The position numbers and the translations under genes are program-made. 63,702 bases of DNA, taken from IMG/VR virus record IMGVR_UViG_3300046500_000126, positions 1 to 63,702 of that record; one strand, written 5' to 3'. Every line of letters starts with the position of its first letter. The first letter of the stretch is position 1. This document shows, one piece after another, positions 1 to 63,702 of the stretch. A model generated the notes under the pieces. That model made no database searches and was not told the origin of the DNA. It saw only the letters and a program-made list of their open reading frames with translations. The stretch is from a virus.

Positions 1-427
1 CGTATTCTAACGATGGAGTTTCAGCGTCAATTTGACCATTAATATAAACGGTTTCACCGTCAGCCACTGACCGACGGAGGTCGCGGAAATGAAGCGCCGT
101 CGGTTTCTCGATCTTGGGGCCCGAATCCATCCATTCGCCCAAACTATTCATGTAGGAGGACATAAAGTCAGTTCGCTTTCGCTCATCCTGAAGTCTCGCC
201 AATTCCTGCCTCGATCGGAATAGTCGGCGATGAAGGTCTTTCTGTTTCGCTGTAGCAAAATCACATTTTGCGGCATTATCCATGCCTTTGGTTTCAGGAT
301 ATTCCGTCTCCAAACTAAGGAAACTGCAGGCCTGCTCAAATGAAAGGTTGAGAAGTTTACCGCCTTTAACGGTAGGGGCGGCGACATTCGGCCGATCATC
401 GACGGTGCGATTGTGGAGAATGCTCAT
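1..427 (-). CDS. Hypothetical protein, 5' part (runs off left edge)
   Basis: The first 142 codons of a leftward gene, cut by the window edge. The ATG at 427 is preceded by AGAGGTATC, and the frame is open to base 1. The visible part has a charged, probably helical stretch (about residues 55-90: KQKDLHRRLFRSRQELARLQ) and no family motif that I recognise. It begins 8 bases after the stop of the Cro-like regulator, so it belongs to the leftward early transcript. If the window is a permuted circle, the fragment at 63210-63702 could be its C-terminal half, but the frames differ by one base. Confidence 0.7.
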   Translation of the reverse strand, partial: MSILHNRTVDDRPNVAAPTVKGGKLLNLSFEQACSFLSLETEYPETKGMDNAAKCDFATAKQKDLHRRLFRSRQELARLQDERKRTDFMSSYMNSLGEWMDSGPKIEKPTALHFRDLRRSVADGETVYINGQIDAETPSLEY

Positions 428-434
428 GATACCT

Positions 435-647
435 CTAATCCAACAGATCAACCAACTCAGGAAGAATATCCCGGCCCCGCATCCCGGTCAGTTTCTTGAG
501 CTTGGGAATGTGCTTTACCGGAATGCCGGTATTGCCCCACACGCTGACCACGGCACGGGTCACGCCGAGGGCGCGGGCTAGGGAAGCATTGCTGCCGAAA
601 TGGGCAACCACGGCATCGAACCCGTCACGGTTTGTCTGTTTCTTCAT
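435..647 (-). CDS. Cro/YdaS-like helix-turn-helix repressor
   Basis: A 70-residue DNA-binding protein. Residues about 20-40 (ASLARALGVTRAVVSVWGN) have the pattern of the YdaS/Cro helix-turn-helix, with a basic N terminus. Its place beside two divergent promoters, first gene of the leftward transcript, matches a lambda-type genetic switch. A GTG at 653 is also in frame. I chose the ATG at 647 because the -10 hexamer of its promoter lies at 655-660, so the GTG would sit at or before the transcript start. The mRNA would then be leaderless. No integrase accompanies it, so it may be a Cro-type early switch rather than a lysogeny repressor. Confidence 0.8.
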   Translation of the reverse strand: MKKQTNRDGFDAVVAHFGSNASLARALGVTRAVVSVWGNTGIPVKHIPKLKKLTGMRGRDILPELVDLLD

Positions 648-654
648 AGCCACA

Positions 655-683
655 ATCTACAAGCAAAAATAATATTCGTCAAA
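655..683 (-). promoter_or_regulatory. Leftward promoter of the repressor gene
   Basis: On the minus strand, TTGACG (678-683), a 17-base spacer and TAGATT (655-660). Transcription would start at about 648, next to the ATG at 647, giving a leaderless message like lambda cI from PRM. Its -35 lies 6 bases from the -35 of the rightward promoter. Confidence 0.65.
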
Positions 684-694
684 TTACGATTGAC
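678..694. promoter_or_regulatory. Candidate operator (inverted repeat between divergent promoters)
   Basis: GTCAA (678-682), 7 bases, TTGAC (690-694): a perfect 5+5 inverted repeat covering both -35 hexamers. One bound repressor could control both promoters. The half-site is short, so the exact operator limits are a guess. Confidence 0.45.
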
Positions 695-717
695 TTCGAT
701 TTTTTCTAAGGTACTAT
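690..717 (+). promoter_or_regulatory. Rightward early promoter
   Basis: TTGACT (690-695), a 16-base spacer and TACTAT (712-717). It is followed by a leader of about 40 bases and a GGGAGA ribosome site before the first rightward gene at 765. It probably drives the 13-kb rightward operon. Confidence 0.65.
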
Positions 718-764
718 CGCGATATCAACCCGAGGCGCAGCCTCAACCCAACCGGGAGAATGAA

Positions 765-950
765 ATGGCCAAGCGAAATAAGATCAACAAAATCTATAGA
801 TGCTGGAACGTCGGTTTTGATATCGACCAGATGGAAGTCTGTGCTTTTAGACTTAAGGAAGCTCGCGAGATTTACGCTGAGCATGCAAATTGCCATTTTT
901 CTGAGGTTGGCGCGATGTTCCTACGCAATGCTCCAAAATCGGAGTCCTGA
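765..950 (+). CDS. Small hypothetical protein, first gene of rightward operon
   Basis: A 61-residue protein. The ATG at 765 follows GGGAGAATGAA. It has a basic start (MAKRNKINKI) and a charged middle, with no recognised domain. As the first gene behind the rightward early promoter it may act on the host at the beginning of infection, but that is inferred from position only. It ends one base before the next gene. Confidence 0.65.
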   Translation: MAKRNKINKIYRCWNVGFDIDQMEVCAFRLKEAREIYAEHANCHFSEVGAMFLRNAPKSES

Positions 951-951
951 C

Positions 952-1149
952 ATGATCATCGAAACCTCCGCCAACCAACTCTATACCGTCGCCGAGACCG
1001 ACAAGCCCGGCCTCGAACATTGCTGGTACGGATATTCCGTTAAGAGAGTCCGCGGCGAATACGTCCTCACCTCCGCCGCCCTGCGCGCTCAATACCGCAA
1101 CAGCCCCGAACTCGTCCGCAAGGCCGCAACCCGCATTGTGGAGGCGTAA
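952..1149 (+). CDS. Small hypothetical protein
   Basis: A 65-residue protein of mixed composition with a beta-like middle (YGYSVKRVRGEYVLTS) and a helical end. No family was recognised. It lies one base after the preceding stop, and its own TAA is followed directly by the next ATG, so translation is probably coupled. Confidence 0.6.
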   Translation: MIIETSANQLYTVAETDKPGLEHCWYGYSVKRVRGEYVLTSAALRAQYRNSPELVRKAATRIVEA

Positions 1150-1239
1150 ATGACCTCCTCCGAGCATATCCAATACTGGATGATTGCCAGCGCCATGACT
1201 GCAATCGCGGTCCTTTTCAGCTTGGGAGTTTTGCTATGA
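1150..1239 (+). CDS. Tiny membrane protein (29 aa)
   Basis: MTSSEHIQYW is followed by a hydrophobic segment (about residues 11-29, ending FSLGVLL), so it is a single-helix membrane microprotein. It starts directly after the previous TAA and overlaps the next gene by ATGA at 1236. The tight coupling on both sides is the main reason to accept so short a gene. Confidence 0.55.
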   Translation: MTSSEHIQYWMIASAMTAIAVLFSLGVLL

Positions 1240-1571
1240 ATTTTCGCAAAGGCGACACCGTTTCATTGCGCGGCACCGTGAAACACGATTTCTCTCCGGA
1301 TGGGAAGGACGGCGATAAACGCGTATTCGTCGACCTTATCGGCACTCATGAAACGGTATGGATCAAGCCCGAGGATCTGACGCTGGTCGGTCAGATGTTC
1401 GAGGTAGGCGACTCGGTCCGTTGGCAGAACGCCGGGGAGGAACTATTCCTATATGGCGTTATCCTAGCAATTTCAGATGGCCACGCGTGGATTGATTACG
1501 GGCAAGGAGAATATTGCACGCGCATGCTGACAAGCGTTGAGCGTGTTCAAATTGATGGAGATACCGAGTGA
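1236..1571 (+). CDS. Hypothetical protein with two SH3-like repeats
   Basis: A 111-residue protein. Two related segments, KGDTVSLRGTV near residue 5 and VGDSVRWQNAG near residue 57, look like small beta-barrel (KOW/SH3-type) repeats of the sort that bind nucleic acid or protein. This reading rests on pattern only. It starts by ATGA overlap with the microprotein before it and ends by GTGA overlap with the next. Confidence 0.6.
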   Translation: MNFRKGDTVSLRGTVKHDFSPDGKDGDKRVFVDLIGTHETVWIKPEDLTLVGQMFEVGDSVRWQNAGEELFLYGVILAISDGHAWIDYGQGEYCTRMLTSVERVQIDGDTE

Positions 1572-1657
1572 TCGACCTCCGCACCTGCATCCTCACGGTT
1601 CTTTTCGCGCTTCTGGTCGCGCCCGCCGTGGCGATCCTGAGCTTCCTCGTTTTCTGA
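1568..1657 (+). CDS. Tiny membrane protein (29 aa, GTG start)
   Basis: GTG at 1568 overlaps the preceding stop (GTGA). The product is almost entirely hydrophobic after MIDLRTC and forms one membrane helix. It is similar in size and placement to the microprotein at 1150. Function unknown. Confidence 0.5.
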   Translation: MIDLRTCILTVLFALLVAPAVAILSFLVF

Positions 1658-1667
1658 GAGGCTAATC

Positions 1668-1922
1668 ATGCAAAAACAATTCATCGTAATCTGCGCCCAG
1701 ATCGTCGGTGGCGGACCGTTCCAAACGGAATACAGTTTTGACGGTAAGCGCTTCGACTATCGGGAGAGCGCAATCCGCCACGGGTTCGAACTTGGCCGCT
1801 CCGACGATTTCAATATTGGAGTGTTGAAAAACGGGGCTCTGGTCAGCCTTGATTGGATGTTCGGAATTATTGATCAAGATCCCGATTTCATGGCGCGGAT
1901 CAGCAAGGAAATCTTTCTATGA
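1668..1922 (+). CDS. Hypothetical protein (84 aa)
   Basis: The ATG at 1668 follows GAGAGGCTAATC. The product looks soluble and mixed alpha/beta (FIVICAQIV at the start, DWMFGIID near the end). No family was recognised. It overlaps the next gene by four bases. Confidence 0.6.
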   Translation: MQKQFIVICAQIVGGGPFQTEYSFDGKRFDYRESAIRHGFELGRSDDFNIGVLKNGALVSLDWMFGIIDQDPDFMARISKEIFL

Positions 1923-2113
1923 CAAAACCTCCGGGACCGAGGGAGCAAGCCCTGCGAGAGATGCGCGAGGCCCGATTTGTCGAGAACTCCAAGATCACCA
2001 CCGGCATCCGCAAGGCAGCCGCCGAGGGCAAGGCTGTGCTCGAGCAGAAAGTAAAGGCGACCACTGCCCGCATGAAGGCGAAGCCCGCCAAGGGCAAGCG
2101 GGGGAAGAAATGA
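1919..2113 (+). CDS. Lysine-rich small protein
   Basis: A 64-residue, strongly basic protein. The N-terminal half is helical (REQALREMREARF), and the C-terminal tail is Lys/Ala/Gly-rich (KAKPAKGKRGKK), like a histone-type DNA-binding tail. Binding to nucleic acid is plausible but unproven. It has ATGA overlaps on both sides. Confidence 0.6.
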   Translation: MTKPPGPREQALREMREARFVENSKITTGIRKAAAEGKAVLEQKVKATTARMKAKPAKGKRGKK

Positions 2114-2220
2114 GCGACCTGCGCCGCCCGTCCCTCCACACCCGCCTGCTGCGCGTGGCGATATTCTTTCTCGTCAACTCCGTGCTGATCACATGGCTTT
2201 ACAACATAGCGAACCGATGA
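2110..2220 (+). CDS. Small membrane protein (36 aa)
   Basis: A basic N terminus (MSDLRRPSLHTRLLR) precedes one hydrophobic helix (VAIFFLVNSVLITWLY), a single-pass microprotein. ATG at 2110 and stop at 2220 overlap the neighbours by four bases each. Confidence 0.55.
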   Translation: MSDLRRPSLHTRLLRVAIFFLVNSVLITWLYNIANR

Positions 2221-2633
2221 ATCCTCGCCGCCCGCGATTATACGACCGGCCATATCTGGACTGGTTGAAAACCAGATACTGCGTTGCGTGCGGTAAACCG
2301 CCGCCGTGCGATCCGGCTCATATCCGTTCGGCATCGGAACGCCATGATAAGCCTCTCACCGGCGCCGGCCGCAAGCCGGACGATAAATGGGCCGTGCCGC
2401 TATGCCGATGGTGCCATGACAGCCAACACGCCCACGGCAACGAAAGCGACTGGTGGCGCAGGACGCGCCGCGATCCATTCTCTCTAGCCATTGACTACTA
2501 CACTCAATTTGGAGGCAAGGGCGGCAAACCAAAAAAACAGCGAACCATAATCAAGCCGCGCTTACCAAAAGAGAAGCGCGCGAAAATTCAATCCCGAGGC
2601 TTTGGACCGCAGAAAAGGACGTTTGGGCAATGA
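2217..2633 (+). CDS. DUF968-like HNH nuclease (recombination-associated)
   Basis: A 138-residue protein with YCVACGK (about 22-28), DPAHIRSAS (33-41), VPLCRWCHDSQH (about 64-75) and a basic C-terminal tail. This is the Cys/His layout of the phage DUF968 / HNH-type nucleases usually found in recombination modules. It would bind zinc and cut DNA, perhaps branched structures. It lies two genes before RecT. A freestanding homing endonuclease is the alternative, but the module context favours DUF968. Confidence 0.7.
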   Translation: MNPRRPRLYDRPYLDWLKTRYCVACGKPPPCDPAHIRSASERHDKPLTGAGRKPDDKWAVPLCRWCHDSQHAHGNESDWWRRTRRDPFSLAIDYYTQFGGKGGKPKKQRTIIKPRLPKEKRAKIQSRGFGPQKRTFGQ

Positions 2634-3574
2634 GCAATTTTGAGTGGTGGACGGCGGCCCTCAAGGGCACCAGAGGGCCGATCCACGACGGCGAGCCGAT
2701 GCACGGTTTTTATCGCCAGCGGCAGCGCGGCAAGGATCGCCGGACCGAGGGACCATACGAGCCGGTAGCTTACTGGCAGGACGAGGCCACGGGCGAACTG
2801 CGCTGCCAGGTTAACGGCAAGAGCATCAACATGCAGCGAGCGCTCGAAATGTGGCCGTATGTCTCCCGCAATCCGATCACGGCCGAATCCTACTGGCATT
2901 TCATGGACACTGGCAGATGGATGGACGGTGACGACCACGCAGCCGACTCCGCTAAGGGCCCCGAGATCGATCCCGAGGCCGACCCAGCAGGATCACTCGC
3001 CGCCGAGATCGCCGCCGCTAAGGCGGGCCTGGCTGCCTATGCGTCGATCGACAGCGACGAGCAGTCCGCCAAGGCGCAGACGCTTCGCAGCGCGCTCACC
3101 GGCTTGAGCGGGAAGGCGACGAAGGCCTACGAGGCATTGAACCGTCCTCTCCTCGACGAACAGCAACGGATCCGCAAGGTATGGTTTCCGCTCCGCGACG
3201 AGGCAGCGGACGGCGCCGACATGCTCCGGAAGGCAATGGGCAAATGGGAGGACGTGAAACGAGATAACGCGCGCCGCGCCGCTGACGAAGCCGCGAAGGC
3301 CGCGCGTGAAGCGGAGGAGGCGGGGAAGCCAGCCCCTCCGCCTCCTCCGCAGAATACTCCCGCGCCGTCGACCAAGATCAAGGGAGCGAGCGGCCGCGCC
3401 GCATCCGTCCAACTCAAAAAGGTCGTGGCTGCAATCGACATCGACAAGGCGTTCGCACAATTCCGCGACGATCCCGAACTTTATGCGTTCCTGCTTGACC
3501 TATCACAAAAGACAGTCACCGCAGGTTTCGTGGCGATCGGCGCCACCGTCGAGGAAAAAGCCGACATCCGATAG
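2630..3574 (+). CDS. Hypothetical coiled-coil protein upstream of RecT
   Basis: A 314-residue protein. The N-terminal quarter is tryptophan-rich (FEWWTAALKG; VAYWQDEATG). The middle (about 115-230) is Ala/Lys/Glu-rich coiled coil, followed by a proline linker (KPAPPPPPQNTPAPSTK). The C-terminal 70 residues (VVAAIDIDKAFAQFRD onward) form a compact domain of a type often seen next to phage recombinases. Position directly before recT suggests a partner in single-strand annealing recombination or a nuclease inhibitor. That is inference. Confidence 0.65.
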   Translation: MSNFEWWTAALKGTRGPIHDGEPMHGFYRQRQRGKDRRTEGPYEPVAYWQDEATGELRCQVNGKSINMQRALEMWPYVSRNPITAESYWHFMDTGRWMDGDDHAADSAKGPEIDPEADPAGSLAAEIAAAKAGLAAYASIDSDEQSAKAQTLRSALTGLSGKATKAYEALNRPLLDEQQRIRKVWFPLRDEAADGADMLRKAMGKWEDVKRDNARRAADEAAKAAREAEEAGKPAPPPPPQNTPAPSTKIKGASGRAASVQLKKVVAAIDIDKAFAQFRDDPELYAFLLDLSQKTVTAGFVAIGATVEEKADIR

Positions 3575-3583
3575 GGGAATAAT

Positions 3584-4993
3584 ATGCCTAGGCCAAAGGG
3601 TTCAAAAAACAAACCGAAGGACGAGACAATGGCGACCAAATCGACCGAGATGACCGTTATCGACCAACCGCGCGCGGTGAAATCCGTCATAACGGATATG
3701 GCTGACCGCTTCCACATGGAGCCGCCGGCGTTCGAGGCGGCTCTGCGCGCCACCGTCGTCCCGAAGGATTGCGCGCCCGCTCAGTTCGCCGCGTTCCTCA
3801 TGGTCGCGAAGGAATACAACCTCAATCCGTTAACGAAGGAAATCTATGCGTTTCCCTCGCGCGGTGGGGGCATCGTGCCCATCGTATCCGTCGACGGATG
3901 GGTTAACCTCGTCAACGCGCAGGGCCAGTGCGACGGTTTCAGCTTTGAGATGGAGCACGACGGCGACAAACTGATTTCCTGCACCTGCAGCATGTACCGT
4001 AAGGACCGCACGCATCCAGTCGTGGTCACCGAATATTACGCTGAATGCGTTCGCTCGACCGATCCATGGAAGATGAAACACCGCATGCTGCGCCACAAGG
4101 CGCTCATCCAGGCCGCGCGCTATGCGTTCGGATTCTCTGGCATCTACGATGAGGACGAGGGGCAGAAGATCGCCGAGATCGATCCGAACCGCGACGCCGG
4201 CCCGCCGCGCCAGATCACAAAGCCTGCCGAACCGACGGAAGAGCAGACCGAACCGCCGCTCATCGAGGCCGAGGACGTCCGCGACGGTGACCCGCCGCCG
4301 CGCGAGGCCAAGCCTGAGAAGGAGGATCCAATCAGCAGCGGACCGATCAATAGCGGACCGCCGCGCACCACCAAGCCTGCGGCGACGGCTGAGAATCCGC
4401 CGACCGAGATCAAGGCACCGAAACCCAAGGCCCCCGAGCCCGGCCCGAAGCCGCACCGCATCCCCGGCGCCGGCCACACGTTCGAGAGTTGGGCGGAGAA
4501 GTTTTCCGACCTCGTTAAGACGTCGGAGGATACCGCCACCGTCTATTCGTGGATTGATCAGAACTCGAAAGACTTCACGACTGCCGACAGCAAAGACCCG
4601 CAGACCGGCCCGCTCAAGCGCCTCGAGCAGAAGAAGCCTTCCGTTTACGGCAGCGTCCGCAAGACGATCGAGGCGACCATGCAGAGCCTGCGCGACGCCC
4701 AAGCCAAGGCCGCCGAGAAGGCCGCGAAGAAGCCTGCGCCGAAGAAGGCCGAGCCATCGGATATGGAGGATGGGCCCGGCGAAGTCAGAAAGGACGCTGA
4801 CGTTCCGCAGAACCCCGAGGATATTCTGGCCATGATTGATCAAGAACTAGCTGCGGTCGACGACCCCGACAACCTGCAGGATGTGTGGGATCGGATCTGT
4901 GATCCCCTCGTCAACAAACTGGATTTCCCGCCGGACAAGGACGAGGCGCAGGCGATTTACAACAAGCACGAAAAGCGATTAGGAGGAGACTGA
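3584..4993 (+). CDS. recT: RecT/Bet-family single-strand annealing protein
   Basis: The RecT/Bet core occupies about residues 30-200. It includes FAAFLMVAKEYNLNPLTKEI, the GGIVPIVSVDGW motif and the HRMLRHKALIQAARYAFG stretch typical of this family. These proteins anneal complementary single strands during phage recombination and replication. The ATG at 3584 follows GGGGAATAAT. The protein is long for the family (469 aa) because of a proline/acid-rich linker (about 205-290) and an added Lys/Ala-rich C-terminal region. The ends could bind partners, perhaps single-strand-binding protein. Confidence 0.9.
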   Translation: MPRPKGSKNKPKDETMATKSTEMTVIDQPRAVKSVITDMADRFHMEPPAFEAALRATVVPKDCAPAQFAAFLMVAKEYNLNPLTKEIYAFPSRGGGIVPIVSVDGWVNLVNAQGQCDGFSFEMEHDGDKLISCTCSMYRKDRTHPVVVTEYYAECVRSTDPWKMKHRMLRHKALIQAARYAFGFSGIYDEDEGQKIAEIDPNRDAGPPRQITKPAEPTEEQTEPPLIEAEDVRDGDPPPREAKPEKEDPISSGPINSGPPRTTKPAATAENPPTEIKAPKPKAPEPGPKPHRIPGAGHTFESWAEKFSDLVKTSEDTATVYSWIDQNSKDFTTADSKDPQTGPLKRLEQKKPSVYGSVRKTIEATMQSLRDAQAKAAEKAAKKPAPKKAEPSDMEDGPGEVRKDADVPQNPEDILAMIDQELAAVDDPDNLQDVWDRICDPLVNKLDFPPDKDEAQAIYNKHEKRLGGD

Positions 4994-4994
4994 C

Positions 4995-5384
4995 ATGGGT
5001 ATTTCATCAGACGGCGTGCTCTATTTTGGTTTCCAAGTCGGCGGCGATGGCGAGCGCCCAGAATGGATGGGCGAGTTCGAAGATTTCGACGACTGGCTTT
5101 GCAACAAGGCGGGCCTCACCGAGGACGCGCCGTGGGAGGAGCGCCAACCGATCATCCATGGCTGCCCAGCCGAATTGCAGATGTTCTGCTCCTACAATTA
5201 CCCGATGTTTGTTTTGGGCGTCCGCGGAGCAGAGCATCGCGCCTACCGTGGCGATATCGTCGAAATCGGGACTGCGCAGCTTGCCGTTGAGGACGAAAAG
5301 ACCGCCGCCTTCAAAGCGTGGTGCGAAACGAATGGCATCGAATATCAGGAACCGAAATGGCTCCTGTGCAGCATGTACGGCTGA
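4995..5384 (+). CDS. Hypothetical protein (129 aa)
   Basis: Preceded by a strong GGAGGAGACTGAC site inside the end of recT. It is acidic, with several Trp and Cys residues (EDFDDWLCNKAG; WLLCSMYG at the C terminus). No family was recognised. It belongs to the recombination block by position. Confidence 0.65.
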   Translation: MGISSDGVLYFGFQVGGDGERPEWMGEFEDFDDWLCNKAGLTEDAPWEERQPIIHGCPAELQMFCSYNYPMFVLGVRGAEHRAYRGDIVEIGTAQLAVEDEKTAAFKAWCETNGIEYQEPKWLLCSMYG

Positions 5385-5387
5385 CCG

Positions 5388-5903
5388 ATGGCCGACCTCA
5401 ACGGACGCATGTTCGAGCGCCGCGGCAACCACCTCGTGCCGTCAGATTTGGCGGCCGAGGAAATGGTGCAAGCTTTGCCGGAAGGCAAGGCCGTGCTGAT
5501 GGATATGCGCCGGGCCAGGTCGCCAAAGAACCACGCGCATTTGTTCGCCATTCTCAAAGTGGCGTGCGAGCAGCTTGAGGGCTACCCAGACACCGAGACC
5601 CTGCTGGACGCCCTCAAACTGGCCACGCACCTCACCCGCCCGGTGCAGATGCCGGACGGCCGCATGGTCTGGATTCCCAAGTCAATCAATTGGGCAGCAA
5701 TGCCCGAGGACGAGTTCCAACGCTGGAAGAAGCGCGCGCTCTACGTGCTGGGGCAACTGCTTGGCGTCGACCCGCAGGAACTCCTCGAGGAAGTAGGCGG
5801 ACAGAACCGCCGTAACCATTCCTTTGACGACCCGGCGCCAACTGGCGCCGACGAGCGCCCCGAGCCACCCGCATCATCCTATGACGAGGAATTCCCCGAA
5901 TGA
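5388..5903 (+). CDS. Hypothetical phage protein, weakly DUF1367/NinB-like
   Basis: A 171-residue protein. The segment RRARSPKNHAHLFAILKVA (about 41-59) followed by PDTETLLDALK resembles the RxxxNHxxFFALL pattern of DUF1367/NinB-type recombination-module proteins. The C-terminal 40 residues are acidic and proline-rich. Position between recT and an exonuclease supports a role in recombination, but the family assignment is weak. Confidence 0.6.
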   Translation: MADLNGRMFERRGNHLVPSDLAAEEMVQALPEGKAVLMDMRRARSPKNHAHLFAILKVACEQLEGYPDTETLLDALKLATHLTRPVQMPDGRMVWIPKSINWAAMPEDEFQRWKKRALYVLGQLLGVDPQELLEEVGGQNRRNHSFDDPAPTGADERPEPPASSYDEEFPE

Positions 5904-6346
5904 GTATCCCCTATGCCGGGGCGACTACCGGCACCAAAGCCCGAGGCGAGATCACAAAAATCCTCCAGAATTTCGGCTGCGAGTCCGTCGGATTCATGGA
6001 CGATTTTGCTGACTATTCCATCCTGCTCGCCTTCAAACACCGCGGTCGTCAAGTCCAACTCCGAGCCTCCGCTAAGGGATGGGCCGCCATGTGGCTCAAG
6101 AAAAATCCATGGTCTGGCCACCGGCGCGCGACGAAGGCGCAATGGGAGGCCGCTGCGCTGCAACAGGGGCTTATCGCAATCAATTCGATCCTCCGAGATT
6201 GGGTTAAGGGCCAGATTACCGCCGTAGAGACCGGAATCCTCTCGTTTGAGGCGGTTTTCATGCCCTACATGCTCACAAGCGACGGGCAATCGCTTATGGA
6301 CCGCGTACAGAGCGCGGGGCTGCTTCCGCCACCTAACCCAGCCTAG
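5900..6346 (+). CDS. Hypothetical protein (148 aa)
   Basis: Starts by ATGA overlap. Compact alpha/beta composition with VQLRASAKGWAAMWLKKNP in the middle and a helical second half (GLIAINSILRDWVKG). Such proteins are common in phage recombination modules, but I know no function. The 46 bases after it hold nothing clear before the GIY-YIG gene. Confidence 0.6.
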   Translation: MSIPYAGATTGTKARGEITKILQNFGCESVGFMDDFADYSILLAFKHRGRQVQLRASAKGWAAMWLKKNPWSGHRRATKAQWEAAALQQGLIAINSILRDWVKGQITAVETGILSFEAVFMPYMLTSDGQSLMDRVQSAGLLPPPNPA

Positions 6347-6392
6347 CATCAGAAAACGAACGTAGACCCCCTCTAAACGTCAGGAAACCACC

Positions 6393-7094
6393 ATGAGCGA
6401 CGGAGTGATCTACAGCCTCGGGTTCCCCGGCCGATCACTTAAACGATATGTCGGTTCCGCGAAGAGCTTGAGAACCCGCATGCGGGCGCACGCTTGGATG
6501 CTCCGAAATGGAACCCACCACTCACGGGCATTCCAAAATGCCGCGAATAAATACGGCGTCCATAATATCCGAGTCGAGATACTCGAGTCTGATCTTCCTG
6601 TTGAATTGCTCATAGAGCGAGAGCAGGTCTGGCTCGATAAGTTTGCCGGAGAACTTTACAATCGCTCGCCGACCGCGGCATCCCGACTTGGCGCGAAAAT
6701 GTCACCCGAAGCGCGCGCCAAGATCAGCGCCAGCCTCAAAGGAAACCAATATCGGAAAGGCATCAAGCACTCTCCGGAAATACGCGAGGTAATCGGCAAT
6801 GCAGTTCGGCTGGCCAACGCAGAGGGGCGCCGCCGGCAGCCTGCGCCTCGCCCGGAGAATCTATCTGCGCACAACGCGGCTATCAGAGCCGGCACAAAAC
6901 AACATGCATCAAAAAAGCCAGAACAGGATGCCGCGATCGTCGCCGCGTTCAACGGCGGCATGCGACTCAAGGAAATCGGAAAGAAATTCGACATGACCCC
7001 CAGCGCCGCTGGGTACGCCATTCGGCGCGTACTAAAAACCCCCAAAGGAAAATGGAGCAAAAGATGCAGACCGCACATCCAGGCTATGCAGTGA
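6393..7094 (+). CDS. GIY-YIG homing endonuclease with NUMOD3-type DNA-binding motif
   Basis: The GIY-YIG nuclease domain (about 1-85) has GVIYSLGF and YVGSAKSLRTRMRAH in place of the GIY and YIG blocks, with E72 of LLIEREQ as a candidate catalytic residue. A NUMOD3-type motif follows (MSPEARAKISASLKGN, about 107-122), then a C-terminal helix-turn-helix (MRLKEIGKKFDMTPSAAGYA). This is the layout of mobile freestanding homing endonucleases. Its 3' end runs 31 bases into the exonuclease gene, as expected for an inserted selfish gene. Confidence 0.8.
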   Translation: MSDGVIYSLGFPGRSLKRYVGSAKSLRTRMRAHAWMLRNGTHHSRAFQNAANKYGVHNIRVEILESDLPVELLIEREQVWLDKFAGELYNRSPTAASRLGAKMSPEARAKISASLKGNQYRKGIKHSPEIREVIGNAVRLANAEGRRRQPAPRPENLSAHNAAIRAGTKQHASKKPEQDAAIVAAFNGGMRLKEIGKKFDMTPSAAGYAIRRVLKTPKGKWSKRCRPHIQAMQ

Positions 7095-7693
7095 TCGATA
7101 CGGAAGGCACAGGGCTCTTTAGATATGATGCGCCGGCCGACGCGCCAGGCCAACCCCGCATGGCCTCGCTGGCAATCATCTATGTCGACGAGAACATGGA
7201 AATCGAGCGCGAGTGCCAGATTTTCGTCCGCCCTGACGTCAGCGACTACACCATGACCGAGGGTGCCCAGAAGGCGCACGGCCTCACCGTCGAATATCTC
7301 AACGAGCACGGCGTTCCCGTGACCGAGGCGCTTAACGAATACTTGAGCGCCGTCGACAACGGCCGCATCATGGTCGCCCACAACGCATCCCACGATATGA
7401 AGCAACTGCGCGCCGAGCTCCGCCGCGCTGGCATGCAGGACCGTTTCGAGGACTCGCCGAATATCTGCACCATGCGAGCCATGACGGATATCTGCAAGAT
7501 CCCGCCTCGCGGCAATCGCGGCGGATATAAATGGCCCGCTTTAAGCGAAGCTTTGCTTTTCATCGGCTCCGAGAATCTTGGCGATCACTCCGCCATCAAC
7601 GACGCCAAGGGAGCGCTTGAACTCCTGCGCTATCTCAAGCGGACCGGGAACATGCCCGAGGCGCGCGTTCACTACAAAAAGGACCGCGAATGA
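7064..7693 (+). CDS. DnaQ-like 3'-5' exonuclease
   Basis: DEDD-type exonuclease fold: YAVIDTEGTG at the N terminus (Asp and Glu of ExoI), IMVAHNASHDMKQLR in the middle (ExoII Asp) and DHSAINDAKGALELLRY near the C terminus (ExoIII His/Asp). It would remove nucleotides from 3' ends in recombination or proofreading. I chose ATG 7064 because GGAG sits 7 bases before it, whereas ATG 7052 has almost no spacing to its site. It follows the GIY-YIG gene, which overlaps it. Confidence 0.85.
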   Translation: MQTAHPGYAVIDTEGTGLFRYDAPADAPGQPRMASLAIIYVDENMEIERECQIFVRPDVSDYTMTEGAQKAHGLTVEYLNEHGVPVTEALNEYLSAVDNGRIMVAHNASHDMKQLRAELRRAGMQDRFEDSPNICTMRAMTDICKIPPRGNRGGYKWPALSEALLFIGSENLGDHSAINDAKGALELLRYLKRTGNMPEARVHYKKDRE

Positions 7694-8286
7694 TGATGAC
7701 CCCCCCACGCAAGCCGCGCGGCGAGAAGCCAGCGACGACGATTCGCTACCTCAAGCGCCAGATCGCCAATCTGCAGGCGTCCTGCGCCTTGCACCGGAAG
7801 ATCAGCGAGGACCGGGAAAAGATTATCGCCGGCTATGACGCTCAATTGAGCGAGGCACGCGAGTCCGAAGATCGCGTCCGAAATCGCGCCAATGCCGCCG
7901 AGTATGAAGCCACCAGTCTTCGCGAATTCATCCGCGACAGGAGCGCCGAACTGGAATTTTTCAGAGGTTATTATGCCAAAAGCCAAGAAACGGTATCCAA
8001 GATCAGCCCCATACGTTCCACGGGCTCACTTGTCGCCGGCGATCCGACCGAAGCTCAAACCAGCGGACGTCCGCGAGATCAGGAAAGTATACCGCCTCGC
8101 CGACAAGGAGGCCAAAGCGCGGGGCTCGACCAAGGCGCGGCCGGGTTTGGCTCAAGACTTGGCGACCCGCTTTGGCGTCAGCAAGCACACGATAGCACAA
8201 ATCCGGAAGGGCGGCCGCTGGAGCACATTGAGATAAACGATGGCATATCACGAAAGAGATTTAGCCTCCGAAATCGAGGCAATTAG
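7690..8286 (+). CDS. Coiled-coil protein; second half probably out of frame
   Basis: Starts by ATGA overlap with the exonuclease. The first ~95 residues are a convincing basic/coiled-coil protein (YLKRQIANLQ ... SLREFIRDRSAELEFF). From about base 7975 a second gene (7973-8236) reads a more protein-like sequence in another frame, so residues ~98-198 here look like low-quality read-through. Either the real stop was lost or a frameshift joins the two. The true 3' end is uncertain. Confidence 0.5.
   Translation: MMMTPPRKPRGEKPATTIRYLKRQIANLQASCALHRKISEDREKIIAGYDAQLSEARESEDRVRNRANAAEYEATSLREFIRDRSAELEFFRGYYAKSQETVSKISPIRSTGSLVAGDPTEAQTSGRPRDQESIPPRRQGGQSAGLDQGAAGFGSRLGDPLWRQQAHDSTNPEGRPLEHIEINDGISRKRFSLRNRGN
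7973..8236 (+). CDS. Small helix-turn-helix protein
   Basis: An 87-residue basic protein. The ATG at 7973 is preceded by AGAGGTTATT. The C terminus reads GLAQDLATRFGVSKHTIAQI, a clear helix-turn-helix of the kind found in phage regulators and resolvase-type DNA-binding tails. It overlaps the 3' part of the preceding open frame by more than 250 bases, and I judge this frame to be the coding one. Confidence 0.65.
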   Translation: MPKAKKRYPRSAPYVPRAHLSPAIRPKLKPADVREIRKVYRLADKEAKARGSTKARPGLAQDLATRFGVSKHTIAQIRKGGRWSTLR

Positions 8287-8416
8287 AACGCGGTTTCTCA
8301 ACAAGGAATTTTCCGAGACCGTTTTCCGGGCGTCCCTCTACGCGAAGGGCATCCGAGGCGACGAGTTGAACCAGATCGTGCGCGACACGATCATAGCGTT
8401 GATGGAGCGATCATGA
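8240..8416 (+). CDS. Small hypothetical helical protein (58 aa)
   Basis: ATG 8240, starting three bases after the previous stop. Charged and helical (DLASEIEAIRTRFLNKEF). It ends by ATGA overlap with the next gene. No family was recognised. Confidence 0.6.
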   Translation: MAYHERDLASEIEAIRTRFLNKEFSETVFRASLYAKGIRGDELNQIVRDTIIALMERS

Positions 8417-8874
8417 CCAAGACTACCGAAGAGCAGTTTCTCTCCGAGCACAACACCGCGCTCAAGGAGGATCTGAAGCAATGCCGGAACGAGAACTCAT
8501 TGCTGCAAAAGCAGATCGCCGAGGGCGTGGCCGAGCAAGAGAAACTGGCTTGGAAGCAGGATTTCCTTCTCGCCGAGACCGCCCGCCTGGCCGCATCCCG
8601 AGAGCAGTACGAACGGATAGCCATCCGCGTCAGCGCTATCCTCGACGGCGCCCTGACCGCCCTCATGGCCACCGTACAGCAGATGCATGACGAGATCCGG
8701 GACGCGGCCTTTACGAAGGTTCCGGGAACTCCAAAGCTACCCGACCCTGGCTCCGCCGTTAACGTCGACGTCGAGAAGATCGCCGAGACGTTCGCCTCCG
8801 GGTTCGATGGCATGGAGAATCCCGCATTGCCCCCACCGCCTAGGTTCGGCAGCGGCGCAGCACGGGCCGCTTGA
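8413..8874 (+). CDS. Coiled-coil hypothetical protein (153 aa)
   Basis: Residues ~5-60 form a coiled coil (CRNENSLLQKQIAEGVAEQE). The rest is helical and ends in a proline-rich tail (ALPPPPRFGSG). A self-associating structural or regulatory role is likely, otherwise unknown. A strong hairpin lies 10 bases after the stop. Confidence 0.6.
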   Translation: MTKTTEEQFLSEHNTALKEDLKQCRNENSLLQKQIAEGVAEQEKLAWKQDFLLAETARLAASREQYERIAIRVSAILDGALTALMATVQQMHDEIRDAAFTKVPGTPKLPDPGSAVNVDVEKIAETFASGFDGMENPALPPPPRFGSGAARAA

Positions 8875-8883
8875 AAACGCCAA

Positions 8884-8912
8884 CGGCCCCCGGAGGGATA
8901 TCCCGGGGGCCG
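8884..8912. terminator. Strong G+C hairpin, possible terminator or attenuator
   Basis: GGCCCCCGG (8885-8893) pairs with CCGGGGGCC (8903-8911) around a 9-base loop, with one more C-G pair outside. No run of T follows on either strand, so it may pause or regulate rather than terminate. It resembles the hairpin at 22651-22677. Confidence 0.45.
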
Positions 8913-8987
8913 AAGGGAGGACTAAGGCTGCGCATCCATGGGCAAGACGCGCTCCACACCATAATCTGCCCGCGAGGATTCGGTCAA

Positions 8988-9155
8988 ATGGGACCGCTAA
9001 ACGCAAAACAAATTTTGACGGGACGTGAACCTTTCCCGGTTCGCATCGTCAGATATATAATCGTCCTTGCGGCAATAGGGGCAAGCCCGATCTATATAAT
9101 CTGGATCGCATGCGGAGCGCTCGCCGATATATCGGGACAACGGAGGCATACATGA
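8988..9155 (+). CDS. Small membrane protein (55 aa)
   Basis: The ATG at 8988 has GAGGA about 10 bases upstream. Residues 20-45 (IVLAAIGASPIYIIWIACGA) form one membrane helix or a tight hairpin. It overlaps the next gene by four bases, which supports it. Function unknown. Confidence 0.5.
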   Translation: MGPLNAKQILTGREPFPVRIVRYIIVLAAIGASPIYIIWIACGALADISGQRRHT

Positions 9156-9301
9156 GCACGCGTGGCCCAAAGGTGGATTCGGACAAGGCCGCCCGCGCGA
9201 AGGAAAAGCGCCAGCGCCGCAAGCCGGCTGAGGACGGCACGCCCGTTGAACCGCCCATCGTCAAGTCCCCATCGCGGCGATACGAGAGGACCAAGTCATG
9301 A
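9152..9301 (+). CDS. Small basic protein (49 aa)
   Basis: The ATG at 9152 follows CGGAGGCATAC. Rich in Lys/Arg (RAKEKRQRRKP), with no hydrophobic core, so probably disordered and perhaps nucleic-acid binding. It begins a chain of five overlapping small genes. Confidence 0.55.
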   Translation: MSTRGPKVDSDKAARAKEKRQRRKPAEDGTPVEPPIVKSPSRRYERTKS

Positions 9302-9384
9302 CAAACATCATCGTTCTCGCCTGCGAGATCCTGTTCATCATCGGCTTCGTGGTCTGGGTTTACACACGGGATGCTCTCCAATGA
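9298..9384 (+). CDS. Membrane microprotein (28 aa)
   Basis: One hydrophobic helix (IIVLACEILFIIGFVVWVY) ending in a charged tail. ATGA overlaps join it to both neighbours. Function unknown. Confidence 0.5.
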   Translation: MTNIIVLACEILFIIGFVVWVYTRDALQ

Positions 9385-9524
9385 CCCGCGATGAAGCATT
9401 CGCCCAGGGTTTCCGCCTCGCATGGCGTAACATCTGGCTTATCATGGCAGTCTTCGCTCTCGCCTTCGTGAGCATGTCCTTCATCGGGTACTGTTGGGAA
9501 CTGCTCGAAAGGTTCCCGCAATGA
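9381..9524 (+). CDS. Small membrane protein (47 aa)
   Basis: A soluble N terminus (MTRDEAFAQGFRLAWRN) precedes one membrane helix (IWLIMAVFALAFVSMSFIGY). Translationally coupled on both sides. Confidence 0.55.
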   Translation: MTRDEAFAQGFRLAWRNIWLIMAVFALAFVSMSFIGYCWELLERFPQ

Positions 9525-9631
9525 TCCGCAGCGCGATCTACGCCTTTCTAATCGGCGCCGGCATTGTCTGGTTCGCCAGCACGCTGATCGCGCCACGCAA
9601 CTACATCTATTACGGAGCGCCGCATGACTGA
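9521..9631 (+). CDS. Membrane microprotein (36 aa)
   Basis: AIYAFLIGAGIVWFASTLIA forms one helix, followed by a short polar tail rich in Tyr. It overlaps the next start by 8 bases. It may assemble with the neighbouring membrane microproteins. Unknown function. Confidence 0.5.
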   Translation: MIRSAIYAFLIGAGIVWFASTLIAPRNYIYYGAPHD

Positions 9632-10091
9632 CCAGACTTCTCCCGAGATCGAAAGAGCGCTTGCTGAGAAGATCAATTTGCATCTTCAAATGGGAGCGGC
9701 CACGCCCGGATTCCATCTAAGCGAGGACGATCTTTGCATGATCGTCAGAGCCCTCCTGCGTGGTCATGCCCAAACTCCAGCAGTGCTCAGCGAACAGCAG
9801 CGCCACGCTGTCGGTCATGCGCGGTATCAGGTCGAACATTCAACGCCCGAAAATCCAGAGTGCTGTTTTGATTATGAACTCGTTGCGACGCTGATCGGCA
9901 TAATTGACCGGACACTTTCGGACACATCGACAGATCGGACTTGGCATGAAGCCATGGCCGACCGCGTTCTGCAACTCAAAATTGGCGGGGCAAAAAACCT
10001 TTCGTGCGATGCCGTGCTCGGGCTGATCGCATTCGTTCGCGACGGAGAAGGCTCTGTGGCGGTTACCTCTCCTGAGCGAGCAAGCAAATGA
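9624..10091 (+). CDS. Hypothetical soluble protein (155 aa)
   Basis: Mostly helical, with four Cys residues (DLCMIVRAL; PECCFDYEL; LSCDAVLGL). No motif was recognised. It sits between membrane microproteins in the same overlapping chain. Confidence 0.6.
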   Translation: MTDQTSPEIERALAEKINLHLQMGAATPGFHLSEDDLCMIVRALLRGHAQTPAVLSEQQRHAVGHARYQVEHSTPENPECCFDYELVATLIGIIDRTLSDTSTDRTWHEAMADRVLQLKIGGAKNLSCDAVLGLIAFVRDGEGSVAVTSPERASK

Positions 10092-10243
10092 AATTCATCC
10101 TTGAAGTCTCTGCCGGGCTCGGGCTGGCAGCCATGGTGATCAGCTTTATCGACATAACTAAGAACCCTGACACGAAAGGCTGGGGCGTTGGCCTTGGCCT
10201 GCTCGCGTTCGTCGGGTTCACTTACTGGGCGATTGCATCATGA
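10088..10243 (+). CDS. Small two-helix membrane protein (51 aa)
   Basis: Two hydrophobic segments (LEVSAGLGLAAMVISFI and GVGLGLLAFVGFTYWAIA) are joined by a short charged loop (TKNPDTKG), so it is a membrane hairpin. Size and topology would allow a small holin-like role, but it lies in the early operon far from the lysis genes. Confidence 0.55.
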   Translation: MKFILEVSAGLGLAAMVISFIDITKNPDTKGWGVGLGLLAFVGFTYWAIAS

Positions 10244-10308
10244 AAACCAATCGCGCGCACACGCGCCCTAGTCCGAAACCGTCGCGCCTACAACTGGGTG
10301 CCAGATGA
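10240..10308 (+). CDS. Possible basic micropeptide (22 aa)
   Basis: ATGA overlap with the previous gene gives MKTNRAHTRPSPKPSRLQLG and a stop at 10308. It is very basic and short, and only the overlap supports it. It could be chance. Confidence 0.3.
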   Translation: MKTNRAHTRPSPKPSRLQLGAR

Positions 10309-10360
10309 AGCATCCGCACTTAAGGTGTCTTCGCATGTACCAAACACACAGGGGGAATAG

Positions 10361-10597
10361 ATGAAGCATGCACGAGACGATTATAACCGCATTCAAGACC
10401 CGGCAGGCCTGATCCCGGAGGAAGAGCCGGTTTTCCTGTTGCGGGGGCAGGACAAGTTTGCGGCCGAGGCGCTGCGGTATTACGCGCACTTGGTGAAGCA
10501 CCAACGCGATCCGGACATGAGGATCTATATCGCCACGCTCCAGCAAGCGGAGGCTATGGACCTCTGGCCGACGAAGAAAACGCCAGACATGCCATAG
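10361..10597 (+). CDS. Hypothetical protein (78 aa)
   Basis: The ATG at 10361 follows GGGGGAATAG. A soluble helical protein (KFAAEALRYYAHLVKHQ) with a DLWPTKK end. This type of small phage protein has no known function. It is followed by the first copy of the repeated intergenic motif. Confidence 0.65.
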   Translation: MKHARDDYNRIQDPAGLIPEEEPVFLLRGQDKFAAEALRYYAHLVKHQRDPDMRIYIATLQQAEAMDLWPTKKTPDMP

Positions 10598-10605
10598 CCC
10601 GGTCT

Positions 10606-10633
10606 GGCCGGCTGTCCGAAACTCTAAACAGGA
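10606..10633 (+). repeat. Intergenic leader repeat, copy 1
   Basis: GGCCGGCTGTCCGAAACTCT and the following AAACAGGA lie just before a start codon. The same core recurs at 12864, 13152, 13425 and, partly, 13764, always between genes. Confidence 0.6.
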
Positions 10634-10642
10634 GAGATGTCG

Positions 10643-10852
10643 ATGGGACACTATGCAAGCGAGATGAACGACCCGGAACCGAGGGCGGAACAGGCTCCGA
10701 AGGAGGAGTGGCTAGCCTCCTTTAACGGCTTTACCGTACATCAAAATCCGAATCTGGCTAATGGCTGGATTGAGCTTCGCGACGAGAACGGAGACGTTAT
10801 TGCGCGAGTTAACAATGTGAAAGCTATTCATGTTGCCCGACATCGGCGCTAG
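10643..10852 (+). CDS. Hypothetical protein (69 aa)
   Basis: Of two in-frame ATGs I chose 10643, because GGAGAG ends 7 bases before it while 10637 is too close. Beta-type composition (GWIELRDENGDVIARVNNV), probably a small beta-sheet protein. Unknown function. Confidence 0.55.
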   Translation: MGHYASEMNDPEPRAEQAPKEEWLASFNGFTVHQNPNLANGWIELRDENGDVIARVNNVKAIHVARHRR

Positions 10853-10875
10853 CGAACTGGCAAGGAAACCGACAC

Positions 10876-11025
10876 ATGGCCCTTAAAGACCTGGCAACAG
10901 ACCACGCCGAAGCAGTCGCTACCCGTATCGTGGTCAAATATCCGATGTGGCCGGAGCAAGCAAAACGGCTCATCGCGGAGATTGCGGCGGCCATCCGGTC
11001 GGCTCGCAGTTCTGATTTTCAGTAG
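10876..11025 (+). CDS. Small helical protein (49 aa)
   Basis: AAGGAAACC precedes the ATG at 10876. All helical (ATDHAEAVATRIVVKYP; AKRLIAEIAAAIRSA). No family was recognised. Confidence 0.55.
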   Translation: MALKDLATDHAEAVATRIVVKYPMWPEQAKRLIAEIAAAIRSARSSDFQ

Positions 11026-11035
11026 AGAGCGAAGC

Positions 11036-11269
11036 ATGACAAAGAGGTTATACCTAGAAATCATTTCCAGAGAGACCGCCGAGCGGCTGGCCAACATTTT
11101 GGGGCCGTCGTGCGCTGCAGCGGCGGCTTTGCGTAATTTGGATTCGATGGGGGATGACGCTAAGGACTTCGAAATCTGCCGCAACGTTAAGGCTAATTCT
11201 CTGGTCTTGATGGATAAGAAGTTCCTGACAGACCCAAGGCTGTCGGTCACGAATGGAGACCGAAAGTGA
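11036..11269 (+). CDS. Hypothetical protein (77 aa)
   Basis: GAGAGCGAAGC precedes the ATG at 11036. Mixed alpha/beta, with ETAERLANILG and a C-terminal strand/turn (SLVLMDKKFLTDPR). Overlaps the next gene (GTGA). Confidence 0.6.
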   Translation: MTKRLYLEIISRETAERLANILGPSCAAAAALRNLDSMGDDAKDFEICRNVKANSLVLMDKKFLTDPRLSVTNGDRK

Positions 11270-11535
11270 GACGGTTCGAAACGCCGAGCATATCAAAACG
11301 GCAGCTGCCGCTGACGCCCGAGCTTAAGGATTTCCTGCGGCGCAGAACGATGCCGTTCATGAATGACTTTGGCATAGAAAGGCCGCTCGCCTTCGTCTTG
11401 GAGGAGGTTTACCTGCAGGGCATGAGAGATGCTGTGCAAACAATGGAGGAAGGACATGGGGCTGCGGGGCCGCTGCAAGGCGATGTACGAACAGATGACG
11501 CGCAACGCGATCCTCCGTCAGGGATCTCCTGTTGA
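11266..11535 (+). CDS. Small hypothetical protein with GTG start (89 aa)
   Basis: GTG at 11266 overlaps the preceding stop. The first ~62 residues look like a helical protein (LTPELKDFLRRRTM; FVLEEVYLQGMRDAVQTM). The last ~27 overlap the next gene in another frame and are Gly/Asp-rich, so the useful part probably ends near base 11450. Confidence 0.5.
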   Translation: MRRFETPSISKRQLPLTPELKDFLRRRTMPFMNDFGIERPLAFVLEEVYLQGMRDAVQTMEEGHGAAGPLQGDVRTDDAQRDPPSGISC

Positions 11536-11701
11536 TGACCTGATGGGATTCGTCCAGTCCGAATTGGGCCGGACAGCCGACAAGCGTTTAGAGGACACCT
11601 GCTCGCTGATCCTTTACTTCGGCGAAGAAAAAGACCGAGCCGAGTTCAAATCGATGGTGGCTGAAGTTAAGCCGCACTGGATGATGAAGGATATACCGTG
11701 A
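11456..11701 (+). CDS. Hypothetical helical protein (81 aa)
   Basis: The ATG at 11456 follows GGAGGAAGGAC, a strong site. That is why I prefer it to the upstream ATG at 11429. Helical with KRLEDTCSLILYFGEEKD. Ends by GTGA overlap with the zinc-finger gene. Confidence 0.6.
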   Translation: MGLRGRCKAMYEQMTRNAILRQGSPVDDLMGFVQSELGRTADKRLEDTCSLILYFGEEKDRAEFKSMVAEVKPHWMMKDIP

Positions 11702-11874
11702 CAACGGCTAAATGCAGAGAGTGCGACGGCACAGGCGAGAAATTCGTCCTCCCGCGCGGTAATCCCTTCAGCATGAAGCTTCCGCAACTGGCGCAGGCGA
11801 TGGTGAAGGTCCGTTGCTTTCACTGCAAGGGTACCGGTGTTTCGGACATGACGAAAGAAGGAAAGAGCAAATGA
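11698..11874 (+). CDS. Small DnaJ-type zinc-finger protein
   Basis: 58 residues, GTG start by overlap. It has two knuckles, CRECDGTG and CFHCKGTG, the CxxCxGxG repeat of DnaJ zinc domains, about 30 residues apart. Such small phage proteins probably bind zinc and a protein or nucleic acid. No J domain is present, so it is not a co-chaperone by itself. Confidence 0.65.
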   Translation: MTTAKCRECDGTGEKFVLPRGNPFSMKLPQLAQAMVKVRCFHCKGTGVSDMTKEGKSK

Positions 11875-12056
11875 GAGAACCAAGCCTTGAGACTTTACGG
11901 AGCCGGATTGGACGCGATTCCCGTAAGGGGCGCCTGCTCGCGAACCTGATCGAGCAGCGCCCATGGCTGCATGACGATACTGGCGACCGCTCCTGGGCCA
12001 AGCATGAGACGCAGACGGTGGAGTGGATGATGGGGCGGCAGGTCCAGACAGCCTAG
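11871..12056 (+). CDS. Small hypothetical protein (61 aa)
   Basis: ATGA overlap start. Basic and helical with two Trp (RPWLHDDTG; TVEWMMGRQ). Unknown. About 110 bases without a gene follow (12057-12166), containing a degenerate copy of the leader motif (GACAGAAACACCAAAG) and nothing else that I can name. Confidence 0.55.
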   Translation: MREPSLETLRSRIGRDSRKGRLLANLIEQRPWLHDDTGDRSWAKHETQTVEWMMGRQVQTA

Positions 12057-12166
12057 GTGACAGAAACACCAAAGCCTAAGTCATTCTAGACAATCAGTAA
12101 TCAGTCAAATCCGTCCGCGAACCTAAACAGTTAAAGCCGCATTGGGCGGCATAAAGGAGAGAGAAG

Positions 12167-12277
12167 ATGCTTATCAACCGCCTCGTCTACAACTACCGCA
12201 CCAATCGCAATATCGTTCACATGCCCTTCTTCCGTGCTCTGCGCTGGGCCTGGATCAACTCGACCCGGGGGGCATGA
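12167..12277 (+). CDS. Small basic protein (36 aa)
   Basis: AAAGGAGAGAGAAG precedes the ATG at 12167. Rich in Arg and aromatic residues (RLVYNYRTNRN; FFRALRWAWI). A 16-codon frame (12274-12324) overlaps its stop by ATGA, but is too short to call. Confidence 0.45.
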   Translation: MLINRLVYNYRTNRNIVHMPFFRALRWAWINSTRGA

Positions 12278-12320
12278 ACTGGGTTTTGCGAAGCGGCGGC
12301 GCTGATGGAAGCGCACACCC

Positions 12321-12500
12321 ATGAACAGCACAACTAGGAGCGCTGCGACGGGTGGTCCGGGTCCGAGACCGAACCCAGTAGAGACGTGGCACAAGGGTCT
12401 GCCAAGCGGGTGGCCACTCGCGGCAGATATGGAGCCGGTATCAAGCCCAGCCCGCTTCGCAAAGCACCACACCGATCATTCAAACAGACCGAAACAGTGA
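12321..12500 (+). CDS. Possible small hypothetical protein (59 aa)
   Basis: The ATG at 12321 is preceded by GGAAGC. The product is Pro/Gly-rich at first, then WHKGLPSGWPLAADMEPV. It fills an otherwise empty stretch on the coding strand, but has no family support. An antisense open frame over the same bases looks worse. Confidence 0.4.
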   Translation: MNSTTRSAATGGPGPRPNPVETWHKGLPSGWPLAADMEPVSSPARFAKHHTDHSNRPKQ

Positions 12501-12515
12501 AACAGGAAAATGACC

Positions 12516-12857
12516 ATGGGCTATCCCGTTATCCTAAATGGTGATCACGCTGAGTTCGAGGCCGAGTGGGCTACAAGCGGCAAGCCGGACAACGAGCGCC
12601 CGGACTGGCCGCTGCCGTCATTCGACGCGCGGGATTGGGCCGCCGCCTTCTGCAAGATCGCGACAGACCTTGGCTACAAGGACGCCGAGGGCAAGCCGAT
12701 CGATGAAGGCTGGATGATTTCCTGGTTCGCCAATTCCCTGATGCGCGGTTTTGACGAGAACGCCAGTCGCCAGCCAGCGTTAAATCTGGATGTTCGATGC
12801 GAGCGCGGCTGCACTCTGAAGAAGATCAATTCGGGGCTCTCGAAGGGTGCTCAGTAG
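12516..12857 (+). CDS. Hypothetical protein (113 aa)
   Basis: ATG 12516 is 8 bases after AGGA, so I preferred it to 12510. Acidic and Trp-rich (DWPLPSFDARDWAAAFCKIA; WMISWFANSLMRG), resembling small phage proteins that accompany regulators. No function is known to me. A copy of the repeat follows its stop. Confidence 0.6.
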   Translation: MGYPVILNGDHAEFEAEWATSGKPDNERPDWPLPSFDARDWAAAFCKIATDLGYKDAEGKPIDEGWMISWFANSLMRGFDENASRQPALNLDVRCERGCTLKKINSGLSKGAQ

Positions 12858-12863
12858 CGAGCC

Positions 12864-12891
12864 GGCCGGCCAACCGAAACACCAGAAAGGA
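12864..12891 (+). repeat. Intergenic leader repeat, copy 2
   Basis: GGCCGGCCAACCGAAACACC then AGAAAGGA, ending in the ribosome-binding site of the gene at 12900. Confidence 0.6.
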
Positions 12892-12899
12892 TTTTGACT

Positions 12900-13145
12900 A
12901 TGACGAGGCCCGGCACATTCAAAGATCACGTTCACCAAGCCTTTGTAGAGGCTGTGGAGAACGGTAAGGATGTTGAGCGTCTTCGGCGGCTGGTGGCGTG
13001 GTGCAGACCTCGTCTCAAACGGGAATGCTACCAAGAGTACGTCGATAAATGTTTGGCCGATTTATCGCTGCTGGACCCGGACCCCGAGATGCAGGGAACG
13101 ATGACGAACGGCGAGCCGCGCACTGGCGCCGGCAGCTTGGACTAG
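12900..13145 (+). CDS. Small helical hypothetical protein (81 aa)
   Basis: AAGGA within the repeat precedes the ATG at 12900. Helical and charged (VHQAFVEAVENGKDVERL; LKRECYQEYVDKCLADL). No family was recognised. Confidence 0.55.
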   Translation: MTRPGTFKDHVHQAFVEAVENGKDVERLRRLVAWCRPRLKRECYQEYVDKCLADLSLLDPDPEMQGTMTNGEPRTGAGSLD

Positions 13146-13151
13146 CGGATC

Positions 13152-13178
13152 GGCCGGCTGTCCGAAACACTGAAAGGA
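13152..13178 (+). repeat. Intergenic leader repeat, copy 3
   Basis: GGCCGGCTGTCCGAAACACT then GAAAGGA, differing from copy 1 at only a few positions, directly upstream of the gene at 13187. Confidence 0.6.
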
Positions 13179-13186
13179 ACCAACAT

Positions 13187-13417
13187 ATGAGCGTTACTTG
13201 TCCAGATTGCGGTGCCGTCGCTGGCTACGGTCAGGAGATTGGCCACAAGAGCGATTGCCCTTCGCTCCGGACAAGGGCTCTCCGCGACTATTCTGACGGG
13301 GAAATCGCGGGAGAATTTCATTACCGCGCCAGCTTGGCCAAGGGCGAAGCGCTCGCGGCCGAACTGAAAAGGGCATTCGATGAATATGCTGAGAGTGGCA
13401 AATTCCCGACAGAGTAG
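13187..13417 (+). CDS. Small zinc-ribbon protein (76 aa)
   Basis: The N terminus (VTCPDCGAVAGYGQ then HKSDCPSL) gives CxxC...H...C, a zinc ribbon. The C-terminal half is helical (ALAAELKRAFDEYAESG). Probably a small regulatory or adaptor protein. Confidence 0.6.
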   Translation: MSVTCPDCGAVAGYGQEIGHKSDCPSLRTRALRDYSDGEIAGEFHYRASLAKGEALAAELKRAFDEYAESGKFPTE

Positions 13418-13424
13418 AGATCAG

Positions 13425-13448
13425 GGCCGGCCAACCGAAAGGGCAAAC
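13425..13448 (+). repeat. Intergenic leader repeat, copy 4
   Basis: GGCCGGCCAACCGAAAGGGC then AAAC, with the 3' part shortened, immediately before the ATG at 13449. Confidence 0.55.
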
Positions 13449-13760
13449 ATGATCACCGTCGAGATGTCATTTAACGCGCTCAAGGTTCGGTTCGGAGGTG
13501 TGACACATCTGCGGATCGACGCGACGAAGCTTATCGGCCACCAGTCTTGGCGCGAGGGCTACGGCAACCGAAAATTCGTCATTGAGTATACAACAACCGC
13601 CGGGCAGATCGTCTCTGAATACGACACGGAGGACAAGTGGCGGGAGATTCTAGCGGGGCTAGACCGCGTGCTTGACGGCCCGAATGTTGCTCATGGCCTA
13701 AATAAAGAGGCGGGAGAGCAGGCGCCTGATAACCCGCGTGATCCGTTTGCCATACCGTAA
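13449..13760 (+). CDS. Hypothetical beta-rich protein (103 aa)
   Basis: Beta-type N-terminal two-thirds (ITVEMSFNALKVRFGGV; KFVIEYTTTAGQIVSEY), helical turn (KWREILAGLDRVL) and a polar tail ending DPFAIP. It is the last clear gene of the rightward operon. Confidence 0.6.
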   Translation: MITVEMSFNALKVRFGGVTHLRIDATKLIGHQSWREGYGNRKFVIEYTTTAGQIVSEYDTEDKWREILAGLDRVLDGPNVAHGLNKEAGEQAPDNPRDPFAIP

Positions 13761-13765
13761 CAGAG

Positions 13766-13813
13766 ACCGGTTGTCCGAAATGCACCCACAAATTTCGGAC
13801 TTAGCTTACCGGT
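13766..13813. terminator. Nested hairpin at end of rightward operon
   Basis: GTCCGAAAT (13773-13781) pairs with ATTTCGGAC (13792-13800) around a 10-base loop. Outside it, ACCGG (13766-13770) can pair with CCGGT (13809-13813). The left arm is a partial copy of the leader repeat (TTGTCCGAAA). A short T-rich stretch follows. It probably ends most rightward transcription before the convergent leftward genes. Confidence 0.5.
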
Positions 13814-13856
13814 TCCACCAAATCATGCCGATTGAACATCTACACAGGAGGATATC

Positions 13857-13940
13857 ACGGACGAACTGATCTCAAAGACGGCCCTGCTCGCTCACCTTCG
13901 CAAGGAGCGCGACGAGTATATGCGGGTTCATGATTTTTAG
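13857..13940 (+). CDS. Possible micropeptide with non-standard ACG start (27 aa)
   Basis: A near-perfect AGGAGG is placed 5 bases before ACG at 13857. In that frame follow 27 codons (DELISKTALLAHLRKERDEY) to a TAG at 13938. No ATG, GTG or TTG is available in that frame near the site. It is either a rare ACG start or a gene whose start codon has mutated. The helical, charged product looks real. Confidence 0.35.
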   Translation, partial: TDELISKTALLAHLRKERDEYMRVHDF

Positions 13941-13955
13941 AAAGCCAAATTAATA

Positions 13956-16202
13956 CTACGGCACCACGCCCTGATCCATGTCGAACTCAGCGTTGAGCGA
14001 CCAGTTAGCATCGGTAGGGGAACCGTCTGCCCGGGCAAGATTGACTGCGCCCGTGAAAAACGTGGCAGGGTCGTTGAGCGTTAGCGCGCTGTCCCCACTG
14101 CAGGGTCCGGCAATGGGTCCGCCACCAGTGTCACATGTAACACCCGCTGGTGTGATGGTGCGTAGGCCCGCCTGTCGCAGATTAATGTTCCAGTTAAATC
14201 CCTGCACGACGGTCTGGTTCGGGGGGTACGCGAAGCCGGAGAAGTTCTGCCGCAGCGTTCCGGTGGCGCCAGTGTAGGCCTGCGTCACGTTGAATTTGAT
14301 GCTGTTGACCTTGCCCAGCAGTTTGATCGCAGAGAGCGCTGTGTTGATGCAAGGCGGGCCGCCGACACAGGTCCACGTCCGATTGGCATAAGACAAAATA
14401 GGTCGGGCATTCGGGGCTAAATTAAAATCGCCAGCGTACTGTGGATTACCTGAGCAGTTGATGCATCGCCAACTGGGAGCCTGAACGCGAATGTTCGCGG
14501 AAGTCGCGCCATTCATCGGCATCGTTGGGTAGCCACCCGGCAGCGTCGTTGCGATATTAACGAAGCCACCGCTTTGCGTCACGCCGGTGACTTGGAAAGC
14601 TGGAGCGCCAACACCTTGATAGGCGTTAGGGAAAATATTCGTGCCGGGGACACCCCAGCGTTCTTGCTCGGCTGTGTTGTATATGGTGCCGGCCCCTGTC
14701 CAAGTAACGCTGGCAAAGGTCAAATTGGTTAAATCGAAATGGGTTGCATCGACAACTGAAAGAATGAGCCCACCAGTGCACCCGGTGCCTGTGCATAGCC
14801 CGCTTTGATCAGCGACCGCCCCCGTCGACCATCCAGTAGTAGACGCAACTGTAACCCTTGGTTTTCCGGAACCATTATCGACGAACCCGGTCACGCTTTG
14901 ACTTATTGGATAGCTCCAGACACCACCGCTAATTGTGTAAAATGGCCACGATCCAATGCCACGTCCGGTTTCAGTGATGCCGAAACCTGATGTCTCATTA
15001 GTGACTACGCAATTCGTGCAGATCGCGCTGGTCGGTGTACCGTAGGCATAGGGACCTAACGTTAGGGTGGGCGTCGTAAGATTGTTGATAATTGCAACTT
15101 TTGGCGTTCCGTTCATATCCTGCGTGAGTGAACCGCCGGTCCAATTGAGCGTGTTGGTTGATGCACTCTGAAACATCAATCGCTTAAGCGTCGTACCGCT
15201 ATACGTCAGCGTATTGATGATCTTATCAACTTCGATGGCACAGTTAGTGCCAGTTGAATTGATCATAGTGAACGTGTCGGACTGCGTTGGGATAACGCAG
15301 GCAGCACCCGTCATCGTCACGTCACGTAGAGTGACGGAGCGACTGATATAAAAAGCCTGATTGGTGCTATCAATAGTGACGCCACGGATATCAACTTCGC
15401 CGCCCCATGAACTGTCAAGTTGGTACATGGTGGCGGGGCCGCCAGGATCAGCCTCACCAGACGTACCAGAAGCAAAATTAGGCCATGTTGATAGGTAGCC
15501 ATAAGTCAGAGGACGACTGATAGTGACAACACCGGAGCCTGCACAACTCGCCGTGGAAACAATTTGCACATAGTCGAAAAATTGAGGGTTTGGCGGATAC
15601 CCAAAAGAATTAAGATTCCCCTGCAAATCAAAACCTGTAACGACAGCCCAGCGCCCAGCCGTGAACCGTGAACAAAGAGCTGTGTTTAGTAGCGTGACCG
15701 AGGTCGCTCCCGCCGACACAGAGGAAAGGCGCGCACTGCATCCAGAAGCATCAGCCAAACCTCTATGACAAATACCAGCAGGAGTAGCTACACCAGCCGT
15801 TCCGAGTGATGGCTGGTTATTATTGCTAGTGAACGTGGCGCCGTAGCCCCATAGCCGGGCTTTCGTTAGTCCTGTGAACGTCGCAGCATTGCCTGTTGCA
15901 AACACACAATTGCCAGTGACGCGAAGTTCAATCAATTGGCCATTAGCTTGAGTTGTGGTAGCTTTAGCCCATGTGTTGAATGCAACAAAAGCCGCCGAAA
16001 CATTGGTTACGCCGTCACAGACAGCAGCGGGGCTAGCGCAGGTTCCGGCATCAAGGCCGGTTGCTATGCCTGTATTGATGTCGCAGGTAGTAACGGCAGG
16101 CTCAACTGTTTCGACTGCAGTCTGAAAAATAGCGAACGCTGCGATAGCTGCACTGGATATGCTAAACGTCGCAATGAAGGCCAGAACGAACTTCCTCAGC
16201 AT
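13956..16202 (-). CDS. Tailspike-like protein with Sec signal peptide (748 aa)
   Basis: The N terminus has a basic start, a hydrophobic core and an AxA end (MLRKFVLAFIATFSISSAAI), a clear Sec-type signal peptide. The rest is Thr/Ser/Asn/Gly-rich with repeating beta strands typical of beta-helix tailspikes or pectate-lyase-like fibres. Cysteines are unusually frequent for a phage fibre (for example CSGNPQY, CTGTGC, CVGGPPC), suggesting disulfides formed outside the cytoplasm. The start at 16202 gives a TGATG overlap with the glycine-rich gene; a TTG six bases upstream is the alternative. It is the last gene of the export operon and probably binds or degrades a host surface polymer. Confidence 0.7.
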   Translation of the reverse strand: MLRKFVLAFIATFSISSAAIAAFAIFQTAVETVEPAVTTCDINTGIATGLDAGTCASPAAVCDGVTNVSAAFVAFNTWAKATTTQANGQLIELRVTGNCVFATGNAATFTGLTKARLWGYGATFTSNNNQPSLGTAGVATPAGICHRGLADASGCSARLSSVSAGATSVTLLNTALCSRFTAGRWAVVTGFDLQGNLNSFGYPPNPQFFDYVQIVSTASCAGSGVVTISRPLTYGYLSTWPNFASGTSGEADPGGPATMYQLDSSWGGEVDIRGVTIDSTNQAFYISRSVTLRDVTMTGAACVIPTQSDTFTMINSTGTNCAIEVDKIINTLTYSGTTLKRLMFQSASTNTLNWTGGSLTQDMNGTPKVAIINNLTTPTLTLGPYAYGTPTSAICTNCVVTNETSGFGITETGRGIGSWPFYTISGGVWSYPISQSVTGFVDNGSGKPRVTVASTTGWSTGAVADQSGLCTGTGCTGGLILSVVDATHFDLTNLTFASVTWTGAGTIYNTAEQERWGVPGTNIFPNAYQGVGAPAFQVTGVTQSGGFVNIATTLPGGYPTMPMNGATSANIRVQAPSWRCINCSGNPQYAGDFNLAPNARPILSYANRTWTCVGGPPCINTALSAIKLLGKVNSIKFNVTQAYTGATGTLRQNFSGFAYPPNQTVVQGFNWNINLRQAGLRTITPAGVTCDTGGGPIAGPCSGDSALTLNDPATFFTGAVNLARADGSPTDANWSLNAEFDMDQGVVP

Positions 16203-17128
16203 CAACAATCACCTGTTGTGCACCGAACAATCACTATGCCAGAACCGCCGTTGCCGCCGACGCCAGTGTTGAACCCGCCGCCGCCGCCGCCGCCCGTGTT
16301 GGCAGTTCCCGCGACGCCTGTAGCCGCTCCGGCGCCCCCGCCTCCGGTGCCGCCAGTACCGCCTGTGCACCCAGCGGCGGTGAAACACCCGGCTCCACCG
16401 CCGCCCGCATAGGTAACGGCGGAGCCGCTTATGCTATTGCTGGTCCCGTTACCGCCCGGACCACCTGTCCCCGTCACTGGAGGCGGGCCACCTACAGCAC
16501 CGGCACCACCACCGCCGCCAGCGGCGAAGGGGCTGCCGTTAGTCGTCGAAAACCCGTTGGTTCCACCGTTGTTGCCCTGCGAGCCTGTGCCGCCGGTCGT
16601 GCCCGCGCCGCTTCGAAATCCGCCGCCGCCGCCGGAACCACCATTCTGACCATTCAAAGCGTTTCCGCCGCCTCCTCCCCCGCCAGTCGCGGTGACGAGA
16701 GCACCAAAAACGGAGTTGTTTCCGTTACCGCCCGGAGTGACTGAGTTCCCGGCAACACCTGTGCCGCCACTGCCGACCGTGACCGTCGTGGCTCCAGATG
16801 GGACGGAAACCGTCGCGCCAAGGCTGCACGTTGGGGTACCTTCAGTAGTGCAGTAGCCTCCAGCGCCACCGCCGCCCGAACCACCGCCACCGCCCCCACC
16901 CCCAGCGACAACGAGAATGCGACCTGTGAAGCCAGACGCACAGGTCAGCGTATCACTAGCGTTGAACGTGATGATCGTATCGCCGCCGGACGTTGACCGA
17001 GAGCCGCCCGTACAGGCACTGCCAGCAACGATGATATTTTGGTTGTAGTTGCTGTCACGCGATTGCCAGCCCGCGAGGGCCGGAAATGCGATTGCCGTTA
17101 TGGCAACCGCTATCAGCCAGCGTTTCAC
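16202..17128 (-). CDS. Glycine-rich fibre protein with Sec signal peptide
   Basis: GTG at 17128 overlaps the preceding stop (GTGA). The product opens with a signal peptide (KRWLIAVAITAIAFPALAG). After a ~60-residue linker it is dominated by glycine tracts alternating with beta segments (VPSGATTVTVGSGGTG) and ends GGSGIVIVRC. This is the glycine-rich sheet domain of phage tail fibre tips. In known phages such proteins bind receptors. An exported version is unusual. Confidence 0.7.
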   Translation of the reverse strand: MKRWLIAVAITAIAFPALAGWQSRDSNYNQNIIVAGSACTGGSRSTSGGDTIITFNASDTLTCASGFTGRILVVAGGGGGGGGSGGGGAGGYCTTEGTPTCSLGATVSVPSGATTVTVGSGGTGVAGNSVTPGGNGNNSVFGALVTATGGGGGGGNALNGQNGGSGGGGGFRSGAGTTGGTGSQGNNGGTNGFSTTNGSPFAAGGGGGAGAVGGPPPVTGTGGPGGNGTSNSISGSAVTYAGGGGAGCFTAAGCTGGTGGTGGGGAGAATGVAGTANTGGGGGGGFNTGVGGNGGSGIVIVRCTTGDC

Positions 17129-17937
17129 AGCTTGTATCCCCAAGACGTGACGGAGACGACGCCGCCAGTGCCGGGCGCGGCCGAGACAACCGCAATCGAG
17201 GTATTGGTGGCGGATGCCGGAACGCATGGCGAGAAGATCATCTCAGTGACGCCAAGTCCGGATGCATTCGGTGCGGTCCATTGTGTGAAATTGAGCGTGG
17301 CCGTGATCACGCCGGTAACTGTAGCATTGCCCGTAGCTGCCGCAGTCGCATTGGCTCGGATCGAGAAACCGCAGATGTAGGTGGTGACCGAGGCAGCCCC
17401 GGCAAGGGTTGCAGTCGTTGCTGCAGTCGTGCCGGTAGCGGTTGCCGTATAAGGGACCGCGCCTATCGGGTAGGGACCGGCCTGGTTAACCGGAAGGGGG
17501 GCCGTGACGCTCGGTGCGGTCAAGTTGCCGCCGGAGTTGAAACCGAAGTAGGTAGCATTGACCGGCACCGCTGCTCCAGTCGCACCATGGCCCCAAAGCG
17601 CATTGGCAGTCTGATTCGACGCGATGACGACCGGCGATGATGCCGCCATGGCCGCTTGGCCAAGAGCAGTTGTATTGGTGACAAAGGCATTGACGCCCGG
17701 CACCAGCACGGCGCCGGGAGACGTGCCATAAGCCGCCATTGCGCCGAGCGTGCCGCCGGCCCATGTCGGGATCGCCACGTTCGACTGACAATCATTTGCC
17801 CCGGTCGCCGCCTGCACCACGCTCATATTGAACGACGTGCCGGGGAAATCGTGCATCACCACCGGACCGGTACAAGCCGCGAAAGCGCTGGCAACGCTTC
17901 CAACCAGGAACGCCAGAATGAGGCCAAGCTTTTTCAT
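17125..17937 (-). CDS. Signal-peptide protein of tail/export operon (270 aa)
   Basis: Signal peptide MKKLGLILAFLVGSVASAFA followed at once by a mature start ACTGPVVMHDFPG. The mature part is Ala/Thr/Val-rich beta structure with an internal CGFSIRANATAAATGN segment, resembling virion decoration or fibre proteins. No named family. It overlaps both neighbours by four bases. Confidence 0.65.
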   Translation of the reverse strand: MKKLGLILAFLVGSVASAFAACTGPVVMHDFPGTSFNMSVVQAATGANDCQSNVAIPTWAGGTLGAMAAYGTSPGAVLVPGVNAFVTNTTALGQAAMAASSPVVIASNQTANALWGHGATGAAVPVNATYFGFNSGGNLTAPSVTAPLPVNQAGPYPIGAVPYTATATGTTAATTATLAGAASVTTYICGFSIRANATAAATGNATVTGVITATLNFTQWTAPNASGLGVTEMIFSPCVPASATNTSIAVVSAAPGTGGVVSVTSWGYKL

Positions 17938-18155
17938 TTCAGCGCTCCAATGAAATAGACGTCGTTACAGACATTGTTCAGATCAAAGATGCCCGTTGAG
18001 GCGCACCCAACCGGAGGCGTAATCGAGCCGCCCGGCGTCGTCACCCCCGGACCGTTAATGCCGCCGGGACAGAACCCGCGGCCGCATTTGTTGAATTGGG
18101 CATATGCGCCGACCGAGGCCAGCATGAGGGCGGCGGCCAGCGCGATCCGGAGCAC
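17934..18155 (-). CDS. Small secreted Cys-rich protein (73 aa)
   Basis: Signal peptide MLRIALAAALMLASVGAYAQ, then ~53 residues with four Cys (FNKCGRGFCPGG; VGCASTG; NNVCNDV) and Gly/Pro loops. The Cys pairs would be expected to form disulfides in the periplasm. Unknown function. Confidence 0.65.
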   Translation of the reverse strand: MLRIALAAALMLASVGAYAQFNKCGRGFCPGGINGPGVTTPGGSITPPVGCASTGIFDLNNVCNDVYFIGALK

Positions 18156-18156
18156 G

Positions 18157-18516
18157 TCAGTTGCCCCGTTCGCAGGAGAATCTGTCCCCGGTACCGGCTG
18201 ATATAATCGAGACCGTGCTTATCGCCGGCCCGTTCACGTCCTTGTAGAACGAGCCGCCGGCGGCCGTCGCCGATCCAGGTTGGAGCGTATAGGAACCAGC
18301 CCCGCAATTCGTGCCGGCGATCGTCGCCGCAACCCCGCTGATGGACATGCACATCAGATTCGCTGAGTTATTCATCAGCATCAGCTTGTTGACGTTGGAA
18401 CTCGTGAAGATCGTCTGCGCGGTCCCGCCCGTGGCAATCGTCCCAGAGCAGTCCGTGGCAAATGCCGCGCCGCACCACAAAACCGTAGCCAGAAACGCCG
18501 CGATGAATCGCATCAT
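18157..18516 (-). CDS. Small secreted beta protein (119 aa)
   Basis: Signal peptide MMRFIAAFLATVLWCGAAFA. The mature part is beta-rich with four Cys (ATDCSGTIA; NLMCMSISG; TNCGAGS; FSCERGN). The layout recalls phage fibre-associated proteins (GSATAAGGSFYKDVNG). It starts at the TAATGATG junction with the gene before it. Confidence 0.65.
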   Translation of the reverse strand: MMRFIAAFLATVLWCGAAFATDCSGTIATGGTAQTIFTSSNVNKLMLMNNSANLMCMSISGVAATIAGTNCGAGSYTLQPGSATAAGGSFYKDVNGPAISTVSIISAGTGDRFSCERGN

Positions 18517-18749
18517 TATGCCCTCGTCCGGGTTAAAAGTTCAGTGGCTACATCTCGTGATGCGAGAACGAGGTCAGCCCCACGTCTGATTTGCCCGGAC
18601 TGTATAACAAACCCCGCGCCATCCGCATAGCTTCCGGAGAAGTAGAGTTTCTGGATACCGCCCGGAAGCGTCTCCATCAGCGCTTTGGTACACGTCGCTA
18701 CCGGTGCCGCTACCTGATTGAAACTCTCCCTGAGCTCACGAACCCCCAT
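18516..18749 (-). CDS. Small hypothetical protein (77 aa)
   Basis: The ATG at 18749 follows GGAGGAGCCTGTCG. An upstream in-frame region exists but overlaps the previous gene fully, so the shorter start is preferred. Soluble with IQKLYFSGSYADGAGFVIQ in the middle. It has no signal peptide, unlike its downstream neighbours. Confidence 0.6.
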   Translation of the reverse strand: MGVRELRESFNQVAAPVATCTKALMETLPGGIQKLYFSGSYADGAGFVIQSGQIRRGADLVLASRDVATELLTRTRA

Positions 18750-18924
18750 CGACAGGCTCCTCCGACTTGTCATCCCAAGGCATTTTCGGCAGCGAAGGCT
18801 TGCGCGGCTTGTATCCGCCCTCCTTCTCACGCCCGCTCAGGCTGAATTTGCTATTGGACATCGCCGCCGCCTGGCGCATCAGAGCGCGTCGCCGGTCCTC
18901 TACAGGGTCATCCCGCCTGACCAT
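18736..18924 (-). CDS. Small basic hypothetical protein (62 aa)
   Basis: Helical, charged N-terminal half (DPVEDRRRALMRQAAAM) and a Lys/Pro-rich C-terminal half (REKEGGYKPRKPSLPKMPW). Overlaps both neighbours. Unknown. Confidence 0.55.
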   Translation of the reverse strand: MVRRDDPVEDRRRALMRQAAAMSNSKFSLSGREKEGGYKPRKPSLPKMPWDDKSEEPVDGGS

Positions 18925-19129
18925 CGCTCGCCCTCGCGTTCAGCGCGTCCACATCGGTCTGAGAGCGCCCTGTCTCAGCCGCCCATTCGGCTAAAATCTT
19001 CCGGGCCTCATCCGGACGCATCGCCAGCACAGCCGCCTCTATGCGGCTATTGGCCCGGCTGGCGCGCTGATTCGCCCGCCAACCCAGCCCGGCCTCTTTT
19101 GCGGCGCGGCGACGATCATGACGGCTCAT
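18908..19129 (-). CDS. Small helical hypothetical protein (73 aa)
   Basis: ATG 19129 lies inside the 3' end of the TatA-like gene (14-base overlap). A basic N terminus (SRHDRRRAAKEAG) is followed by helices (IEAAVLAMRPDEARKILAEW). It travels with tatA, so it may act with it, but nothing in the sequence shows that. Confidence 0.6.
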   Translation of the reverse strand: MSRHDRRRAAKEAGLGWRANQRASRANSRIEAAVLAMRPDEARKILAEWAAETGRSQTDVDALNARASDGQAG

Positions 19130-19265
19130 CAGCACCCATCCTCCGCACCTCTTTGATGGCCTTGCCGACATCAGCCATAAGGGAACTTACCATGCCTCGC
19201 CCAAATAGAAGAATGACGACAAGGATGACGATCGCCCAATGCCCCCACGACATCGCGCCCATCAT
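19116..19265 (-). CDS. tatA: TatA-family twin-arginine translocase subunit
   Basis: 49 residues with the full TatA plan. A short N-terminal membrane helix (about 6-21, SWGHWAIVILVVILLF) is followed by the FG hinge (FGRG, 21-24) and an amphipathic helix (about 25-43, MVSSLMADVGKAIKEVRRM), with a short polar tail. Alphaproteobacterial TatA proteins share the LLFGRG and LMxDVxKxIK blocks. TatA builds the pore through which TatBC-bound folded proteins cross the inner membrane. The ATG at 19265 overlaps the stop of a Tat-signal protein (ATGA), so enzyme and substrate are co-translated. A second ATG lies at 19262. No TatB or TatC is present, so host TatBC would be needed. A pinholin-like membrane role is an alternative. 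Confidence 0.8.
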   Translation of the reverse strand: MMGAMSWGHWAIVILVVILLFGRGMVSSLMADVGKAIKEVRRMGADEPS

Positions 19266-19795
19266 AGCTTCACCCGCTTGCCAGCGATCAGATCGATGGC
19301 CTGCTGGGGGCTGAATGTCAGGGACAGATCGGCATAATCAGATGCCTTTGCATCGGCTAGAACGTAAAGTTGGCCCGCATGATCAATCTCATAGCGGGAG
19401 CCAGGCGCTAGCGCGCCATCGAACTGCGAGAAGTCCGGAACGGCAAACGTCCCCTGTTCAACAGAGCCGCCATATCGCCGCATCGGACCATAAACATTCA
19501 TTTCGTCATCCCACCCCGTTTCGGTTTGGCCGATAGCCGCAGCCAGTTCCTTGTCGAAATCGTCACGCAGCAACCGGCCATCACAGGGAATAAAATCGAC
19601 GAGCCGCATGGGCTCGCCTCGAATATTCATGAGGCTAGTTGCCCGCACGACGCTAGGCGTAGAGAGGATCAGTCCGGTTGCAGTAACTGCACCGACACCT
19701 TTCAAAAAAGAGCGGCGCGATGGCTGCAAACCAGCATCGCCGTCCATAATAATCTCGCGGTGAGGTAAGATAAGCTTGCTGATGCGATCGAACAT
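19262..19795 (-). CDS. Tail-collar-like protein with twin-arginine (Tat) signal
   Basis: Residues 25-33 read PSRRSFLKG, matching the Tat consensus SRRxFLK. A weakly hydrophobic stretch (VGAVTATGLILSTPSVV) and a VRA cleavage-type end at about 50-52 follow. The mature part resembles the phage tail-collar domain: FIPCDGRLL (68-76), LAAAIG (84-89) and YGG...GTFAVPDF (108-122) line up with WLLCDGQ, LFAVIG and YGG..TTFNLPDL. GGAG 8 bases before ATG 19795 sets the start; the ATG at 19747 is an alternative that keeps the signal. It begins just after TerL and overlaps tatA. It would cross the membrane folded. The role of an exported collar protein is unknown. Confidence 0.8.
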   Translation of the reverse strand: MFDRISKLILPHREIIMDGDAGLQPSRRSFLKGVGAVTATGLILSTPSVVRATSLMNIRGEPMRLVDFIPCDGRLLRDDFDKELAAAIGQTETGWDDEMNVYGPMRRYGGSVEQGTFAVPDFSQFDGALAPGSRYEIDHAGQLYVLADAKASDYADLSLTFSPQQAIDLIAGKRVKL

Positions 19796-19796
19796 T

Positions 19797-21353
19797 TTAT
19801 TGGCTCCAGTGAGACCCTTTTCGCTTTCCGAGTTGTTCCCGACGATACACGACGTCCGGCTGCATTCCCATTGCGATCTGCTGGAAGGCATCCGCGCCAT
19901 GGTCAAACCCGTTCTTGGCCGGCTGCGCCATCCACTGCATCGTCGTTTTATTCCACGCGCGGGTGTAGTTATCGAGGCATTCGACCAGATCACCGGCGTA
20001 ATCCGAGCAGAACCAACTGTTATTGATGAACCGACGCCCGGCCTCGATCGAATCCGCCTTATCACCAACCCGGTCGACCACGATAAAATCGACGCCGTGC
20101 TCCGCCGCTACCTCTTTCCGGCTTTGCGCGGTGACCCCGGTCATATTCGACCAGTCCCGAGTATTCAGATCGTGCGGACCGTAATGCTTGCCATAGCGCC
20201 AGTTCCGCGTTTCCGCCCGCTGCTTGAGGATACGCAGCCCGTCCGCCAGGCCAGCGCTATCGCCTCGAGCGAAGTCGATATGCCGATGCCGAACGCCATC
20301 AGTCTGCATAAACCCGATGGCCAGGTTGCCATCCATCCCAAGATCCCAATATGTGTGGACCGGACGGCTATCGTCGTAAGGCACCGGATATCCAACGCGC
20401 TTATCCCGCCGCGCGGCGTTCATCTCGTTTTTCCAGTACGCACCCTCGAGCGAAGCGAAGAAGCATTCATCCGGCGTCGACGGATGTTCCGCTCGCATGT
20501 CATCAGGGCCGAGCGTTTCCCGGACCTTGACATACCAAGCCTGCTGCTCGCCATCCGTGACGATGCCGTGTTTGACCCGGAGCTCGTCGAAATACTCCCT
20601 CATATCGCCCGGGATGAATACCAAATTGATCGGCAGCCGGTTGGCCGGGTTCATGTGCCAGCCGTAGAAGTGGAGGCGAAAGTCACGCTGGGTAAGCCGC
20701 TGCCGCGACGCCTGCAACTGCTCCCCAGCCTTCACCAGATCAAAGAACTCGCCCGACGTCCCCTTAGCCGTCGATTCCACCCATATCTTGCCGTTGATCG
20801 GCACCGATTCGATGGTGCCCGTCTTGATTTCCTTGGCGATCAGCGGCGACTTGGCGGATATCGGCCCATATTCCGAAATATGCAGCAGTTGCGGAGTATC
20901 ACCGCGGTAGGACGTTCCGGCGACGATCTTTGAGCCGTTTCGCCAACGCAATTCCTCTTGATTGTCAGTGACGAGCGGCATCCCCTGACGCAGCGATGCC
21001 GGCATGCGCTCATAGGCAAATTTGGCCATCGCCAGCTTGGCCTTGGCATCGTCCAACGTCTGATCAATGATGCCTGCCGTGGTATTCGACGCAAATATGC
21101 AGGCATCCAGCATCCGGATAGAAATGAACGTCGAAAACCCGAGCTTGCGACTTTTGAGGATCGTATCCCGGAACCACTCCCGCCCGGCATAATGCGCCTG
21201 CGCCGCGTTGAGCCGGAATGGCACGGGCAAACCGTCCGCGTTCTTAATGGCATAGAGATTATTGAGGCGGAAAGTCCGGTCAGCCAGTTGTGCCTTTGAG
21301 GCTTTCCATTCCCGGGTATCGCGGACCGCCTCGAGCGCTGATGCTTCACTCAT
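19797..21353 (-). CDS. terL: Terminase large subunit (ATPase and nuclease)
   Basis: 518 residues. The ATPase half has a variant Walker A, KSRKLGFST (67-75), and Walker B ending LLHISEYG with catalytic Glu at 161. The nuclease half has HTYWDLGMDG (Asp 337), YGPHDLN (about 391) and GFDHGADAF near the C terminus, giving the RNase H-like metal site. It pumps phage DNA into the prohead and cuts it. The ATG at 21353 overlaps the preceding stop (TGATG). Its place 25 kb from the portal, directly before the export operon, is unusual. Confidence 0.92.
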   Translation of the reverse strand: MSEASALEAVRDTREWKASKAQLADRTFRLNNLYAIKNADGLPVPFRLNAAQAHYAGREWFRDTILKSRKLGFSTFISIRMLDACIFASNTTAGIIDQTLDDAKAKLAMAKFAYERMPASLRQGMPLVTDNQEELRWRNGSKIVAGTSYRGDTPQLLHISEYGPISAKSPLIAKEIKTGTIESVPINGKIWVESTAKGTSGEFFDLVKAGEQLQASRQRLTQRDFRLHFYGWHMNPANRLPINLVFIPGDMREYFDELRVKHGIVTDGEQQAWYVKVRETLGPDDMRAEHPSTPDECFFASLEGAYWKNEMNAARRDKRVGYPVPYDDSRPVHTYWDLGMDGNLAIGFMQTDGVRHRHIDFARGDSAGLADGLRILKQRAETRNWRYGKHYGPHDLNTRDWSNMTGVTAQSRKEVAAEHGVDFIVVDRVGDKADSIEAGRRFINNSWFCSDYAGDLVECLDNYTRAWNKTTMQWMAQPAKNGFDHGADAFQQIAMGMQPDVVYRREQLGKRKGSHWSQ

Positions 21354-21874
21354 CACGCCACCCTATCGAATAGCGGCGCACCGTGCATTGACCGCGCCAG
21401 AGCGGGATGCGGTGCCGGCATAGCCGCAGGAAGTAGTTGCAGGGCCAGCAAGCCGCCCTTTGTGTCACCGACATCGACGAACCCAGCCTTGCGATATGTC
21501 CAGCCCCAGACATCGCGGCCGCGAACAATCGTCGGCTTGACCTTCTTCCGGTTAATAAACGTGATCATCCCCAACCCTGGCGGATCGCCGTAATAGGCGC
21601 GCGTGGCCGCTACAGCCTCCCGGATCAACTCGGAAGCCACGCCAGCGCCCTCAGAGCGGAACGCCGAACACACCCACGCGCCGGCCCAAGCGTGCTTTAC
21701 CCACTCCGCTTTCGGATATGACGTCACCCAGAAGCCGCGCCCGCAGTCCGTGACGAATACGCAGCAACTGCCCGTGGGGGCGAACTGCGGAGAGCCGATT
21801 TTCTGCCGGTTATAGTGTCTGTCAGCGAGTCGGGCGGCGGCAGGATCTGCTCGATGGGATGCGCACCATCGCAT
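21353..21874 (-). CDS. GNAT-like protein of phage type
   Basis: 173 residues with ADRHYNRQKIGSPQF near the N terminus, WAGAWVCSAFRSEGAG in the middle and a C-terminal WTYRKAGFVDVGDTKGG. These are the blocks of a phage family with an acetyltransferase (GNAT) fold often encoded near terminase genes. Whether it acetylates anything is not known. No strong ribosome site was seen upstream of ATG 21874. Confidence 0.65.
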   Translation of the reverse strand: MRWCASHRADPAAARLADRHYNRQKIGSPQFAPTGSCCVFVTDCGRGFWVTSYPKAEWVKHAWAGAWVCSAFRSEGAGVASELIREAVAATRAYYGDPPGLGMITFINRKKVKPTIVRGRDVWGWTYRKAGFVDVGDTKGGLLALQLLPAAMPAPHPALARSMHGAPLFDRVA

Positions 21875-21877
21875 GAT

Positions 21878-22237
21878 CTAGCCCGTCGCAGCGACGTCAA
21901 CGATCGATATTGTCGCGCCCCGCGCCCACTGGAAGATATTCTCGCCCTGCAACTTCGGAGACTGAGCGCTGGCAACCCGACTATTCGACGCCGACGGCCC
22001 GTTCAAATTGATTTCGTACCGGATCGCCTGGCCAACCTCGACCTCGATAACGCACATCACGGCATCGTCCGGCGACTGCACGACGCTTGGAACGGGCGTG
22101 GCCCCGTTCGTGGTCAGCATCTGCTTCCAGAGGTACGGCTCCTGCCGGACAAAGACGGAATCGGCGTTGTGGAATTTGAGCAGTCGCTGCTCGATTTGAA
22201 CGATCCCGCTGTAGCCGAACATCCTTACCAGAGCCAT
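21878..22237 (-). CDS. Hypothetical protein, possible small virion protein (119 aa)
   Basis: AGGAGGATTGC precedes ATG 22237. Beta-rich with VMCVIEVEVGQAIRYEINL and a C-terminal strand. No family recognised. Position between DUF3008-like and GNAT-like genes gives little help. Confidence 0.6.
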   Translation of the reverse strand: MALVRMFGYSGIVQIEQRLLKFHNADSVFVRQEPYLWKQMLTTNGATPVPSVVQSPDDAVMCVIEVEVGQAIRYEINLNGPSASNSRVASAQSPKLQGENIFQWARGATISIVDVAATG

Positions 22238-22291
22238 GCAATCCTCCTGAAATCTCAGGATTGCAGCGATAGCACAGGAACCCGGGCGTTT

Positions 22292-22447
22292 CTACTTCTT
22301 ACGGCCTGATTTGGTTTTGGCTCCATACTTGCCACGGTCTGCGTTGTGGAATTCCTTTGCGACCTTCTGAGGCACCCCGCCATATCCGCCCTTTGTATGT
22401 GCCGCAATGGACATCAGTTTGCGCTGCTTTCCAGATTTGCTTGGCAT
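22292..22447 (-). CDS. DUF3008-like small basic protein (51 aa)
   Basis: AGGAGGTGACC precedes ATG 22447. MPSKSGKQRKLMSIAAHTKG followed by VPQKVAKEF matches the pattern of DUF3008 proteins (MPAKSxxQQRLM...VKKVAK), small basic proteins of phages and bacteria of unknown role. It starts a new transcript after the terminator at 22498-22530. Confidence 0.65.
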   Translation of the reverse strand: MPSKSGKQRKLMSIAAHTKGGYGGVPQKVAKEFHNADRGKYGAKTKSGRKK

Positions 22448-22497
22448 GGTCACCTCCTATGCTGAGGACCGCGAGCATATCGCAACCTATCGGCAGT

Positions 22498-22530
22498 AAA
22501 AAGCCCCGCATCTGGGGAGGATGCAGGGCT
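22498..22530 (-). terminator. Rho-independent terminator, leftward
   Basis: On the minus strand AGCCCTGCATC (22530-22520) pairs with GATGCGGGGCT (22512-22502), with one mismatch, followed by TTTTT. It lies downstream of the coiled-coil gene at 22723. Confidence 0.7.
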
Positions 22531-22647
22531 TGCCAGAATGTTTGAGTGTGGGCCGCGGTTACATGACCGTCTCCGTTGTCATTGCGGGGATATTCCCAAT
22601 CTTCGCTCCCATATGTATGCACACCCCACGCAAAGGTTCAACGCAGC

Positions 22648-22677
22648 AAAATGCCCCCGGCATGGGACCGGGGGCAT
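22648..22677 (-). terminator. Second leftward terminator hairpin
   Basis: ATGCCCCCGG and CCGGGGGCAT form a perfect 10-bp stem around a 7-base loop, followed by TTT on the minus strand. With the hairpin 120 bases further on it makes a double terminator. The stretch between them (22531-22650) holds no convincing gene. Confidence 0.65.
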
Positions 22678-22722
22678 CCGCATTCAGCGAGGGCCGGATT
22701 CGGTCGTTAATTCCCCGCCAAA

Positions 22723-23781
22723 TCAGGGCAGACTAGCCGGAACGGGCTTCTCGTCGGGGAAATCGGACGGCGGCTTGCTCGAGCCGTCATCGGCAACGCC
22801 CTTCTGAGCCGAGTTGCGATCGCGCTCCTCCTGCGCCTTGCGCTGCGCCTCAAGAGCGGCCTCGCGGCTGGCCTTCTCAGCCTCCGGAGATCCAGCCTGC
22901 GGCGTGCCGGCCGGCGCCAGATTGAGCGGATTTTCCTCGCGCGCAGCCTTCTCCGCATTCAGAGCGTCCTGCTGCTTCTGCGCTGCCTCGCGCTCCGCGT
23001 CGGTTGGCTCCTTCACGATGCCCGGGCCTTGGCTGATCGGCTGGCCATCATTGCCGAGGAGAGCGTCCTGGCTCGAATCGCCCAAGCCGGACTTGATCAG
23101 ATCGGCATTGTTCGCCGGTGCCTTGGCGTCCGGATCAAGGGGAACCACCTGCGAACTCGATGGCGAGTCCGGCATGGAGCCCGGCGCGCGTTGCGTGGTG
23201 CCGCCACCGCTCACAACGAAGCCACCAGCGGTTTCGATCGCGGCCGGCTGGTTGGGCTGGCCAGCATCGCCCTTGCCCCGGGCACCCGTCGGATCGGGAT
23301 CAAAGGCCATATTGGGCATCAGCGGCGCGCCGTCGCCGCGCGCGGTGCCGGGAAGCGGATCGGGCCGAGCACCTTCCGGATCGTCCGGGATCGGCTCCGC
23401 CTCGACCTTGGCCGGCGCCGGTTGGAGGCCATCCAGTTGACCGGACGAAGTATCGGCATTGGCCGGGACCGCATCCTTGAGCTCGTCATGCGTTTCCTTG
23501 GCCGCATCCAGTGCGTCGCCGGCGCTGGCCTGCGCATCATTCGCCTCGTCGAAGGCGTGCTGCAGAGCGTCCTTGTCTTCCACACTGAGTTCCTGGCGAA
23601 CCGGAATAGCATCCAGTTTTGCCTGCAGATCGGCCATCTTGGCCTCGGCGTCCTGCCGAGCAGCCAGCGCATCCGCCAACTGCTTGTCGCGGAGTTTATC
23701 GGCCTCTTTATCGGCCTTGATGTAGTCCTGCTGCGCGCGGATCTTCGCAACAGTATCGGCGACTTCTCGACTAATAGCCAT
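22723..23781 (-). CDS. Coiled-coil, low-complexity hypothetical protein (352 aa)
   Basis: Residues 1-110 form a long coiled coil (KLRDKQLADALAARQDAEAK). The rest is disordered, rich in Pro, Gly, Asp and Gln, with a second helical segment (EAEKASREAALEAQRKAQEE). The start follows CAGCAGGGAGACTATCCAA. It lies in the lysis/tail region and is followed by two terminators. A structural or assembly role is possible. Confidence 0.6.
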   Translation of the reverse strand: MAISREVADTVAKIRAQQDYIKADKEADKLRDKQLADALAARQDAEAKMADLQAKLDAIPVRQELSVEDKDALQHAFDEANDAQASAGDALDAAKETHDELKDAVPANADTSSGQLDGLQPAPAKVEAEPIPDDPEGARPDPLPGTARGDGAPLMPNMAFDPDPTGARGKGDAGQPNQPAAIETAGGFVVSGGGTTQRAPGSMPDSPSSSQVVPLDPDAKAPANNADLIKSGLGDSSQDALLGNDGQPISQGPGIVKEPTDAEREAAQKQQDALNAEKAAREENPLNLAPAGTPQAGSPEAEKASREAALEAQRKAQEERDRNSAQKGVADDGSSKPPSDFPDEKPVPASLP

Positions 23782-24262
23782 TTGGATAGTCTCCCTGCTG
23801 GGGTTGAATCGACAATTCGCTCTTTTGCGGATGCTCGCGCGAGAATAGTCCGTGATGCTCTAAGTAGGCAATGGCCTTTATCATGAGGCCGATGTCCCCG
23901 CCAAACTTGCCGATTGCGGTATTGCAGCACGTGCAAAGGAGGCCACGAACCGCCCCACTCGCATGATGATGATCAACAGCCAGACGTCTCGGCTTGCCAG
24001 TATGATGGCTTATCGCGGTCTCTGGTTTCCGGCAAATCGCGCATTTATATTTTTGCGCCGCGGCCATTTCTTCATATTGTCCCAAACTAAGCCCAAAAAG
24101 CTTCTTCAGATTGGAAGCGCGAAAATACTCTGGGTTTTCAACCTTCTGTTTACCGCGATAGCGCCGCTCGGCGTCTCTTACTTTCTCGCGGTAGCCCGGC
24201 TGAGTGCGCCGCGCCCGCTGCAGTTCATTGTGCCTCTCACGTTCAGCAGGCGTTCGCGCCAT
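23771..24262 (-). CDS. Endonuclease VII-type HNH nuclease
   Basis: Residues ~75-150 carry the recombination endonuclease VII motif: YKCAICRKPET, LAVDHHHASGAVRGLLCTCC and a helical end (KFGGDIGLMIKAIAYLEHH). The N-terminal half is basic (RYRGKQK) and probably binds DNA. Family members resolve branched DNA or act as homing enzymes. ATG 24262 has GAGGAATT before it; an in-frame ATG at 24307 lacks a site. Lying amid lysis genes, it is more likely a mobile endonuclease than the packaging resolvase. Confidence 0.75.
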   Translation of the reverse strand: MARTPAERERHNELQRARRTQPGYREKVRDAERRYRGKQKVENPEYFRASNLKKLFGLSLGQYEEMAAAQKYKCAICRKPETAISHHTGKPRRLAVDHHHASGAVRGLLCTCCNTAIGKFGGDIGLMIKAIAYLEHHGLFSREHPQKSELSIQPQQGDYPNGY

Positions 24263-24328
24263 AATTCCTCGCGAGAGTTGAGCGGATGAATATTCAGGCT
24301 TTAGCATGATGCGAGCGAAGCCGATAGA

Positions 24329-24493
24329 TTATATCCTGCCGGCCACCAATAGGATAATCAGAATTACAACCACAAGACCGAGGCCGCCACCCAAGTACGG
24401 GCCCCCGCCGTAGTAAGGCCCGCGGCCACCCCAACCTAGGCCACCGCCGAGCAACGCCAACACCAGAATGATAATCAGGATGGTAACGAGCAT
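24329..24493 (-). CDS. DUF3309-like small membrane protein (54 aa)
   Basis: Two hydrophobic helices (LVTILIIILVLALLGG and GLGLVVVILIILLVAGRI) flank a Gly/Tyr/Pro loop (GRGPYYGGGPYLGG), the layout of DUF3309 proteins common in rhizobial genomes. GGAGGCGTCCC precedes ATG 24493. It may have come from the host. Its position in the lysis region allows a holin-like role, not shown. Confidence 0.7.
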   Translation of the reverse strand: MLVTILIIILVLALLGGGLGWGGRGPYYGGGPYLGGGLGLVVVILIILLVAGRI

Positions 24494-24559
24494 GGGACGC
24501 CTCCGAGAACGAGGGCGATGCCCACGGAGAACGCCGCAAGTCTATTTGGGTTCCATCGC

Positions 24560-24973
24560 CTACAAGAACCGGAGCGACGACGCCCCCGCAGTATAAATCG
24601 CCATCGCCACCAGCGTCCAAATCCAAGGGGCGTTGCCATAGAGTGGCTTGGATATCTCGCGGATGGTGCATAGAAATCCCACCAATGCGATGACGGCCCC
24701 GAACGTCAGCCAGAACTGACTTAAATCAGCAGGGCTGGCCCCAGACATCCGCCAGCGCACTACCTCAGCCGACCGCACAGCCACCCCGAACGATGACGTC
24801 ATTACTGCGGTAGCAACCCGCATGCCGCGCGTGATCCGCTTCCGCCAACCCCAGCCCAAGACCTTCAAGGCGAACGTCTCATGGGCCAAATAAAACCCGC
24901 AAATGATCGTCAGTGCCCCGCCCGCAATGCCCCAGTTGCCGTTGAGAACTTCCAAAAGGAAGTTATTGCCCAT
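24560..24973 (-). CDS. Multi-pass membrane protein (137 aa), possible holin
   Basis: At least three hydrophobic segments (WGIAGGALTIICGFYLAH; LTFGAVIALVGFLCTI; WIWTLVAMAIYTAGASS) with a basic loop (GWRKRITRGMR). ATG 24973 lies inside the end of the gene before it. Holin candidates are usual here, near the endolysin, but the family is not recognised. Confidence 0.6.
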   Translation of the reverse strand: MGNNFLLEVLNGNWGIAGGALTIICGFYLAHETFALKVLGWGWRKRITRGMRVATAVMTSSFGVAVRSAEVVRWRMSGASPADLSQFWLTFGAVIALVGFLCTIREISKPLYGNAPWIWTLVAMAIYTAGASSLRFL

Positions 24974-25202
24974 TGGGCGGACCAAGAAATATCTTGGTCT
25001 CCTGCTCTACCTCAAAAGCCTGCGCTCGATCATGAGCCTCAACCATCGCCGCGAACGGATCGTCAGTTTCGATATATGGCTTGATTTGATCCAACAGACT
25101 TCGCGCTTTCACGGTCAATTCGGATGCAGCACGCATCGCGGCAGCGAACTTTTCGTCGCCGACACTCTGTTTACCATCACCTGGTAAAGCCATTGCGTTC
25201 AT
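24963..25202 (-). CDS. Small soluble hypothetical protein (79 aa)
   Basis: Helical and charged (KFAAAMRAASELTVKARSLL; AAMVEAHDRAQAFEVEQE). Starts by ATGA overlap with the membrane/coiled-coil gene. Part of the lysis-region operon. Unknown. Confidence 0.55.
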   Translation of the reverse strand: MNAMALPGDGKQSVGDEKFAAAMRAASELTVKARSLLDQIKPYIETDDPFAAMVEAHDRAQAFEVEQETKIFLGPPNGQ

Positions 25203-25465
25203 CGCCGTTTCGTCGTGTTGAATATGTCGACCACGGACTGCAGCAAAACCTTAAACTCTGTCATTGTGGTGATGCACTTCTCCGACAGAGCAGCTAATTT
25301 ATCGTCTTTCGCCGCTATAATGGCATCTTTCGCCGCAATCACCTTGTCTTTATCCGATAGCGAGTCCAGCAACCGGTTCCGATCCAATAAAAGCCAGCCG
25401 ATCACCAGCAACGCGAATACGAGAACGCCGCCCTTTTGAACCAGATCAATTGTCTCAGGCGACAT
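25199..25465 (-). CDS. Single-pass membrane protein with coiled coil (i-spanin-like)
   Basis: An N-terminal membrane helix (GGVLVFALLVIGWLLL, about 12-27) is followed by a coiled coil (DKDKVIAAKDAIIAAKDDK) and a C-terminal amphipathic part. This is the topology of an inner-membrane spanin. The lipoprotein at 25705 would be the outer-membrane partner. The reading rests on topology and neighbourhood; sequence identity to known spanins was not tested. Confidence 0.5.
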   Translation of the reverse strand: MSPETIDLVQKGGVLVFALLVIGWLLLDRNRLLDSLSDKDKVIAAKDAIIAAKDDKLAALSEKCITTMTEFKVLLQSVVDIFNTTKRR

Positions 25466-25480
25466 CTTAAACCCGGCCTA

Positions 25481-25708
25481 TCAGCCAGCCGGCGGCAGCG
25501 GAGAATTGAACTCGTCAAGGTCACGATCAGTCTGCGCGCGGATGGCGTCGATCTGCTCTTTGGTGACCTTGCCCGCCTTGGCATCTTCGGCCAATTTCTT
25601 CATCTGCTGTATGCGGTCGATCACATTCCCGCCGCCCTCGATGATAGAGGGAAGCGCCGATAGGCCCTTGGCGAGCATTCCGAGGATTTCTTGCGTGCTG
25701 ATCTTCAT
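25481..25708 (-). CDS. Small helical hypothetical protein (75 aa)
   Basis: All-helical and charged (IQQMKKLAEDAKAGKVTKEQ) with an N-terminal amphipathic segment. Lies between the lipoprotein and the spanin-like gene. Unknown. Confidence 0.55.
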   Translation of the reverse strand: MKISTQEILGMLAKGLSALPSIIEGGGNVIDRIQQMKKLAEDAKAGKVTKEQIDAIRAQTDRDLDEFNSPLPPAG

Positions 25709-26112
25709 GGCAGGCTCCCGACGTTCATTCCCACAGATGCAGCGGACGTTTTCAGGCTACCGTACAGGCCTACCAACTGGTTATAGGCCACCACCGCATT
25801 CACCTGATCATTATTGTCGACGAACGAGCGCAGCCGCGCGATCACCGGTTTTGCCTGTATTGTATACGGTTGAATAATCTCAATGTTCCTGCGGCAATTG
25901 ACGTCGGCGGTTCCCGCGATACACGCACGCCGATAGGTAAGCAGGATCTGCACGGCCGTATCAAAGCCGAGCTCAATCTGAGCCTCCATCGCCGGCGTAA
26001 CGGGGTTATTGATCGTCGCCGTGGCAAAATGGGCAACGTTCTGCAGCGTTTGAAGTTGCGCGCAGCCTCCGAGAGCGAGGACGACGGCCATAGATGCGAG
26101 AATGCGGCGCAA
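25705..26112 (-). CDS. Lipoprotein of the lysis region (o-spanin candidate)
   Basis: Signal peptide with lipobox: RILASMAVVLALGGC, lipid-modified Cys at 17. The mature 118 residues are helical with two further Cys (RRACIAGTADVNCRRN). The length is above that of classical Rz1 but within the range of lone outer-membrane spanins. Its place just after the holin-like and endolysin genes supports a role in outer-membrane disruption. Not shown by motif. Confidence 0.6.
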   Translation of the reverse strand: MRRILASMAVVLALGGCAQLQTLQNVAHFATATINNPVTPAMEAQIELGFDTAVQILLTYRRACIAGTADVNCRRNIEIIQPYTIQAKPVIARLRSFVDNNDQVNAVVAYNQLVGLYGSLKTSAASVGMNVGSLP

Positions 26113-26121
26113 GGAAACCTC

Positions 26122-26547
26122 CTATGTGGCGGGGATGATTTTGACGGAATCGGACGGCACGACAGATTCGGAAGGTGCTGCGGCCGCCGTGGCCTTGTCC
26201 GTGACGATGGCCTGCACCTCGGGGAGAGACACCGTGGCGGCGATCAATGCCTGCTTGGCGTCCTCCGTGGCCGGCTGGCTTTTGTCCGCAGCCAAAGCAT
26301 GGACCTGCGCAATCTGATTTGTCGGGCTAGCGCTATTCGCCGCCTTGATGCCGCCATACAGCACGCCCGCCGCCGCAATGACCTGCACCAGCGTATTAGC
26401 CGTCTCGCCGAGGCTCGAAATCAGGGCCGTGACCTGCTCCATCGAGACGCCCTTGGCCTGCAACCCGAAAATGGTCACTGCGACACCCGCCGCCGTAATG
26501 GCATGGCGAGACGCAGCGTCGATTTGTGCTTTAGTCGGCAACCACAT
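26122..26547 (-). CDS. Holin-like membrane protein of lysis cassette
   Basis: 141 residues. Two hydrophobic segments (AITAAGVAVTIFGLQAKG, about 17-34, and TLVQVIAAAGVLYGGIKAA, about 52-70) precede an Ala/Ser-rich soluble tail. Start MWLPTKAQIDAA. Proteins with this N terminus are frequent beside endolysins in rhizobial phages. That gives the holin-like call moderate support. Confidence 0.6.
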   Translation of the reverse strand: MWLPTKAQIDAASRHAITAAGVAVTIFGLQAKGVSMEQVTALISSLGETANTLVQVIAAAGVLYGGIKAANSASPTNQIAQVHALAADKSQPATEDAKQALIAATVSLPEVQAIVTDKATAAAAPSESVVPSDSVKIIPAT

Positions 26548-26561
26548 GATGCAATTCCCCT

Positions 26562-27350
26562 CTATGCCTCGTTGCGTGAAATCTTTCCGTCACTTTGTAC
26601 GATAGGAAGGCTGGAAAAGCCAATTTTGGCGGGAACCGGTACGCCAGCCGGCCACCAGAACCCCTTATTGAGCCTCGTCTTGGCAAATGGCTTGATATTG
26701 ACGGCATCGGACTGATTCCCGCCCAAAAGCATGACGTTGCCATGTTGATCTGCCCCGACCACCATTCCGATGTGACCACCACCGTTGCGCACCATCGGCG
26801 CAAAGGCACCGACCGCAGGCCCGACCAGTTTGACCGATGGCCACTGCCCGGCGAAGTCAAGCGCCCATAGTGATTCGGTGCCCTTGAGCCCGGCCCTCGT
26901 CAGGCAGTGGTTCGCAAAGAGCGCACACCAAGGAATCGAGTCGTGGGTATAGGTTTTGGCTATATCCCCGCCCTCGTCCTTCGCCCAATCAATGATGACG
27001 GAATTATCCTTGACGCCGATGGTTTCCTTGACGCCGATCAGTTTGAGCCCGGCCTGAAGCCAGAGCGGCCGTTCGACCTCGGCGATCGGCGCCGGCGGCA
27101 CTGACAATTCACCAGCCAAAGCCTTATCGATAGCCACCGCCGTATCGTTGCCCACCACTCCATCGACCGGATCACATCCGGCCCGCTTCTGGAAATCCTC
27201 CACCGCAGTATCGGTGCCGTTCCCAAAATATCCGGTGCCGCTGAGTTTGTAACCGAGCCGCGCAAGGGCCGTCTGTATCTCCTTGACCGTGGGGCCCGAC
27301 GACCCCAGCCGATAAACAGTCCCCTTGGGTATCATCGATGCGATAGACAT
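26562..27350 (-). CDS. Endolysin: peptidoglycan-binding plus NlpC/P60-like amidase (TIGR02594 type)
   Basis: Residues ~10-80 form a PG_binding_1 domain (LGSSGPTVKEIQTALARLGY). Residues ~95-235 form a TIGR02594-type cysteine peptidase with Cys 142 in IPWCALF, His 193 in GGGHIGMVVG and Asn 212 in LLGGNQ as probable catalytic triad. It would cut peptidoglycan at lysis. No signal peptide, so a holin is needed. I chose ATG 27350 because GGGAG lies 6 bases upstream; an in-frame ATG at 27374 would overlap the fibre gene. Confidence 0.85.
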   Translation of the reverse strand: MSIASMIPKGTVYRLGSSGPTVKEIQTALARLGYKLSGTGYFGNGTDTAVEDFQKRAGCDPVDGVVGNDTAVAIDKALAGELSVPPAPIAEVERPLWLQAGLKLIGVKETIGVKDNSVIIDWAKDEGGDIAKTYTHDSIPWCALFANHCLTRAGLKGTESLWALDFAGQWPSVKLVGPAVGAFAPMVRNGGGHIGMVVGADQHGNVMLLGGNQSDAVNIKPFAKTRLNKGFWWPAGVPVPAKIGFSSLPIVQSDGKISRNEA

Positions 27351-27360
27351 GACGCTCTCC

Positions 27361-28563
27361 CTATTGATCGCCAAAGCAAGCGAGATCGAATGCTATATCC
27401 TGCAATGCAAATGCCGTGCTGAGACCGATCACCGGCACCACTCCGGCAGCTTTGGTCGCTGTATCGACTCTGGCCGCGCCACCTGCCACCGCTAGGGCAA
27501 TCGTGCAGACATAAGAGGCAGAAGAGAATGACGTCGTTAAATTTACGGCATAAGTGCCAGTGCCGGAACGGGTCACGGACGTCACGTTATACGCCGAAAG
27601 GATCGTGCATGGAGAACCGCTGCAAGTAGATACGGATACGAACGCCTTGCTTGCACTTGGATGCCGCTGTTGAACCGAGGGAGTCACCGCCGTCGTCGTC
27701 GAGGTGGCAGTTTCCTGATCCGCAGCCGTGGAGGCCGTGACCGTGACGGTACCCGTGGTAGTGATCGGTCCACCGGTAGCGAGCCCCCCCGTGGCTACGT
27801 TCGTCACCGTTCCTGTGCCAGCGGCAACCCACGAAGGAACCCCAGAAGCATCCTCTTGCAGGATCCGCGTGCCAGTATTGTTGCCGGCCAAGCAGACCCA
27901 ATTCGTGCCGTTGTAATAGATCAGATCGCCCGCCCGGGTCGGCGGGCAGTTGTGCGCCGCATTCTGTAAACCCTGCTGCGTGCCGGAGCCGCTGCCACCT
28001 CGAGCCACGGCCAGCGTCCCAGTCCATCCGAGCGTGATTGAGGCGGCATTCACCAAGGCATTCGCAGGCGTCCCGCCGAGCGTCGCCGTCACGTTCGTAT
28101 CATCAGTTTTCGTCAGCGCAGCACCGGCACCCCACGCCGGACATGCCCCAACCCCGCCAGAACGTAAGACTTGGCCCGTAGCCACGTCCGCGATGCGCGA
28201 AAGCGTCGTGGTTCCCGTCGCGCAGATGATATCGCCCACCGCATAGACATTCAGGCCGGTCCCCCCGCCGACTACGCCAAGCAACTGATAGAGCGGATCC
28301 GCACCGGTGCCGGCCGAGACCCACGGCAGCCCAACCGTCGCACTCGGGGCAACGATCTGCCACCCAGACGCGCCGCGCTCAAGGATGGCTCCGCGTGTGG
28401 AACCGAGCGCCCGATCAATGATCGAGGTCAGAGTGGAGGACTGCGCTGGTGCGCGCGAGGCCCCGCTATTGCCCCACACCTGCCCGGCACCAAGCTGCGC
28501 CTGAGCAAGCGCCGATCCGGTCAGCACCAACCAAGCGAGACCAATGCCTAAGATTCGCCTCAT
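27361..28563 (-). CDS. Tail-fibre-like protein with Sec signal peptide (400 aa)
   Basis: Signal peptide RRILGIGLAWLVLTGSALAQ. The mature part is a typical fibre: Thr/Gly/Ala-rich beta repeats, segments such as LGWTGTLAVARGGSGSGTQQ and YYNGTNWVCLAGN, and a C-terminal beta domain with four Cys (STCSGSPCTILSA; ASYVCTIALA; DLACFGDQ). It lies 10 bases before the endolysin start. Fibre sequence plus signal peptide is the unusual point. Confidence 0.7.
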   Translation of the reverse strand: MRRILGIGLAWLVLTGSALAQAQLGAGQVWGNSGASRAPAQSSTLTSIIDRALGSTRGAILERGASGWQIVAPSATVGLPWVSAGTGADPLYQLLGVVGGGTGLNVYAVGDIICATGTTTLSRIADVATGQVLRSGGVGACPAWGAGAALTKTDDTNVTATLGGTPANALVNAASITLGWTGTLAVARGGSGSGTQQGLQNAAHNCPPTRAGDLIYYNGTNWVCLAGNNTGTRILQEDASGVPSWVAAGTGTVTNVATGGLATGGPITTTGTVTVTASTAADQETATSTTTAVTPSVQQRHPSASKAFVSVSTCSGSPCTILSAYNVTSVTRSGTGTYAVNLTTSFSSASYVCTIALAVAGGAARVDTATKAAGVVPVIGLSTAFALQDIAFDLACFGDQ

Positions 28564-28997
28564 GCCGACACCTCATAGCCATTGCCGGCCAGATTCGGAG
28601 TAAACGTCAACGACATGAAGTCGCTCGACATCGGATAGGTGGTCAACCCGTCAATTGTCTCAGCTCCTGACCGCAGAACCGATATCGCGTTGGTCGACGC
28701 ATTGCCGGTAATATCCTTGATCGTAACCGGGCGGCCGCTACGCGCCCCGGAGGCACCCATCTGGATTGATACGGGCCCGCCCGATGTGTCCACCTCCAAC
28801 AGATAATCCGTCGGCTGCACCGTATAGGGCGACATGGCAAACGTAACGGATTTAGGTATTACCGCCGCCGGGGATGAAGATGCCGTCTCAATCGCATGCT
28901 GCACGTCGATCGCAGTTATGCCGGGCGAGGGCGCATAGGATATATTCCGCGCCGCCGCGATCGGATTAATCCTCAGATCGGTTTGAACGACTGACAT
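28560..28997 (-). CDS. Fibre-associated beta protein without signal peptide (145 aa)
   Basis: ATG 28997 overlaps the preceding stop (TGATG). Beta-rich with VTIKDITGNASTNAISVL and GAETIDGLTTYPM, motifs that recur in phage fibre and baseplate proteins. No signal peptide, although both neighbours have one. Confidence 0.6.
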   Translation of the reverse strand: MSVVQTDLRINPIAAARNISYAPSPGITAIDVQHAIETASSSPAAVIPKSVTFAMSPYTVQPTDYLLEVDTSGGPVSIQMGASGARSGRPVTIKDITGNASTNAISVLRSGAETIDGLTTYPMSSDFMSLTFTPNLAGNGYEVSA

Positions 28998-30076
28998 CAC
29001 AGAATCCGCAGGTAGGGAATGAGACCGATCGTCGGTGGAATGAATGGCGTGGCAGCCCCGCTCGTATTGTTCGAGGTAGCTGTGCCGGCCGCCGTAACCG
29101 ACGAGTTAACAGTGATAACCGCGCCATTAGGCCACGCAGTCGCAAGTGTCCCGCCGGGTGTGTAGCTAAAAAGTACGGCCCCCGAGTTGGCACTGACCAG
29201 ATTTGCTGTGTTGGATGTGACCGTGACAGGAGATGTAATGCCTGTAGGCAATTGAGCCAATGAAATAGCCCGACTCTCCAACCCGTTCGCACAGGTTGCC
29301 CCGATCGACGTCATGGCAGTCCCACAGCCCGCGCTCGCGCTCGTTAAGCGATTGGCTGCCGAAGCGTTGAGCGTATCCAGCGCCGCCGCTACCCGCCCCC
29401 GCATATCGATGATGGCAAACTGTCCACCGGGACACGCACCACTCGCCGGAGAACCCTGCTGCACCCAATACGTCGCGTAAGTCGTCGTCGAGATGCACTG
29501 TCCGGAGGGAGCAACAAAATTACTGCTTGGCGCAGTCGGAGACGTCGACCACAGGATCCCACCGAGCGGTGTTCCCGTGTTCCCATATCCAGCCTCGAGC
29601 AGCCACGCGCTATTCGCCGCGCTAAACGCAACCCGATAGGGCGAACCAGCGACCAAAGTTCCGGCTGGTATCGTCGCTCCTGTAAGCCAGAGCGGATAGG
29701 TATTGCCGCCATCCACCTGCAACGTCGGCGCCGCGCCGCTATTCGCATGCGCGATGAACGAAATCATCTGACCGTTGGATGGGGTGGGGTTGACGCCCTC
29801 CGACGTCGCCAGAGCATAAGCAGTTGCCGTGCCGGTCGTCGTGTTCGTGGCGCTGATATCGTTCCGCCATGCGGCCAGAACCGCCATCATGGCCCTAGCG
29901 CTATCGTTGATTGACGAGGGGGCTTGGCCCTCGGACCAATTGATCGAAGGATCCGCCGTGGCATTGGTGGAGGCCGTAGTCGACCAAGACCAAATAGCCG
30001 CGCCCACAGGCTGCGCGCCAGCTGCAATGAGCAGGAGACCCGCAATAAATAGAAACTGCTTGATATTCCGGATCAT
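28997..30076 (-). CDS. Collar/tail-fibre protein with Sec signal peptide (359 aa)
   Basis: Residues 1-31 form a signal peptide (KQFLFIAGLLLIAAGAQPVG then AAIW). Directly after comes the standard N terminus of many tail fibres (WSTTASTNATADPSINWSEG and SINDSARAMMAVLAAWRNDI), and further on a collar-like segment (GGILWSTSPTAPS ... GQFAIIDMRGRVAAALD). In other phages this sequence starts at the protein N terminus, so the signal peptide looks added. GGGGTG before ATG 30076 and the upstream stop at 30078 fix the start. Confidence 0.8.
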   Translation of the reverse strand: MIRNIKQFLFIAGLLLIAAGAQPVGAAIWSWSTTASTNATADPSINWSEGQAPSSINDSARAMMAVLAAWRNDISATNTTTGTATAYALATSEGVNPTPSNGQMISFIAHANSGAAPTLQVDGGNTYPLWLTGATIPAGTLVAGSPYRVAFSAANSAWLLEAGYGNTGTPLGGILWSTSPTAPSSNFVAPSGQCISTTTYATYWVQQGSPASGACPGGQFAIIDMRGRVAAALDTLNASAANRLTSASAGCGTAMTSIGATCANGLESRAISLAQLPTGITSPVTVTSNTANLVSANSGAVLFSYTPGGTLATAWPNGAVITVNSSVTAAGTATSNNTSGAATPFIPPTIGLIPYLRIL

Positions 30077-30077
30077 T

Positions 30078-30803
30078 TTACACCCCGATTCCATAAGCCT
30101 TGGCCAGAGCCGCGGCGATCTGTTGTGATTGGCCCATCATTGGCTGGGGCATCTGGATATTTTGCAGCGGCGCATATTCAACCGCCTTTGGCGCGGCCGC
30201 TGGCGCGCCCTGTGCCGGGCCGGTCAGCGATGATGCCAGTTTGTCGAGGACGGACGGAGCCGACGCGCCAGGCTCCGCCGTCGGCGCATCCGAAACGGTC
30301 GACGTCGGGTTGATCGGGCTTACCGGATCTGAGGGGATCGCCTTGGACGCCAAGGCACCCACCGGCGCATCGACGCCGAGCAGCCTAGCCGCGTTCCCCA
30401 TGTGCCCGGTCATCTGGGAATTTACCTTATCCGCGACCGTGCCGGGGGCACCGCCGTTTGCCGCATCGCTGCGATTATAGAGGCCAGGCGAACCAGCATT
30501 GATCGTGGAATAGATATCCATAAGCCCCATCCCGGGCTTAACGCCGCGATCGCGCAGGAAACTCTCGACCGCCTGCATCTGCTCCGGAGCAGTCTGGCCT
30601 TCCTTCACTCCGTATTTAGCGCGCTCCTCGGGCCCGAATTGGATCAGACCTAGATAATTGCCGCCCTTGCCGCCCCAGAGGCTGGGATCGAACTTGCCGC
30701 CGGTTTCGTATGAGATGGCCGTCCCTATATGCAGGGGATCAACGCCGAGCCGCTTCGCAGATGCTATGATCGCGTCAGCAAGTTCGGGGTTCATGGAGGC
30801 CAT
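30078..30803 (-). CDS. Virion-associated transglycosylase-like protein (241 aa)
   Basis: Residues ~8-90 resemble a lysozyme/transglycosylase fold, with ISYETGGKFDPSLWG (candidate catalytic Glu in YETGG), NYLGLIQFGPEERAKYG and DRGVKPGMGLMDIY. The rest is Pro/Ala-rich and helical. Placed after the large ejection proteins, it probably helps DNA ejection by opening the cell wall. Start 30803, or 30794 as alternative. Confidence 0.65.
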   Translation of the reverse strand: MASMNPELADAIIASAKRLGVDPLHIGTAISYETGGKFDPSLWGGKGGNYLGLIQFGPEERAKYGVKEGQTAPEQMQAVESFLRDRGVKPGMGLMDIYSTINAGSPGLYNRSDAANGGAPGTVADKVNSQMTGHMGNAARLLGVDAPVGALASKAIPSDPVSPINPTSTVSDAPTAEPGASAPSVLDKLASSLTGPAQGAPAAAPKAVEYAPLQNIQMPQPMMGQSQQIAAALAKAYGIGV

Positions 30804-30981
30804 TTTGCTTATCGTCCTGTTTTTCCTGATCTTACTGGCCCTGAAACTCGCGGCCTTCGCTCTCGTTTATCAGTTTGGCCCGATGGCCGCCATCGTCGTC
30901 ATCGCCGCCTGCATCGCCATAGCCTACCGCTGGGAGGCCGGGACCGCAGGAGCCAGCAATACCGGCAGTCGGCTCGATTGA
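30793..30981 (+). CDS. Two-helix membrane protein on the opposite strand (62 aa)
   Basis: A rightward frame in the 120-base gap between two leftward genes, overlapping both ends. Two long hydrophobic segments (AILLIVLFFLILLALKLAAF and MAAIVVIAACIAIAYRW) and a polar tail. GGGG lies upstream of ATG 30793. No leftward frame fills the gap. It could be a small holin or chance, since the antisense strand is also rich in Ala codons. Confidence 0.4.
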   Translation: MEAILLIVLFFLILLALKLAAFALVYQFGPMAAIVVIAACIAIAYRWEAGTAGASNTGSRLD

Positions 30982-33900
30982 ACCGCCCGTTTGGACTGCA
31001 CCCCGAAGAATAGCCGAGTCGCTTCCTTCGCCGCGCGCGCATCCTTGAGTGCCCCAGCGCCCTTTTGCACCATATGGCCGACAATCGCGCCAGGCAGCCC
31101 GTGGGCACCGTATCCGAGCATGGCCCCCAAGTGATCCAGCGACTTGCGGGCGATCCGGGCTCCGATCGTGGCGCTCCCAGAGGGGTTTGTGGTGCCCTTG
31201 GCCGGAATCATCCGCTTGTAGACGCCAGCCAGCTTGGCTATTTCGGCTCGCTCCGGCGCGGTGAACAGGATGGTCGACAGCCCCTTGCCGCTTTCGTTCA
31301 GGAACTCATGCAGTCGCTGTGATAGCGCCTGCGCCTCGAACGGGATCTTGCCCTCGCCGGCGTTCGTCAACTTCTCCCACATGCCCTGACGAACCGCAGT
31401 CCAACTCTCAGGAGTCAGGTTCTGCTTGAGATGCGCGGCCAGGCGCTGCGACACGCCCTTATCGCCCTTGCCGGTGCGGGAATAGAGCATGTCAGCAACC
31501 TCGATCGGCGACGCCGGCAAATGGCCGTCCGTGCCAGCGATACGCGCCACGGCCTTTTCCAGATCGTTCGAGGGACGCCCCGACGGTTCGGCCGCCCGCA
31601 AATTCCGCGAATAGGCCGACATCGACGCGCGCTCATCAGCCGTCATCGCGCCCTTAGCGAGACTCGTCTGCAGGAAATTGTCGATGCGCCCCGCGCGCTT
31701 CGCCATGGACAGTTCCGAATCGTCCACATATTTGAATAATCCAGACTTCCATTGCGCGAATTCCTCCGGACTCAATATTTTCTTGAGCCGCAGCGCGACC
31801 TTGACGGAATTGCCCGTACCAGGATGGCCCTTCGGGCCATATGACAGCGCTTGAATCTGTTCCGGAGTGGCCGCCGTGTCGGAATATCGCCCCAATATCT
31901 TCTCGACCGCGCGGCCGATTTCATCGCCCGGCTTGGCCGAATACGTCTCTTTGTATTCCGCATGAGACTTCCGCGCCGCCTCCTGCAATTCCTTCGCTAG
32001 TTTGGCATCGCCGGAAAACTTTCCTGCCGCCATCGCATCGGAAATGGAGTTGTCGAATTCGTGCAAGATACGCCCCATTGCCCGCAAATCGGAGGAGTCG
32101 CCCTGCATCACCGCCTTGCGTTTGGCATCCTTGTAGAGCGTCACTAACTGCTTGCGGGCATCGTCCATAGTGCGCAGATCAACAGGCTTCGCCTCAACGG
32201 CCGCAGCGGTGCCGGCCTGGCGATCACCGGGGAAGTCGCTCGCCGCGCGCGCCGCCCCAGCCGCGTCCTCCTGCTCCGCATGACGGAAAGCGGTCTCAAC
32301 GGCATCGTCAGCCGACATGCCCTCTTCGCGCATCAGGCCGACGGCGCGCTGTTTCAGTTCGGGATTTAGCCCGCCATGACCCGCCGCGGCCAGGTCGTCC
32401 GCAAAGCCTTGGTTAATCCGATCACTTTGAGCGCTTTCCCGGGTCTCGGTCTTGGCGGTATCGCGCTTGCTCTTGAATCCCTCATGGCCAGCTGGATATT
32501 TCTTCTGCCCGCGCAATTCCGCGTCAATCGCATCCAGAAATTCGGTTGGCGTCGACGTGCCACCATGTGAATCGCGGAAGTATCCAGCCTCCTGCGCCGC
32601 CTCGCGCATACGATCAACACTGGAGCCGTTCTGCCGAACAGTGCCAAAGAACCCTTTCTGGCCGGGGATCTGCGAACGATGCCCATGGTTCAGGCCGATG
32701 GCATCGAGTTCAGCATCAGGCTTCAACCCGCCCTTGGAAGCGATGAACTCGAGGAGGCTCAGCGGCTGCGGCGCATTCTGCTTGGCGTAGGCATCGGCTA
32801 CACTATCGCCGAACTTCGCCCGCAGCGCCGCAACGGTCTCATCCTCCGTTGCCTTCGCCGGTAGCCCGACCGCAGCGCGCGCCGGCGCGGGCTCAAGCTT
32901 CGCCACCGCCGCGTCGGCGAACAGCCCGCTATCCCTGCCCACTGTCTGGTCGATAATCTTGAGCGCCTTATTCGCCACCGATTCATTAACCGGATCGACA
33001 TGAATTCGCTCACTCGCTGGCCCCGTCTGCAGCCGCGCGCGGATATCTTCCGCTAATCCCTGCGGAACCGATGGATCAAACTCGCCAGCGACCTCATCCC
33101 GCGCCTTATATGCCTGCTTGGTTCGCTCTACCGAAGCCGCGCGCCGAGCGGCGACGGCGGCCCCGGTTTTCTCCGCCGCATCAAACGGAGAGACCGGAGC
33201 CGCGCCCCCACCAAGGCCGCGAGCCAGGGTTTCCCCCTCTGCCCCGACCCGGGAGACTTGCGCCGCGCGCGCAGCATCTTGTGCCGCCGCCTGCGCCGCC
33301 AATTCGGATTGAACGAGTTGCCCGGCCGCCTGCGGCGCGGTGCGCGGCGAGGCGAGCGCTTGCACGGCAACATCAGGATTAACCGCCCGAGGATCAAGAG
33401 ACGCGGCAATGCCCGACGTCGCCTCCTCAAGCGCCTTCTTGGCCTCTTCGTCAGCCTGCCGAGCAATAGCTTCAGCTGACGAACCGCGCGCGCCGCGGCG
33501 CATAATCTCCTCCTCCGCCTGCACCGCAGGATCAGCCGTGGCTTGGCCCGTGGTCAGAGGAATATCGACGCCACCAGCCCGCTCGACGTTCTGGGGAACC
33601 ACGGGAGCCGGGTTCCGATAGTCGCGCACCGCCTGCACGCCCTTGCCGACCGCGCGCGCCACCAGTGGAGCGGCCGCACCTGCCGCGCCAGCGATCGCCG
33701 CCGGAGCCACGATATTCTCGCCGCGCACCGCCGCGTCAGCCGCCGCAAGCGCAGCATTCGACGCCGCACCGCGCATGACCATCTGAGGAAGCGGCCCGGT
33801 CAGTCCGAATGCCGCCGGGGCGGCCATCATAGCCGGAATGGAACCGCCGACCCCGCCTGCCACCTTGGCCGCGGTGTCGATATAAGGATGCGCCGCAGCA

Positions 33901-34283
33901 AACTGCTCATCGCCCTTGTTCTGCATCTCAAGGGACCGACGATATCGTTCCGCCCAACCAGGCGCGCGCGCCGGAACCGGAACATCACCGATCTTCTCAG
34001 TCGATGGGCCCGGACGGCTGATATCGCTGGCGCTGGGAGCCAACAGCGGCTCGACGATCGGGGCCAGCGTGGCATTCGTCGCCGCATCCATCTTGTTCAG
34101 CACCCCGCCCACGACAGGAACGCCCGTCGCGGCCGCGCGCACGACCTTGTTAGCCGTGACCGGATCAGCCTCCGGCGCGCCGCCGCCATAATGCTTACTC
34201 ATCGCATCAGAAATGACAGCCGAATCCGTGCCGTCCGGAAAGGTGAAGTTCGAACCGTCAGGTCCTCGAACGGAAATGGTCAT
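30924..34283 (-). CDS. Large internal virion / DNA ejection protein (1119 aa)
   Basis: A very long protein rich in Ala and helix, with a short beta start (ISVRGPDGSNFTFPDGTD), Ala-rich hydrophobic helices near 140-235 and long coiled regions (ADEEAKKALEEATSGIAASL). Size, composition and place beside a second ejection-type protein match the internal core proteins that podoviruses push into the cell with their DNA. No enzymatic motif was recognised. Confidence 0.7.
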   Translation of the reverse strand: MTISVRGPDGSNFTFPDGTDSAVISDAMSKHYGGGAPEADPVTANKVVRAAATGVPVVGGVLNKMDAATNATLAPIVEPLLAPSASDISRPGPSTEKIGDVPVPARAPGWAERYRRSLEMQNKGDEQFAAAHPYIDTAAKVAGGVGGSIPAMMAAPAAFGLTGPLPQMVMRGAASNAALAAADAAVRGENIVAPAAIAGAAGAAAPLVARAVGKGVQAVRDYRNPAPVVPQNVERAGGVDIPLTTGQATADPAVQAEEEIMRRGARGSSAEAIARQADEEAKKALEEATSGIAASLDPRAVNPDVAVQALASPRTAPQAAGQLVQSELAAQAAAQDAARAAQVSRVGAEGETLARGLGGGAAPVSPFDAAEKTGAAVAARRAASVERTKQAYKARDEVAGEFDPSVPQGLAEDIRARLQTGPASERIHVDPVNESVANKALKIIDQTVGRDSGLFADAAVAKLEPAPARAAVGLPAKATEDETVAALRAKFGDSVADAYAKQNAPQPLSLLEFIASKGGLKPDAELDAIGLNHGHRSQIPGQKGFFGTVRQNGSSVDRMREAAQEAGYFRDSHGGTSTPTEFLDAIDAELRGQKKYPAGHEGFKSKRDTAKTETRESAQSDRINQGFADDLAAAGHGGLNPELKQRAVGLMREEGMSADDAVETAFRHAEQEDAAGAARAASDFPGDRQAGTAAAVEAKPVDLRTMDDARKQLVTLYKDAKRKAVMQGDSSDLRAMGRILHEFDNSISDAMAAGKFSGDAKLAKELQEAARKSHAEYKETYSAKPGDEIGRAVEKILGRYSDTAATPEQIQALSYGPKGHPGTGNSVKVALRLKKILSPEEFAQWKSGLFKYVDDSELSMAKRAGRIDNFLQTSLAKGAMTADERASMSAYSRNLRAAEPSGRPSNDLEKAVARIAGTDGHLPASPIEVADMLYSRTGKGDKGVSQRLAAHLKQNLTPESWTAVRQGMWEKLTNAGEGKIPFEAQALSQRLHEFLNESGKGLSTILFTAPERAEIAKLAGVYKRMIPAKGTTNPSGSATIGARIARKSLDHLGAMLGYGAHGLPGAIVGHMVQKGAGALKDARAAKEATRLFFGVQSKRAVQSSRLPVLLAPAVPASQR

Positions 34284-35950
34284 TCAGGCACCAAAGCCCC
34301 ATTCTTCCAGACATAGTTCCCCGGCTTGACCGGTGCGGCCGCGGCAGGCGCGCCCGATGGCTTGCTGCCCTCGAGCATGCGCTGGAAGGCCGATGCCGCT
34401 TTCGGGTTCAGCAGTTCGAGCGGATCCTTGGTGGTGCCCATGCCCCGGTTATATTCGTCGCCGATCGACACAATACGACTATTGAGCAGTTCGGCCGCCG
34501 CGCGCACCGCCGCCTTGAGGGCTACGGGCGAATCAGCCGCATTGATCGCGTTCTCCCACTGGATGATATCGTGGACGTTGCCGCCCGAGCCGCGGAACGC
34601 CCGTGTGAGCTCGTCAGCCACAGCCGTCCGCGCGGTCTGGAATTCCTTGAGGCCTTTCTGATATTTCGGATCGAACTGCTCCGCGATCGGGTTGGCGATA
34701 TATCGGTTCCATGCCGGGAAGCCGCTGTTATTCAGATTGTTGATCGACTTATCCAGCGAACCGAGATGGCCGATGGCCGTATTGAACGCCGTCAGGTTAT
34801 CGGCGCCCTTCCCCTTGGTGAACTTCGTGCGGGTTTCCTGCCGCGCCTTGTAATTCACTGCGTCAAATGCCGGATCGGTCTCATGCACCGCAGCGCGGAT
34901 CTTCGCCGCATCCGTCGCGCGCGACATCGCCGGATATGGCTCGCGACCCTCAATGATCGCCTGCACCCGGTTTTTCTGGTCCGGTGTCAGATCAATTCCA
35001 CCGCCCTCGCCGGCCGCCATCTTGGCCTCAGCCGCAGTATTGCCCGGCACGTCCTTGAAGGTTCCGTCGTTCGAATTGAACACCTGGAACACCTTCCGCT
35101 TGCCGCCATATTGGTCCTCGACCTCTTTCGTCTGGACGACAGCGAACTTGTCCTTGCCAAGATACTGACCGAGCAGGGCCTTCAGCGTATCCGGGCCGCC
35201 AGCGATCGCCGCATTAATTTCCGGCAGAGAAGCGCCCTTGGACTGCAATAGCTTGGCCGTAGCATTGCCCTGCGAAGCCTGTAAGGCCAGAGCCTCGCGC
35301 TGCTTCATCTGCGCCGCAGCAATACTGTTATCGCCCTGCAATGCCGCGCCAGCCGCGAGCAGAGTAGGTGCAATGCCTTTCGCGCCCTCATTCAACCGGC
35401 TCATAAACGACGGTTCGGCTGCAGGAGGCGCGGCAATGCTCATCGGGGCGGGCGGAGGAGCCGCCGGCGGACCGGCCGAAGCCGGCGCAGGGCCGGCCTC
35501 GCCGCCGCGCGCCGCCGCACTCAGATCGGTGGAGACCGGCCGCGGGCGTGGCATGGGGACAGCGCCCGGCATTGGCGGTTCCGGCTCCGCCTGCGGCGCA
35601 TTGGCCGTCATGCTCTTGGCCAGCGTAAACGACGGGGGCACCATGCCGAACGGGGAACTATCTGGAGCGCCTTGAGGCGTTGTCCCGGGAACACCCGTCC
35701 CCGCTGGCGCTTGCTCAAGCGCAAGCTGGATGCCCGCGCTGTTCTGATCAGGCATGCCGAACGGATCAATCCGCCGCTGGTTGGCGTGCATCATCCGCGC
35801 TCCTGCCGCCTCACGCGCAGCCGCCGCCATAGCCGCCTCATCTACCGGCGGAGGAGGACTAGGGAATGGCGAGGCTGCGCCCGGAGGCGCGAACATCGGA
35901 GGCTGCGCGCCGCCTTGGAGTTGGGCCAGAAGGTCGTCGAGCCAGGCCAT
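34280..35950 (-). CDS. Internal virion protein (556 aa)
   Basis: Residues 1-190 are Pro/Ala-rich and disordered (FPSPPPPVDEAAMAAAAREA). The remainder is helical, with LNNLNNSGFPAWNRYIANPI and a C-terminal VKPGNYVWKNGALVPE, a short end-motif seen in several phage ejection proteins. Overlaps the 1119-residue gene by four bases, so the two probably act together in the capsid core. Confidence 0.65.
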   Translation of the reverse strand: MAWLDDLLAQLQGGAQPPMFAPPGAASPFPSPPPPVDEAAMAAAAREAAGARMMHANQRRIDPFGMPDQNSAGIQLALEQAPAGTGVPGTTPQGAPDSSPFGMVPPSFTLAKSMTANAPQAEPEPPMPGAVPMPRPRPVSTDLSAAARGGEAGPAPASAGPPAAPPPAPMSIAAPPAAEPSFMSRLNEGAKGIAPTLLAAGAALQGDNSIAAAQMKQREALALQASQGNATAKLLQSKGASLPEINAAIAGGPDTLKALLGQYLGKDKFAVVQTKEVEDQYGGKRKVFQVFNSNDGTFKDVPGNTAAEAKMAAGEGGGIDLTPDQKNRVQAIIEGREPYPAMSRATDAAKIRAAVHETDPAFDAVNYKARQETRTKFTKGKGADNLTAFNTAIGHLGSLDKSINNLNNSGFPAWNRYIANPIAEQFDPKYQKGLKEFQTARTAVADELTRAFRGSGGNVHDIIQWENAINAADSPVALKAAVRAAAELLNSRIVSIGDEYNRGMGTTKDPLELLNPKAASAFQRMLEGSKPSGAPAAAAPVKPGNYVWKNGALVPE

Positions 35951-37072
35951 TTAAGCCGCCTCCCGCAGCGCGCCGACCGGGCCGCCCATGCCGCGCGCGC
36001 GCTTCGTTGCGCGGTCGTAATCCACCATGAGGAAGCCGGACGAATGCTTGCCGACCGCCTCCGGCTCATGTTCGAGCACTTCCTGCGCCATGAGGCCCAG
36101 CCGCGGCACCGGATCGCCTTTGTACCGATATGAATAGACGTTCTGGCCATCGTTGAGCTTGCCGACCTTGGCAACGTCGGTTTTTAGCCGCTCATCCGAG
36201 AAGGCCATCAGCGAACTCAGCGCGCCAAGTCCCTTGCCCGCGACCCCCATGCCGGAATTGATCGTATCCAACCACGACGGGTTCGAGGTTTGGGTGGAAG
36301 TCCCGCTGCCGCTGGACGTCGTGCCGAGCCCGGCCAGCGCGACCGAAGGCTGCAGCAGTTGAGCCAAGTTCTGGTAGGGCTGCGAATAGGCCGCATTCGC
36401 CGCGCCGAGTTGCGCCGCCGCTGGCGAGGCATAGAGGCCAGGCAGCGAGCTCGCGCCCTGCAGACCGGCCAGCATATTCGTGAAATCGGACTGCCGAAGG
36501 TTCGTAATCCCCGAAGCGGTCGATCCCGCACCCGAGAACAGGGCGTTGTTGGCCCCCGCCATATTCGAGTAATTCTGATTGTACTGGTTGGCAATTGTCG
36601 GCGAAATGCCCTGCGTAATGCCGCGGCCGAGCGACTGCGCAAATGAGCCAGCGCCAGATGGATCTCGACCAGAGCCCGCATAAACGCCCTTGGTCTGATT
36701 TGTGGCCGAATCTATCGCCGTCCGGATCGCATCACCGAAGCCCGGCGTATCATACGGATTGAGATTAGCCCCGCTCGCCGTGGCACCAAGATTCTTCTGC
36801 AAATCCCCATAGGCCGATTGCAGCATACCCACCTGCGGCGAACTATCCGAGGCAAACAGCTTGGAGATAGAATCCGCGCCGGACTGACCGAAGTTCGGCA
36901 GGTTCGACAGCGATGATTTCAGCCCAGCGAGCGCATCCGATTGATCGCCCGTGACGCCCGTGCTCATGCCGCCATACTGGCCGAGTAACTGGTTCACCAG
37001 CGGCAGCGCCGGGGCCCAAGGCTGGCTCTGGCTTTGCTGCGTCTGTTGCGTCTCTTTGCTGCTGCTGCTCAT
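35951..37072 (-). CDS. Virion protein with C-terminal S74 intramolecular chaperone
   Basis: The N-terminal ~270 residues are Ser/Gln/Gly-rich and helical. The last ~90 residues are an S74 (intramolecular chaperone) domain: FSDERLKTDVAKVG, VYSYRYKGDPVPRLGLMAQE and FLMVDYDRAT. In other phages this domain folds and trims trimeric fibres and spikes; the catalytic Ser of self-cleavage is expected at the domain start (FSDERLK). Here it sits on an ejection-module protein, as in some N4- and Bcep22-like phages. Confidence 0.75.
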   Translation of the reverse strand: MSSSSKETQQTQQSQSQPWAPALPLVNQLLGQYGGMSTGVTGDQSDALAGLKSSLSNLPNFGQSGADSISKLFASDSSPQVGMLQSAYGDLQKNLGATASGANLNPYDTPGFGDAIRTAIDSATNQTKGVYAGSGRDPSGAGSFAQSLGRGITQGISPTIANQYNQNYSNMAGANNALFSGAGSTASGITNLRQSDFTNMLAGLQGASSLPGLYASPAAAQLGAANAAYSQPYQNLAQLLQPSVALAGLGTTSSGSGTSTQTSNPSWLDTINSGMGVAGKGLGALSSLMAFSDERLKTDVAKVGKLNDGQNVYSYRYKGDPVPRLGLMAQEVLEHEPEAVGKHSSGFLMVDYDRATKRARGMGGPVGALREAA

Positions 37073-37482
37073 AAAACCTTCTCCAGCCTAACGCTACGGA
37101 CCTCATAGCCTTCCAGAATCCTAGCCCAAGCCCGCCGCCCCTCAAGGACGACACTAACACAGCCCTCAACCCGCGCATATTCTTCGATCTTCGTGTGGAA
37201 GCGGGACCAATCGCGCATCCGATCGCCGCCGCACTGGCACATCCAGCACACCAGCCCCGAGCGCTGCTTGACGAGTTGCGTGGTCATGGCCGCCAGGATA
37301 ATTCCGTTGGCCTCCTCGATCGCGACCCAGAGCAGCATCTTGCCGCTCCCGATTCGGTCCAGAATATCTTCCGGCATCACCTCATCGCAGACCGATAGAC
37401 CAGCGTCGATCATGTCCCGGACTCTCGGCCAAATTTCCACCGCCGTCCCGGGTTCGACCGCTTCGACAATGACCGGCATCAT
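37069..37482 (-). CDS. GNAT-like protein of the virion module (137 aa)
   Basis: Acetyltransferase-like layout: MPEDILDRIGSGKMLLWVAI, a central strand (GIILAAMTTQLV), a Cys-rich turn (CWMCQCGGDRM) and a C-terminal helix-strand (WARILEGYEVRSVRLEKVL). Such proteins are regularly found between capsid and ejection genes in podoviruses. Function unknown. ATG 37482 overlaps the upstream stop; an upstream open extension is rejected. Confidence 0.65.
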   Translation of the reverse strand: MMPVIVEAVEPGTAVEIWPRVRDMIDAGLSVCDEVMPEDILDRIGSGKMLLWVAIEEANGIILAAMTTQLVKQRSGLVCWMCQCGGDRMRDWSRFHTKIEEYARVEGCVSVVLEGRRAWARILEGYEVRSVRLEKVL

Positions 37483-37811
37483 CCACCCGTGCAGGTAAAA
37501 AGGAATCGCCGCACCGTAGCACTCGCAGAATGTTTTATGACGAAGGAGCCCTGATCGATTAGCGTCTCGTCGACATAGCATGTACCGGCCCCATATTCGG
37601 CCGCCGCGCCAGCATTCGCAGGCGTCAGCATGGGAAAGCAATCTTTCGAGCAGTTCGGATGACTCACCGTCGTCTGTGTGGCCGGGCCCGCCGCCAGTTG
37701 GATCACGCCGCCCGCATAATGGCGCCCGTTGTTCAATTGAATGACCGAATCGACCATCCGCCGCCAGCCGGCGATATTGAACCCAAGATCAAAGGGGATT
37801 TGGAGGGCCAT
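37479..37811 (-). CDS. Small virion protein (110 aa)
   Basis: AGGGACGATGTA precedes ATG 37811, and the start overlaps the end of the stopper-like gene. Beta-rich with five Cys/His residues (HPNCSKDCFPM; TCYVDET) and a C-terminal VRRFLFTCTGG. Probably a small structural protein. An upstream in-frame extension lies wholly inside the neighbour and was dropped. Confidence 0.6.
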   Translation of the reverse strand: MALQIPFDLGFNIAGWRRMVDSVIQLNNGRHYAGGVIQLAAGPATQTTVSHPNCSKDCFPMLTPANAGAAAEYGAGTCYVDETLIDQGSFVIKHSASATVRRFLFTCTGG

Positions 37812-39517
37812 TACATCGTCCCTGCAGGCTGCACGTCCGGATTCACGCCGCGCGCATATCGCCACGTCGACCCGGCCGGGATGCGAAGTCTGGCTTTCGC
37901 GAATCTGGCCTCGATCTGCTGCGGACAAAACGCCTCAGAATTCACCAGCGTTTCGGCGGTATAGGAGACCACATCCATCGGCCGCATCCGGTAGCCGACC
38001 GAGCACATGGCATCCTGCGAATCCGTCATCGGCGCCAGACCGGCAATAAACACCAGAGGCCCATCGGCATCCTGCTCCGACGTTTCAAGGATCGCCTCGA
38101 TATTCGGCCCGGTGAAAAACCCGAGCGTCCCGTCAGGGCCAACCGCAGCCAAAGCCGCGACCGCCGCCGCAGAGATGCTATCCAGCGAGAACGGCAGCGC
38201 ATCCAGCGAGCCCCCGATCCGACCGCCGCTCACCCACGCCGCCCCGAACGTAGATCCGGTCAACTCAATATGCGTGGCGTCGATGATGATGGGCACCCAC
38301 TGCCCGTTCATGTACCCGGGCGTGATTCCCTGCACATTGATAAAATTCTGCCCCGCAATCGAGAAAAAGGCGTTCGTAATCGCATCCAGCGTCAGCCGCA
38401 CGCGCCCCGCCGTGCCCGCCGCAGCGCCGAGCACCGTCAGCCCGCCAGGCGCGATCGCATCCAGCGCCTCAAGCGTCAGCCCCGGCCGCGCCAGATAGCC
38501 GAGGAACTGTCCCGACATCGGGACGATCGACCACGGCCGATCCTTTATCGACCAATCGAACCAGAGTATTTTATCGAACAGCCCGGCGAGACCAGCCTGC
38601 GATTTATACGCCCAGCCGACGCGCGTGGCCTGCGGATCGGCAACGCCGATGACCAGTTGCAGGTTGTTCCGATCCACATCCTCGAAAAAGAACCGGTCGA
38701 CGTACTCTTTACCGATCGCGACAGGCTCCCCGCCGGCGACAATGACCTTGAACCCCTGCGCCGACAGGAAAAACGTCCGCGTCCCAGCGTTCACCACAGA
38801 ATACTCCGCGAACAGAGTATCCTGCGTTGATATGCGGGCGATCTGGAACGTCACAGGCGAGCCAGGCGCATAGGTCAGGCTGCGAATGGCCTCGTCCTGA
38901 AACACCACCCCATAGGCATCGCCACCCGAGAGCGCATGGCACACGCCGCCGTCCGGGAAGTCCTGAAAATCCGCCAGCCCGACGCCCGCCGTCCAGGTCT
39001 CCGGCGCATCCAGATCCGACCACTGCGCACGCCGCGGGTTGGATAGGAGTTCCGTCAGCACCACGATCCTATTGACGATCGCGATCTGCCCCGCCTGCGG
39101 AGGCGAACCGCCGAGATCCACAAACGTCGGGCCAGCCGTCAGCACATATTTCTGCGGCACCGTATTGATCTGCGCCGCCAGCACAAACTCATTGAACTGC
39201 GCAAATCGCCAGTTTTTCGAGCCTACCAAGGTTCCATAGGCAACGCCGCCCTTGCTGACGTCGGTCCATGAAAAATCTGTGTTGTTAAGTAAATATAAAC
39301 GGTCGACCGTCCCAGCGAACACCGCTATCGATCCATCCGAGCGCCGAGCGAAGAAGAAGCCGCGGCAATTGGCTGGCAAGGCTTGAGTAAATTCTATGAA
39401 GGATTTAAACGGCGCATAACCATCTCCAGATGGAACGCACCCAGAAATCAACACTGAAGTTCCGGTGCCAAGATCGGTGATATCTGGTCGGAATGCGGGG
39501 AAAGGCGCGACCGGCAT
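37811..39517 (-). CDS. Head-completion / stopper-like beta-propeller protein (568 aa)
   Basis: Repeating beta blades (AVFAGTVDRLYLLNNTDFSW; IAIVNRIVVLTELLSNPRRA; AYGVVFQDEAIRSLTYAPGS) give the look of P22 gp10-type packaged-DNA stabilisation proteins. Position next to the connector supports a neck or tail hub role. ATG 39517 overlaps the stop of the HNH gene (TAATG). Normally it would follow the connector directly. Confidence 0.7.
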   Translation of the reverse strand: MPVAPFPAFRPDITDLGTGTSVLISGCVPSGDGYAPFKSFIEFTQALPANCRGFFFARRSDGSIAVFAGTVDRLYLLNNTDFSWTDVSKGGVAYGTLVGSKNWRFAQFNEFVLAAQINTVPQKYVLTAGPTFVDLGGSPPQAGQIAIVNRIVVLTELLSNPRRAQWSDLDAPETWTAGVGLADFQDFPDGGVCHALSGGDAYGVVFQDEAIRSLTYAPGSPVTFQIARISTQDTLFAEYSVVNAGTRTFFLSAQGFKVIVAGGEPVAIGKEYVDRFFFEDVDRNNLQLVIGVADPQATRVGWAYKSQAGLAGLFDKILWFDWSIKDRPWSIVPMSGQFLGYLARPGLTLEALDAIAPGGLTVLGAAAGTAGRVRLTLDAITNAFFSIAGQNFINVQGITPGYMNGQWVPIIIDATHIELTGSTFGAAWVSGGRIGGSLDALPFSLDSISAAAVAALAAVGPDGTLGFFTGPNIEAILETSEQDADGPLVFIAGLAPMTDSQDAMCSVGYRMRPMDVVSYTAETLVNSEAFCPQQIEARFAKARLRIPAGSTWRYARGVNPDVQPAGTM

Positions 39518-40188
39518 TAGCGCGACTCCGTGAATGCTCGATAAATATCCCACCCACGATATATCCGCTGGAGCACCAGTGCATAATCGGGGTTGTCAAT
39601 TCCGCCTTCGAAGAACGTCGATAATGGCCCCTCCCGACCAGCGTATTTCACAACAACATTCGACCGCCGATTCTCAGCCTGCTCTTTCCTCGTAGCCCAA
39701 TGGCAATTCGATGGCTCATAATTCCCGTCATTGTCTATGCGATTGATTGAGTGCTTAGGCGATGGCCTCGGTCCCATATCCTCCATGAAGTTTTCGAATA
39801 AATCCCACCGCTCACAAACCTTGATGCCGCGGCCGCCATAGATTTCGTATTTCTTGCAGTTCGGGTTATTGCATCGCTTCCGCATGGTCGACCAAGTCAT
39901 ATACTCCGCCGTGACCTGCGCATGGCGCGATTGGCCGTGGCGCCGCCTTCTAAGCCCTTGCTCTCGACTAGAGTCGATCAGTGCGCAGCCGCAACTTCCA
40001 GTGTTCCCAGATACAAGGCTTTGCCCTTCAATAACCTTCTCAGTCCCGCAATCGCAGCGACAGAGCCACGATATCCTGCTGGAACCGCTGGGAAAGTACT
40101 TGCGAGAAACCGGCCCGAGCGCGATCAACCGATTGAAGCGGCGCCCCGAGATGCTCTTGGCAGTCTTACCTAATGAGATGAATTCCAT
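39517..40188 (-). CDS. HNH homing endonuclease (zinc-ribbon / AP2-associated type)
   Basis: N-terminal zinc ribbon (WLCRCDCGTEK ... SCGC), then NPNCKKYEIYGGRGIKVCER and the nuclease core HSINRIDNDGNYEPSNCHWA with TRKEQAENRR. This is a common freestanding homing endonuclease family. GGAGGGAAACT before ATG 40188 favours that start over an in-frame ATG at 40257. It splits the connector and stopper genes. Confidence 0.8.
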   Translation of the reverse strand: MEFISLGKTAKSISGRRFNRLIALGPVSRKYFPSGSSRISWLCRCDCGTEKVIEGQSLVSGNTGSCGCALIDSSREQGLRRRRHGQSRHAQVTAEYMTWSTMRKRCNNPNCKKYEIYGGRGIKVCERWDLFENFMEDMGPRPSPKHSINRIDNDGNYEPSNCHWATRKEQAENRRSNVVVKYAGREGPLSTFFEGGIDNPDYALVLQRIYRGWDIYRAFTESR

Positions 40189-40256
40189 AGTTTCCCTCCG
40201 AATGGTTACGGTCGGGAACCTATCATGCAAGGTGACAAATTCATAGAATGAACTCA

Positions 40257-40937
40257 TCAGAACTGCATCGCTCTAACGCGCGACGTCCCTCGGATCTTGT
40301 TGGCCTCGCTCTTGAGCATGCGATAGGCCATATCCGCTGCCCCATTGCTCCCGGGAACCGGGCTCATCCGTGCCATCATCTTCTCGTCGCGCGTTACTTG
40401 CGCCGCAATCTCGAACTTTGCACGAGAACGAATCAGCATTTCTGCCTCATTCATCCAGACGTTCGACGTATCGGCTCCATCGGTTGGACCCGGGAATTGC
40501 AAATAGCCGCCGATCGTCAGCTGATAAACCTGCGCCGGCGGGTTCGGATAGATGATGATGGACTGGCCGTCCCATGCCCACGTCTGCGGCGGGCCGGCTT
40601 CCTGCCCGGTCTGAAGCGCGAGATAGACGTTTTCAGGCGTCTCCCGCAGCATCTTCTCGACCGTGGTTCCGAGGATATAATTAATATAATCGATATCATA
40701 GAGCAGCGGGATACGCGCGTCGTCTGCAACGTCGTAATAGAACTTCCCTTGCTGAGTATTCAGAGTGAACGGCGTCCGAGGGGTTAGCTCGTTGAATCTA
40801 AATCGTTCTTTGGTGTAAATCTCGATTGCGTTCGTAATATACCTTAATATGGTCCCGTTCGCGGCCAGATCAGACCGCGCGCCGAGTTCATAGGTGATCG
40901 CCGTCACCATTGCATCGCGTGAATTGCCGGTTGCCAT
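40257..40937 (-). CDS. Head-tail connector / adaptor protein (226 aa)
   Basis: Helical with MVTAITYELGARSD, RYITNAIEIYTKERFRFNEL and a central beta part (AWDGQSIIIYPNPPAQVYQL). This matches P22 gp4-like phage adaptor proteins that sit below the portal. Gene order capsid, two small proteins, connector, stopper supports it. Confidence 0.7.
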   Translation of the reverse strand: MATGNSRDAMVTAITYELGARSDLAANGTILRYITNAIEIYTKERFRFNELTPRTPFTLNTQQGKFYYDVADDARIPLLYDIDYINYILGTTVEKMLRETPENVYLALQTGQEAGPPQTWAWDGQSIIIYPNPPAQVYQLTIGGYLQFPGPTDGADTSNVWMNEAEMLIRSRAKFEIAAQVTRDEKMMARMSPVPGSNGAADMAYRMLKSEANKIRGTSRVRAMQF

Positions 40938-40964
40938 AGGGCGTCATGCTCCCACCGGCCCGGG

Positions 40965-41438
40965 TCAGAACGTGCCGTTGATCGATTGCCAGTTTGCCGC
41001 AGCAACGCAGGTGAAAATCTTGGCGTTCAGATTGACTACCGAGATCGCGGTATTCGCGGAGAGCAGGTTGATCGCATCGCCAGTGTTCGGGAACACGTTC
41101 AGCGCGTCCGTGGTGTCGGCATTGATAACCCACACCTGGGCGCCGATTCCCAGCGTTGCACCATTCGGCGAACTGTTGGCACCGCAGAAAGGCAGTTTCA
41201 CGCTGTCGGCCGCCGTCGCCACCACCGTCACACGGTTATAGGCCGAGTTCAGCAGTACCGCGCTGGTCTGGCCACCGCCTGCAAAGGCCGTGATCGCATT
41301 CGTCACGGAAATCTGGGTGAAACCAACCGAATCAACAGAGTTCGTGCTGAGCGTCGTGGTCCCGGTAATATTCACCGCATACGCGGCTCCGAGGAAGCTG
41401 GCCACCGCCAGAAAGGAGAGCAAAAGGCGCTTGAGCAT
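40965..41438 (-). CDS. Signal-peptide protein between connector and capsid genes (157 aa)
   Basis: GAGGTTGTGACC precedes ATG 41438. Signal peptide MLKRLLLSFLAVASFLGAAY. The mature part is beta-rich (ITGTTTLSTNSVDSVGFTQI; RVTVVATAADSVKLPF) like virion decoration proteins, with two Cys. An exported protein in the heart of the head module is unexpected. Confidence 0.65.
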   Translation of the reverse strand: MLKRLLLSFLAVASFLGAAYAVNITGTTTLSTNSVDSVGFTQISVTNAITAFAGGGQTSAVLLNSAYNRVTVVATAADSVKLPFCGANSSPNGATLGIGAQVWVINADTTDALNVFPNTGDAINLLSANTAISVVNLNAKIFTCVAAANWQSINGTF

Positions 41439-41473
41439 GGTCACAACCTCGTTGTGGATTGAAACGAGCGGAA

Positions 41474-41489
41474 GGGCCCCGAAGGGCCC
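41474..41489 (-). terminator. UUCG tetraloop hairpin
   Basis: On the minus strand GGGCCC-TTCG-GGGCCC: a 6-bp G+C stem closed by the very stable UUCG loop, between two signal-peptide genes. There is no T run after it, so it may be a weak terminator or an mRNA-stabilising end. On the plus strand the same bases read as two tandem GAAGGGCCCC. Confidence 0.5.
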
Positions 41490-41498
41490 CGCCGAATA

Positions 41499-41873
41499 TC
41501 AGAGACCCATGCAGATGTATTTCAGGACGTTGTTACTCGTCGACGTCTGCGTGGTGGTGATGGCCGTGGCCGAAGTCACGTAAGACTGCGAAGCCAGCGG
41601 CGTTGCGATCCAAGTCACCACGCAATGCGGCGCCGAACTCTTGGCCCCATTGAAGGTGATCACGCAACCGGTTGCCGTGGTTCCCATCGTGACCGTGCCA
41701 GCCATATCGTTGCCGACAATGGCCGGGGTGGTGCCGCAGGAAGTAAGCACCGGCGCCGTGGTGGAGCCGATGCCGATTCCATCAATGTTGGACTGGTAGA
41801 TCGCAAACGACAGCCCCGCCGACATGGCGAGCGCCACGGCAGCCGAGGCCAGTTTCGTCCAGAAGTTCTTCAT
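41499..41873 (-). CDS. Signal-peptide protein downstream of the capsid genes (124 aa)
   Basis: Signal peptide KLASAAVALAMSAGLSFAI. The mature part is beta-rich with four Cys (LTSCGTTPA; ATGCVITFNG; HCVVTWIA; KYICMGL), a C-terminal segment reminiscent of Ig-like or fibre-knob strands. It lies between the decoration-like gene and the UUCG hairpin. Unknown family. Confidence 0.65.
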   Translation of the reverse strand: MKNFWTKLASAAVALAMSAGLSFAIYQSNIDGIGIGSTTAPVLTSCGTTPAIVGNDMAGTVTMGTTATGCVITFNGAKSSAPHCVVTWIATPLASQSYVTSATAITTTQTSTSNNVLKYICMGL

Positions 41874-41924
41874 ATCCGAGTTCCCTTATCTAAAAGCGAC
41901 GATAGCGATAGAGCAGGACGGCCG

Positions 41925-42344
41925 TTAGGTCGTCCAGCCGCCTTCGAACTCGATCACGATGATGGCCTGGCCGGTCGTGGCCGCCGTACCCGATTGGGTA
42001 TACATGGCGTAGGGCAGAACATCGCCCGCCGCCGTCAGGGCCCGCCCGAGCGCGCGCGTCACGTCATAGACGCCCGCAACCGCCTCGTTCACGTCCGCCG
42101 CTGCGACGATGTTATTGTACGTCGCGCCGACCGTGCCGACCGTCAGAACGTTGGTCGTCACCGCGTTGAACACCGCCACGATCTCGACCAGCACCCGCAG
42201 GATGAAAGCATTCTGCGGCAGCGGATTGTCGAACGGGATGCCAGTTCCCACGCCCGGATCATTGAAGTTGACGGTCTTTTTCAGCGTGTTGGCGACTTGA
42301 CGCGGGTCTTGCCGCGCATTGGTTCCCAGAACACCGGTAGTCAT
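41925..42344 (-). CDS. Capsid-associated decoration-like protein (139 aa)
   Basis: Beta-rich with FILRVLVEIVAVFNAVTTNV and a C-terminal strand (GQAIIVIEFEGGWTT). Directly follows the capsid gene, the usual site of a head decoration or cement protein. Not recognised by sequence. Confidence 0.65.
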   Translation of the reverse strand: MTTGVLGTNARQDPRQVANTLKKTVNFNDPGVGTGIPFDNPLPQNAFILRVLVEIVAVFNAVTTNVLTVGTVGATYNNIVAAADVNEAVAGVYDVTRALGRALTAAGDVLPYAMYTQSGTAATTGQAIIVIEFEGGWTT

Positions 42345-42371
42345 ATCGGATTCTCCTCTGTGCTCTGAGCG

Positions 42372-43487
42372 TTAGAACGTGGAGGCTGCGGCGTAGGTCG
42401 AAACGACCACCGTGCCGTAGTCCACCGAGTTGTAACGGGTCTTTTTCAGACCGTGGATGGTGAGGGCGGAGATTTCGAGCCGGCGCTTGTGGTCGAAAAG
42501 CTCCTCGTTCCAGGTCAGCTTGGTCGGGCCGTTGTCCTGGCCGAAACCCATCATCGCCGCCTGCGCACCGAGCAGAACCGCCCGCTTGACAGTCGCAACG
42601 TCCGCGCCAGCCGCCGATACGCCGTTCGTGACGTCGAAGGCCTGGCGGAGGATCACGCCGTTATAGATGCCGATGGCGCCCGAGAAGATCGGATTTCCGG
42701 TCTGCTTGAGGCCCATATAGGCCATCTTCTGCAGATCCTGCCACTGCCCCGTCGAGGTATTCCGGCGCATCGCCGTCACCTGATAGGGGTGGAGGTACAT
42801 GCAGAACATATCCTCGAGCGTGTTGTTGAAGTCGGAACGCCCGCCTTCACGCATCGAGGTGCCCTTGTACTGGATCGGGCGAATCATCGGCGAGGCCGTG
42901 ATGGCCAGTTCCTTCGCGGCGTCGATCAAACCCAGCGTGAACGTGTCCGCCGAGGTCAGAAGGTCGTCGGAGGCGCGTCCGGACTGCCGAATGACGCGCG
43001 TGGCCGACGGCGCCGTGACGGCGTTGAGGCCGGTATAGCGCACGTCAGTCTGCGGCGTATATCCGCACACCTGATTAAAGAACTCGACCGAGTAGCGCTT
43101 CGCGTACCAGTCGCGCAGCCGGCCCTTGGCCGTATCGCGCAGATCCCACGGAATACGCTGCTGATCGATCGTGCGGCGCGACTTGACGCCTACCACGCCC
43201 ATAAGCTCGTTGATCACAAGCGCATCGGAATAGGTGGTCAGAGCCTCGCCATTGCCTTCCGCGAGTTGGTTTTCGGTGAAACCCGCCTGCGCCAGCTGCA
43301 TGACGATGGCATAAGTGATCTGATCACCCGGGCCCTTCGACAGCGCGTTCTGCAGGTGGATGACGGAATTCTCGTCGGAGCCGATCAAAGGACGGATAGC
43401 GGTATACTTGAGCGCTTCCGTTTCGAGGACTCGCGCCCAGAGTTTTACCGCAAGGGCGTCATTTTGCGGGAAATTGGTAGTGGACAT
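42372..43487 (-). CDS. Major capsid protein, N4-gp56 family
   Basis: 371 residues with the pattern of the N4-gp56 major capsid family: LWARVLETEALKYTAIRPLI near the N terminus, GDQITYAIVMQLAQAG, a central DMFCMYLHPYQVTAMRRNTS and a C-terminal VSTYAAASTF. It would form the HK97-fold shell. The gene has its own promoter (43668-43696) and an untranslated leader of about 170 bases. This suggests separate, strong expression. Confidence 0.9.
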   Translation of the reverse strand: MSTTNFPQNDALAVKLWARVLETEALKYTAIRPLIGSDENSVIHLQNALSKGPGDQITYAIVMQLAQAGFTENQLAEGNGEALTTYSDALVINELMGVVGVKSRRTIDQQRIPWDLRDTAKGRLRDWYAKRYSVEFFNQVCGYTPQTDVRYTGLNAVTAPSATRVIRQSGRASDDLLTSADTFTLGLIDAAKELAITASPMIRPIQYKGTSMREGGRSDFNNTLEDMFCMYLHPYQVTAMRRNTSTGQWQDLQKMAYMGLKQTGNPIFSGAIGIYNGVILRQAFDVTNGVSAAGADVATVKRAVLLGAQAAMMGFGQDNGPTKLTWNEELFDHKRRLEISALTIHGLKKTRYNSVDYGTVVVSTYAAASTF

Positions 43488-43667
43488 GCTGCACCCTGCG
43501 AAGGGCCGCGCAAGGCGGCCGGTTCAAAGAATTTGCGGGGAGCGCCATATTATTTAAACGTCGCCGGAGCAGAGAATGCGACGCGGCTCAGAGAGCCCGA
43601 GACTATTAGCGGAAAGCCTCGACAACCGAATGAGATTTTTAAGCCGCCCATCTCCGAGGCCAAGTTC

Positions 43668-43696
43668 CTAATATCAGTGAAATATTATTCCGTCAA
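43668..43696 (-). promoter_or_regulatory. Leftward promoter for the capsid gene
   Basis: TTGACG (43691-43696), a 17-base spacer and TATTAG (43668-43673) on the minus strand. It lies just after a terminator, so capsid transcription can be set independently of upstream genes. The 170 bases to the start codon contain a GGCCGCC/GGCC hairpin and no gene. Confidence 0.6.
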
Positions 43697-43702
43697 CACA
43701 AT

Positions 43703-43730
43703 GAAAAAACCGCCCCATCGCTGGAGCGGT
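43703..43730 (-). terminator. Rho-independent terminator upstream of capsid promoter
   Basis: Minus strand: ACCGCTCC, a 6-base loop and GGGGCGGT (one G-U pair), followed by TTTTTT. It ends the portal-scaffold-Acb2 transcript. Confidence 0.75.
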
Positions 43731-43780
43731 GAAGTCTTTGGGAGTTGTGGCTAAGAGCGATCTTTATGCGCCCCGAATCG

Positions 43781-44029
43781 TTAGGACGTCAATTCCTTCA
43801 CGATCCACATGACAGACTGCTCGAGCGAAGTGACAGCCAGCGAATTATATCGGCCGGGCTTCACCTGTTTGTAAAGCTCCTCCATCTCAGCGGCCTTGTT
43901 TTTCAGTGCATCATGCAGCGCTTTCTCGTCATCGGTCAGTGCGCGATATTTCGGCCGAAACCGGCTCACCGGCTCATCGACCTTATCCGACTGCCGACCG
44001 TCCGGCTTCCCCTCGAATACGTTCGTCAT
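43781..44029 (-). CDS. acb2: Acb2-family anti-CBASS cyclic-nucleotide sponge
   Basis: 82 residues. The second half reads YRALTDDEKALHDALKNKAA, EELYKQV, then RYNSLAVTSLEQSVMWIVKE, matching the helical hairpin of the Acb2/Tad1 domain (pattern R..SLA.T.LE...MW..K). Known members form hexamers that bind and hide the cyclic di- and trinucleotides made by CBASS, and so block the host defence. AGGAGACGCATCA precedes ATG 44029; upstream in-frame codons lie in the exonuclease gene. It lies last in the scaffold transcript, just before a terminator. Confidence 0.75.
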   Translation of the reverse strand: MTNVFEGKPDGRQSDKVDEPVSRFRPKYRALTDDEKALHDALKNKAAEMEELYKQVKPGRYNSLAVTSLEQSVMWIVKELTS

Positions 44030-44066
44030 TGATGCGTCTCCTGAATGCCGGATACCGCCGGCGCGG

Positions 44067-44570
44067 TTAGGTGATTCCCCAAGATCGCAGCCGCTCGCGT
44101 TCCGCGTTTGGAATATCCCGCAACTTATGCCGCAGCGCTCGCGCATCCCACAGCGCATTGTGCTGCACCGCGCCCGGTAGATCGGTCGGATAGGCATCGA
44201 CGCGAGAAACTACGAATTGGATGTCAAAATCTCCCTTCCCACGATCGGTCGGGATATTGATCATCTCCCCGGGCCCAGTGATCAGACATTCGCAGAAATA
44301 CCGGATATCGTCTGGCCAATCCGCAATAATGGTGGGAAGCGGATCGCCGCGCAGGAATGTCTCGATCATGCCGCCCCACGAAGCCAGCCGAACCATATGC
44401 GGTGCCGCGCCTCGGCATTCGACAACCGGAATCACATGAGCCTCGACCCACGGGAGACAATCGTTGTGCGGCCAAGCCAGATATAACTCTGGCCCGTCAT
44501 CCCTGACGAGCGCCATGCTGATCAAGCCGCCTTGATAGCCGTTGAACTCACAATCGAGATAATACCTCAT
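44067..44570 (-). CDS. DEDDh-type 3'-5' exonuclease (Rv2179c-like)
   Basis: Catalytic residues are visible: LDCEFNG (Asp 6, Glu 8), ADWPDDIRYF (Asp 84) and QHNALWDAR (His 137, Asp 142). Short members of this RNase T-like family include Rv2179c-type exoribonucleases and phage exonucleases. It overlaps the scaffold gene stop by four bases. The substrate, RNA or DNA, cannot be told. Confidence 0.75.
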   Translation of the reverse strand: MRYYLDCEFNGYQGGLISMALVRDDGPELYLAWPHNDCLPWVEAHVIPVVECRGAAPHMVRLASWGGMIETFLRGDPLPTIIADWPDDIRYFCECLITGPGEMINIPTDRGKGDFDIQFVVSRVDAYPTDLPGAVQHNALWDARALRHKLRDIPNAERERLRSWGIT

Positions 44571-45904
44571 TGGCCCGGCCCCTTGCCCATCAGCTTATCC
44601 AGCCGGCCCTTGGGCATCGTCGCCACCAACTGCTCGAACTCATCGTCATCCATCGCGACAAGCCGCTCAGGCGTCAGATCGCCGCCAGGCGAGCCGCCGG
44701 CGTCCGACAGCGACCGGGAGGCCGCAGCGTTCTGCCTAATCTGCTCTAGCTGGTCGCTCACAGTACCCTGCGGAGCGGCATCGACGCGCGCCGGAGCCGC
44801 AGTACCATTGCCCGGCTTGGCAGGCACCCGAGCCGCAGGAACCTCCTCAGCGGCCGCCGCAGCCGCCTTGGGCACGAAGCCGCGGGCCCGAGCCAAGTTC
44901 GCAACTACCTTGGCCGGCGACTTGCCCGCCTTCATGGCGCCGCGCGCGACCATGATCTGCTCGTTATAGAACGCCTGCTTGATATTCTGGGATAGCGCAG
45001 CCTGCTCTTGGCCCGTGAGCGTCGCCACCTGCGCGGTATCCGTAATATCGATATCCGCATAAATAAACCCGAGTTCCCGATATCGGGTCTCCCGCAGATG
45101 TACGAAAGCGTCCGCAAATGCCGGATCAGCCGCCGCCTCGCGCTCAAGATCAGCCGAGAACGTGCCATAAACCTGCTGCTCCTCCCGCTCCGCCGCCGTT
45201 ACCTGCTGCTCTTGCTGGCGGCCGGTCCGCATCTCGTTGACGGTATTTTCCAACTTTCGATTGCGCCATTCCAGATGGCCGAGCGGGTCCGAATCCTTGT
45301 CCGGCTCCGGATCCTTGTCCTCAGTCTCCGCCGCAGCCGCCGGCTGCTTGGTATTGATCGCCTCGAGCAATAGCCGTGTGCGCTCATTGAGCTTTATCCG
45401 CTCCTCGCGCTCTTTGACGGTTTCCTTGGTCTGGCCATCAAGCTTGGCCGCGAAGTCGTCCCGCTCTTTCTGCGCCTTGGCGAGCTCGCGCTGATATTTC
45501 CCGTAGCTTACGGTTTTTGGCGCCGGCCGCTTATCGGCACCCTCAGCCGGCGGAGTTTCCCGATCCCCAGCCCCAGCATCAGCAACGGCAGCAGGATCGC
45601 CATCGCCATCAGATACGCCATCTGCATCCGGATCGGCATCGTCGTCTCCTCCCTCACCCGCGCCATCGCCGGCCTGGTCTACATTGCCTTGGTCGCCAGC
45701 GGTCTTGCCGCCGTTCATCGCCGCGAATTGCGCTTGCTCCTCAGCGGTTAGCCCGTCGATCGCGTCGCCGTCACCATCCTCGCCGCCGCCCTCGTCGACG
45801 CGTTCTGCAAAGTTCGGGATGGTAGACGCCGCTTCCGGCTTTGGCGCAAATGCCGCCATTGCGGCCACAGACGCACGGGACATAAGCCTGTCTCGGATAT
45901 TCAT
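44567..45904 (-). CDS. Scaffolding protein
   Basis: 445 residues: a very acidic disordered first third (GDGDAIDGLTAEEQ; DDDADPDADGVSDGDGDPAA), a central coiled coil (AKAQKERDDFAAKLD) and a basic helical C terminus (PKGRLDKLMGKGPG). Composition, length and place between portal and capsid are those of podovirus scaffolds that shape the prohead and leave or are lost. Confidence 0.75.
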   Translation of the reverse strand: MNIRDRLMSRASVAAMAAFAPKPEAASTIPNFAERVDEGGGEDGDGDAIDGLTAEEQAQFAAMNGGKTAGDQGNVDQAGDGAGEGGDDDADPDADGVSDGDGDPAAVADAGAGDRETPPAEGADKRPAPKTVSYGKYQRELAKAQKERDDFAAKLDGQTKETVKEREERIKLNERTRLLLEAINTKQPAAAAETEDKDPEPDKDSDPLGHLEWRNRKLENTVNEMRTGRQQEQQVTAAEREEQQVYGTFSADLEREAAADPAFADAFVHLRETRYRELGFIYADIDITDTAQVATLTGQEQAALSQNIKQAFYNEQIMVARGAMKAGKSPAKVVANLARARGFVPKAAAAAAEEVPAARVPAKPGNGTAAPARVDAAPQGTVSDQLEQIRQNAAASRSLSDAGGSPGGDLTPERLVAMDDDEFEQLVATMPKGRLDKLMGKGPGQ

Positions 45905-46056
45905 GATGCTTTCCTTTGATGCTTTATCAGTAATACCTTATTGCCCAATCTTAGCGCGGCCTCCGAATACATCATGGATAAATCGTATTCTTTGCGATCT
46001 ATCGCATCATAAGCCAACTTGATCAGGCTATTCCTAACTTGCTCGTCGGTTGCCAT
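45901..46056 (-). CDS. Small helical protein (51 aa)
   Basis: AAGGTCGCGAC precedes ATG 46056. All helical (QVRNSLIKLAYDAIDRKEYD). Overlaps the scaffold start by ATGA and the 3' end of the next gene upstream by 23 bases. Confidence 0.6.
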   Translation of the reverse strand: MATDEQVRNSLIKLAYDAIDRKEYDLSMMYSEAALRLGNKVLLIKHQRKAS

Positions 46057-46417
46057 GTCGCGACCTTATCCAAACCCCGATCTTGGCCCACGTCGCCGCG
46101 TCGATCGGGCCCGACACCAGCGAAACACCATTATCGAAGTCACGCAGCGCCACTTCTCCCAGCGGCGGCCGCTCATTGGATGAGTAAATCAGCAGTTCCC
46201 ACGGCTTGAAGCAAATGCGCGCCTGCTCAATATGCCGGCCCATGCCCACCCGCGCTTCCATCTGCTTGCGACGTTCCCGATAATCAACATTCGGGGGAAT
46301 ACCTGGCCGCTCCTCCGGCGGGGCAATCTTTACATCGCCCCACGTATACAGCCCGACGAGATCGGACAGGAAAAAGTCCTGCGCATGCCGTAGCAGCGCG
46401 GAGTCGGAGCGGATCAT
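46034..46417 (-). CDS. Hypothetical protein of the head module (127 aa)
   Basis: Mixed composition with LSDLVGLYTWGDVKIAPPEE, a helical YRERRKQMEARVGMG and a beta end. No family recognised. Overlaps the upstream gene by four bases. Confidence 0.6.
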   Translation of the reverse strand: MIRSDSALLRHAQDFFLSDLVGLYTWGDVKIAPPEERPGIPPNVDYRERRKQMEARVGMGRHIEQARICFKPWELLIYSSNERPPLGEVALRDFDNGVSLVSGPIDAATWAKIGVWIRSRHGNRRAS

Positions 46418-46668
46418 TTATTATCGGCTTTCAGCTTGGCCACATGCTCCTGCACCTCAGTATAATCCGGCGCGCGCAGCCCCATGTTGGCCATAGCATC
46501 CTTGAAGGCCAGATGATCCATGCTGGACGGCGAGAACTTCACGCCGCGCGCGCGGAATACACCGATCCCAACATGCTCAGTTTTCATCTTGACCTTGCAG
46601 ACCACTACATCGGGCCAGCCGTCCCGGAGATACATGACGCTATCGACGCCTTCGGGCAGTTCGCTCAT
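46414..46668 (-). CDS. Hypothetical protein of the head module (84 aa)
   Basis: ATG 46668 overlaps the preceding stop (ATGA). Beta N-terminal half (VVVCKVKMKTEHVGIGVFRA) and helical C-terminal half (DYTEVQEHVAKLKADNK). A longer in-frame version would lie inside the neighbour. Confidence 0.6.
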   Translation of the reverse strand: MSELPEGVDSVMYLRDGWPDVVVCKVKMKTEHVGIGVFRARGVKFSPSSMDHLAFKDAMANMGLRAPDYTEVQEHVAKLKADNK

Positions 46669-46892
46669 GTGACCATGCACCAATATTTGCAGTTCGGAGC
46701 GTGAAGCACCGTGCCATAGCAACAGCGCAGCACTGGCGCGACCGGATAGGTCGACGGCGCACGAACAGGCCCGACGATGGTACGGAACAGTTCCTCATCA
46801 ATCCGTTTAGCCATGGCTGCGATAACCTCTGGCGGCACATTAGGCAAATCGTCCGGCCAAATTATCTCGGTTCGAAACGAATAATCCGTCAT
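46665..46892 (-). CDS. Hypothetical protein next to portal (75 aa)
   Basis: ATGA overlap with the portal stop. Helical middle (VIAAMAKRIDEELFRTIVG) and a C-terminal segment with four Cys (VLRCCYGTVLHAPNCKYWCM). Unknown. Confidence 0.6.
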   Translation of the reverse strand: MTDYSFRTEIIWPDDLPNVPPEVIAAMAKRIDEELFRTIVGPVRAPSTYPVAPVLRCCYGTVLHAPNCKYWCMVT

Positions 46893-49240
46893 TTGCTGGC
46901 ACCCGCAGGCTTGGCCGGCTGGCGCGCCGCGACCATGGCCGCAACCCGCTTCTGGAACGCCGAGGCGAGATCGTGATGCGCGCCAGCAAGCGCCCCCACC
47001 CGGTTCGTGTGGATCTTGTCCATCGCCTCGATATGCTTGGTTCGCGCATTGAGCACGTCCGTAGCCGTCGAGGCCGAGTCGTGATGGATGCCAGCCACCT
47101 CGCGCGCAGCCTTGGCGTGGATCAGCCCCACCTCAGCATCGCCCTTCTTGGCGTCGACCAAGAGCTTGCCGCGCTGCAATGCGTTGTCGTGCATCATATT
47201 GTTGGCGATCGCGATATCATATGCCGCCGTCGCCTGTTGCGTGCCGGCCTTGGCGTTCGATTCGTTGGCCTTGGCGTCGTTGAGGCTGATCTTGGACAGC
47301 AACTCAGCCATCGCCAATTCCTTCATCTGCTGCTGAGTCTGCTGCGCGGCCGGATCATTCTGCTTTTGCAGAATAACCCGCTTCATGCCCGACACGAGCT
47401 CCGATGGCAGCGGCGAGTATTCCAGCACCATAACGAGCACCTCCGGCGCCGCCATCAACTGCTCTTTGAACACCGGCAGGAAGGTCTGAATAATCGCCCA
47501 ATTGGCTTCCTTCTGGTTCGGCGACGTGGGCGCGTCAGCCACCGACACGTCGTATTCGCCCGCGGTGACATCCTTGGCCAGGCGCACCGCACCCGTATAC
47601 TGCTGCCCCACGATCCGGATAATCCGCCCGTCGCTCATCCGGGTTTGAATCACATTGAGCCGGATACGCCCCAATATCTTCCGATATCGCCGCAGCGCAT
47701 CGAACAGCGTCGCCAGCACCGTCATGCCGGCCTGCTTGCGCATCGCCTCGACCACGCCCGGATTCTGCACGTCCTGCTGTCCGAGCAGTTCGAAATTGAC
47801 GCCTGTCACCTGCGGAATGGCATTCACCGCGTATTGCAGCAACTGCACATAGGCCCCGGCATCACCTTGACCGGGTTTAGGCATGACCTTGGGATTTTGG
47901 CCGCTCAAAGCACCGGTCTTGAGCCATGTGATCATATCGGCCAGGGCGTAGCTCTCCTCCGCCTCGATCTCGTCGTCGAACGCATCCCGCTCCGCCAGGA
48001 TACCGCCCTTGGCCGTCGAGTTCATGATATGCATTACCTGCGACATGAACTTGTTGGCCCACATCTGCGGATCGCGCACGACGCGGGTCAGCCCGTACCA
48101 GAACCTCTTTTTGGCATCCCACTCGCCGGTCATCACGCCCCAGCTAAACTGCTCCCCGCACGGCGCCGGGCCGCATCCCAATTCCTCATTGCCGAGAAAC
48201 GCCTGCTTGAACACCCGCTTGGACATCCGCACGCCGTCCAGCTTGGGCATACCCTGCAGCCGCCGCAGCCGATCCAAGAGCTTGTATTCTTTGGGCGACA
48301 TCTCGACCATTTCCTGCGACGCCTCATCGGCAACGAGATAATACGGCTCCCGCTCCCACCATTGCGTGCAGACGATCGTCACCTCGTTGGTATCGTCCCA
48401 ATCGAGATATGAATTCTTGCCGTCGCGGATCCGCTTCTCCTCGATCGATCGCGGCCCGGTATCGTAATAAATCCCGGCATCCGCCCACGACGCATCCAGT
48501 TGCCGCCGATCCTTGCCGGGAAACATCTGCATCGCGTCCGATAGCGGCATGCGGCGAACCCGGTGCATCCGGCGCGCATCGACGAGGTTTTTCTTCTTCG
48601 CCGTCCGGTCCCAGAAGAATTCCCGGCAATCGAACATTTCCTCGAGATATTTGCCCTTGGCACCGAATTCATACGTGAACCGGGATTCCGTGACGCCAAT
48701 ACCCGTCACCGCGCACTGCTGGAACGCCTCGCTCTGCTCATCCTCAGCGTCGCACTTGTTCCCCATCCACTTCGACGCGCCAGTGAGGATTTCCGCCACC
48801 TGCGTATCGCTGTTTTCCTCCGGCAGAAACACAATCTCATGCCGGCCGTTGATTTCCATGCCCGCGATGGCCTTGATGATCGTCAGAACCCGATTGAATA
48901 CGACATGAGGCCGGTTGGCCTCGTCGAGAATGGCCTTATCCGCATCGGACAGTTGCTCGCCGGCGATAAACCCGAGATCGTCCGTGGCCTGAGAGCGCCA
49001 GGTCGCGCTCGCCTCTTGGTCCGAATACCACCAGCGTTGCAGGATGATGAAACGGTCCCGCTTCCCGAGCTTGCTGACCGGGCGCATCTGGATATCGTCA
49101 GGACCGATGCCGACCGTATCACTTTCGCTGTTGAAATCGTTGTCAGCGTCCGACTTGCCCTCTTTTGTAAAATACGAGTCCGTCTGATCGGTAATGTCCG
49201 AATACTCGACATCTTCAAGAGTTTCTGGATTCCGTGCCAT
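46889..49240 (-). CDS. Portal protein, P22-like
   Basis: 783 residues. ATWRSQATDDLGFIAGEQLS and RPHVVFNRVLTIIKAIAGME near the N terminus, FQQCAVTGIGVTESRFTYEF and MFDCREFFWDRTAKKKNLVD in the centre match P22-like portals. A long Ala/Gln-rich helical barrel region makes the C terminus (AQQTQQQMKELAMAELLSKI). It forms the dodecameric DNA channel. Acidic N terminus with many Asp. The HNH gene before it overlaps its start. Confidence 0.9.
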   Translation of the reverse strand: MARNPETLEDVEYSDITDQTDSYFTKEGKSDADNDFNSESDTVGIGPDDIQMRPVSKLGKRDRFIILQRWWYSDQEASATWRSQATDDLGFIAGEQLSDADKAILDEANRPHVVFNRVLTIIKAIAGMEINGRHEIVFLPEENSDTQVAEILTGASKWMGNKCDAEDEQSEAFQQCAVTGIGVTESRFTYEFGAKGKYLEEMFDCREFFWDRTAKKKNLVDARRMHRVRRMPLSDAMQMFPGKDRRQLDASWADAGIYYDTGPRSIEEKRIRDGKNSYLDWDDTNEVTIVCTQWWEREPYYLVADEASQEMVEMSPKEYKLLDRLRRLQGMPKLDGVRMSKRVFKQAFLGNEELGCGPAPCGEQFSWGVMTGEWDAKKRFWYGLTRVVRDPQMWANKFMSQVMHIMNSTAKGGILAERDAFDDEIEAEESYALADMITWLKTGALSGQNPKVMPKPGQGDAGAYVQLLQYAVNAIPQVTGVNFELLGQQDVQNPGVVEAMRKQAGMTVLATLFDALRRYRKILGRIRLNVIQTRMSDGRIIRIVGQQYTGAVRLAKDVTAGEYDVSVADAPTSPNQKEANWAIIQTFLPVFKEQLMAAPEVLVMVLEYSPLPSELVSGMKRVILQKQNDPAAQQTQQQMKELAMAELLSKISLNDAKANESNAKAGTQQATAAYDIAIANNMMHDNALQRGKLLVDAKKGDAEVGLIHAKAAREVAGIHHDSASTATDVLNARTKHIEAMDKIHTNRVGALAGAHHDLASAFQKRVAAMVAARQPAKPAGASK

Positions 49241-49806
49241 TAGAGAAGCAGCCCCCGCGAGCGGTTGAATTCGATTGGATGCTGAGAACGCTTCCGGATG
49301 TTACACGGTTTGCACAGACCTTGGAAATTACTCGCCTCAGTGCGCCCGCCAAGCGCCAAAGGCAGGATATGGTCCATTTCCAGCTTGGCCTTGGCCCCGC
49401 ACGCCGCGCAGCGCCCGCGCTGCCTGTCTATAATTGCGCGTATTTCGGCCCCCGTGACCTTCCCGCCGACTGAGGCGAGGAGTGCCCGCCTATTCAGATT
49501 ATAGGTTCGGTCCGCGTCCGGATTTTCCCGGCGCCAGCGCTGTTTGCGCAGCTTAATGGCATCTGGATTATCTTCGCGATACTGCTTTTGCCATTCCAGA
49601 ACAGCCGGGCGATGCTTCCGATATGACTTCTTGCACGCGGCGCGATGCTTTGGCAGATCGGCGCGACGCTTCTCAGCATTACAATCAACGCAACTGCCGC
49701 TGCAGGTAAAGCGTTCGGATAGATGCCCGTTAACACAAGGCTGCCCAGAGAAATATCTGAGCAGCCCAGCATCAGCGGCGGCTTTCCTAACGCCCGGGAG
49801 CGGCAT
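49240..49806 (-). CDS. HNH homing endonuclease upstream of portal
   Basis: An N-terminal zinc module (FSGQPCVNGHLSERF ... CVDCNAEKRR), a basic middle and an HNH core: RGRCAACGAKAKLEMDHILP then NFQGLCKPCNIRKRSQHP. Typical freestanding mobile endonuclease. Its stop TAATGG overlaps the portal start, which places it exactly at the 5' end of a conserved gene. Confidence 0.8.
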   Translation of the reverse strand: MPLPGVRKAAADAGLLRYFSGQPCVNGHLSERFTCSGSCVDCNAEKRRADLPKHRAACKKSYRKHRPAVLEWQKQYREDNPDAIKLRKQRWRRENPDADRTYNLNRRALLASVGGKVTGAEIRAIIDRQRGRCAACGAKAKLEMDHILPLALGGRTEASNFQGLCKPCNIRKRSQHPIEFNRSRGLLL

Positions 49807-49814
49807 CTATTCCC

Positions 49815-50318
49815 TCACTTCTTGGATTTGCCAGCCTTGACCGGTGCGGCATCCGTTTTGAGAGCGCGCAGCCGCGTTTCGAAATCCTGCATGATGTGAA
49901 TGATGGAGACCTTTGGCGCGTCGTATTCGCCGAGCACCACGTCTTGGAGTGCCTTGAACTGCGCCTCGAGATCGCCGATGCGCTCATGCAGCGAGGAGAC
50001 CGTGCCGTGGATGCCGGGGAGCGCCGTCGGCGCCACCCGCTCCCAACAATGGAACTCCTGACCGGGCCCAACCTCCTCGACTAGCGATTCGTCTACCTGG
50101 TCGCCTGCGTCGATGATCACCGTCAGGATCAGCTTGCCGCCCTGCTCGCCCATTACGAGGGCCGGGAAGCGCGTCCGGCCGCCGCGGCCATGTCCTGGCC
50201 TCATGGTGTAGATCACCGTCTCACCGACGCCCGGAAGGGGCTGGCGGGGCGGGATTGGCTGGATATGGTCGGAGGCTTCGCGGTTAATCGAGGAAAGCAA
50301 ATGGCCCAAAGGATGCAC
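49815..50318 (-). CDS. Hypothetical protein (167 aa)
   Basis: A beta domain (VGETVIYTMRPGHGRGGRTR; ALVMGEQGGKLILTVIIDAG) followed by a helical coiled coil (TVSSLHERIGDLEAQFKALQ) and a Lys tail. Upstream of portal, so perhaps a head-assembly or terminase partner. Not recognised. Confidence 0.6.
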   Translation of the reverse strand: MHPLGHLLSSINREASDHIQPIPPRQPLPGVGETVIYTMRPGHGRGGRTRFPALVMGEQGGKLILTVIIDAGDQVDESLVEEVGPGQEFHCWERVAPTALPGIHGTVSSLHERIGDLEAQFKALQDVVLGEYDAPKVSIIHIMQDFETRLRALKTDAAPVKAGKSKK

Positions 50319-50371
50319 TCCAGTTTGATGCGATTTGGAACCTATACCGCGATCAGGGCCGAGTTGCTAGC

Positions 50372-50563
50372 CTAGGACACTCGGTTCAAGCAAACCTCGG
50401 ATTCCGAGAACCGCCCGTATTTGTGCCAGATGGTATCCAGCCGCCATACGCCGAGCGTCGCGCTGCCATCCTCGACCACGTACCCGAAATAATAATCGCC
50501 GAGTTTCAGGTGGGCGATCTGCGGCGCCGCACGGTCGATCGTGATCTTGCCAATCCGCGTCAT
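50372..50563 (-). CDS. Small hypothetical protein (63 aa)
   Basis: GAGGTGAAGGA precedes ATG 50563. Beta-rich (RIGKITIDRAAPQIAHLKL; YYFGYVVEDGSATLGVWRL). A longer in-frame start was rejected because it covers the neighbour. Confidence 0.6.
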   Translation of the reverse strand: MTRIGKITIDRAAPQIAHLKLGDYYFGYVVEDGSATLGVWRLDTIWHKYGRFSESEVCLNRVS

Positions 50564-50700
50564 TCCTTCACCTCGCGCCAATGCGGCCAATCCTCGCCGC
50601 GGCAATTGCCCTTCCATGGACACGTCGCACACTGACAACCCTCGCGCCATTCCCAGCGAAAGCCGGGGCGTTTCTTCGGAGGATTGTCGGGGCTAATCAT
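50560..50700 (-). CDS. Small Cys-rich protein (46 aa)
   Basis: KRPGFRWEWREG then CQCATCPWKGNCRG: CxCxxC...C, probably a zinc or disulfide knuckle. Overlaps both neighbours by four bases (ATGA). Confidence 0.55.
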   Translation of the reverse strand: MISPDNPPKKRPGFRWEWREGCQCATCPWKGNCRGEDWPHWREVKE

Positions 50701-51284
50701 TCGGCAGGATCATAATCGATATACGTGGCAGGCCGCCCCGCCTCATCCAACTCTTTGAACAGCATTGCCACCGCGTTCAGCGGGTTGCGGTCATCCTGCG
50801 GATTCGTGATCAGTGCGGCCAGGCGGGCATGACAATACGGAGCGGCCTTATAGGCGACGTCGACCGCGAGCAGGATATATTCGCGCACCCGCGTCTCTGC
50901 GAATGTAATGGCCTGCTCAAACGGCTCCCGCTCCTTTTGATCCTTGCAGGCAGCCAACAATTTCATGTTTTCCTTGACGGTCTCGGCCCATTGGATACCG
51001 GTTTCCTCAAGGTATCGCATGGCATCCAGCATCACCTCACGGGGCATCCGCATGCGCCTGCCAACGGCGAGGAAATACATTTCCAGTTCTTGCTCCTTTT
51101 TGAGTGGATCTTGGCGCTTATTCAGGATTACACCCAAGGCAGGGTCGAACTTGGATTTGTTCCCAGACCCAGGCGGCCGACCTCCGCGCTTAATAGTCCC
51201 TGCGACACGGGGTATTTTATCCTTTTGGATGCGGCCAGGCTTGGCACCGCCGCGCCGCTCGCCCTTTTTCGAACCACCCGGCAT
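50697..51284 (-). CDS. Possible terminase small subunit (195 aa)
   Basis: A basic N terminus with GGRPPGSGNKSKFD, similar to the Gly/Arg/Pro-rich starts of small-terminase and DUF5681-type packaging proteins. Long helices follow (REVMLDAMRYLEETGIQWAE; VREYILLAVDVAYKAAPYCH). It lies upstream of the portal, where TerS often sits, while TerL is 30 kb away. The assignment is tentative. Confidence 0.45.
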   Translation of the reverse strand: MPGGSKKGERRGGAKPGRIQKDKIPRVAGTIKRGGRPPGSGNKSKFDPALGVILNKRQDPLKKEQELEMYFLAVGRRMRMPREVMLDAMRYLEETGIQWAETVKENMKLLAACKDQKEREPFEQAITFAETRVREYILLAVDVAYKAAPYCHARLAALITNPQDDRNPLNAVAMLFKELDEAGRPATYIDYDPAE

Positions 51285-51472
51285 CAGTACATCCGCCTCG
51301 CACGCAGTTTTTCCCGAATCTCATCGCGCTTGCGCGCCTCTGCCATCATCGCATCAGCCATCGCGTAGGCCGCTGAGGCCGCACCATTCGCGTCATGGAT
51401 ACCGCGTTGGGCGATAATTGCCGGCAGCGCGTGAGCCGCAAATAACGCTTCCATCATTGTATCTTTTTCCAT
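51284..51472 (-). CDS. Small helical protein (62 aa)
   Basis: GGAGGATGAG precedes ATG 51472. Ala/Met-rich helix (NGAASAAYAMADAMMAEARK). Overlaps the next start by one base. Unknown. Confidence 0.55.
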   Translation of the reverse strand: MEKDTMMEALFAAHALPAIIAQRGIHDANGAASAAYAMADAMMAEARKRDEIREKLRARRMY

Positions 51473-51473
51473 C

Positions 51474-51578
51474 TCATCCTCCAAAATACCGCTGCGCCAG
51501 CGACATCAGAATAAACCCGATCACTAGCGCCAGCCCGCCGCGCACCCATGGCCAGTCGCGGCGCTCGCGGGGCGTCAT
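51474..51578 (-). CDS. Membrane microprotein (34 aa)
   Basis: Basic start (MTPRERRDWPWVRG) and one membrane helix (GLALVIGFILMSLA). Its last codons carry the ribosome site of the next gene (GGAGGATGA). Confidence 0.5.
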   Translation of the reverse strand: MTPRERRDWPWVRGGLALVIGFILMSLAQRYFGG

Positions 51579-51838
51579 TCCATCATCATCGCGTTGCAAC
51601 CCTCGCCGTCGCACCACATCCGCATGTGATTTTTACGGCCGGCTAATCGACCATGCAGATACCCACCAGCGCACATTGGGCATTTGGCTTTGGCCGAGGC
51701 AATACCCTTATCCAGCATCACCTTTTTCAGCTTTACCCCAGCCGCCAAGACGCGGCCCATATGAGCCATGAAATCCGAGTGCTCCGCAGACGCCCCAGAT
51801 GCCGTCATCTCCTGCCGCGCTCGCTCTATCGGCTTCAT
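51575..51838 (-). CDS. Small zinc-ribbon protein (87 aa)
   Basis: Helical N-terminal half (ERARQEMTASGAS). The C-terminal half has CPMCAGGYLHGRLAG and RMWCDGEGC, a CxxC...CxxxxC zinc ribbon. ATG 51838 overlaps the neighbour by four bases. Confidence 0.6.
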   Translation of the reverse strand: MKPIERARQEMTASGASAEHSDFMAHMGRVLAAGVKLKKVMLDKGIASAKAKCPMCAGGYLHGRLAGRKNHMRMWCDGEGCNAMMME

Positions 51839-52026
51839 TGCATCCGCTCCAGCATGAACTCCGCAATCTCGCGGGAATAGATAATGATCATGATGCAGGC
51901 CGTCATCCACGACGCCAGCACCAGGCAAAAGGCAGTCTTGAACATTTCGAGTCCCCTTTGAGTCGGAACCCCGAAAGTATAATCCCGCCAAGAGGATATG
52001 TATCCGTAGTAGTCCTGTGGTGCCAT
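51835..52026 (-). CDS. Small single-pass membrane protein (63 aa)
   Basis: A Tyr/Trp-rich N terminus (APQDYYGYISSWRDYTFG), then one membrane helix (TAFCLVLASWMTACIMIII) and a charged end. ATG 52026 has GGGG 8 bases upstream. An alternative start at 51945, with GGGGACTCGAA, would give a 36-residue version. Confidence 0.5.
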   Translation of the reverse strand: MAPQDYYGYISSWRDYTFGVPTQRGLEMFKTAFCLVLASWMTACIMIIIYSREIAEFMLERMQ

Positions 52027-52040
52027 GGGAGCAGCCCCGC

Positions 52041-52382
52041 TCAATCCGGATGGTCGGTAGGGTCAAGGCGATCCGTAGTGTAGACCTTCTCCGGCTCGAT
52101 CCGCGTCATGATCACACCCTTGCCGTGCAGCGCTGCATCCGTCAGGGCATCCATAACCGCTTCGGGGGTATCCTTCTTGAACCAAGATAGCGATACCTCG
52201 ACCGTCCCCGGCAATTGGCCCGGTGCAGGCGGGCTGCAGTTATAGCCGCAACCTAGCGCTATCCGGTGCGTATTCGATCCGTCCGCTATCGCGCGGAGTA
52301 TCTGTGTATCATCCAGCGTTTCAGCCTCGATTGTCAGCGAGGGCGGATCACCGGGATTCCATCGGCCTAGACGAACTCGCAT
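52041..52382 (-). CDS. Hypothetical protein (113 aa)
   Basis: Beta-type protein (PSLTIEAETLDDTQILRAI; GTVEVSLSWFKKD) with helical PEAVMDALTDAALHGKGV. No family recognised. Confidence 0.6.
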   Translation of the reverse strand: MRVRLGRWNPGDPPSLTIEAETLDDTQILRAIADGSNTHRIALGCGYNCSPPAPGQLPGTVEVSLSWFKKDTPEAVMDALTDAALHGKGVIMTRIEPEKVYTTDRLDPTDHPD

Positions 52383-52474
52383 TAGGTTTTCTCCGGTATG
52401 GGTTTACGGCCGCTGACATCAATCGGCTTGTACGGCGGACGGTTGGCGATCGGCTTGGCATCGGGGGCTATCAT
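52382..52474 (-). CDS. Micropeptide related to the gene at 54665 (30 aa)
   Basis: MIAPDAKPIANRPPYKPIDV resembles the first 20 residues of the protein at 54665-54829 (MIDPKAEPIDHKPPYKRIDF), but it stops before the zinc-finger part. It overlaps both neighbours, as real genes here do. Either a short paralogue or a truncated copy. Confidence 0.5.
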   Translation of the reverse strand: MIAPDAKPIANRPPYKPIDVSGRKPIPEKT

Positions 52475-52707
52475 CGCGGCCCCACTGGAACAGAGATATC
52501 GCCCTCAAACAGCGGACAGATATATCCGGATCGGCTATCGCCACATGTCATCGCCCCCACCGCCTTACGGCATGATGCCTCTGGACCAAGCGCGCCCGCC
52601 GCCCGCTCGCATTGCTGTTCCGTCATCGGCCCAACCCGACCCAGGTGCGCAAATGGCGAGCCGATCGCAGCGGAACCAAAGAACAGCCAGAATACCGCTC
52701 CCTCCAT
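52471..52707 (-). CDS. Small Cys-containing, possibly exported protein (78 aa)
   Basis: A hydrophobic start (MEGAVFWLFFGSAAIGSPFA) that could act as signal or anchor, then TEQQCERAAGALGPEASC and TCGDSRSGYICP with four Cys suited to disulfides. Periplasmic location is plausible. Confidence 0.5.
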   Translation of the reverse strand: MEGAVFWLFFGSAAIGSPFAHLGRVGPMTEQQCERAAGALGPEASCRKAVGAMTCGDSRSGYICPLFEGDISVPVGPR

Positions 52708-52710
52708 GGT

Positions 52711-52923
52711 TCAATACCTCTTGAGAATGGTCGCCGGCGGGTTGATCACGTACCTTCCGAACTGATCCACACCGAGTCCGAATTCCACATAGAAACCGTC
52801 TCGCCGCGCTTCCTCAGCAACTGCGCAGACGACCAGCATGGCATTCGACAGCGCCTGCTTGTGGCGCGCGGCCTTATCGGCTTCCGATTCCAGTTTAACC
52901 ACCGTCGACCCGAGTTCCGTCAT
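52711..52923 (-). CDS. Small helical protein (70 aa)
   Basis: ATGA overlap start at 52923. Helical (KLESEADKAARHKQALSNAM) with a beta end (VDQFGRYVINPPATILKRY). Unknown. Confidence 0.55.
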   Translation of the reverse strand: MTELGSTVVKLESEADKAARHKQALSNAMLVVCAVAEEARRDGFYVEFGLGVDQFGRYVINPPATILKRY

Positions 52924-53255
52924 GACGCCCTCGCTTCCTGCCGTAGCCGCCGCGCGATGCGGTTCCGCTCCTGCTTCTTGGCCCGCGTTACCGGGTTCCG
53001 CCAATATTGGACGGTCCAAGGCGACACCCCGAGCACACGGGCCACAATGACCGATCCGATATTGTGTTCAGCGGTCATTCTCGAAAATTCCGCTCTGATC
53101 TCAATGGCTAACGGCGAACGCTCGTATTGCGTCCGCACCTCGTCGATTGATATCCCGCGATCCAGGCACAGCCCGCTCAGAAGCCTGCGAGCATCGACCG
53201 CGCGCTGGAATACCTTGGGCGGCTGCATTGCATTCTTTTGCCGAGCACTCCTCAC
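52920..53255 (-). CDS. Helix-turn-helix protein (111 aa)
   Basis: IGSVIVARVLGVSPWTVQYW (about 67-86) looks like a helix-turn-helix, followed by a basic helix (RAKKQERNRIARRLRQEARA). GTG 53255 overlaps the preceding stop; ATG 53228 is the alternative start. A DNA-binding regulator is likely. Confidence 0.6.
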   Translation of the reverse strand: MRSARQKNAMQPPKVFQRAVDARRLLSGLCLDRGISIDEVRTQYERSPLAIEIRAEFSRMTAEHNIGSVIVARVLGVSPWTVQYWRNPVTRAKKQERNRIARRLRQEARAS

Positions 53256-53491
53256 TGCGGCTTATCCGGTTGATCCTGCTTGGGTTCCGCCGCCGCCTTG
53301 GACCGCTGCTCCTGCAATTGCGCCTCGAGCTTGTTGAGCAATGGAGCCACCTCGCGATATGGCCGCTCACCGAGCGCTTGGGCCATAACCGATAGTTCCT
53401 GCGGCGTTACCGTGAACGTCAGGGGCTTAGCCTCTTGAGATAGTGCACCCCCATTTACTAGGAGGGCGGATACCAGGATATATTTATGCAC
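53252..53491 (-). CDS. Small exported protein with signal peptide (79 aa)
   Basis: MHKYILVSALLVNGGALSQE reads as a signal peptide. The mature part is helical (PLLNKLEAQLQEQRSKAAAE) and charged. Periplasmic, role unknown. Confidence 0.55.
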   Translation of the reverse strand: MHKYILVSALLVNGGALSQEAKPLTFTVTPQELSVMAQALGERPYREVAPLLNKLEAQLQEQRSKAAAEPKQDQPDKPQ

Positions 53492-53533
53492 TATTTTATT
53501 CCCTTCGTTTATGTCGCACGTTCCGGACAGATT

Positions 53534-53869
53534 CTAAGATGCTTTCCTGCCGATAGCGACCACGTTACTAGGTTCTTCCTCCGGCTCCTCACCGCCATCA
53601 GGATCATCATCCTCGCCGATCAAATCCTGAACCGCTTGGCACAACAGGACGATGGATCCCCGCAGTTGATTCACTTCGCGCGTCACGTCCTGAAGTTTGA
53701 AAAAAACCGCGACCGGCCAAGCAAATACGGAAATGGTGGCCCATACCAAGAATAGCACCGCGAGCGCATCACCGAGCGAATAAGCCATCACCATCTCCGG
53801 CTGCCAGCTTTGTTGAGTTATGTCGGTCCAAGTTATCACCTTATCCATCGCTAATTTCCCATTTCTCAT
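53534..53869 (-). CDS. Membrane protein with acidic tail (111 aa)
   Basis: One long hydrophobic segment (DALAVLFLVWATISVFAWPVAVFF), then a helix (DVTREVNQLRGSIVLLCQAV) and an acidic tail (DDDPDGGEEPEEEP). GAGGGATGTCGC precedes ATG 53869; ATG 53848 is possible. Confidence 0.6.
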   Translation of the reverse strand: MRNGKLAMDKVITWTDITQQSWQPEMVMAYSLGDALAVLFLVWATISVFAWPVAVFFKLQDVTREVNQLRGSIVLLCQAVQDLIGEDDDPDGGEEPEEEPSNVVAIGRKAS

Positions 53870-54438
53870 GCGACATCCCTCAAACTGATGATTTGGGCGT
53901 GGAATTTCTGTTCTGGGCGGCGCTCGCCACGCAATTCCTCTTTGATCCGGTCAATCCTGGCTGGCTGCTGCAATTTGAGTATGCGCTCCAAAAGTTCAGG
54001 GATGCTTTCCTCCGGCACGATGATTTCGTTCGTCCTGATCAGCGGACCGGCAAAATGGGCCAGATCCTCAAGACGGGTTATCCGGTTCTCGATATATCGA
54101 GGCTCAGCGTCGATCGGCGACCAGACCGCAGATATATCGCCGGCTTGGTGTATCATCACGGTCTCACCGAGCATCCGCTGGACGTTCAGCACGATCCCGT
54201 CGACATAGGCGCGCTCGCGCATATCCAGCGCCCGCTCGTACTGATAGGGCAATTCTGCGGTGATTCCCTTGATGCCTACGCCATCGTGTTGAAACGCCAT
54301 TTGCAGAAGGCTTCCGCGAATATCCTGATAGGCGCTCAGCTTCCAGCCGCACCGCTGCAGCTTGAATGTGTCCGTCTCCCATCCCGCCCAATGCACGCGC
54401 AAAGGACGGGACAGGATTCTTGGTTCGTTAAAGGCCAT
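53866..54438 (-). CDS. Hypothetical protein (190 aa)
   Basis: N-terminal beta part with several Trp (LRVHWAGWETDTFKL), helical C-terminal half (ESIPELLERILKLQQPARID). No family recognised. In the replication-side operon. Confidence 0.6.
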   Translation of the reverse strand: MAFNEPRILSRPLRVHWAGWETDTFKLQRCGWKLSAYQDIRGSLLQMAFQHDGVGIKGITAELPYQYERALDMRERAYVDGIVLNVQRMLGETVMIHQAGDISAVWSPIDAEPRYIENRITRLEDLAHFAGPLIRTNEIIVPEESIPELLERILKLQQPARIDRIKEELRGERRPEQKFHAQIISLRDVA

Positions 54439-54629
54439 CAGGCCGCCGCGACGTCGCCGGCGCCGATATCGCGCATCAGCACCTCATGTTCCGCCCGGGC
54501 GTTCAGCAAGGCACGCTCCGCCATAGCAATCGTCCGCAGGCTAGCCTTGATTTTGAGTTTAGCCTGATTTCCCATTTCCTTCGCAAGTTCCTCTTGCGCC
54601 TCTTTCTCGATCGTCTTGACGTCAAACAT
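54438..54629 (-). CDS. Small coiled-coil protein (63 aa)
   Basis: ATG 54629 is 9 bases from AGGAG; ATG 54635 is too close to it. Helical and charged (TIEKEAQEELAKEMGNQAKL; ALLNARAEHEVLM). Confidence 0.55.
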   Translation of the reverse strand: MFDVKTIEKEAQEELAKEMGNQAKLKIKASLRTIAMAERALLNARAEHEVLMRDIGAGDVAAA

Positions 54630-54664
54630 ACCCATGCTCTCCTGTGTTGTGGCCTTGCGGCCGG

Positions 54665-54829
54665 TTAAAACGGTAGGGCCAAATCCGATGCGCAGCCCTG
54701 TTTATGGTTCAGCCAGTTGTCGGGATTCTCGACTCGGCAATATGGGCAGACCGACCGATGGCGGAGCGAGAAGTCGATTCGCTTATACGGCGGCTTATGG
54801 TCGATCGGCTCCGCTTTGGGATCAATCAT
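54665..54829 (-). CDS. Small zinc-finger-like protein (54 aa)
   Basis: N terminus MIDPKAEPIDHKPPYKRIDF, then VCPYCRVENPDNWLNHKQGC: CxxC...H...C, a probable zinc finger. Its N-terminal 20 residues recur in the micropeptide at 52382. TGATGA overlap with the upstream gene. Confidence 0.6.
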   Translation of the reverse strand: MIDPKAEPIDHKPPYKRIDFSLRHRSVCPYCRVENPDNWLNHKQGCASDLALPF

Positions 54830-55131
54830 CACTCGCTCCCGTAGGGCAAGCGCTGCGGCTCGCGAATCTGCTTATTGCTGCCGACCTTGCAAGGAAGTGT
54901 CACCCGACGAACGTCATCAATGCGACCGGCCACGGTAAACCCGACCTTGACCCCGCATGTCGGGCAATCGACGCGCAGCACGCCACATCCCGTCGACGGA
55001 TATGGCACATCGACGATGCACATTTGCTGGAACCCAGCATCAATCGCCATTCCGACCGGGAATTCAGGATTAGGCGGACATTGCGCCTTCCGTCCCGAAT
55101 CGATGAACGTGAACTCGAATTTCTCACGCAT
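54829..55131 (-). CDS. Zinc-ribbon-like protein (100 aa)
   Basis: Beta-rich with CGVLRVDCPTCGVKVGFTV (CxxC) and a further Cys (TLPCKVGS). Probably a small metal-binding protein. Overlaps the next gene by 8 bases. Confidence 0.55.
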   Translation of the reverse strand: MREKFEFTFIDSGRKAQCPPNPEFPVGMAIDAGFQQMCIVDVPYPSTGCGVLRVDCPTCGVKVGFTVAGRIDDVRRVTLPCKVGSNKQIREPQRLPYGSE

Positions 55132-55399
55132 CGCTAATCTCCCATTTCTCAGGAATCCGCAGCGGCCCGCGCGTGCCGGCGTCGAGATCGGGCAGGAACC
55201 CGTGATCTTCCTTGAACCAGACCAGCAACTGCACCAGGCGCGCGATATTCTCAGGAACGATGCGCTCGCCCGTCTCCCAACGTTTGACGGTGACCCAGAT
55301 ATTTTTGGGATCGCCCGTAAACCCGAGCATCATGCGGCCAAAGTCTTTCCGGCCGAGGCCGAACGAGTGGCGCGCGTCGTTTAATTCTTTGGCGTTCAT
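55124..55399 (-). CDS. XRE-like helix-turn-helix protein (91 aa)
   Basis: ELNDARHSFGLGRKDFGRML-like N terminus (one Met differs), then VTVKRWETGERIVPENIARL, the shape of a helix-turn-helix with recognition helix and the WE.G...P pattern of XRE regulators. It may regulate the left arm. Confidence 0.65.
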   Translation of the reverse strand: MNAKELNDARHSFGLGRKDFGRMMLGFTGDPKNIWVTVKRWETGERIVPENIARLVQLLVWFKEDHGFLPDLDAGTRGPLRIPEKWEISDA

Positions 55400-55659
55400 T
55401 TGAGGCCGTTACCGATCAATCGCGCCGGCAGATGCACCGCAGCCTTTTCCTCGCTACCGGCAATCGCCAAGATATCGTTCTGCACCGCGCGCGCCGAGCG
55501 GATCGAGTTCATCACTGATGCACCAAGCTTGCGAGAATGCGCATATTCGCGGTCACCAGCGCGGACCGCGATCCAGACGTGGACCGAGACGGGATATTCC
55601 CTTTGCAGAGGCGAATTGAGTATTTCCAATTTTCGCCCATGATCCGTGAATGGCTTCAT
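55396..55659 (-). CDS. Hypothetical protein (87 aa)
   Basis: GGGAGAGGACGA precedes ATG 55659. Mixed: VSVHVWIAVRAGDREYAHSR and a helical ARAVQNDILAIAGSEEKAAV. Unknown. Confidence 0.55.
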   Translation of the reverse strand: MKPFTDHGRKLEILNSPLQREYPVSVHVWIAVRAGDREYAHSRKLGASVMNSIRSARAVQNDILAIAGSEEKAAVHLPARLIGNGLK

Positions 55660-55823
55660 TCGTCCTCTCCCGCCCACATTTTCAGATCTTCGATGGCTTC
55701 TTGAGGAGTCGCGCCGTTCCGGACTGGATCACCCAAGTCATAATCTCCGAACGTTGCGACCCAGCGGGCGAAGGGAGGATTGGCCGCGTCCTCATAGACC
55801 TTGATGGGATCGCGGCCGCTCAC
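55656..55823 (-). CDS. Small protein with GTG start (55 aa)
   Basis: GTG 55823 overlaps the upstream stop (GTGA). ARWVATFGDYDLGDPVRNG and AIEDLKMWAGEDE. Similar in shape to small HicB-like or DUF1902-type beta-hairpin proteins, but too short to assign. A longer open extension upstream is a shadow of the neighbour. Confidence 0.5.
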   Translation of the reverse strand: MSGRDPIKVYEDAANPPFARWVATFGDYDLGDPVRNGATPQEAIEDLKMWAGEDE

Positions 55824-56035
55824 AGCGTCACCCAACCGGCCGGACGCTCCTGCGACCACATGCGGCGCTTGTAGCTGGGCTCGACGATCAGGAAACCGGT
55901 CTCGGACTGACCGGCGCGCAGGCTGGCGTAAACGGCCTTCATGCCCTCGCCGAGCGCGGCGTGATACGAGGCATGATATTTCCGCTCGCGCTTGGCGACC
56001 ACATGGGCGGCTTTGAGGATTTCTGAGAATGTCAT
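55820..56035 (-). CDS. Small hypothetical protein (71 aa)
   Basis: GGGAGATGCAG precedes ATG 56035. Helical N-terminal half (FSEILKAAHVVAKRERKYHA), beta C-terminal half. Unknown. The 70 bases up to the methyltransferase stop contain nothing clear. Confidence 0.55.
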   Translation of the reverse strand: MTFSEILKAAHVVAKRERKYHASYHAALGEGMKAVYASLRAGQSETGFLIVEPSYKRRMWSQERPAGWVTL

Positions 56036-56105
56036 CTGCATCTCCCGAAGGTTGAGGCTGCGCCTCGTTTGCGACAGGCATAGAATAGCGCACCTACCGC
56101 CGTTG

Positions 56106-56786
56106 TCAAATATTTATTTGCTCTTTAGGAAGAAATGTTGCGGCGATATGCCGGGACAGCGGCAGCGGGATTTTTGCGATCATGGCGCTGGCCTGCTTGC
56201 GCTGCGGAGATTTTGAACCAAAGCTAGCAGATGTCCCGCCGACACCGCCTTTTCTGGCTTCCGCGAACCAATCTCCGCCCTGCTTGATACCATTGCCCTC
56301 AGCAAATGGCATAAGCGCCGGCACGTCGCCCCACAAATGAAAGGCTGAAAAACTCCAGCGACTGCGCCCCACCCACGGGATAGCACCGCGCACGTTCTCG
56401 ACCACGCACGGGATATGCCGACCGGCCGCCACGCTCGCCTCTTTCTGGATACGAAAGCAGGCATCGAACAGCCGATTGAGATCAACCAGCGCCTGGCCTG
56501 TCGCATCTGCGCGAATCGCCGCCGCTTTGGCTTTCGCTAACTTCCAAGGCATCGCCATGTAGGAATATTCTTGGCACGGCGGGGAACACACGATCAGCGC
56601 GGCATCCTTGAACTGAGAGCCGTGGAGCGTCAGCACATCCTGCACCACCAACTGCGCCGGATACCGGTGCTCGCCATAGGCGTGCTGCTCGATATCGAAG
56701 CCAATGACATCGTAACCCTCCGCCAAACCGCCCTCGGCCCAACCACCCAAACCTGCGAACAAATCTATCATCAGCGGCTTTGTCAT
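56106..56786 (-). CDS. DNA C5-cytosine methyltransferase
   Basis: Motif I DLFAGLGGW (8-16), motif IV SPPCQEYSY with catalytic Cys 71, motif VI VENVRG (129-134) and a C-terminal motif X-like end (SRHIAATFLPK). It is short for the family (226 aa), so the target-recognition region is small. It would methylate cytosine at C5, probably shielding phage DNA from restriction. The start lies 14 bases from the start of an oppositely oriented HNH gene, and no clear ribosome site is left. Confidence 0.8.
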   Translation of the reverse strand: MTKPLMIDLFAGLGGWAEGGLAEGYDVIGFDIEQHAYGEHRYPAQLVVQDVLTLHGSQFKDAALIVCSPPCQEYSYMAMPWKLAKAKAAAIRADATGQALVDLNRLFDACFRIQKEASVAAGRHIPCVVENVRGAIPWVGRSRWSFSAFHLWGDVPALMPFAEGNGIKQGGDWFAEARKGGVGGTSASFGSKSPQRKQASAMIAKIPLPLSRHIAATFLPKEQINI

Positions 56787-56800
56787 GTTATGTTTTTTCT

Positions 56801-57340
56801 ATGAACGATTTGATTTGTCAATTATGCGGTACTGGATTTGAGGCCGCGAAGTCCAATAAGAAATGGTGCAGCAACTCATGTGCGCAGCGCGCTGGACGCA
56901 TTCGCCGCAACGAACATAAAGGAACTACCGAAAAAGGCAGAGACTGCCTCGGATGCGGAATACATTTTTCGATTACCCCGCCAAGCACAAATCGGCGCTA
57001 TTGTTCGACTGAATGCGCCAACAAAGCCGCGCGGGAACTTCGTCGGCAATGGGCAACGCGCGAGTACAAAAAGCGCCGACCTATTTACGAACAGAAGAGA
57101 CAATTCAAAGATATCGCGCTCAATAGACTCGCTCGCCGATGGCCCCAGATGCCACGCTCGTGCCAGTCCTGTGGTGAAACGCGAATCCTCGAAATAGCGC
57201 ATAAGCCAGCGTTCAAGCGAAACGGAGCATGGCGTTTGGCTTCTAATACACAAGGGCATATGGTTTGGATCCTCTGCCCGACCTGCCACAAACTGCTTGA
57301 TAGGCATATCTGCACGCAGCAAGAACTCGGATTGAAATAA
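56801..57340 (+). CDS. HNH endonuclease with zinc fingers, opposite orientation
   Basis: The only clear rightward gene in the left arm besides the microprotein at 30793. Two N-terminal zinc fingers (CQLCGTGF ... WCSNSC; CLGCGIHF ... YCSTEC) and a C-terminal HNH core (CQSCGETRILEIAHKP; LCPTCHKLLDRH). It separates the C5-methyltransferase from the helicase-loader gene, like a recently inserted homing endonuclease. Confidence 0.75.
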   Translation: MNDLICQLCGTGFEAAKSNKKWCSNSCAQRAGRIRRNEHKGTTEKGRDCLGCGIHFSITPPSTNRRYCSTECANKAARELRRQWATREYKKRRPIYEQKRQFKDIALNRLARRWPQMPRSCQSCGETRILEIAHKPAFKRNGAWRLASNTQGHMVWILCPTCHKLLDRHICTQQELGLK

Positions 57341-57357
57341 ATCGATCGCGAGAGGTT

Positions 57358-57885
57358 TCACAGATATCGCTCCGGCATGAGGCAATCCATCATCTCCGGG
57401 CTTGCGCCCCATGCCGGATTCCACTGGCCCGTCGTTTTATACCGCTTCGCGATTGCCTGCCATGTCGCATCCGTGAACGTCTGCGGCCCCTCGATCGGCA
57501 CCGCGGCGCTGATAGCCTCCGGCTCGATCGGCTGGCGCCCAGCGCGCTCCAGCATCCGCCGGCACCAAGTCTGCCAGGTTAGATCCCATTTCAGCTTGAG
57601 GCCCTTGGCCCCAGCGCAATTGAGCCAGTAATTCTTGAAGCTGGTCGCCTCCCGCTGCACCTCGCGCGGATGGAGGCCGATTCGCAGTGCCCACTGCTTC
57701 CAATCCTCCGGCAGCACCCAATCGTCCGGCAACCGCGTCGCGCGCTCCTGCCGATCGGCCGCGCACCCCTTCTTTTTCGGTTTTGCCTCTTTTGCCTCCT
57801 CGAATATCTCGAGCACCTTATCGAAAATATCCTGATCCAGATTTAACGCGCGCAGCTTCCGGATAGTCGTGCTCGTAAACGTCAT
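57358..57885 (-). CDS. DnaT/replisome-organiser-like protein (helicase loader candidate)
   Basis: The centre reads RLPDDWVLPEDWKQWALRIG, REVQREATSFKNYWLNCAGA and KLKWDLTWQTWCRRM, the DnaT-like DNA-binding domain of phage replisome organisers. It overlaps the DnaB start by four bases, so it probably loads the helicase at the origin. The N-terminal 55 residues are Lys/Glu-rich. Confidence 0.75.
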   Translation of the reverse strand: MTFTSTTIRKLRALNLDQDIFDKVLEIFEEAKEAKPKKKGCAADRQERATRLPDDWVLPEDWKQWALRIGLHPREVQREATSFKNYWLNCAGAKGLKLKWDLTWQTWCRRMLERAGRQPIEPEAISAAVPIEGPQTFTDATWQAIAKRYKTTGQWNPAWGASPEMMDCLMPERYL

Positions 57886-59303
57886 GCAAAATCTCCGATT
57901 TGTTCGCCGGGTGTCAGCAGCGAATCATCCATTTCCGAAATTTCATCACGAATCGCGTTGCAAGAAACATCGCAGTGCAATCGCACTGTGCCGACCGGTC
58001 CCGAGCGCTGCTTTTCAATCGCCACATCCAGCCGGTGCTCAAACTTCGCCATCTCATCGGCCCAGATGATGAACTCTGCGCTGGCGGCATGGGGTTCTTT
58101 CTTCGCGTGATAATACGCCGGCCGATATAGAATCATCACCGTATCGGCATCCTGTTCAATATCACCAGAATTTCTCAAGTCTGACAGCGACGGCCGCTTG
58201 TCCTCCCGCTGCTCGACGCCGCGGTTGATCTGGCAAAGCAGGAACACCGGCACCCCGAGCTCCTTGGCGAGCATCTTGAGCCCCATGGTGATTTCGCCAG
58301 TCTCATTGACCTTGTTGCCGGCATACCGCCCCGAGGCCCTGATCAGCCCCAGATGGTCGACGAACAGCGCTTTGAGGCCGTGCTTGCGCTTCCACTGCCG
58401 CGCCCGCGCGCCGATCTGGGAGACCGTCAGGCCAGGCTGCTGCTCAATCCGGATTGGCAATTCGGCGAGCTCGCGGCCAACACGAATAATATCCGCAAAC
58501 CGCTCCTCCCGCATTTTACCCGAGGCAATCTGCCAATACGTCAACCGATTCGATGGCGACCATAGCTTGTCCGAGATCATGCGAGTGGTCAGATCCACAT
58601 CGCCCATTTCACCGGACCAGAACAGCACCGGATTGCCGTCCTCCGCCATATTCCGCGCGATCCCGAGCGCCAGCGCCGATTTACCCATACCTGGCCGACC
58701 AGCAATCACGATCAACTGCCCCGGCATGGCACCCAGCGTTTTCTGATCCAACCCAGCCAGCCCATAAGCCACCCCGCGCACCTTGCCGTCGCGCTGGAAC
58801 GCATGCGCGGCCGCGTCGATCGCCCGCGTTACCGCCTGCTTCATGTCGACCGCCGGCGCATCGCTCATCGACTGCGCGGCCACGATGCCGTCGAGATAAT
58901 CCACCGCCCAAGCTGAGAGCGTCAGATTATCCCGTTCCTGCGACTGCTGCAGTTCCAGACCGACCTCGATTATCAACCGCCGGTCAGCCAGGTCCCGAAT
59001 GATTCGCGCGAAGTCGGGAGCGTTGATAATCGTGGTCGCTTCCGCACAGAGCGCGGCGACATATTCCCGCAGCCCCATATCCCCAACCCGCACATCGGCC
59101 GGCAGGAAGGTCCGCAGCGTCACAGGCGAGCACAGTTTACCGTGCGATATCAGCGAACCGCAGACCTCCCATATCTGCCGGTGCAGCGGCTCAAAGAAAT
59201 GCTCCGCCTTAACGATATCCTCCACCAACCCATAGGCTGCATTGTTCATCAGGATGGCGCCGAGCAGCTGCTGCTCAATCCCTACGTCGGAATATTCGCT
59301 CAA
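57882..59303 (-). CDS. dnaB: Replicative DNA helicase, DnaB family
   Basis: 473 residues: N-terminal helical domain (GIEQQLLGAILMNNAAYGLV), RecA-like ATPase with Walker A GRPGMGKS (202-209), Walker B in LKALFVDHLGLI, and C-terminal SDLRNSGDIEQDADTVMILY followed by an arginine-bearing end. Full-length for the family. It unwinds DNA at the phage fork. Together with its loader and the resolvase it shows that the phage builds its own replisome on host polymerase. Confidence 0.93.
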   Translation of the reverse strand: MSEYSDVGIEQQLLGAILMNNAAYGLVEDIVKAEHFFEPLHRQIWEVCGSLISHGKLCSPVTLRTFLPADVRVGDMGLREYVAALCAEATTIINAPDFARIIRDLADRRLIIEVGLELQQSQERDNLTLSAWAVDYLDGIVAAQSMSDAPAVDMKQAVTRAIDAAAHAFQRDGKVRGVAYGLAGLDQKTLGAMPGQLIVIAGRPGMGKSALALGIARNMAEDGNPVLFWSGEMGDVDLTTRMISDKLWSPSNRLTYWQIASGKMREERFADIIRVGRELAELPIRIEQQPGLTVSQIGARARQWKRKHGLKALFVDHLGLIRASGRYAGNKVNETGEITMGLKMLAKELGVPVFLLCQINRGVEQREDKRPSLSDLRNSGDIEQDADTVMILYRPAYYHAKKEPHAASAEFIIWADEMAKFEHRLDVAIEKQRSGPVGTVRLHCDVSCNAIRDEISEMDDSLLTPGEQIGDFA

Positions 59304-59494
59304 GATTTACGCCCCTTCACTTCCATCGCTACATCACTGCGATAAAGCCCGGAAATGCGCCCCGGTTTACGGACTTCAAGCCGCTCCGCAGTCCGCCATG
59401 CTGCCGCATTCGATGATTCTGTGGCCAGAATACTTCCGTCATCATCGACCACATTCCATATTCCGGTTTCAGCCTCGATAATTTTAAGCGGCAT
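59300..59494 (-). CDS. Small hypothetical protein before dnaB (64 aa)
   Basis: GAGGGAATATAAAT precedes ATG 59494. A beta hairpin plus helix (IWNVVDDDGSILATESSNAA; AAWRTAERLEVRK). Overlaps dnaB by ATGA. First gene after the gene-poor region, so a promoter is expected just upstream, but I see no convincing one. Confidence 0.6.
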   Translation of the reverse strand: MPLKIIEAETGIWNVVDDDGSILATESSNAAAWRTAERLEVRKPGRISGLYRSDVAMEVKGRKS

Positions 59495-60118
59495 ATTTAT
59501 ATTCCCTCTGTTTCAACAATGATGGTCTGTATTTCTTACTTAATTGAAAGACCTTAACCTTATTTCAGCAGACCATTTACCCGAGCGATAGCGAGGTAAA
59601 TGGCGACATAGGCCACCCAAGGCAGGACCAAGATCCCGCCTTCGGCTGCCGGGGCTTACTTCCATTTCTCGACCCTAAGTTAGGGACCAGAAATAGAAGC
59701 TCGCACTTGCGACACGATGCCGGGGGCATCTCGGCCCGGTCATTCGCGGAGTCTTGTTCGCGCCGAGGACGCGGATATCCGGGCTTTACTCCCAAGCCAT
59801 GCCCGCCGGCCGCCGATATCGGTCCATCCATCGGCCGGTTTAGACGTGACAGCGCGGATCGGTGTGCGCGTGACGCTGCCACGGGAACCGATCTGACTTG
59901 GCGGGATTGTGAGGGGGGCGGGAGTTGACGAAAAGGCACAAAGGCCCTAAATCAAATTTCTCGCTCCCGATGGTCCTGCAAGACCCACATCGGTTTTAGA
60001 ATGGCTCCGGCTTCATCCCCGGGGCCATTCGTCTTTTGTACGGCACCCGACACAGAATCGTCAAGCGCCTGAGGCATCTAGGGCTTGTGCAAAGATGAAC
60101 GCTGATCAACAGCTAGCG
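59495..60118. other. Gene-poor region with inverted repeats, candidate replication origin
   Basis: About 620 bases without a convincing gene in a genome that otherwise has almost none to spare. It begins with an A+T-rich stretch (59500-59575), then a perfect 9-bp hairpin (59573-59603), then G+C-rich DNA with CCGATATCGG and CCGGCCG/CGGCCGG repeats (about 59805-59840). A 120-codon leftward frame (59577-59939) has poor composition. Position directly upstream of the helicase genes suits an origin or regulatory RNA. Confidence 0.45.
59573..59603. repeat. Hairpin with mirror-symmetric loop
   Basis: CCATTTACC (59573-59581) pairs with GGTAAATGG (59595-59603). The loop contains GAGCGATAGCGAG, which reads the same in reverse order (mirror symmetry) on one strand. 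Confidence 0.55.
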
Positions 60119-60343
60119 TCAACGGCAAATTGTCTGCACGGAACCACCCATGATCGCGACCGATCGGCATCTCACTTCCGGTCGGATAAGATCAGGCGGC
60201 GGCAAGTCCGGCTCAGCGGATCGTGGCGCAGGGTTGCCTTGCAGCGCCGCACCAGCATTCATCAGCGCAATACTAGCGCTCCGTTGGTCAGTTGAGGCGC
60301 AGCCCGCCAAGAAAATTACCGGAACTAAGTAAAATGGTTTCAT
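60119..60343 (-). CDS. Small lipoprotein (74 aa)
   Basis: AGGAGGTTAC precedes ATG 60343. Signal with lipobox: FYLVPVIFLAGC, lipidated Cys 15. The mature 60 residues have a Pro-rich middle (PRSAEPDLPPPDLIRP) and a C-terminal CRSVAIMGGSVQTICR. Such lipoproteins recur in phages of this host range; an outer-membrane spanin or exclusion protein are both possible. It lies in the replication operon, overlapping the methyltransferase stop. Confidence 0.7.
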   Translation of the reverse strand: MKPFYLVPVIFLAGCASTDQRSASIALMNAGAALQGNPAPRSAEPDLPPPDLIRPEVRCRSVAIMGGSVQTICR

Positions 60344-61677
60344 GTAACCTCCTGATTTAAAGCAAACAGCGGTCCGGCATCTATCGCTAGTTTCCCGAGC
60401 TTTTTCACCATATGCCGCGCGCCCTCCTCACGGCCCATAAACGCCGCCTCGATGCGCGCCCGAGCCAAGGTGGCATATTCCGGGTTCAACTCGATTAGAG
60501 TCGCTGTGCGACCCAGAGAGGCGGCAACCATGGCCGTCGTGCCCGAGCCGCCGAACGGATCCAAGATACTACCACCCGCCGGCGAGCCCGCCTTGATGCA
60601 TCGCTCCGCCAGTTCTGGCGGGAACGTCGCGAAATGAGCCTCGGAGAATGCCGCGGTCGGGATTGTCCAGACGTTCCGAGAGTTGCGGCTTTCGACGAGC
60701 ATGGAGCAAGCGGCCTCAAACGATTCGTTGTTTTTGATGCCGCTGCCAGCCTTGGCCATTTTGCGCGTACTGCCGCGGACTACCGCTTTCATCGGTCCGT
60801 TTGTTTTGCCGCCCCCATTGGCCCGATGGCTGCCGATCTGGTTGGCTAAATCCTGCGATATCCGCGCGTGAGTATTTACTGATACCGCCTCGCGGATAGC
60901 CTCCGCATCATAGAAATATCGCTCGCTTTTCGTCAGTAGCCAGATTTTCTCATGGCTCGTGGTCGGTCGGTCGGTAATGCTTTCCGGCATCGGATTCGGC
61001 TTGTGCCAGATGATTTCAGAGCGCACCCACCAGCCGGCTTCCTGCAGCGCGATGGCGAGCCGGTTCGGGATCATGCAAAGGTCTTTGGACTTGAGATAGG
61101 CACCGCGCCGATCGTGGTACTGCCCCTCTCCCGCGTTGGCCCGCGCCTGTATTGGCCCGATCGTGGAGAACGGTTTATCCCGATAGGTCCGATCGTCCGT
61201 GCCCAGCAACTTGATATCGGCTGCGCTACGGCCGTTCGGCTGCGTCGCATAGCAATCCCCGTAATTGAGCCAAAGCGTGCCAGTCGGCTTGAGGACGCGG
61301 CGCACTTCCTCGAAAACATCGACCATGACGGCCAGGTGCTCGCCCAGCGTTGGCTCCAAACCTATCTGGCGATCCACCTTTACCGCGCCGCAGCGCCCGC
61401 ACGCCGACCGATGCGCAAGCAGCAGCTGCGCGGAATTCGTTGCCATCGAGCCCGGGATGGTCGCGCGCGCCTCATTGCGCCCGTCTTTCATGGTTGGCGA
61501 TCGATGGTCACAAAAATCATCGCCGCCCTCCCACGTCGCGGTCCCGTAATCCCGCAGTCCCCAATATGGCGGAGAAGTCACCACGCAATCGAAATGGTCT
61601 GCCGGCAGCCCGCGCAGCCGCTCCCGGACATCGCCAACCAGCATCGTCACGCGACCGTCTAGAAATATCTCGCCCAT
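60340..61677 (-). CDS. Beta-class DNA methyltransferase (N6-adenine or N4-cytosine)
   Basis: Catalytic motif IV TSPPYWGLRDYG at about 34-45 comes first and the SAM-binding motif I DPFGGSGTTA at about 373-382 last. That order defines the beta class. In between are LWLNYGDCYATQPNGR and IIWHKPNPMPES. It would methylate A or C on its exocyclic amine. No cognate nuclease is nearby, so it probably protects phage DNA from restriction. Confidence 0.85.
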   Translation of the reverse strand: MGEIFLDGRVTMLVGDVRERLRGLPADHFDCVVTSPPYWGLRDYGTATWEGGDDFCDHRSPTMKDGRNEARATIPGSMATNSAQLLLAHRSACGRCGAVKVDRQIGLEPTLGEHLAVMVDVFEEVRRVLKPTGTLWLNYGDCYATQPNGRSAADIKLLGTDDRTYRDKPFSTIGPIQARANAGEGQYHDRRGAYLKSKDLCMIPNRLAIALQEAGWWVRSEIIWHKPNPMPESITDRPTTSHEKIWLLTKSERYFYDAEAIREAVSVNTHARISQDLANQIGSHRANGGGKTNGPMKAVVRGSTRKMAKAGSGIKNNESFEAACSMLVESRNSRNVWTIPTAAFSEAHFATFPPELAERCIKAGSPAGGSILDPFGGSGTTAMVAASLGRTATLIELNPEYATLARARIEAAFMGREEGARHMVKKLGKLAIDAGPLFALNQEVT

Positions 61678-62198
61678 TAAAGCATTCCTCTTTTTTCAGC
61701 ATACCATGCCGCCATCAGCCCAGCGTCAGCCCTGCCATGGTGTTTAACCAGCGTGATAAAAGGTTCACAGGAGGGATAGAGTTTCTTGATCAGCGCGACA
61801 CCGGGCTTTTTATCCGCTCCCTTGAGCCCAAAATGGCGCTTCCAGCTTTGCGGGTGGACCATCGTCACCGGCGTCGTATAGACCGCCACAACGCCCCGGA
61901 TCATGCCGCATGCCAGGCCGAACCGGAACGAGCTCGCCGACCCCATGGACCGCCGCTCGCCGTCCGCGCCCGGTATAGACGGCATCGGCTGGACGTTCTC
62001 GATCACCACGGCATCTGGAACCCACTTTTCCATCAGATCGCAGATGAAACTCGCGTCTAGTTGGCGCTTCTCGCCGTCGGGGATCGTAGCCAAGTCGACC
62101 ATATCAACGAACCGAGGATGGCCCGGATCGAAATCCCCGCCATGGCTCAGGAGCGCCGCGCTACCGTTTATGCCGGGGTCGAATGCTGCGATGCGCAT
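61677..62198 (-). CDS. RuvC-like Holliday junction resolvase
   Basis: Acidic residues of the RuvC fold are visible: Asp 7 in IAAFDPGING, Glu 67 in VVIENVQ and Asp 158 in HHGRADAGLMAAW. SFRFGLACGMIRGVV and PQSWKRHFGLKG are typical of the family. It cuts branched replication or recombination intermediates before packaging. TAATGG overlap with the methyltransferase. Confidence 0.85.
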   Translation of the reverse strand: MRIAAFDPGINGSAALLSHGGDFDPGHPRFVDMVDLATIPDGEKRQLDASFICDLMEKWVPDAVVIENVQPMPSIPGADGERRSMGSASSFRFGLACGMIRGVVAVYTTPVTMVHPQSWKRHFGLKGADKKPGVALIKKLYPSCEPFITLVKHHGRADAGLMAAWYAEKRGML

Positions 62199-62239
62199 GT
62201 TAATTTTCCCGGTTCCAAATGCGGCTCCTACTTAAAGCG

Positions 62240-62267
62240 AAGGGGCCCGAGTTTCCCCGAGCCCCTT
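62240..62267 (-). terminator. Hairpin terminator after the basic-protein gene
   Basis: Minus strand AAGGGGCTCG and CGGGCCCCTT pair (one G-U) around an 8-base loop; CGCTTTAAG follows. Between it and 62390 lies about 120 bases with a basic 28-codon frame but no start codon in reach, so I call nothing there. Confidence 0.5.
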
Positions 62268-62390
62268 GCGGCTGTCCGCCCAGCCAAGCCTACTCACAAC
62301 CCTATTCCAGCGGGATTGACCTTGGTCTTACGGGCGCCTTTGGCCACCCAGCCGCTGGATTTTGCCTTTGGTTGTTTTCGCTACGGGATC

Positions 62391-63185
62391 TCAGGCGTTG
62401 CCCTTGGGCTCCGTTTTCGAAAAGTACGAATCGGCGTCCTCACGGGCTTGAGCCTTCTGCGCCGCCAACGTCGCACGGGTCACCGGTTGAGCCGCAGGGC
62501 GGCGAGGAGGCCCCGCGTCCGCCCCAACCGACCGCCGAGCGATCTTTTCGATAGCCGCCTGCTTCTCAGCCTTCGTGATCAAACGCGTCCCGTTAGCCTC
62601 CGCAGGGGCTTCCGTGGCCTTTTTGGCTGGGCGGCCGCGCTTGCCGGCCGGCTTCGAGACCTTGGCCGTTGATTTCTTGGCCTTTTTGCCCGATTTGGCG
62701 TCCTTTGCTTCGAGCTTGCCGATGCCTTCCTTAACCTGGCGCTCTTGCTCCGCGTAGAAAGCATCAGACCACGCCTTGTATTGCGGAACCGACGCGTCAT
62801 AGGGCGGACTGTGCGCCTCGTTGCGCATCGCAGCCGACTGGCCCTCTTTCGCCGCTCGATCCGTAGCAGGAACGCGGTCCGGCTCAAGGAATAGGGATAG
62901 CTGATCACCAATCGCGGCATCGGAATACGCGGCCGCAAGCATGCGGTTAGCCATTTCGGCTTTGAACTCTGCTTCGCCCTCAGGCGTCTGAAGCAGAACG
63001 GAAATCTTGATCTGCTGTTTCGAGAAACCAGCCTCAACGATTTCCTTCTCGTACTGACGCCGCTTTGCGGCCGATGAATTGGCGCGGGTATTCAGGATAA
63101 CCCATTGATCCCGCATCTCGATGAAGGTCTTTTTGTTTTTGGGGTCAACCTGATTATCCGTTTTCGATGCTTTAGTGCGAGCCAT
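62391..63185 (-). CDS. Basic protein with RMF-like segment (264 aa)
   Basis: A helical N-terminal domain (EMRDQWVILNTRANSSAAKR) and QLSLFLEPDRVPATDRAAKE come first. Then comes SPPYDASVPQYKAWSDAFYA, the pattern of ribosome-modulation-factor-like segments found in alphaproteobacterial phages. A long Lys/Ala/Pro-rich tail like a histone follows (KKSTAKVSKPAGKRGRPAKK, an AT-hook-like GRP core). Early position suggests action on host DNA or ribosomes. Speculative. Confidence 0.65.
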   Translation of the reverse strand: MARTKASKTDNQVDPKNKKTFIEMRDQWVILNTRANSSAAKRRQYEKEIVEAGFSKQQIKISVLLQTPEGEAEFKAEMANRMLAAAYSDAAIGDQLSLFLEPDRVPATDRAAKEGQSAAMRNEAHSPPYDASVPQYKAWSDAFYAEQERQVKEGIGKLEAKDAKSGKKAKKSTAKVSKPAGKRGRPAKKATEAPAEANGTRLITKAEKQAAIEKIARRSVGADAGPPRRPAAQPVTRATLAAQKAQAREDADSYFSKTEPKGNA

Positions 63186-63209
63186 AAGGCTTCCTTTCTA
63201 GAGTGGTGG

Positions 63210-63702
63210 TTACAGGCGATAATGCTTGTCAACAAAGCCGAGATCGGGATCGCCAACAAGCGTCCATTTGATCCATGTTTTTTGGTTCGCAAGATGGCGC
63301 CAATGGCCTCGACGGAAATGGAGGCGAACATGCTTACCTGTAGGATTGGATAGCGCAGGCAGCACTCGCTTTCGCGAGACGAGCGAAATCACATTGTAGT
63401 CGCGAAGTGGAATATTGCTCTTTCCTAGCGTTCCGATATGCGGCTCTCGGCGCATCTCCGAATATGCAATCTCGGCATCCAAAGCAATACAAACCGCGCG
63501 AATCTGCTTGGACATATCGCCGGCCGCGTCTGTCATATCCATAGGCTGGCAATCCGCTGGGACCGCCCATTTCCCCTGCCATTTATAAAAATTGCAGGTC
63601 AGAATTTCATCCCCACTTTGCGTTGCAAAAACTATGACCGGGATGCCGGCATACTGAAACTCAAATGCGCAGAGATCATAAGGAAGCCTTATCGGAGAAT
63701 CG
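63210..63702 (-). CDS. Conserved phage protein, 3' part (runs off right edge)
   Basis: The frame is open from the right edge for 164 codons and ends at 63210. The C terminus HVRLHFRRGHWRHLANQ and WTLVGDPDLGFVDKHYRL is a widespread phage motif (RRGHWR...WVGDPDLGFVDKDYRL) of unknown function. An internal ATG at 63542 would cut a clearly coding region (NFYKWQGKWAVPADCQPM), so the gene starts beyond the window. Confidence 0.8.
   Translation of the reverse strand, partial: DSPIRLPYDLCAFEFQYAGIPVIVFATQSGDEILTCNFYKWQGKWAVPADCQPMDMTDAAGDMSKQIRAVCIALDAEIAYSEMRREPHIGTLGKSNIPLRDYNVISLVSRKRVLPALSNPTGKHVRLHFRRGHWRHLANQKTWIKWTLVGDPDLGFVDKHYRL

Follow-up and report, generated by a model that had tools for sequence, protein, structure and literature searches.

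A phage gene pair encoding a TatA-family protein and a predicted twin-arginine substrate, with similar pairs in other viral contigs

Bacteria transport folded proteins through the inner membrane with a machinery of which TatA is one component. The phage genome described here has a gene for a TatA-family protein that shares an operon with, and overlaps, the gene of a protein with a twin-arginine (Tat) leader. Both are inserted directly after the gene of the terminase large subunit (TerL), and pairs of the same kind were found in five further, unrelated viral contigs. TatA and a Tat-leader protein seem to form a phage module that recurs and has apparently not been described before. The DNA analysed, called the window throughout, is a complete IMG/VR record of 63,702 bases with 59% GC and no terminal repeats, and its late genes lie on the minus strand. 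The features referred to below are as follows.

13956..18516, minus strand: downstream series of five genes, each with a Sec-type signal peptide (18157-18516, 17934-18155, 17125-17937, 16202-17143 and 13956-16208), from a heuristic signal scan; context and not part of the pair, with similar genes in relatives
18908..19129, minus strand: small conserved gene with the start MSRHDRR, right flank of the insertion; follows other inserts directly in L002 and L003
19116..19265, minus strand: tatA-type gene, 49 aa (PF02416; NCBIfam TatA models)
19262..19265, minus strand: ATGA, stop of the Tat-leader gene over the tatA start, read from the sequence
19262..19795, minus strand: Tat-leader gene, 177 aa (PF10518, TIGR01409)
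19523..19597, minus strand: tail-collar-like core, residues 67-91 of the 177-aa protein (PF07484, sub-gathering)
19640..19795, minus strand: N-terminal leader, residues 1-52, with SRRSFLK at 19700-19720 and the h-region
19797..21356, minus strand: TerL gene, flanking the insertion on the left (match to PHROG 2 'terminase large subunit', 8e-19; relatives 72-98% identical)
19804..19807, minus strand: GGAG, Shine-Dalgarno-like, within the 3' end of TerL, read from the sequence
25705-26112: spanin candidate, lipoprotein-like, elsewhere than the tatA pair
26562-27374, minus strand: endolysin, late region
42372-43487, minus strand: major capsid protein, late region
46889-49240, minus strand: portal, late region

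The Tat-leader gene follows TerL at once, its ATG lying 1 nt past the TerL stop and 8 nt after the GGAG, and tatA comes next. The TGA of the Tat-leader gene shares 4 nt (ATGA) with the ATG of tatA, whose stop is in turn overlapped by the start of the MSRHDRR gene. A preliminary description of this DNA had placed the pair directly after TerL, in agreement with this spacing and with the PHROG 2 match; the region is a late one for packaging and tail genes. It had also called the two genes fused by overlap; the overlap exists, but the genes are separate and there is no fusion. The pair is an insertion after TerL that is absent from close relatives: in those with a TerL 72-98% identical (L002, L003, L065 and L074), the interval between TerL and the MSRHDRR gene or its counterpart is occupied by an HNH-like gene or by one encoding 86 aa instead, and no TatA was found in their contigs. 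A different Tat-leader protein, scoring over the curated cut-offs, is encoded a little further on in L074 (contig G400). Together with the other inserts of the relatives, this protein indicates that the neighbourhood accepts cargo and that a Tat substrate arrived there at least twice. The site downstream of TerL is a hot spot for inserted genes, and HNH-like genes of the homing type lie at or near it (L002:7556-8194, L065:8566-9207, L074:8556-9107 and L003:8035-8646).

The window TatA has the sequence MMGAMSWGHWAIVILVVILLFGRGMVSSLMADVGKAIKEVRRMGADEPS. It matches PF02416 (TatA_B_E) with E=4e-5 and 23.2 bits, above the cut-off of 21, as well as the NCBIfam models PRK00720 (8e-15) and TIGR01411 (1e-12), both under their own cut-offs, which were derived from proteins longer than this short one. 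Two profiles were made from cellular loci (28 TatA and 23 TatB sequences), and they assign it to the TatA type and not the TatB type, with 61.9 bits against 18.4. Judged by its sequence, the protein is a TatA-family homologue, which bears out the TatA plan ascribed to it before. In E. coli numbering, with the window residues counted from the second M, a gapless alignment has the polar position 8 (H8), the F20-G21 hinge and D31 kept. The equivalent of E. coli Phe39, a residue present in 28/28 reference cellular TatAs with a tatC neighbour, is Val, a point that the preliminary description had overlooked. At its helix end, the protein reads VRRM at 39-42, like alphaproteobacterial TatB, and its C-terminus is short. 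In E. coli, F39A stops Tat transport, the inactive protein trapping assembled complexes (PMC10092561), and it is reported to be dominant negative (PMC13186574). Given the change at this residue, an independently working TatA cannot be assumed. The TatA2 of C. jejuni (57 aa), which has neither Phe39 nor Gln8 and seems to depend on the main TatA (TatA1), is nevertheless still called TatA (PMC4148689), so that the loss of Phe39 lowers the claim to independent function and not that to homology. The nearest cellular TatAs found are ~50-55% identical and mostly alphaproteobacterial, the first coming from a Sphingomonadaceae MAG, and the phage host is therefore probably an alphaproteobacterium. PHROG 29532 was set aside, since cellular TatAs also match this family and no function is assigned to it.

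The 177-aa protein starts with a perfect SRRSFLK leader followed by a hydrophobic stretch, and both PF10518 (2.7e-5) and TIGR01409 (1.7e-5) match over their cut-offs, confirming the twin-arginine leader noted earlier. The AxA-type cleavage region described along with it did not hold, since the cleavage candidate, picked by eye, reads V-R-A. Up to 61% identity over 43 residues connects this leader with that of a cellular ABC-type binding-protein-like protein. The protein is a predicted Tat substrate that would be exported. Its mature part, previously likened to a tail-collar domain, does contain a collar-like stretch, but PF07484 reaches 20.8-22.4 bits against a gathering score of 24 (3.7e-4 for the whole protein, 1.2e-4 for the mature part), and it may be called weakly collar-like only. 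A single-sequence AlphaFold2 model, made without an alignment, had a pLDDT of 32. No homologues of the protein were found in phages, plasmids, IMG/VR or one genome-contig scan, and weak matches in 385 genomes of one class were rejected, since they were either Tat leaders belonging to binding-protein-like genes or frames open by chance.

The first TatA scans of IMG/VR, with alphaproteobacterial patterns, were empty, and broader profiles were needed to find further cases. Two broader TatA alignments, run as TatA-only searches that ignored the neighbours, yielded seven more viral TatA loci: L100, L101, L104, L105, L106, L107 and L108/L109, the last with one shared TatA. All six of the seven that were checked with Pfam pass (4e-11 to 5e-22), L106 being read from its sequence, and the polar residue at position 8 and the FG hinge are kept in the viral TatAs read here. 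A Tat-leader gene lies beside the viral tatA at 6/8 loci, namely in the window, L100, L104, L105, L106 and L107, while a heuristic covering ~5 kb on each side gave no such neighbour for L101 and L108. Outside the window, the pairs are arranged as follows.

L100: two leaders, MNRRHFLQS and MNRRRFLHL, before tatA, with a short gap
L104: MNRRKFLQL, after tatA, with a GTGA 4-nt overlap
L105: MTRKDFLKR, an RK variant, after tatA, with a longer overlap
L106: LDRRDMLRR, after tatA, with a GTGA 4-nt overlap
L107: MNRREFLGV, after tatA, with an ATGA 4-nt overlap

Including the window, four pairs (with L104, L106 and L107) share a 4-nt overlap. Outside the window, the second L100 protein and that of L104 score above the TIGR01409 cut-off; the other leaders were read from the sequence and a heuristic. 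With only 12 leaders found by the leader heuristic in 717 kb of viral sequence, chance adjacency to tatA is rare. When tatA positions were permuted, 0/200,000 trials reached five paired loci (p<5e-6), the test having used the five-of-seven pairing counted before L106 was recognised. As the TatAs are of different bacterial types, the gene order varies and the substrates are non-homologous, the pairing probably arose repeatedly. The five further viral contigs strengthen the earlier claim of a TatA linked to a Tat substrate. Residue 39 is Met in L105 and Leu in L107 but Phe in L100, L104 and L106, so that Phe39 is changed in 3/6 paired viral TatAs. A TatC gene is present neither in the window nor in 12 other contigs, which may be fragments.

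These contigs belong to phages, as their genes show: a P22-like portal (3.8e-116) and capsid (3.8e-68) in L100, a capsid (7.7e-17) in L104, TerL (2.6e-15) and capsid (9.5e-16) in L105, and TerL (6e-73) in L107. The L106 contig (16.7 kb) is phage-like from RusA-like and small-terminase-subunit-like reading frames only. In L100 (2454-7413), TerL is split, its N-part ending at 3293 and its C-part starting from ~6613, with ~3.3 kb in between that include the Tat and TatA genes; no Rfam family indicating an intron was found at this split. The contig of the L101 TatA, which lies near 5001-5159, is AT-rich and encodes long acidic proteins that look prohead-like; it also has a polynucleotide-kinase-like gene. 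TatA matches in a 'phages' collection were rejected, as they seem to be host tat genes, either on bacterial contigs that were misfiled or in prophage-prediction records that lack annotation; AFYI01000004, AGRM01000003 and CAKLQF/CAKLQH are apparent bacterial chromosome contigs filed as phage, and their TatA matches are false phage matches. MT837480, an unverified 6.8-kb fragment, was likewise not accepted as a case.

Each mature substrate was aligned locally with the major capsid protein of its own phage, and significance was determined by shuffling.

L104:5138-5734, Tat-leader protein against own capsid: shuffle p 6.6e-9, strong
L105:3721-4209, Tat-leader protein against own capsid: shuffle p 9.5e-5, moderate
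L100:3878-4261, Tat-leader protein against own capsid: shuffle p 7.8e-3, weak
L074:10025-10363, Tat-leader protein without TatA against own capsid: shuffle p 1.4e-6, and 7e-8 with the window capsid protein

In L074, residues 26-76 of the Tat-leader protein match the major capsid protein of the clade (aa 260-317 of the window protein encoded at 42372-43487). The capsid proteins of foreign phages were at chance level against the L104, L105 and L100 substrates. The best of 1,203 reading frames was the own capsid protein for L104 and L105, and the capsid proteins of the clade for L074. For the L100 substrate, the own capsid protein was not the best reading frame, and the first Tat protein of this contig matched PHROG 283, its own capsid family, with E=0.077. 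By these comparisons, a resemblance between the substrate and a segment of the own-phage capsid can be assumed with good confidence for L104 and L074 and with moderate confidence for L105, while there is a hint of it for L100. Between the window substrate and the window capsid protein there was no match (shuffle p=0.14). No match was seen for the proline-rich L107 substrate among the capsid proteins tried, no convincing one for the L106 substrate within its own contig, and no clear capsid match for the Tat-leader-like protein of L070/L077.

Sec-type signal peptides, which are unusual on proteins expected to assemble in the cytoplasm, occur on many late tail-like or glycine-rich proteins of the window (13956-18516, 27361-28563, 28997-30094 and 40965-41444), and the same richness is found in the relatives G001, G002, G392 and G399 and in the unrelated G403, there including a 2,078-aa protein. 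A Sec-signal tail-like gene also lies close to the pair in L104. This wider late region rich in Sec-signal tail-like proteins suggests that several virion-like proteins are exported in this group, of which the Tat pair is one example. Phages use Sec for lysis proteins and for filamentous assembly.

The TatAd and PhoD genes of Bacillus subtilis are linked, and this system has its own TatC, whereas no TatC was found in the viral contigs checked. We know of no substrate gene to which E. coli TatE is linked; TatE is chromosomal, while the window TatA is phage-borne. Substrate-linked TatAs are established in bacteria, with NosZ-specific TatE and PhoD-specific TatAd (PMC4361764), the latter resembling the window in having a substrate-specific TatA, and tatA2 sits in the C. 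jejuni nap operon (PMC4148689). In TatE/NosZ of Pseudomonas stutzeri and tatA2/nap of Campylobacter jejuni, as in the window, an extra small TatA-type protein is tied to a Tat substrate (PMC4148689, PMC4361764), but these systems are bacterial and serve redox enzymes, whereas the window pair is carried by a phage, has genes that overlap and involves a virion-like substrate. E. coli TatE is a short TatA paralogue described as a functional hybrid of TatA and TatB (PMC5777986), comparable to the window TatA with its TatB-like VRRM helix end. In one figure on a circular marine virus, TatC is annotated alongside a P22-like portal, so that, as in the window, a Tat component is annotated in a viral genome with terminase and portal; this annotation is automated and stands in the figure legend, where neither a TatA nor a substrate pair appears (PMC10564846). 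An orphan tatA adjoins a NosR-like gene in Rhizobium sullae (L006:4004-4195), which agrees with the NosZ/TatE precedent, and a conjugative plasmid of Sinorhizobium meliloti carries another one immediately behind a very large gene (L007:3995-4168), with no tatB or tatC nearby. Neither a study of phage TatA nor a phage Tat pair was found in the open-access literature searched, in line with the preliminary statement that no such phage had been described, although absence is not proof.

We lean, at little better than even confidence, towards a phage-carried, substrate-linked accessory TatA, which together with the host TatBC would export a virion-like protein or dock it at the membrane. The Tat-leader protein and TatA would be made together from their coupled genes, presumably late in infection. 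The leader would dock on the host TatBC receptor, and the phage TatA would enter the TatA assembly, probably mixed with host TatA. The folded virion-like protein would then cross the inner membrane or stay anchored in it, and its purpose outside the cytoplasm may be display, exclusion or an envelope effect. In this way, the phage may boost the host Tat capacity, as had been proposed. An accessory TatA acting with host TatBC is the best supported explanation because no TatC is present in the window or the 12 other contigs and because bacteria use such an arrangement. The Phe39 changes, the lack of a substrate homologue and the L074 leader protein without TatA count against it. A bolder reading, rather unlikely as a whole, is that unrelated phages repeatedly combined a Tat leader, joined to a virion-protein piece, with a coupled TatA, giving a two-part device that docks virion parts at the host Tat translocase to export them, anchor them or trip the membrane; the piece would often be from the own major capsid protein, and collar-like in the window.

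The Phe39 changes would fit a helper subunit as well as an inhibitor, in which the altered TatA acts as dominant negative in host complexes while the leader protein fills the receptor and host Tat export is jammed. The residues at this position (Val in the window, Met in L105 and Leu in L107) and the F39A phenotypes in E. coli (PMC10092561, PMC13186574) speak for such jamming, yet three paired viral TatAs (L100, L104 and L106) keep Phe39, the bulky V, M and L are unlike Ala, and poisoning Tat alone requires no dedicated substrate; we consider it unlikely. Somewhat lower still is the probability of a captured host gene without a phage role, a passenger or decaying moron. The close relatives do without the cassette, no homologue of the pair was found and the TatA C-terminus is short, as expected for a passenger; however, the window TatA is intact and coupled and shares only ~50-55% identity with the closest cellular TatAs found, and unrelated TatAs show this linkage too. 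The five Sec-signal genes next in the window, the similar genes in relatives and the one near the L104 pair would suit a role in surface display or lysogeny, with the exported collar-like protein and the neighbouring Sec-signal tail-like proteins coating the envelope and affecting superinfection or adhesion. This proposal, to which we give only a small probability, is compatible with the accessory TatA and bears on its purpose alone. Least probable is a role in permeabilisation or lysis timing, where a docked and perhaps untransportable substrate recruits TatA and the inner membrane is depolarised as by a pinholin. The gene position is late, and the capsid-like substrates of related cases might bind large assemblies, but the endolysin and the spanin candidate lie elsewhere in the window, no lysis gene adjoins the pair, and the viral TatAs have ordinary TatA features and no demonstrated holin-like property; the pinholin idea of the preliminary description found no positive evidence.

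In the papers searched, a phage with its own Tat subunit and matched cargo appears undescribed. If the accessory TatA is real, phages would tune the export of folded proteins and place virion-like cargo outside the cytoplasm, and natural short TatAs with an altered Phe39 would be at hand for testing models of TatA assembly. The docking device, if true, would give Tat a role in infection that is new.
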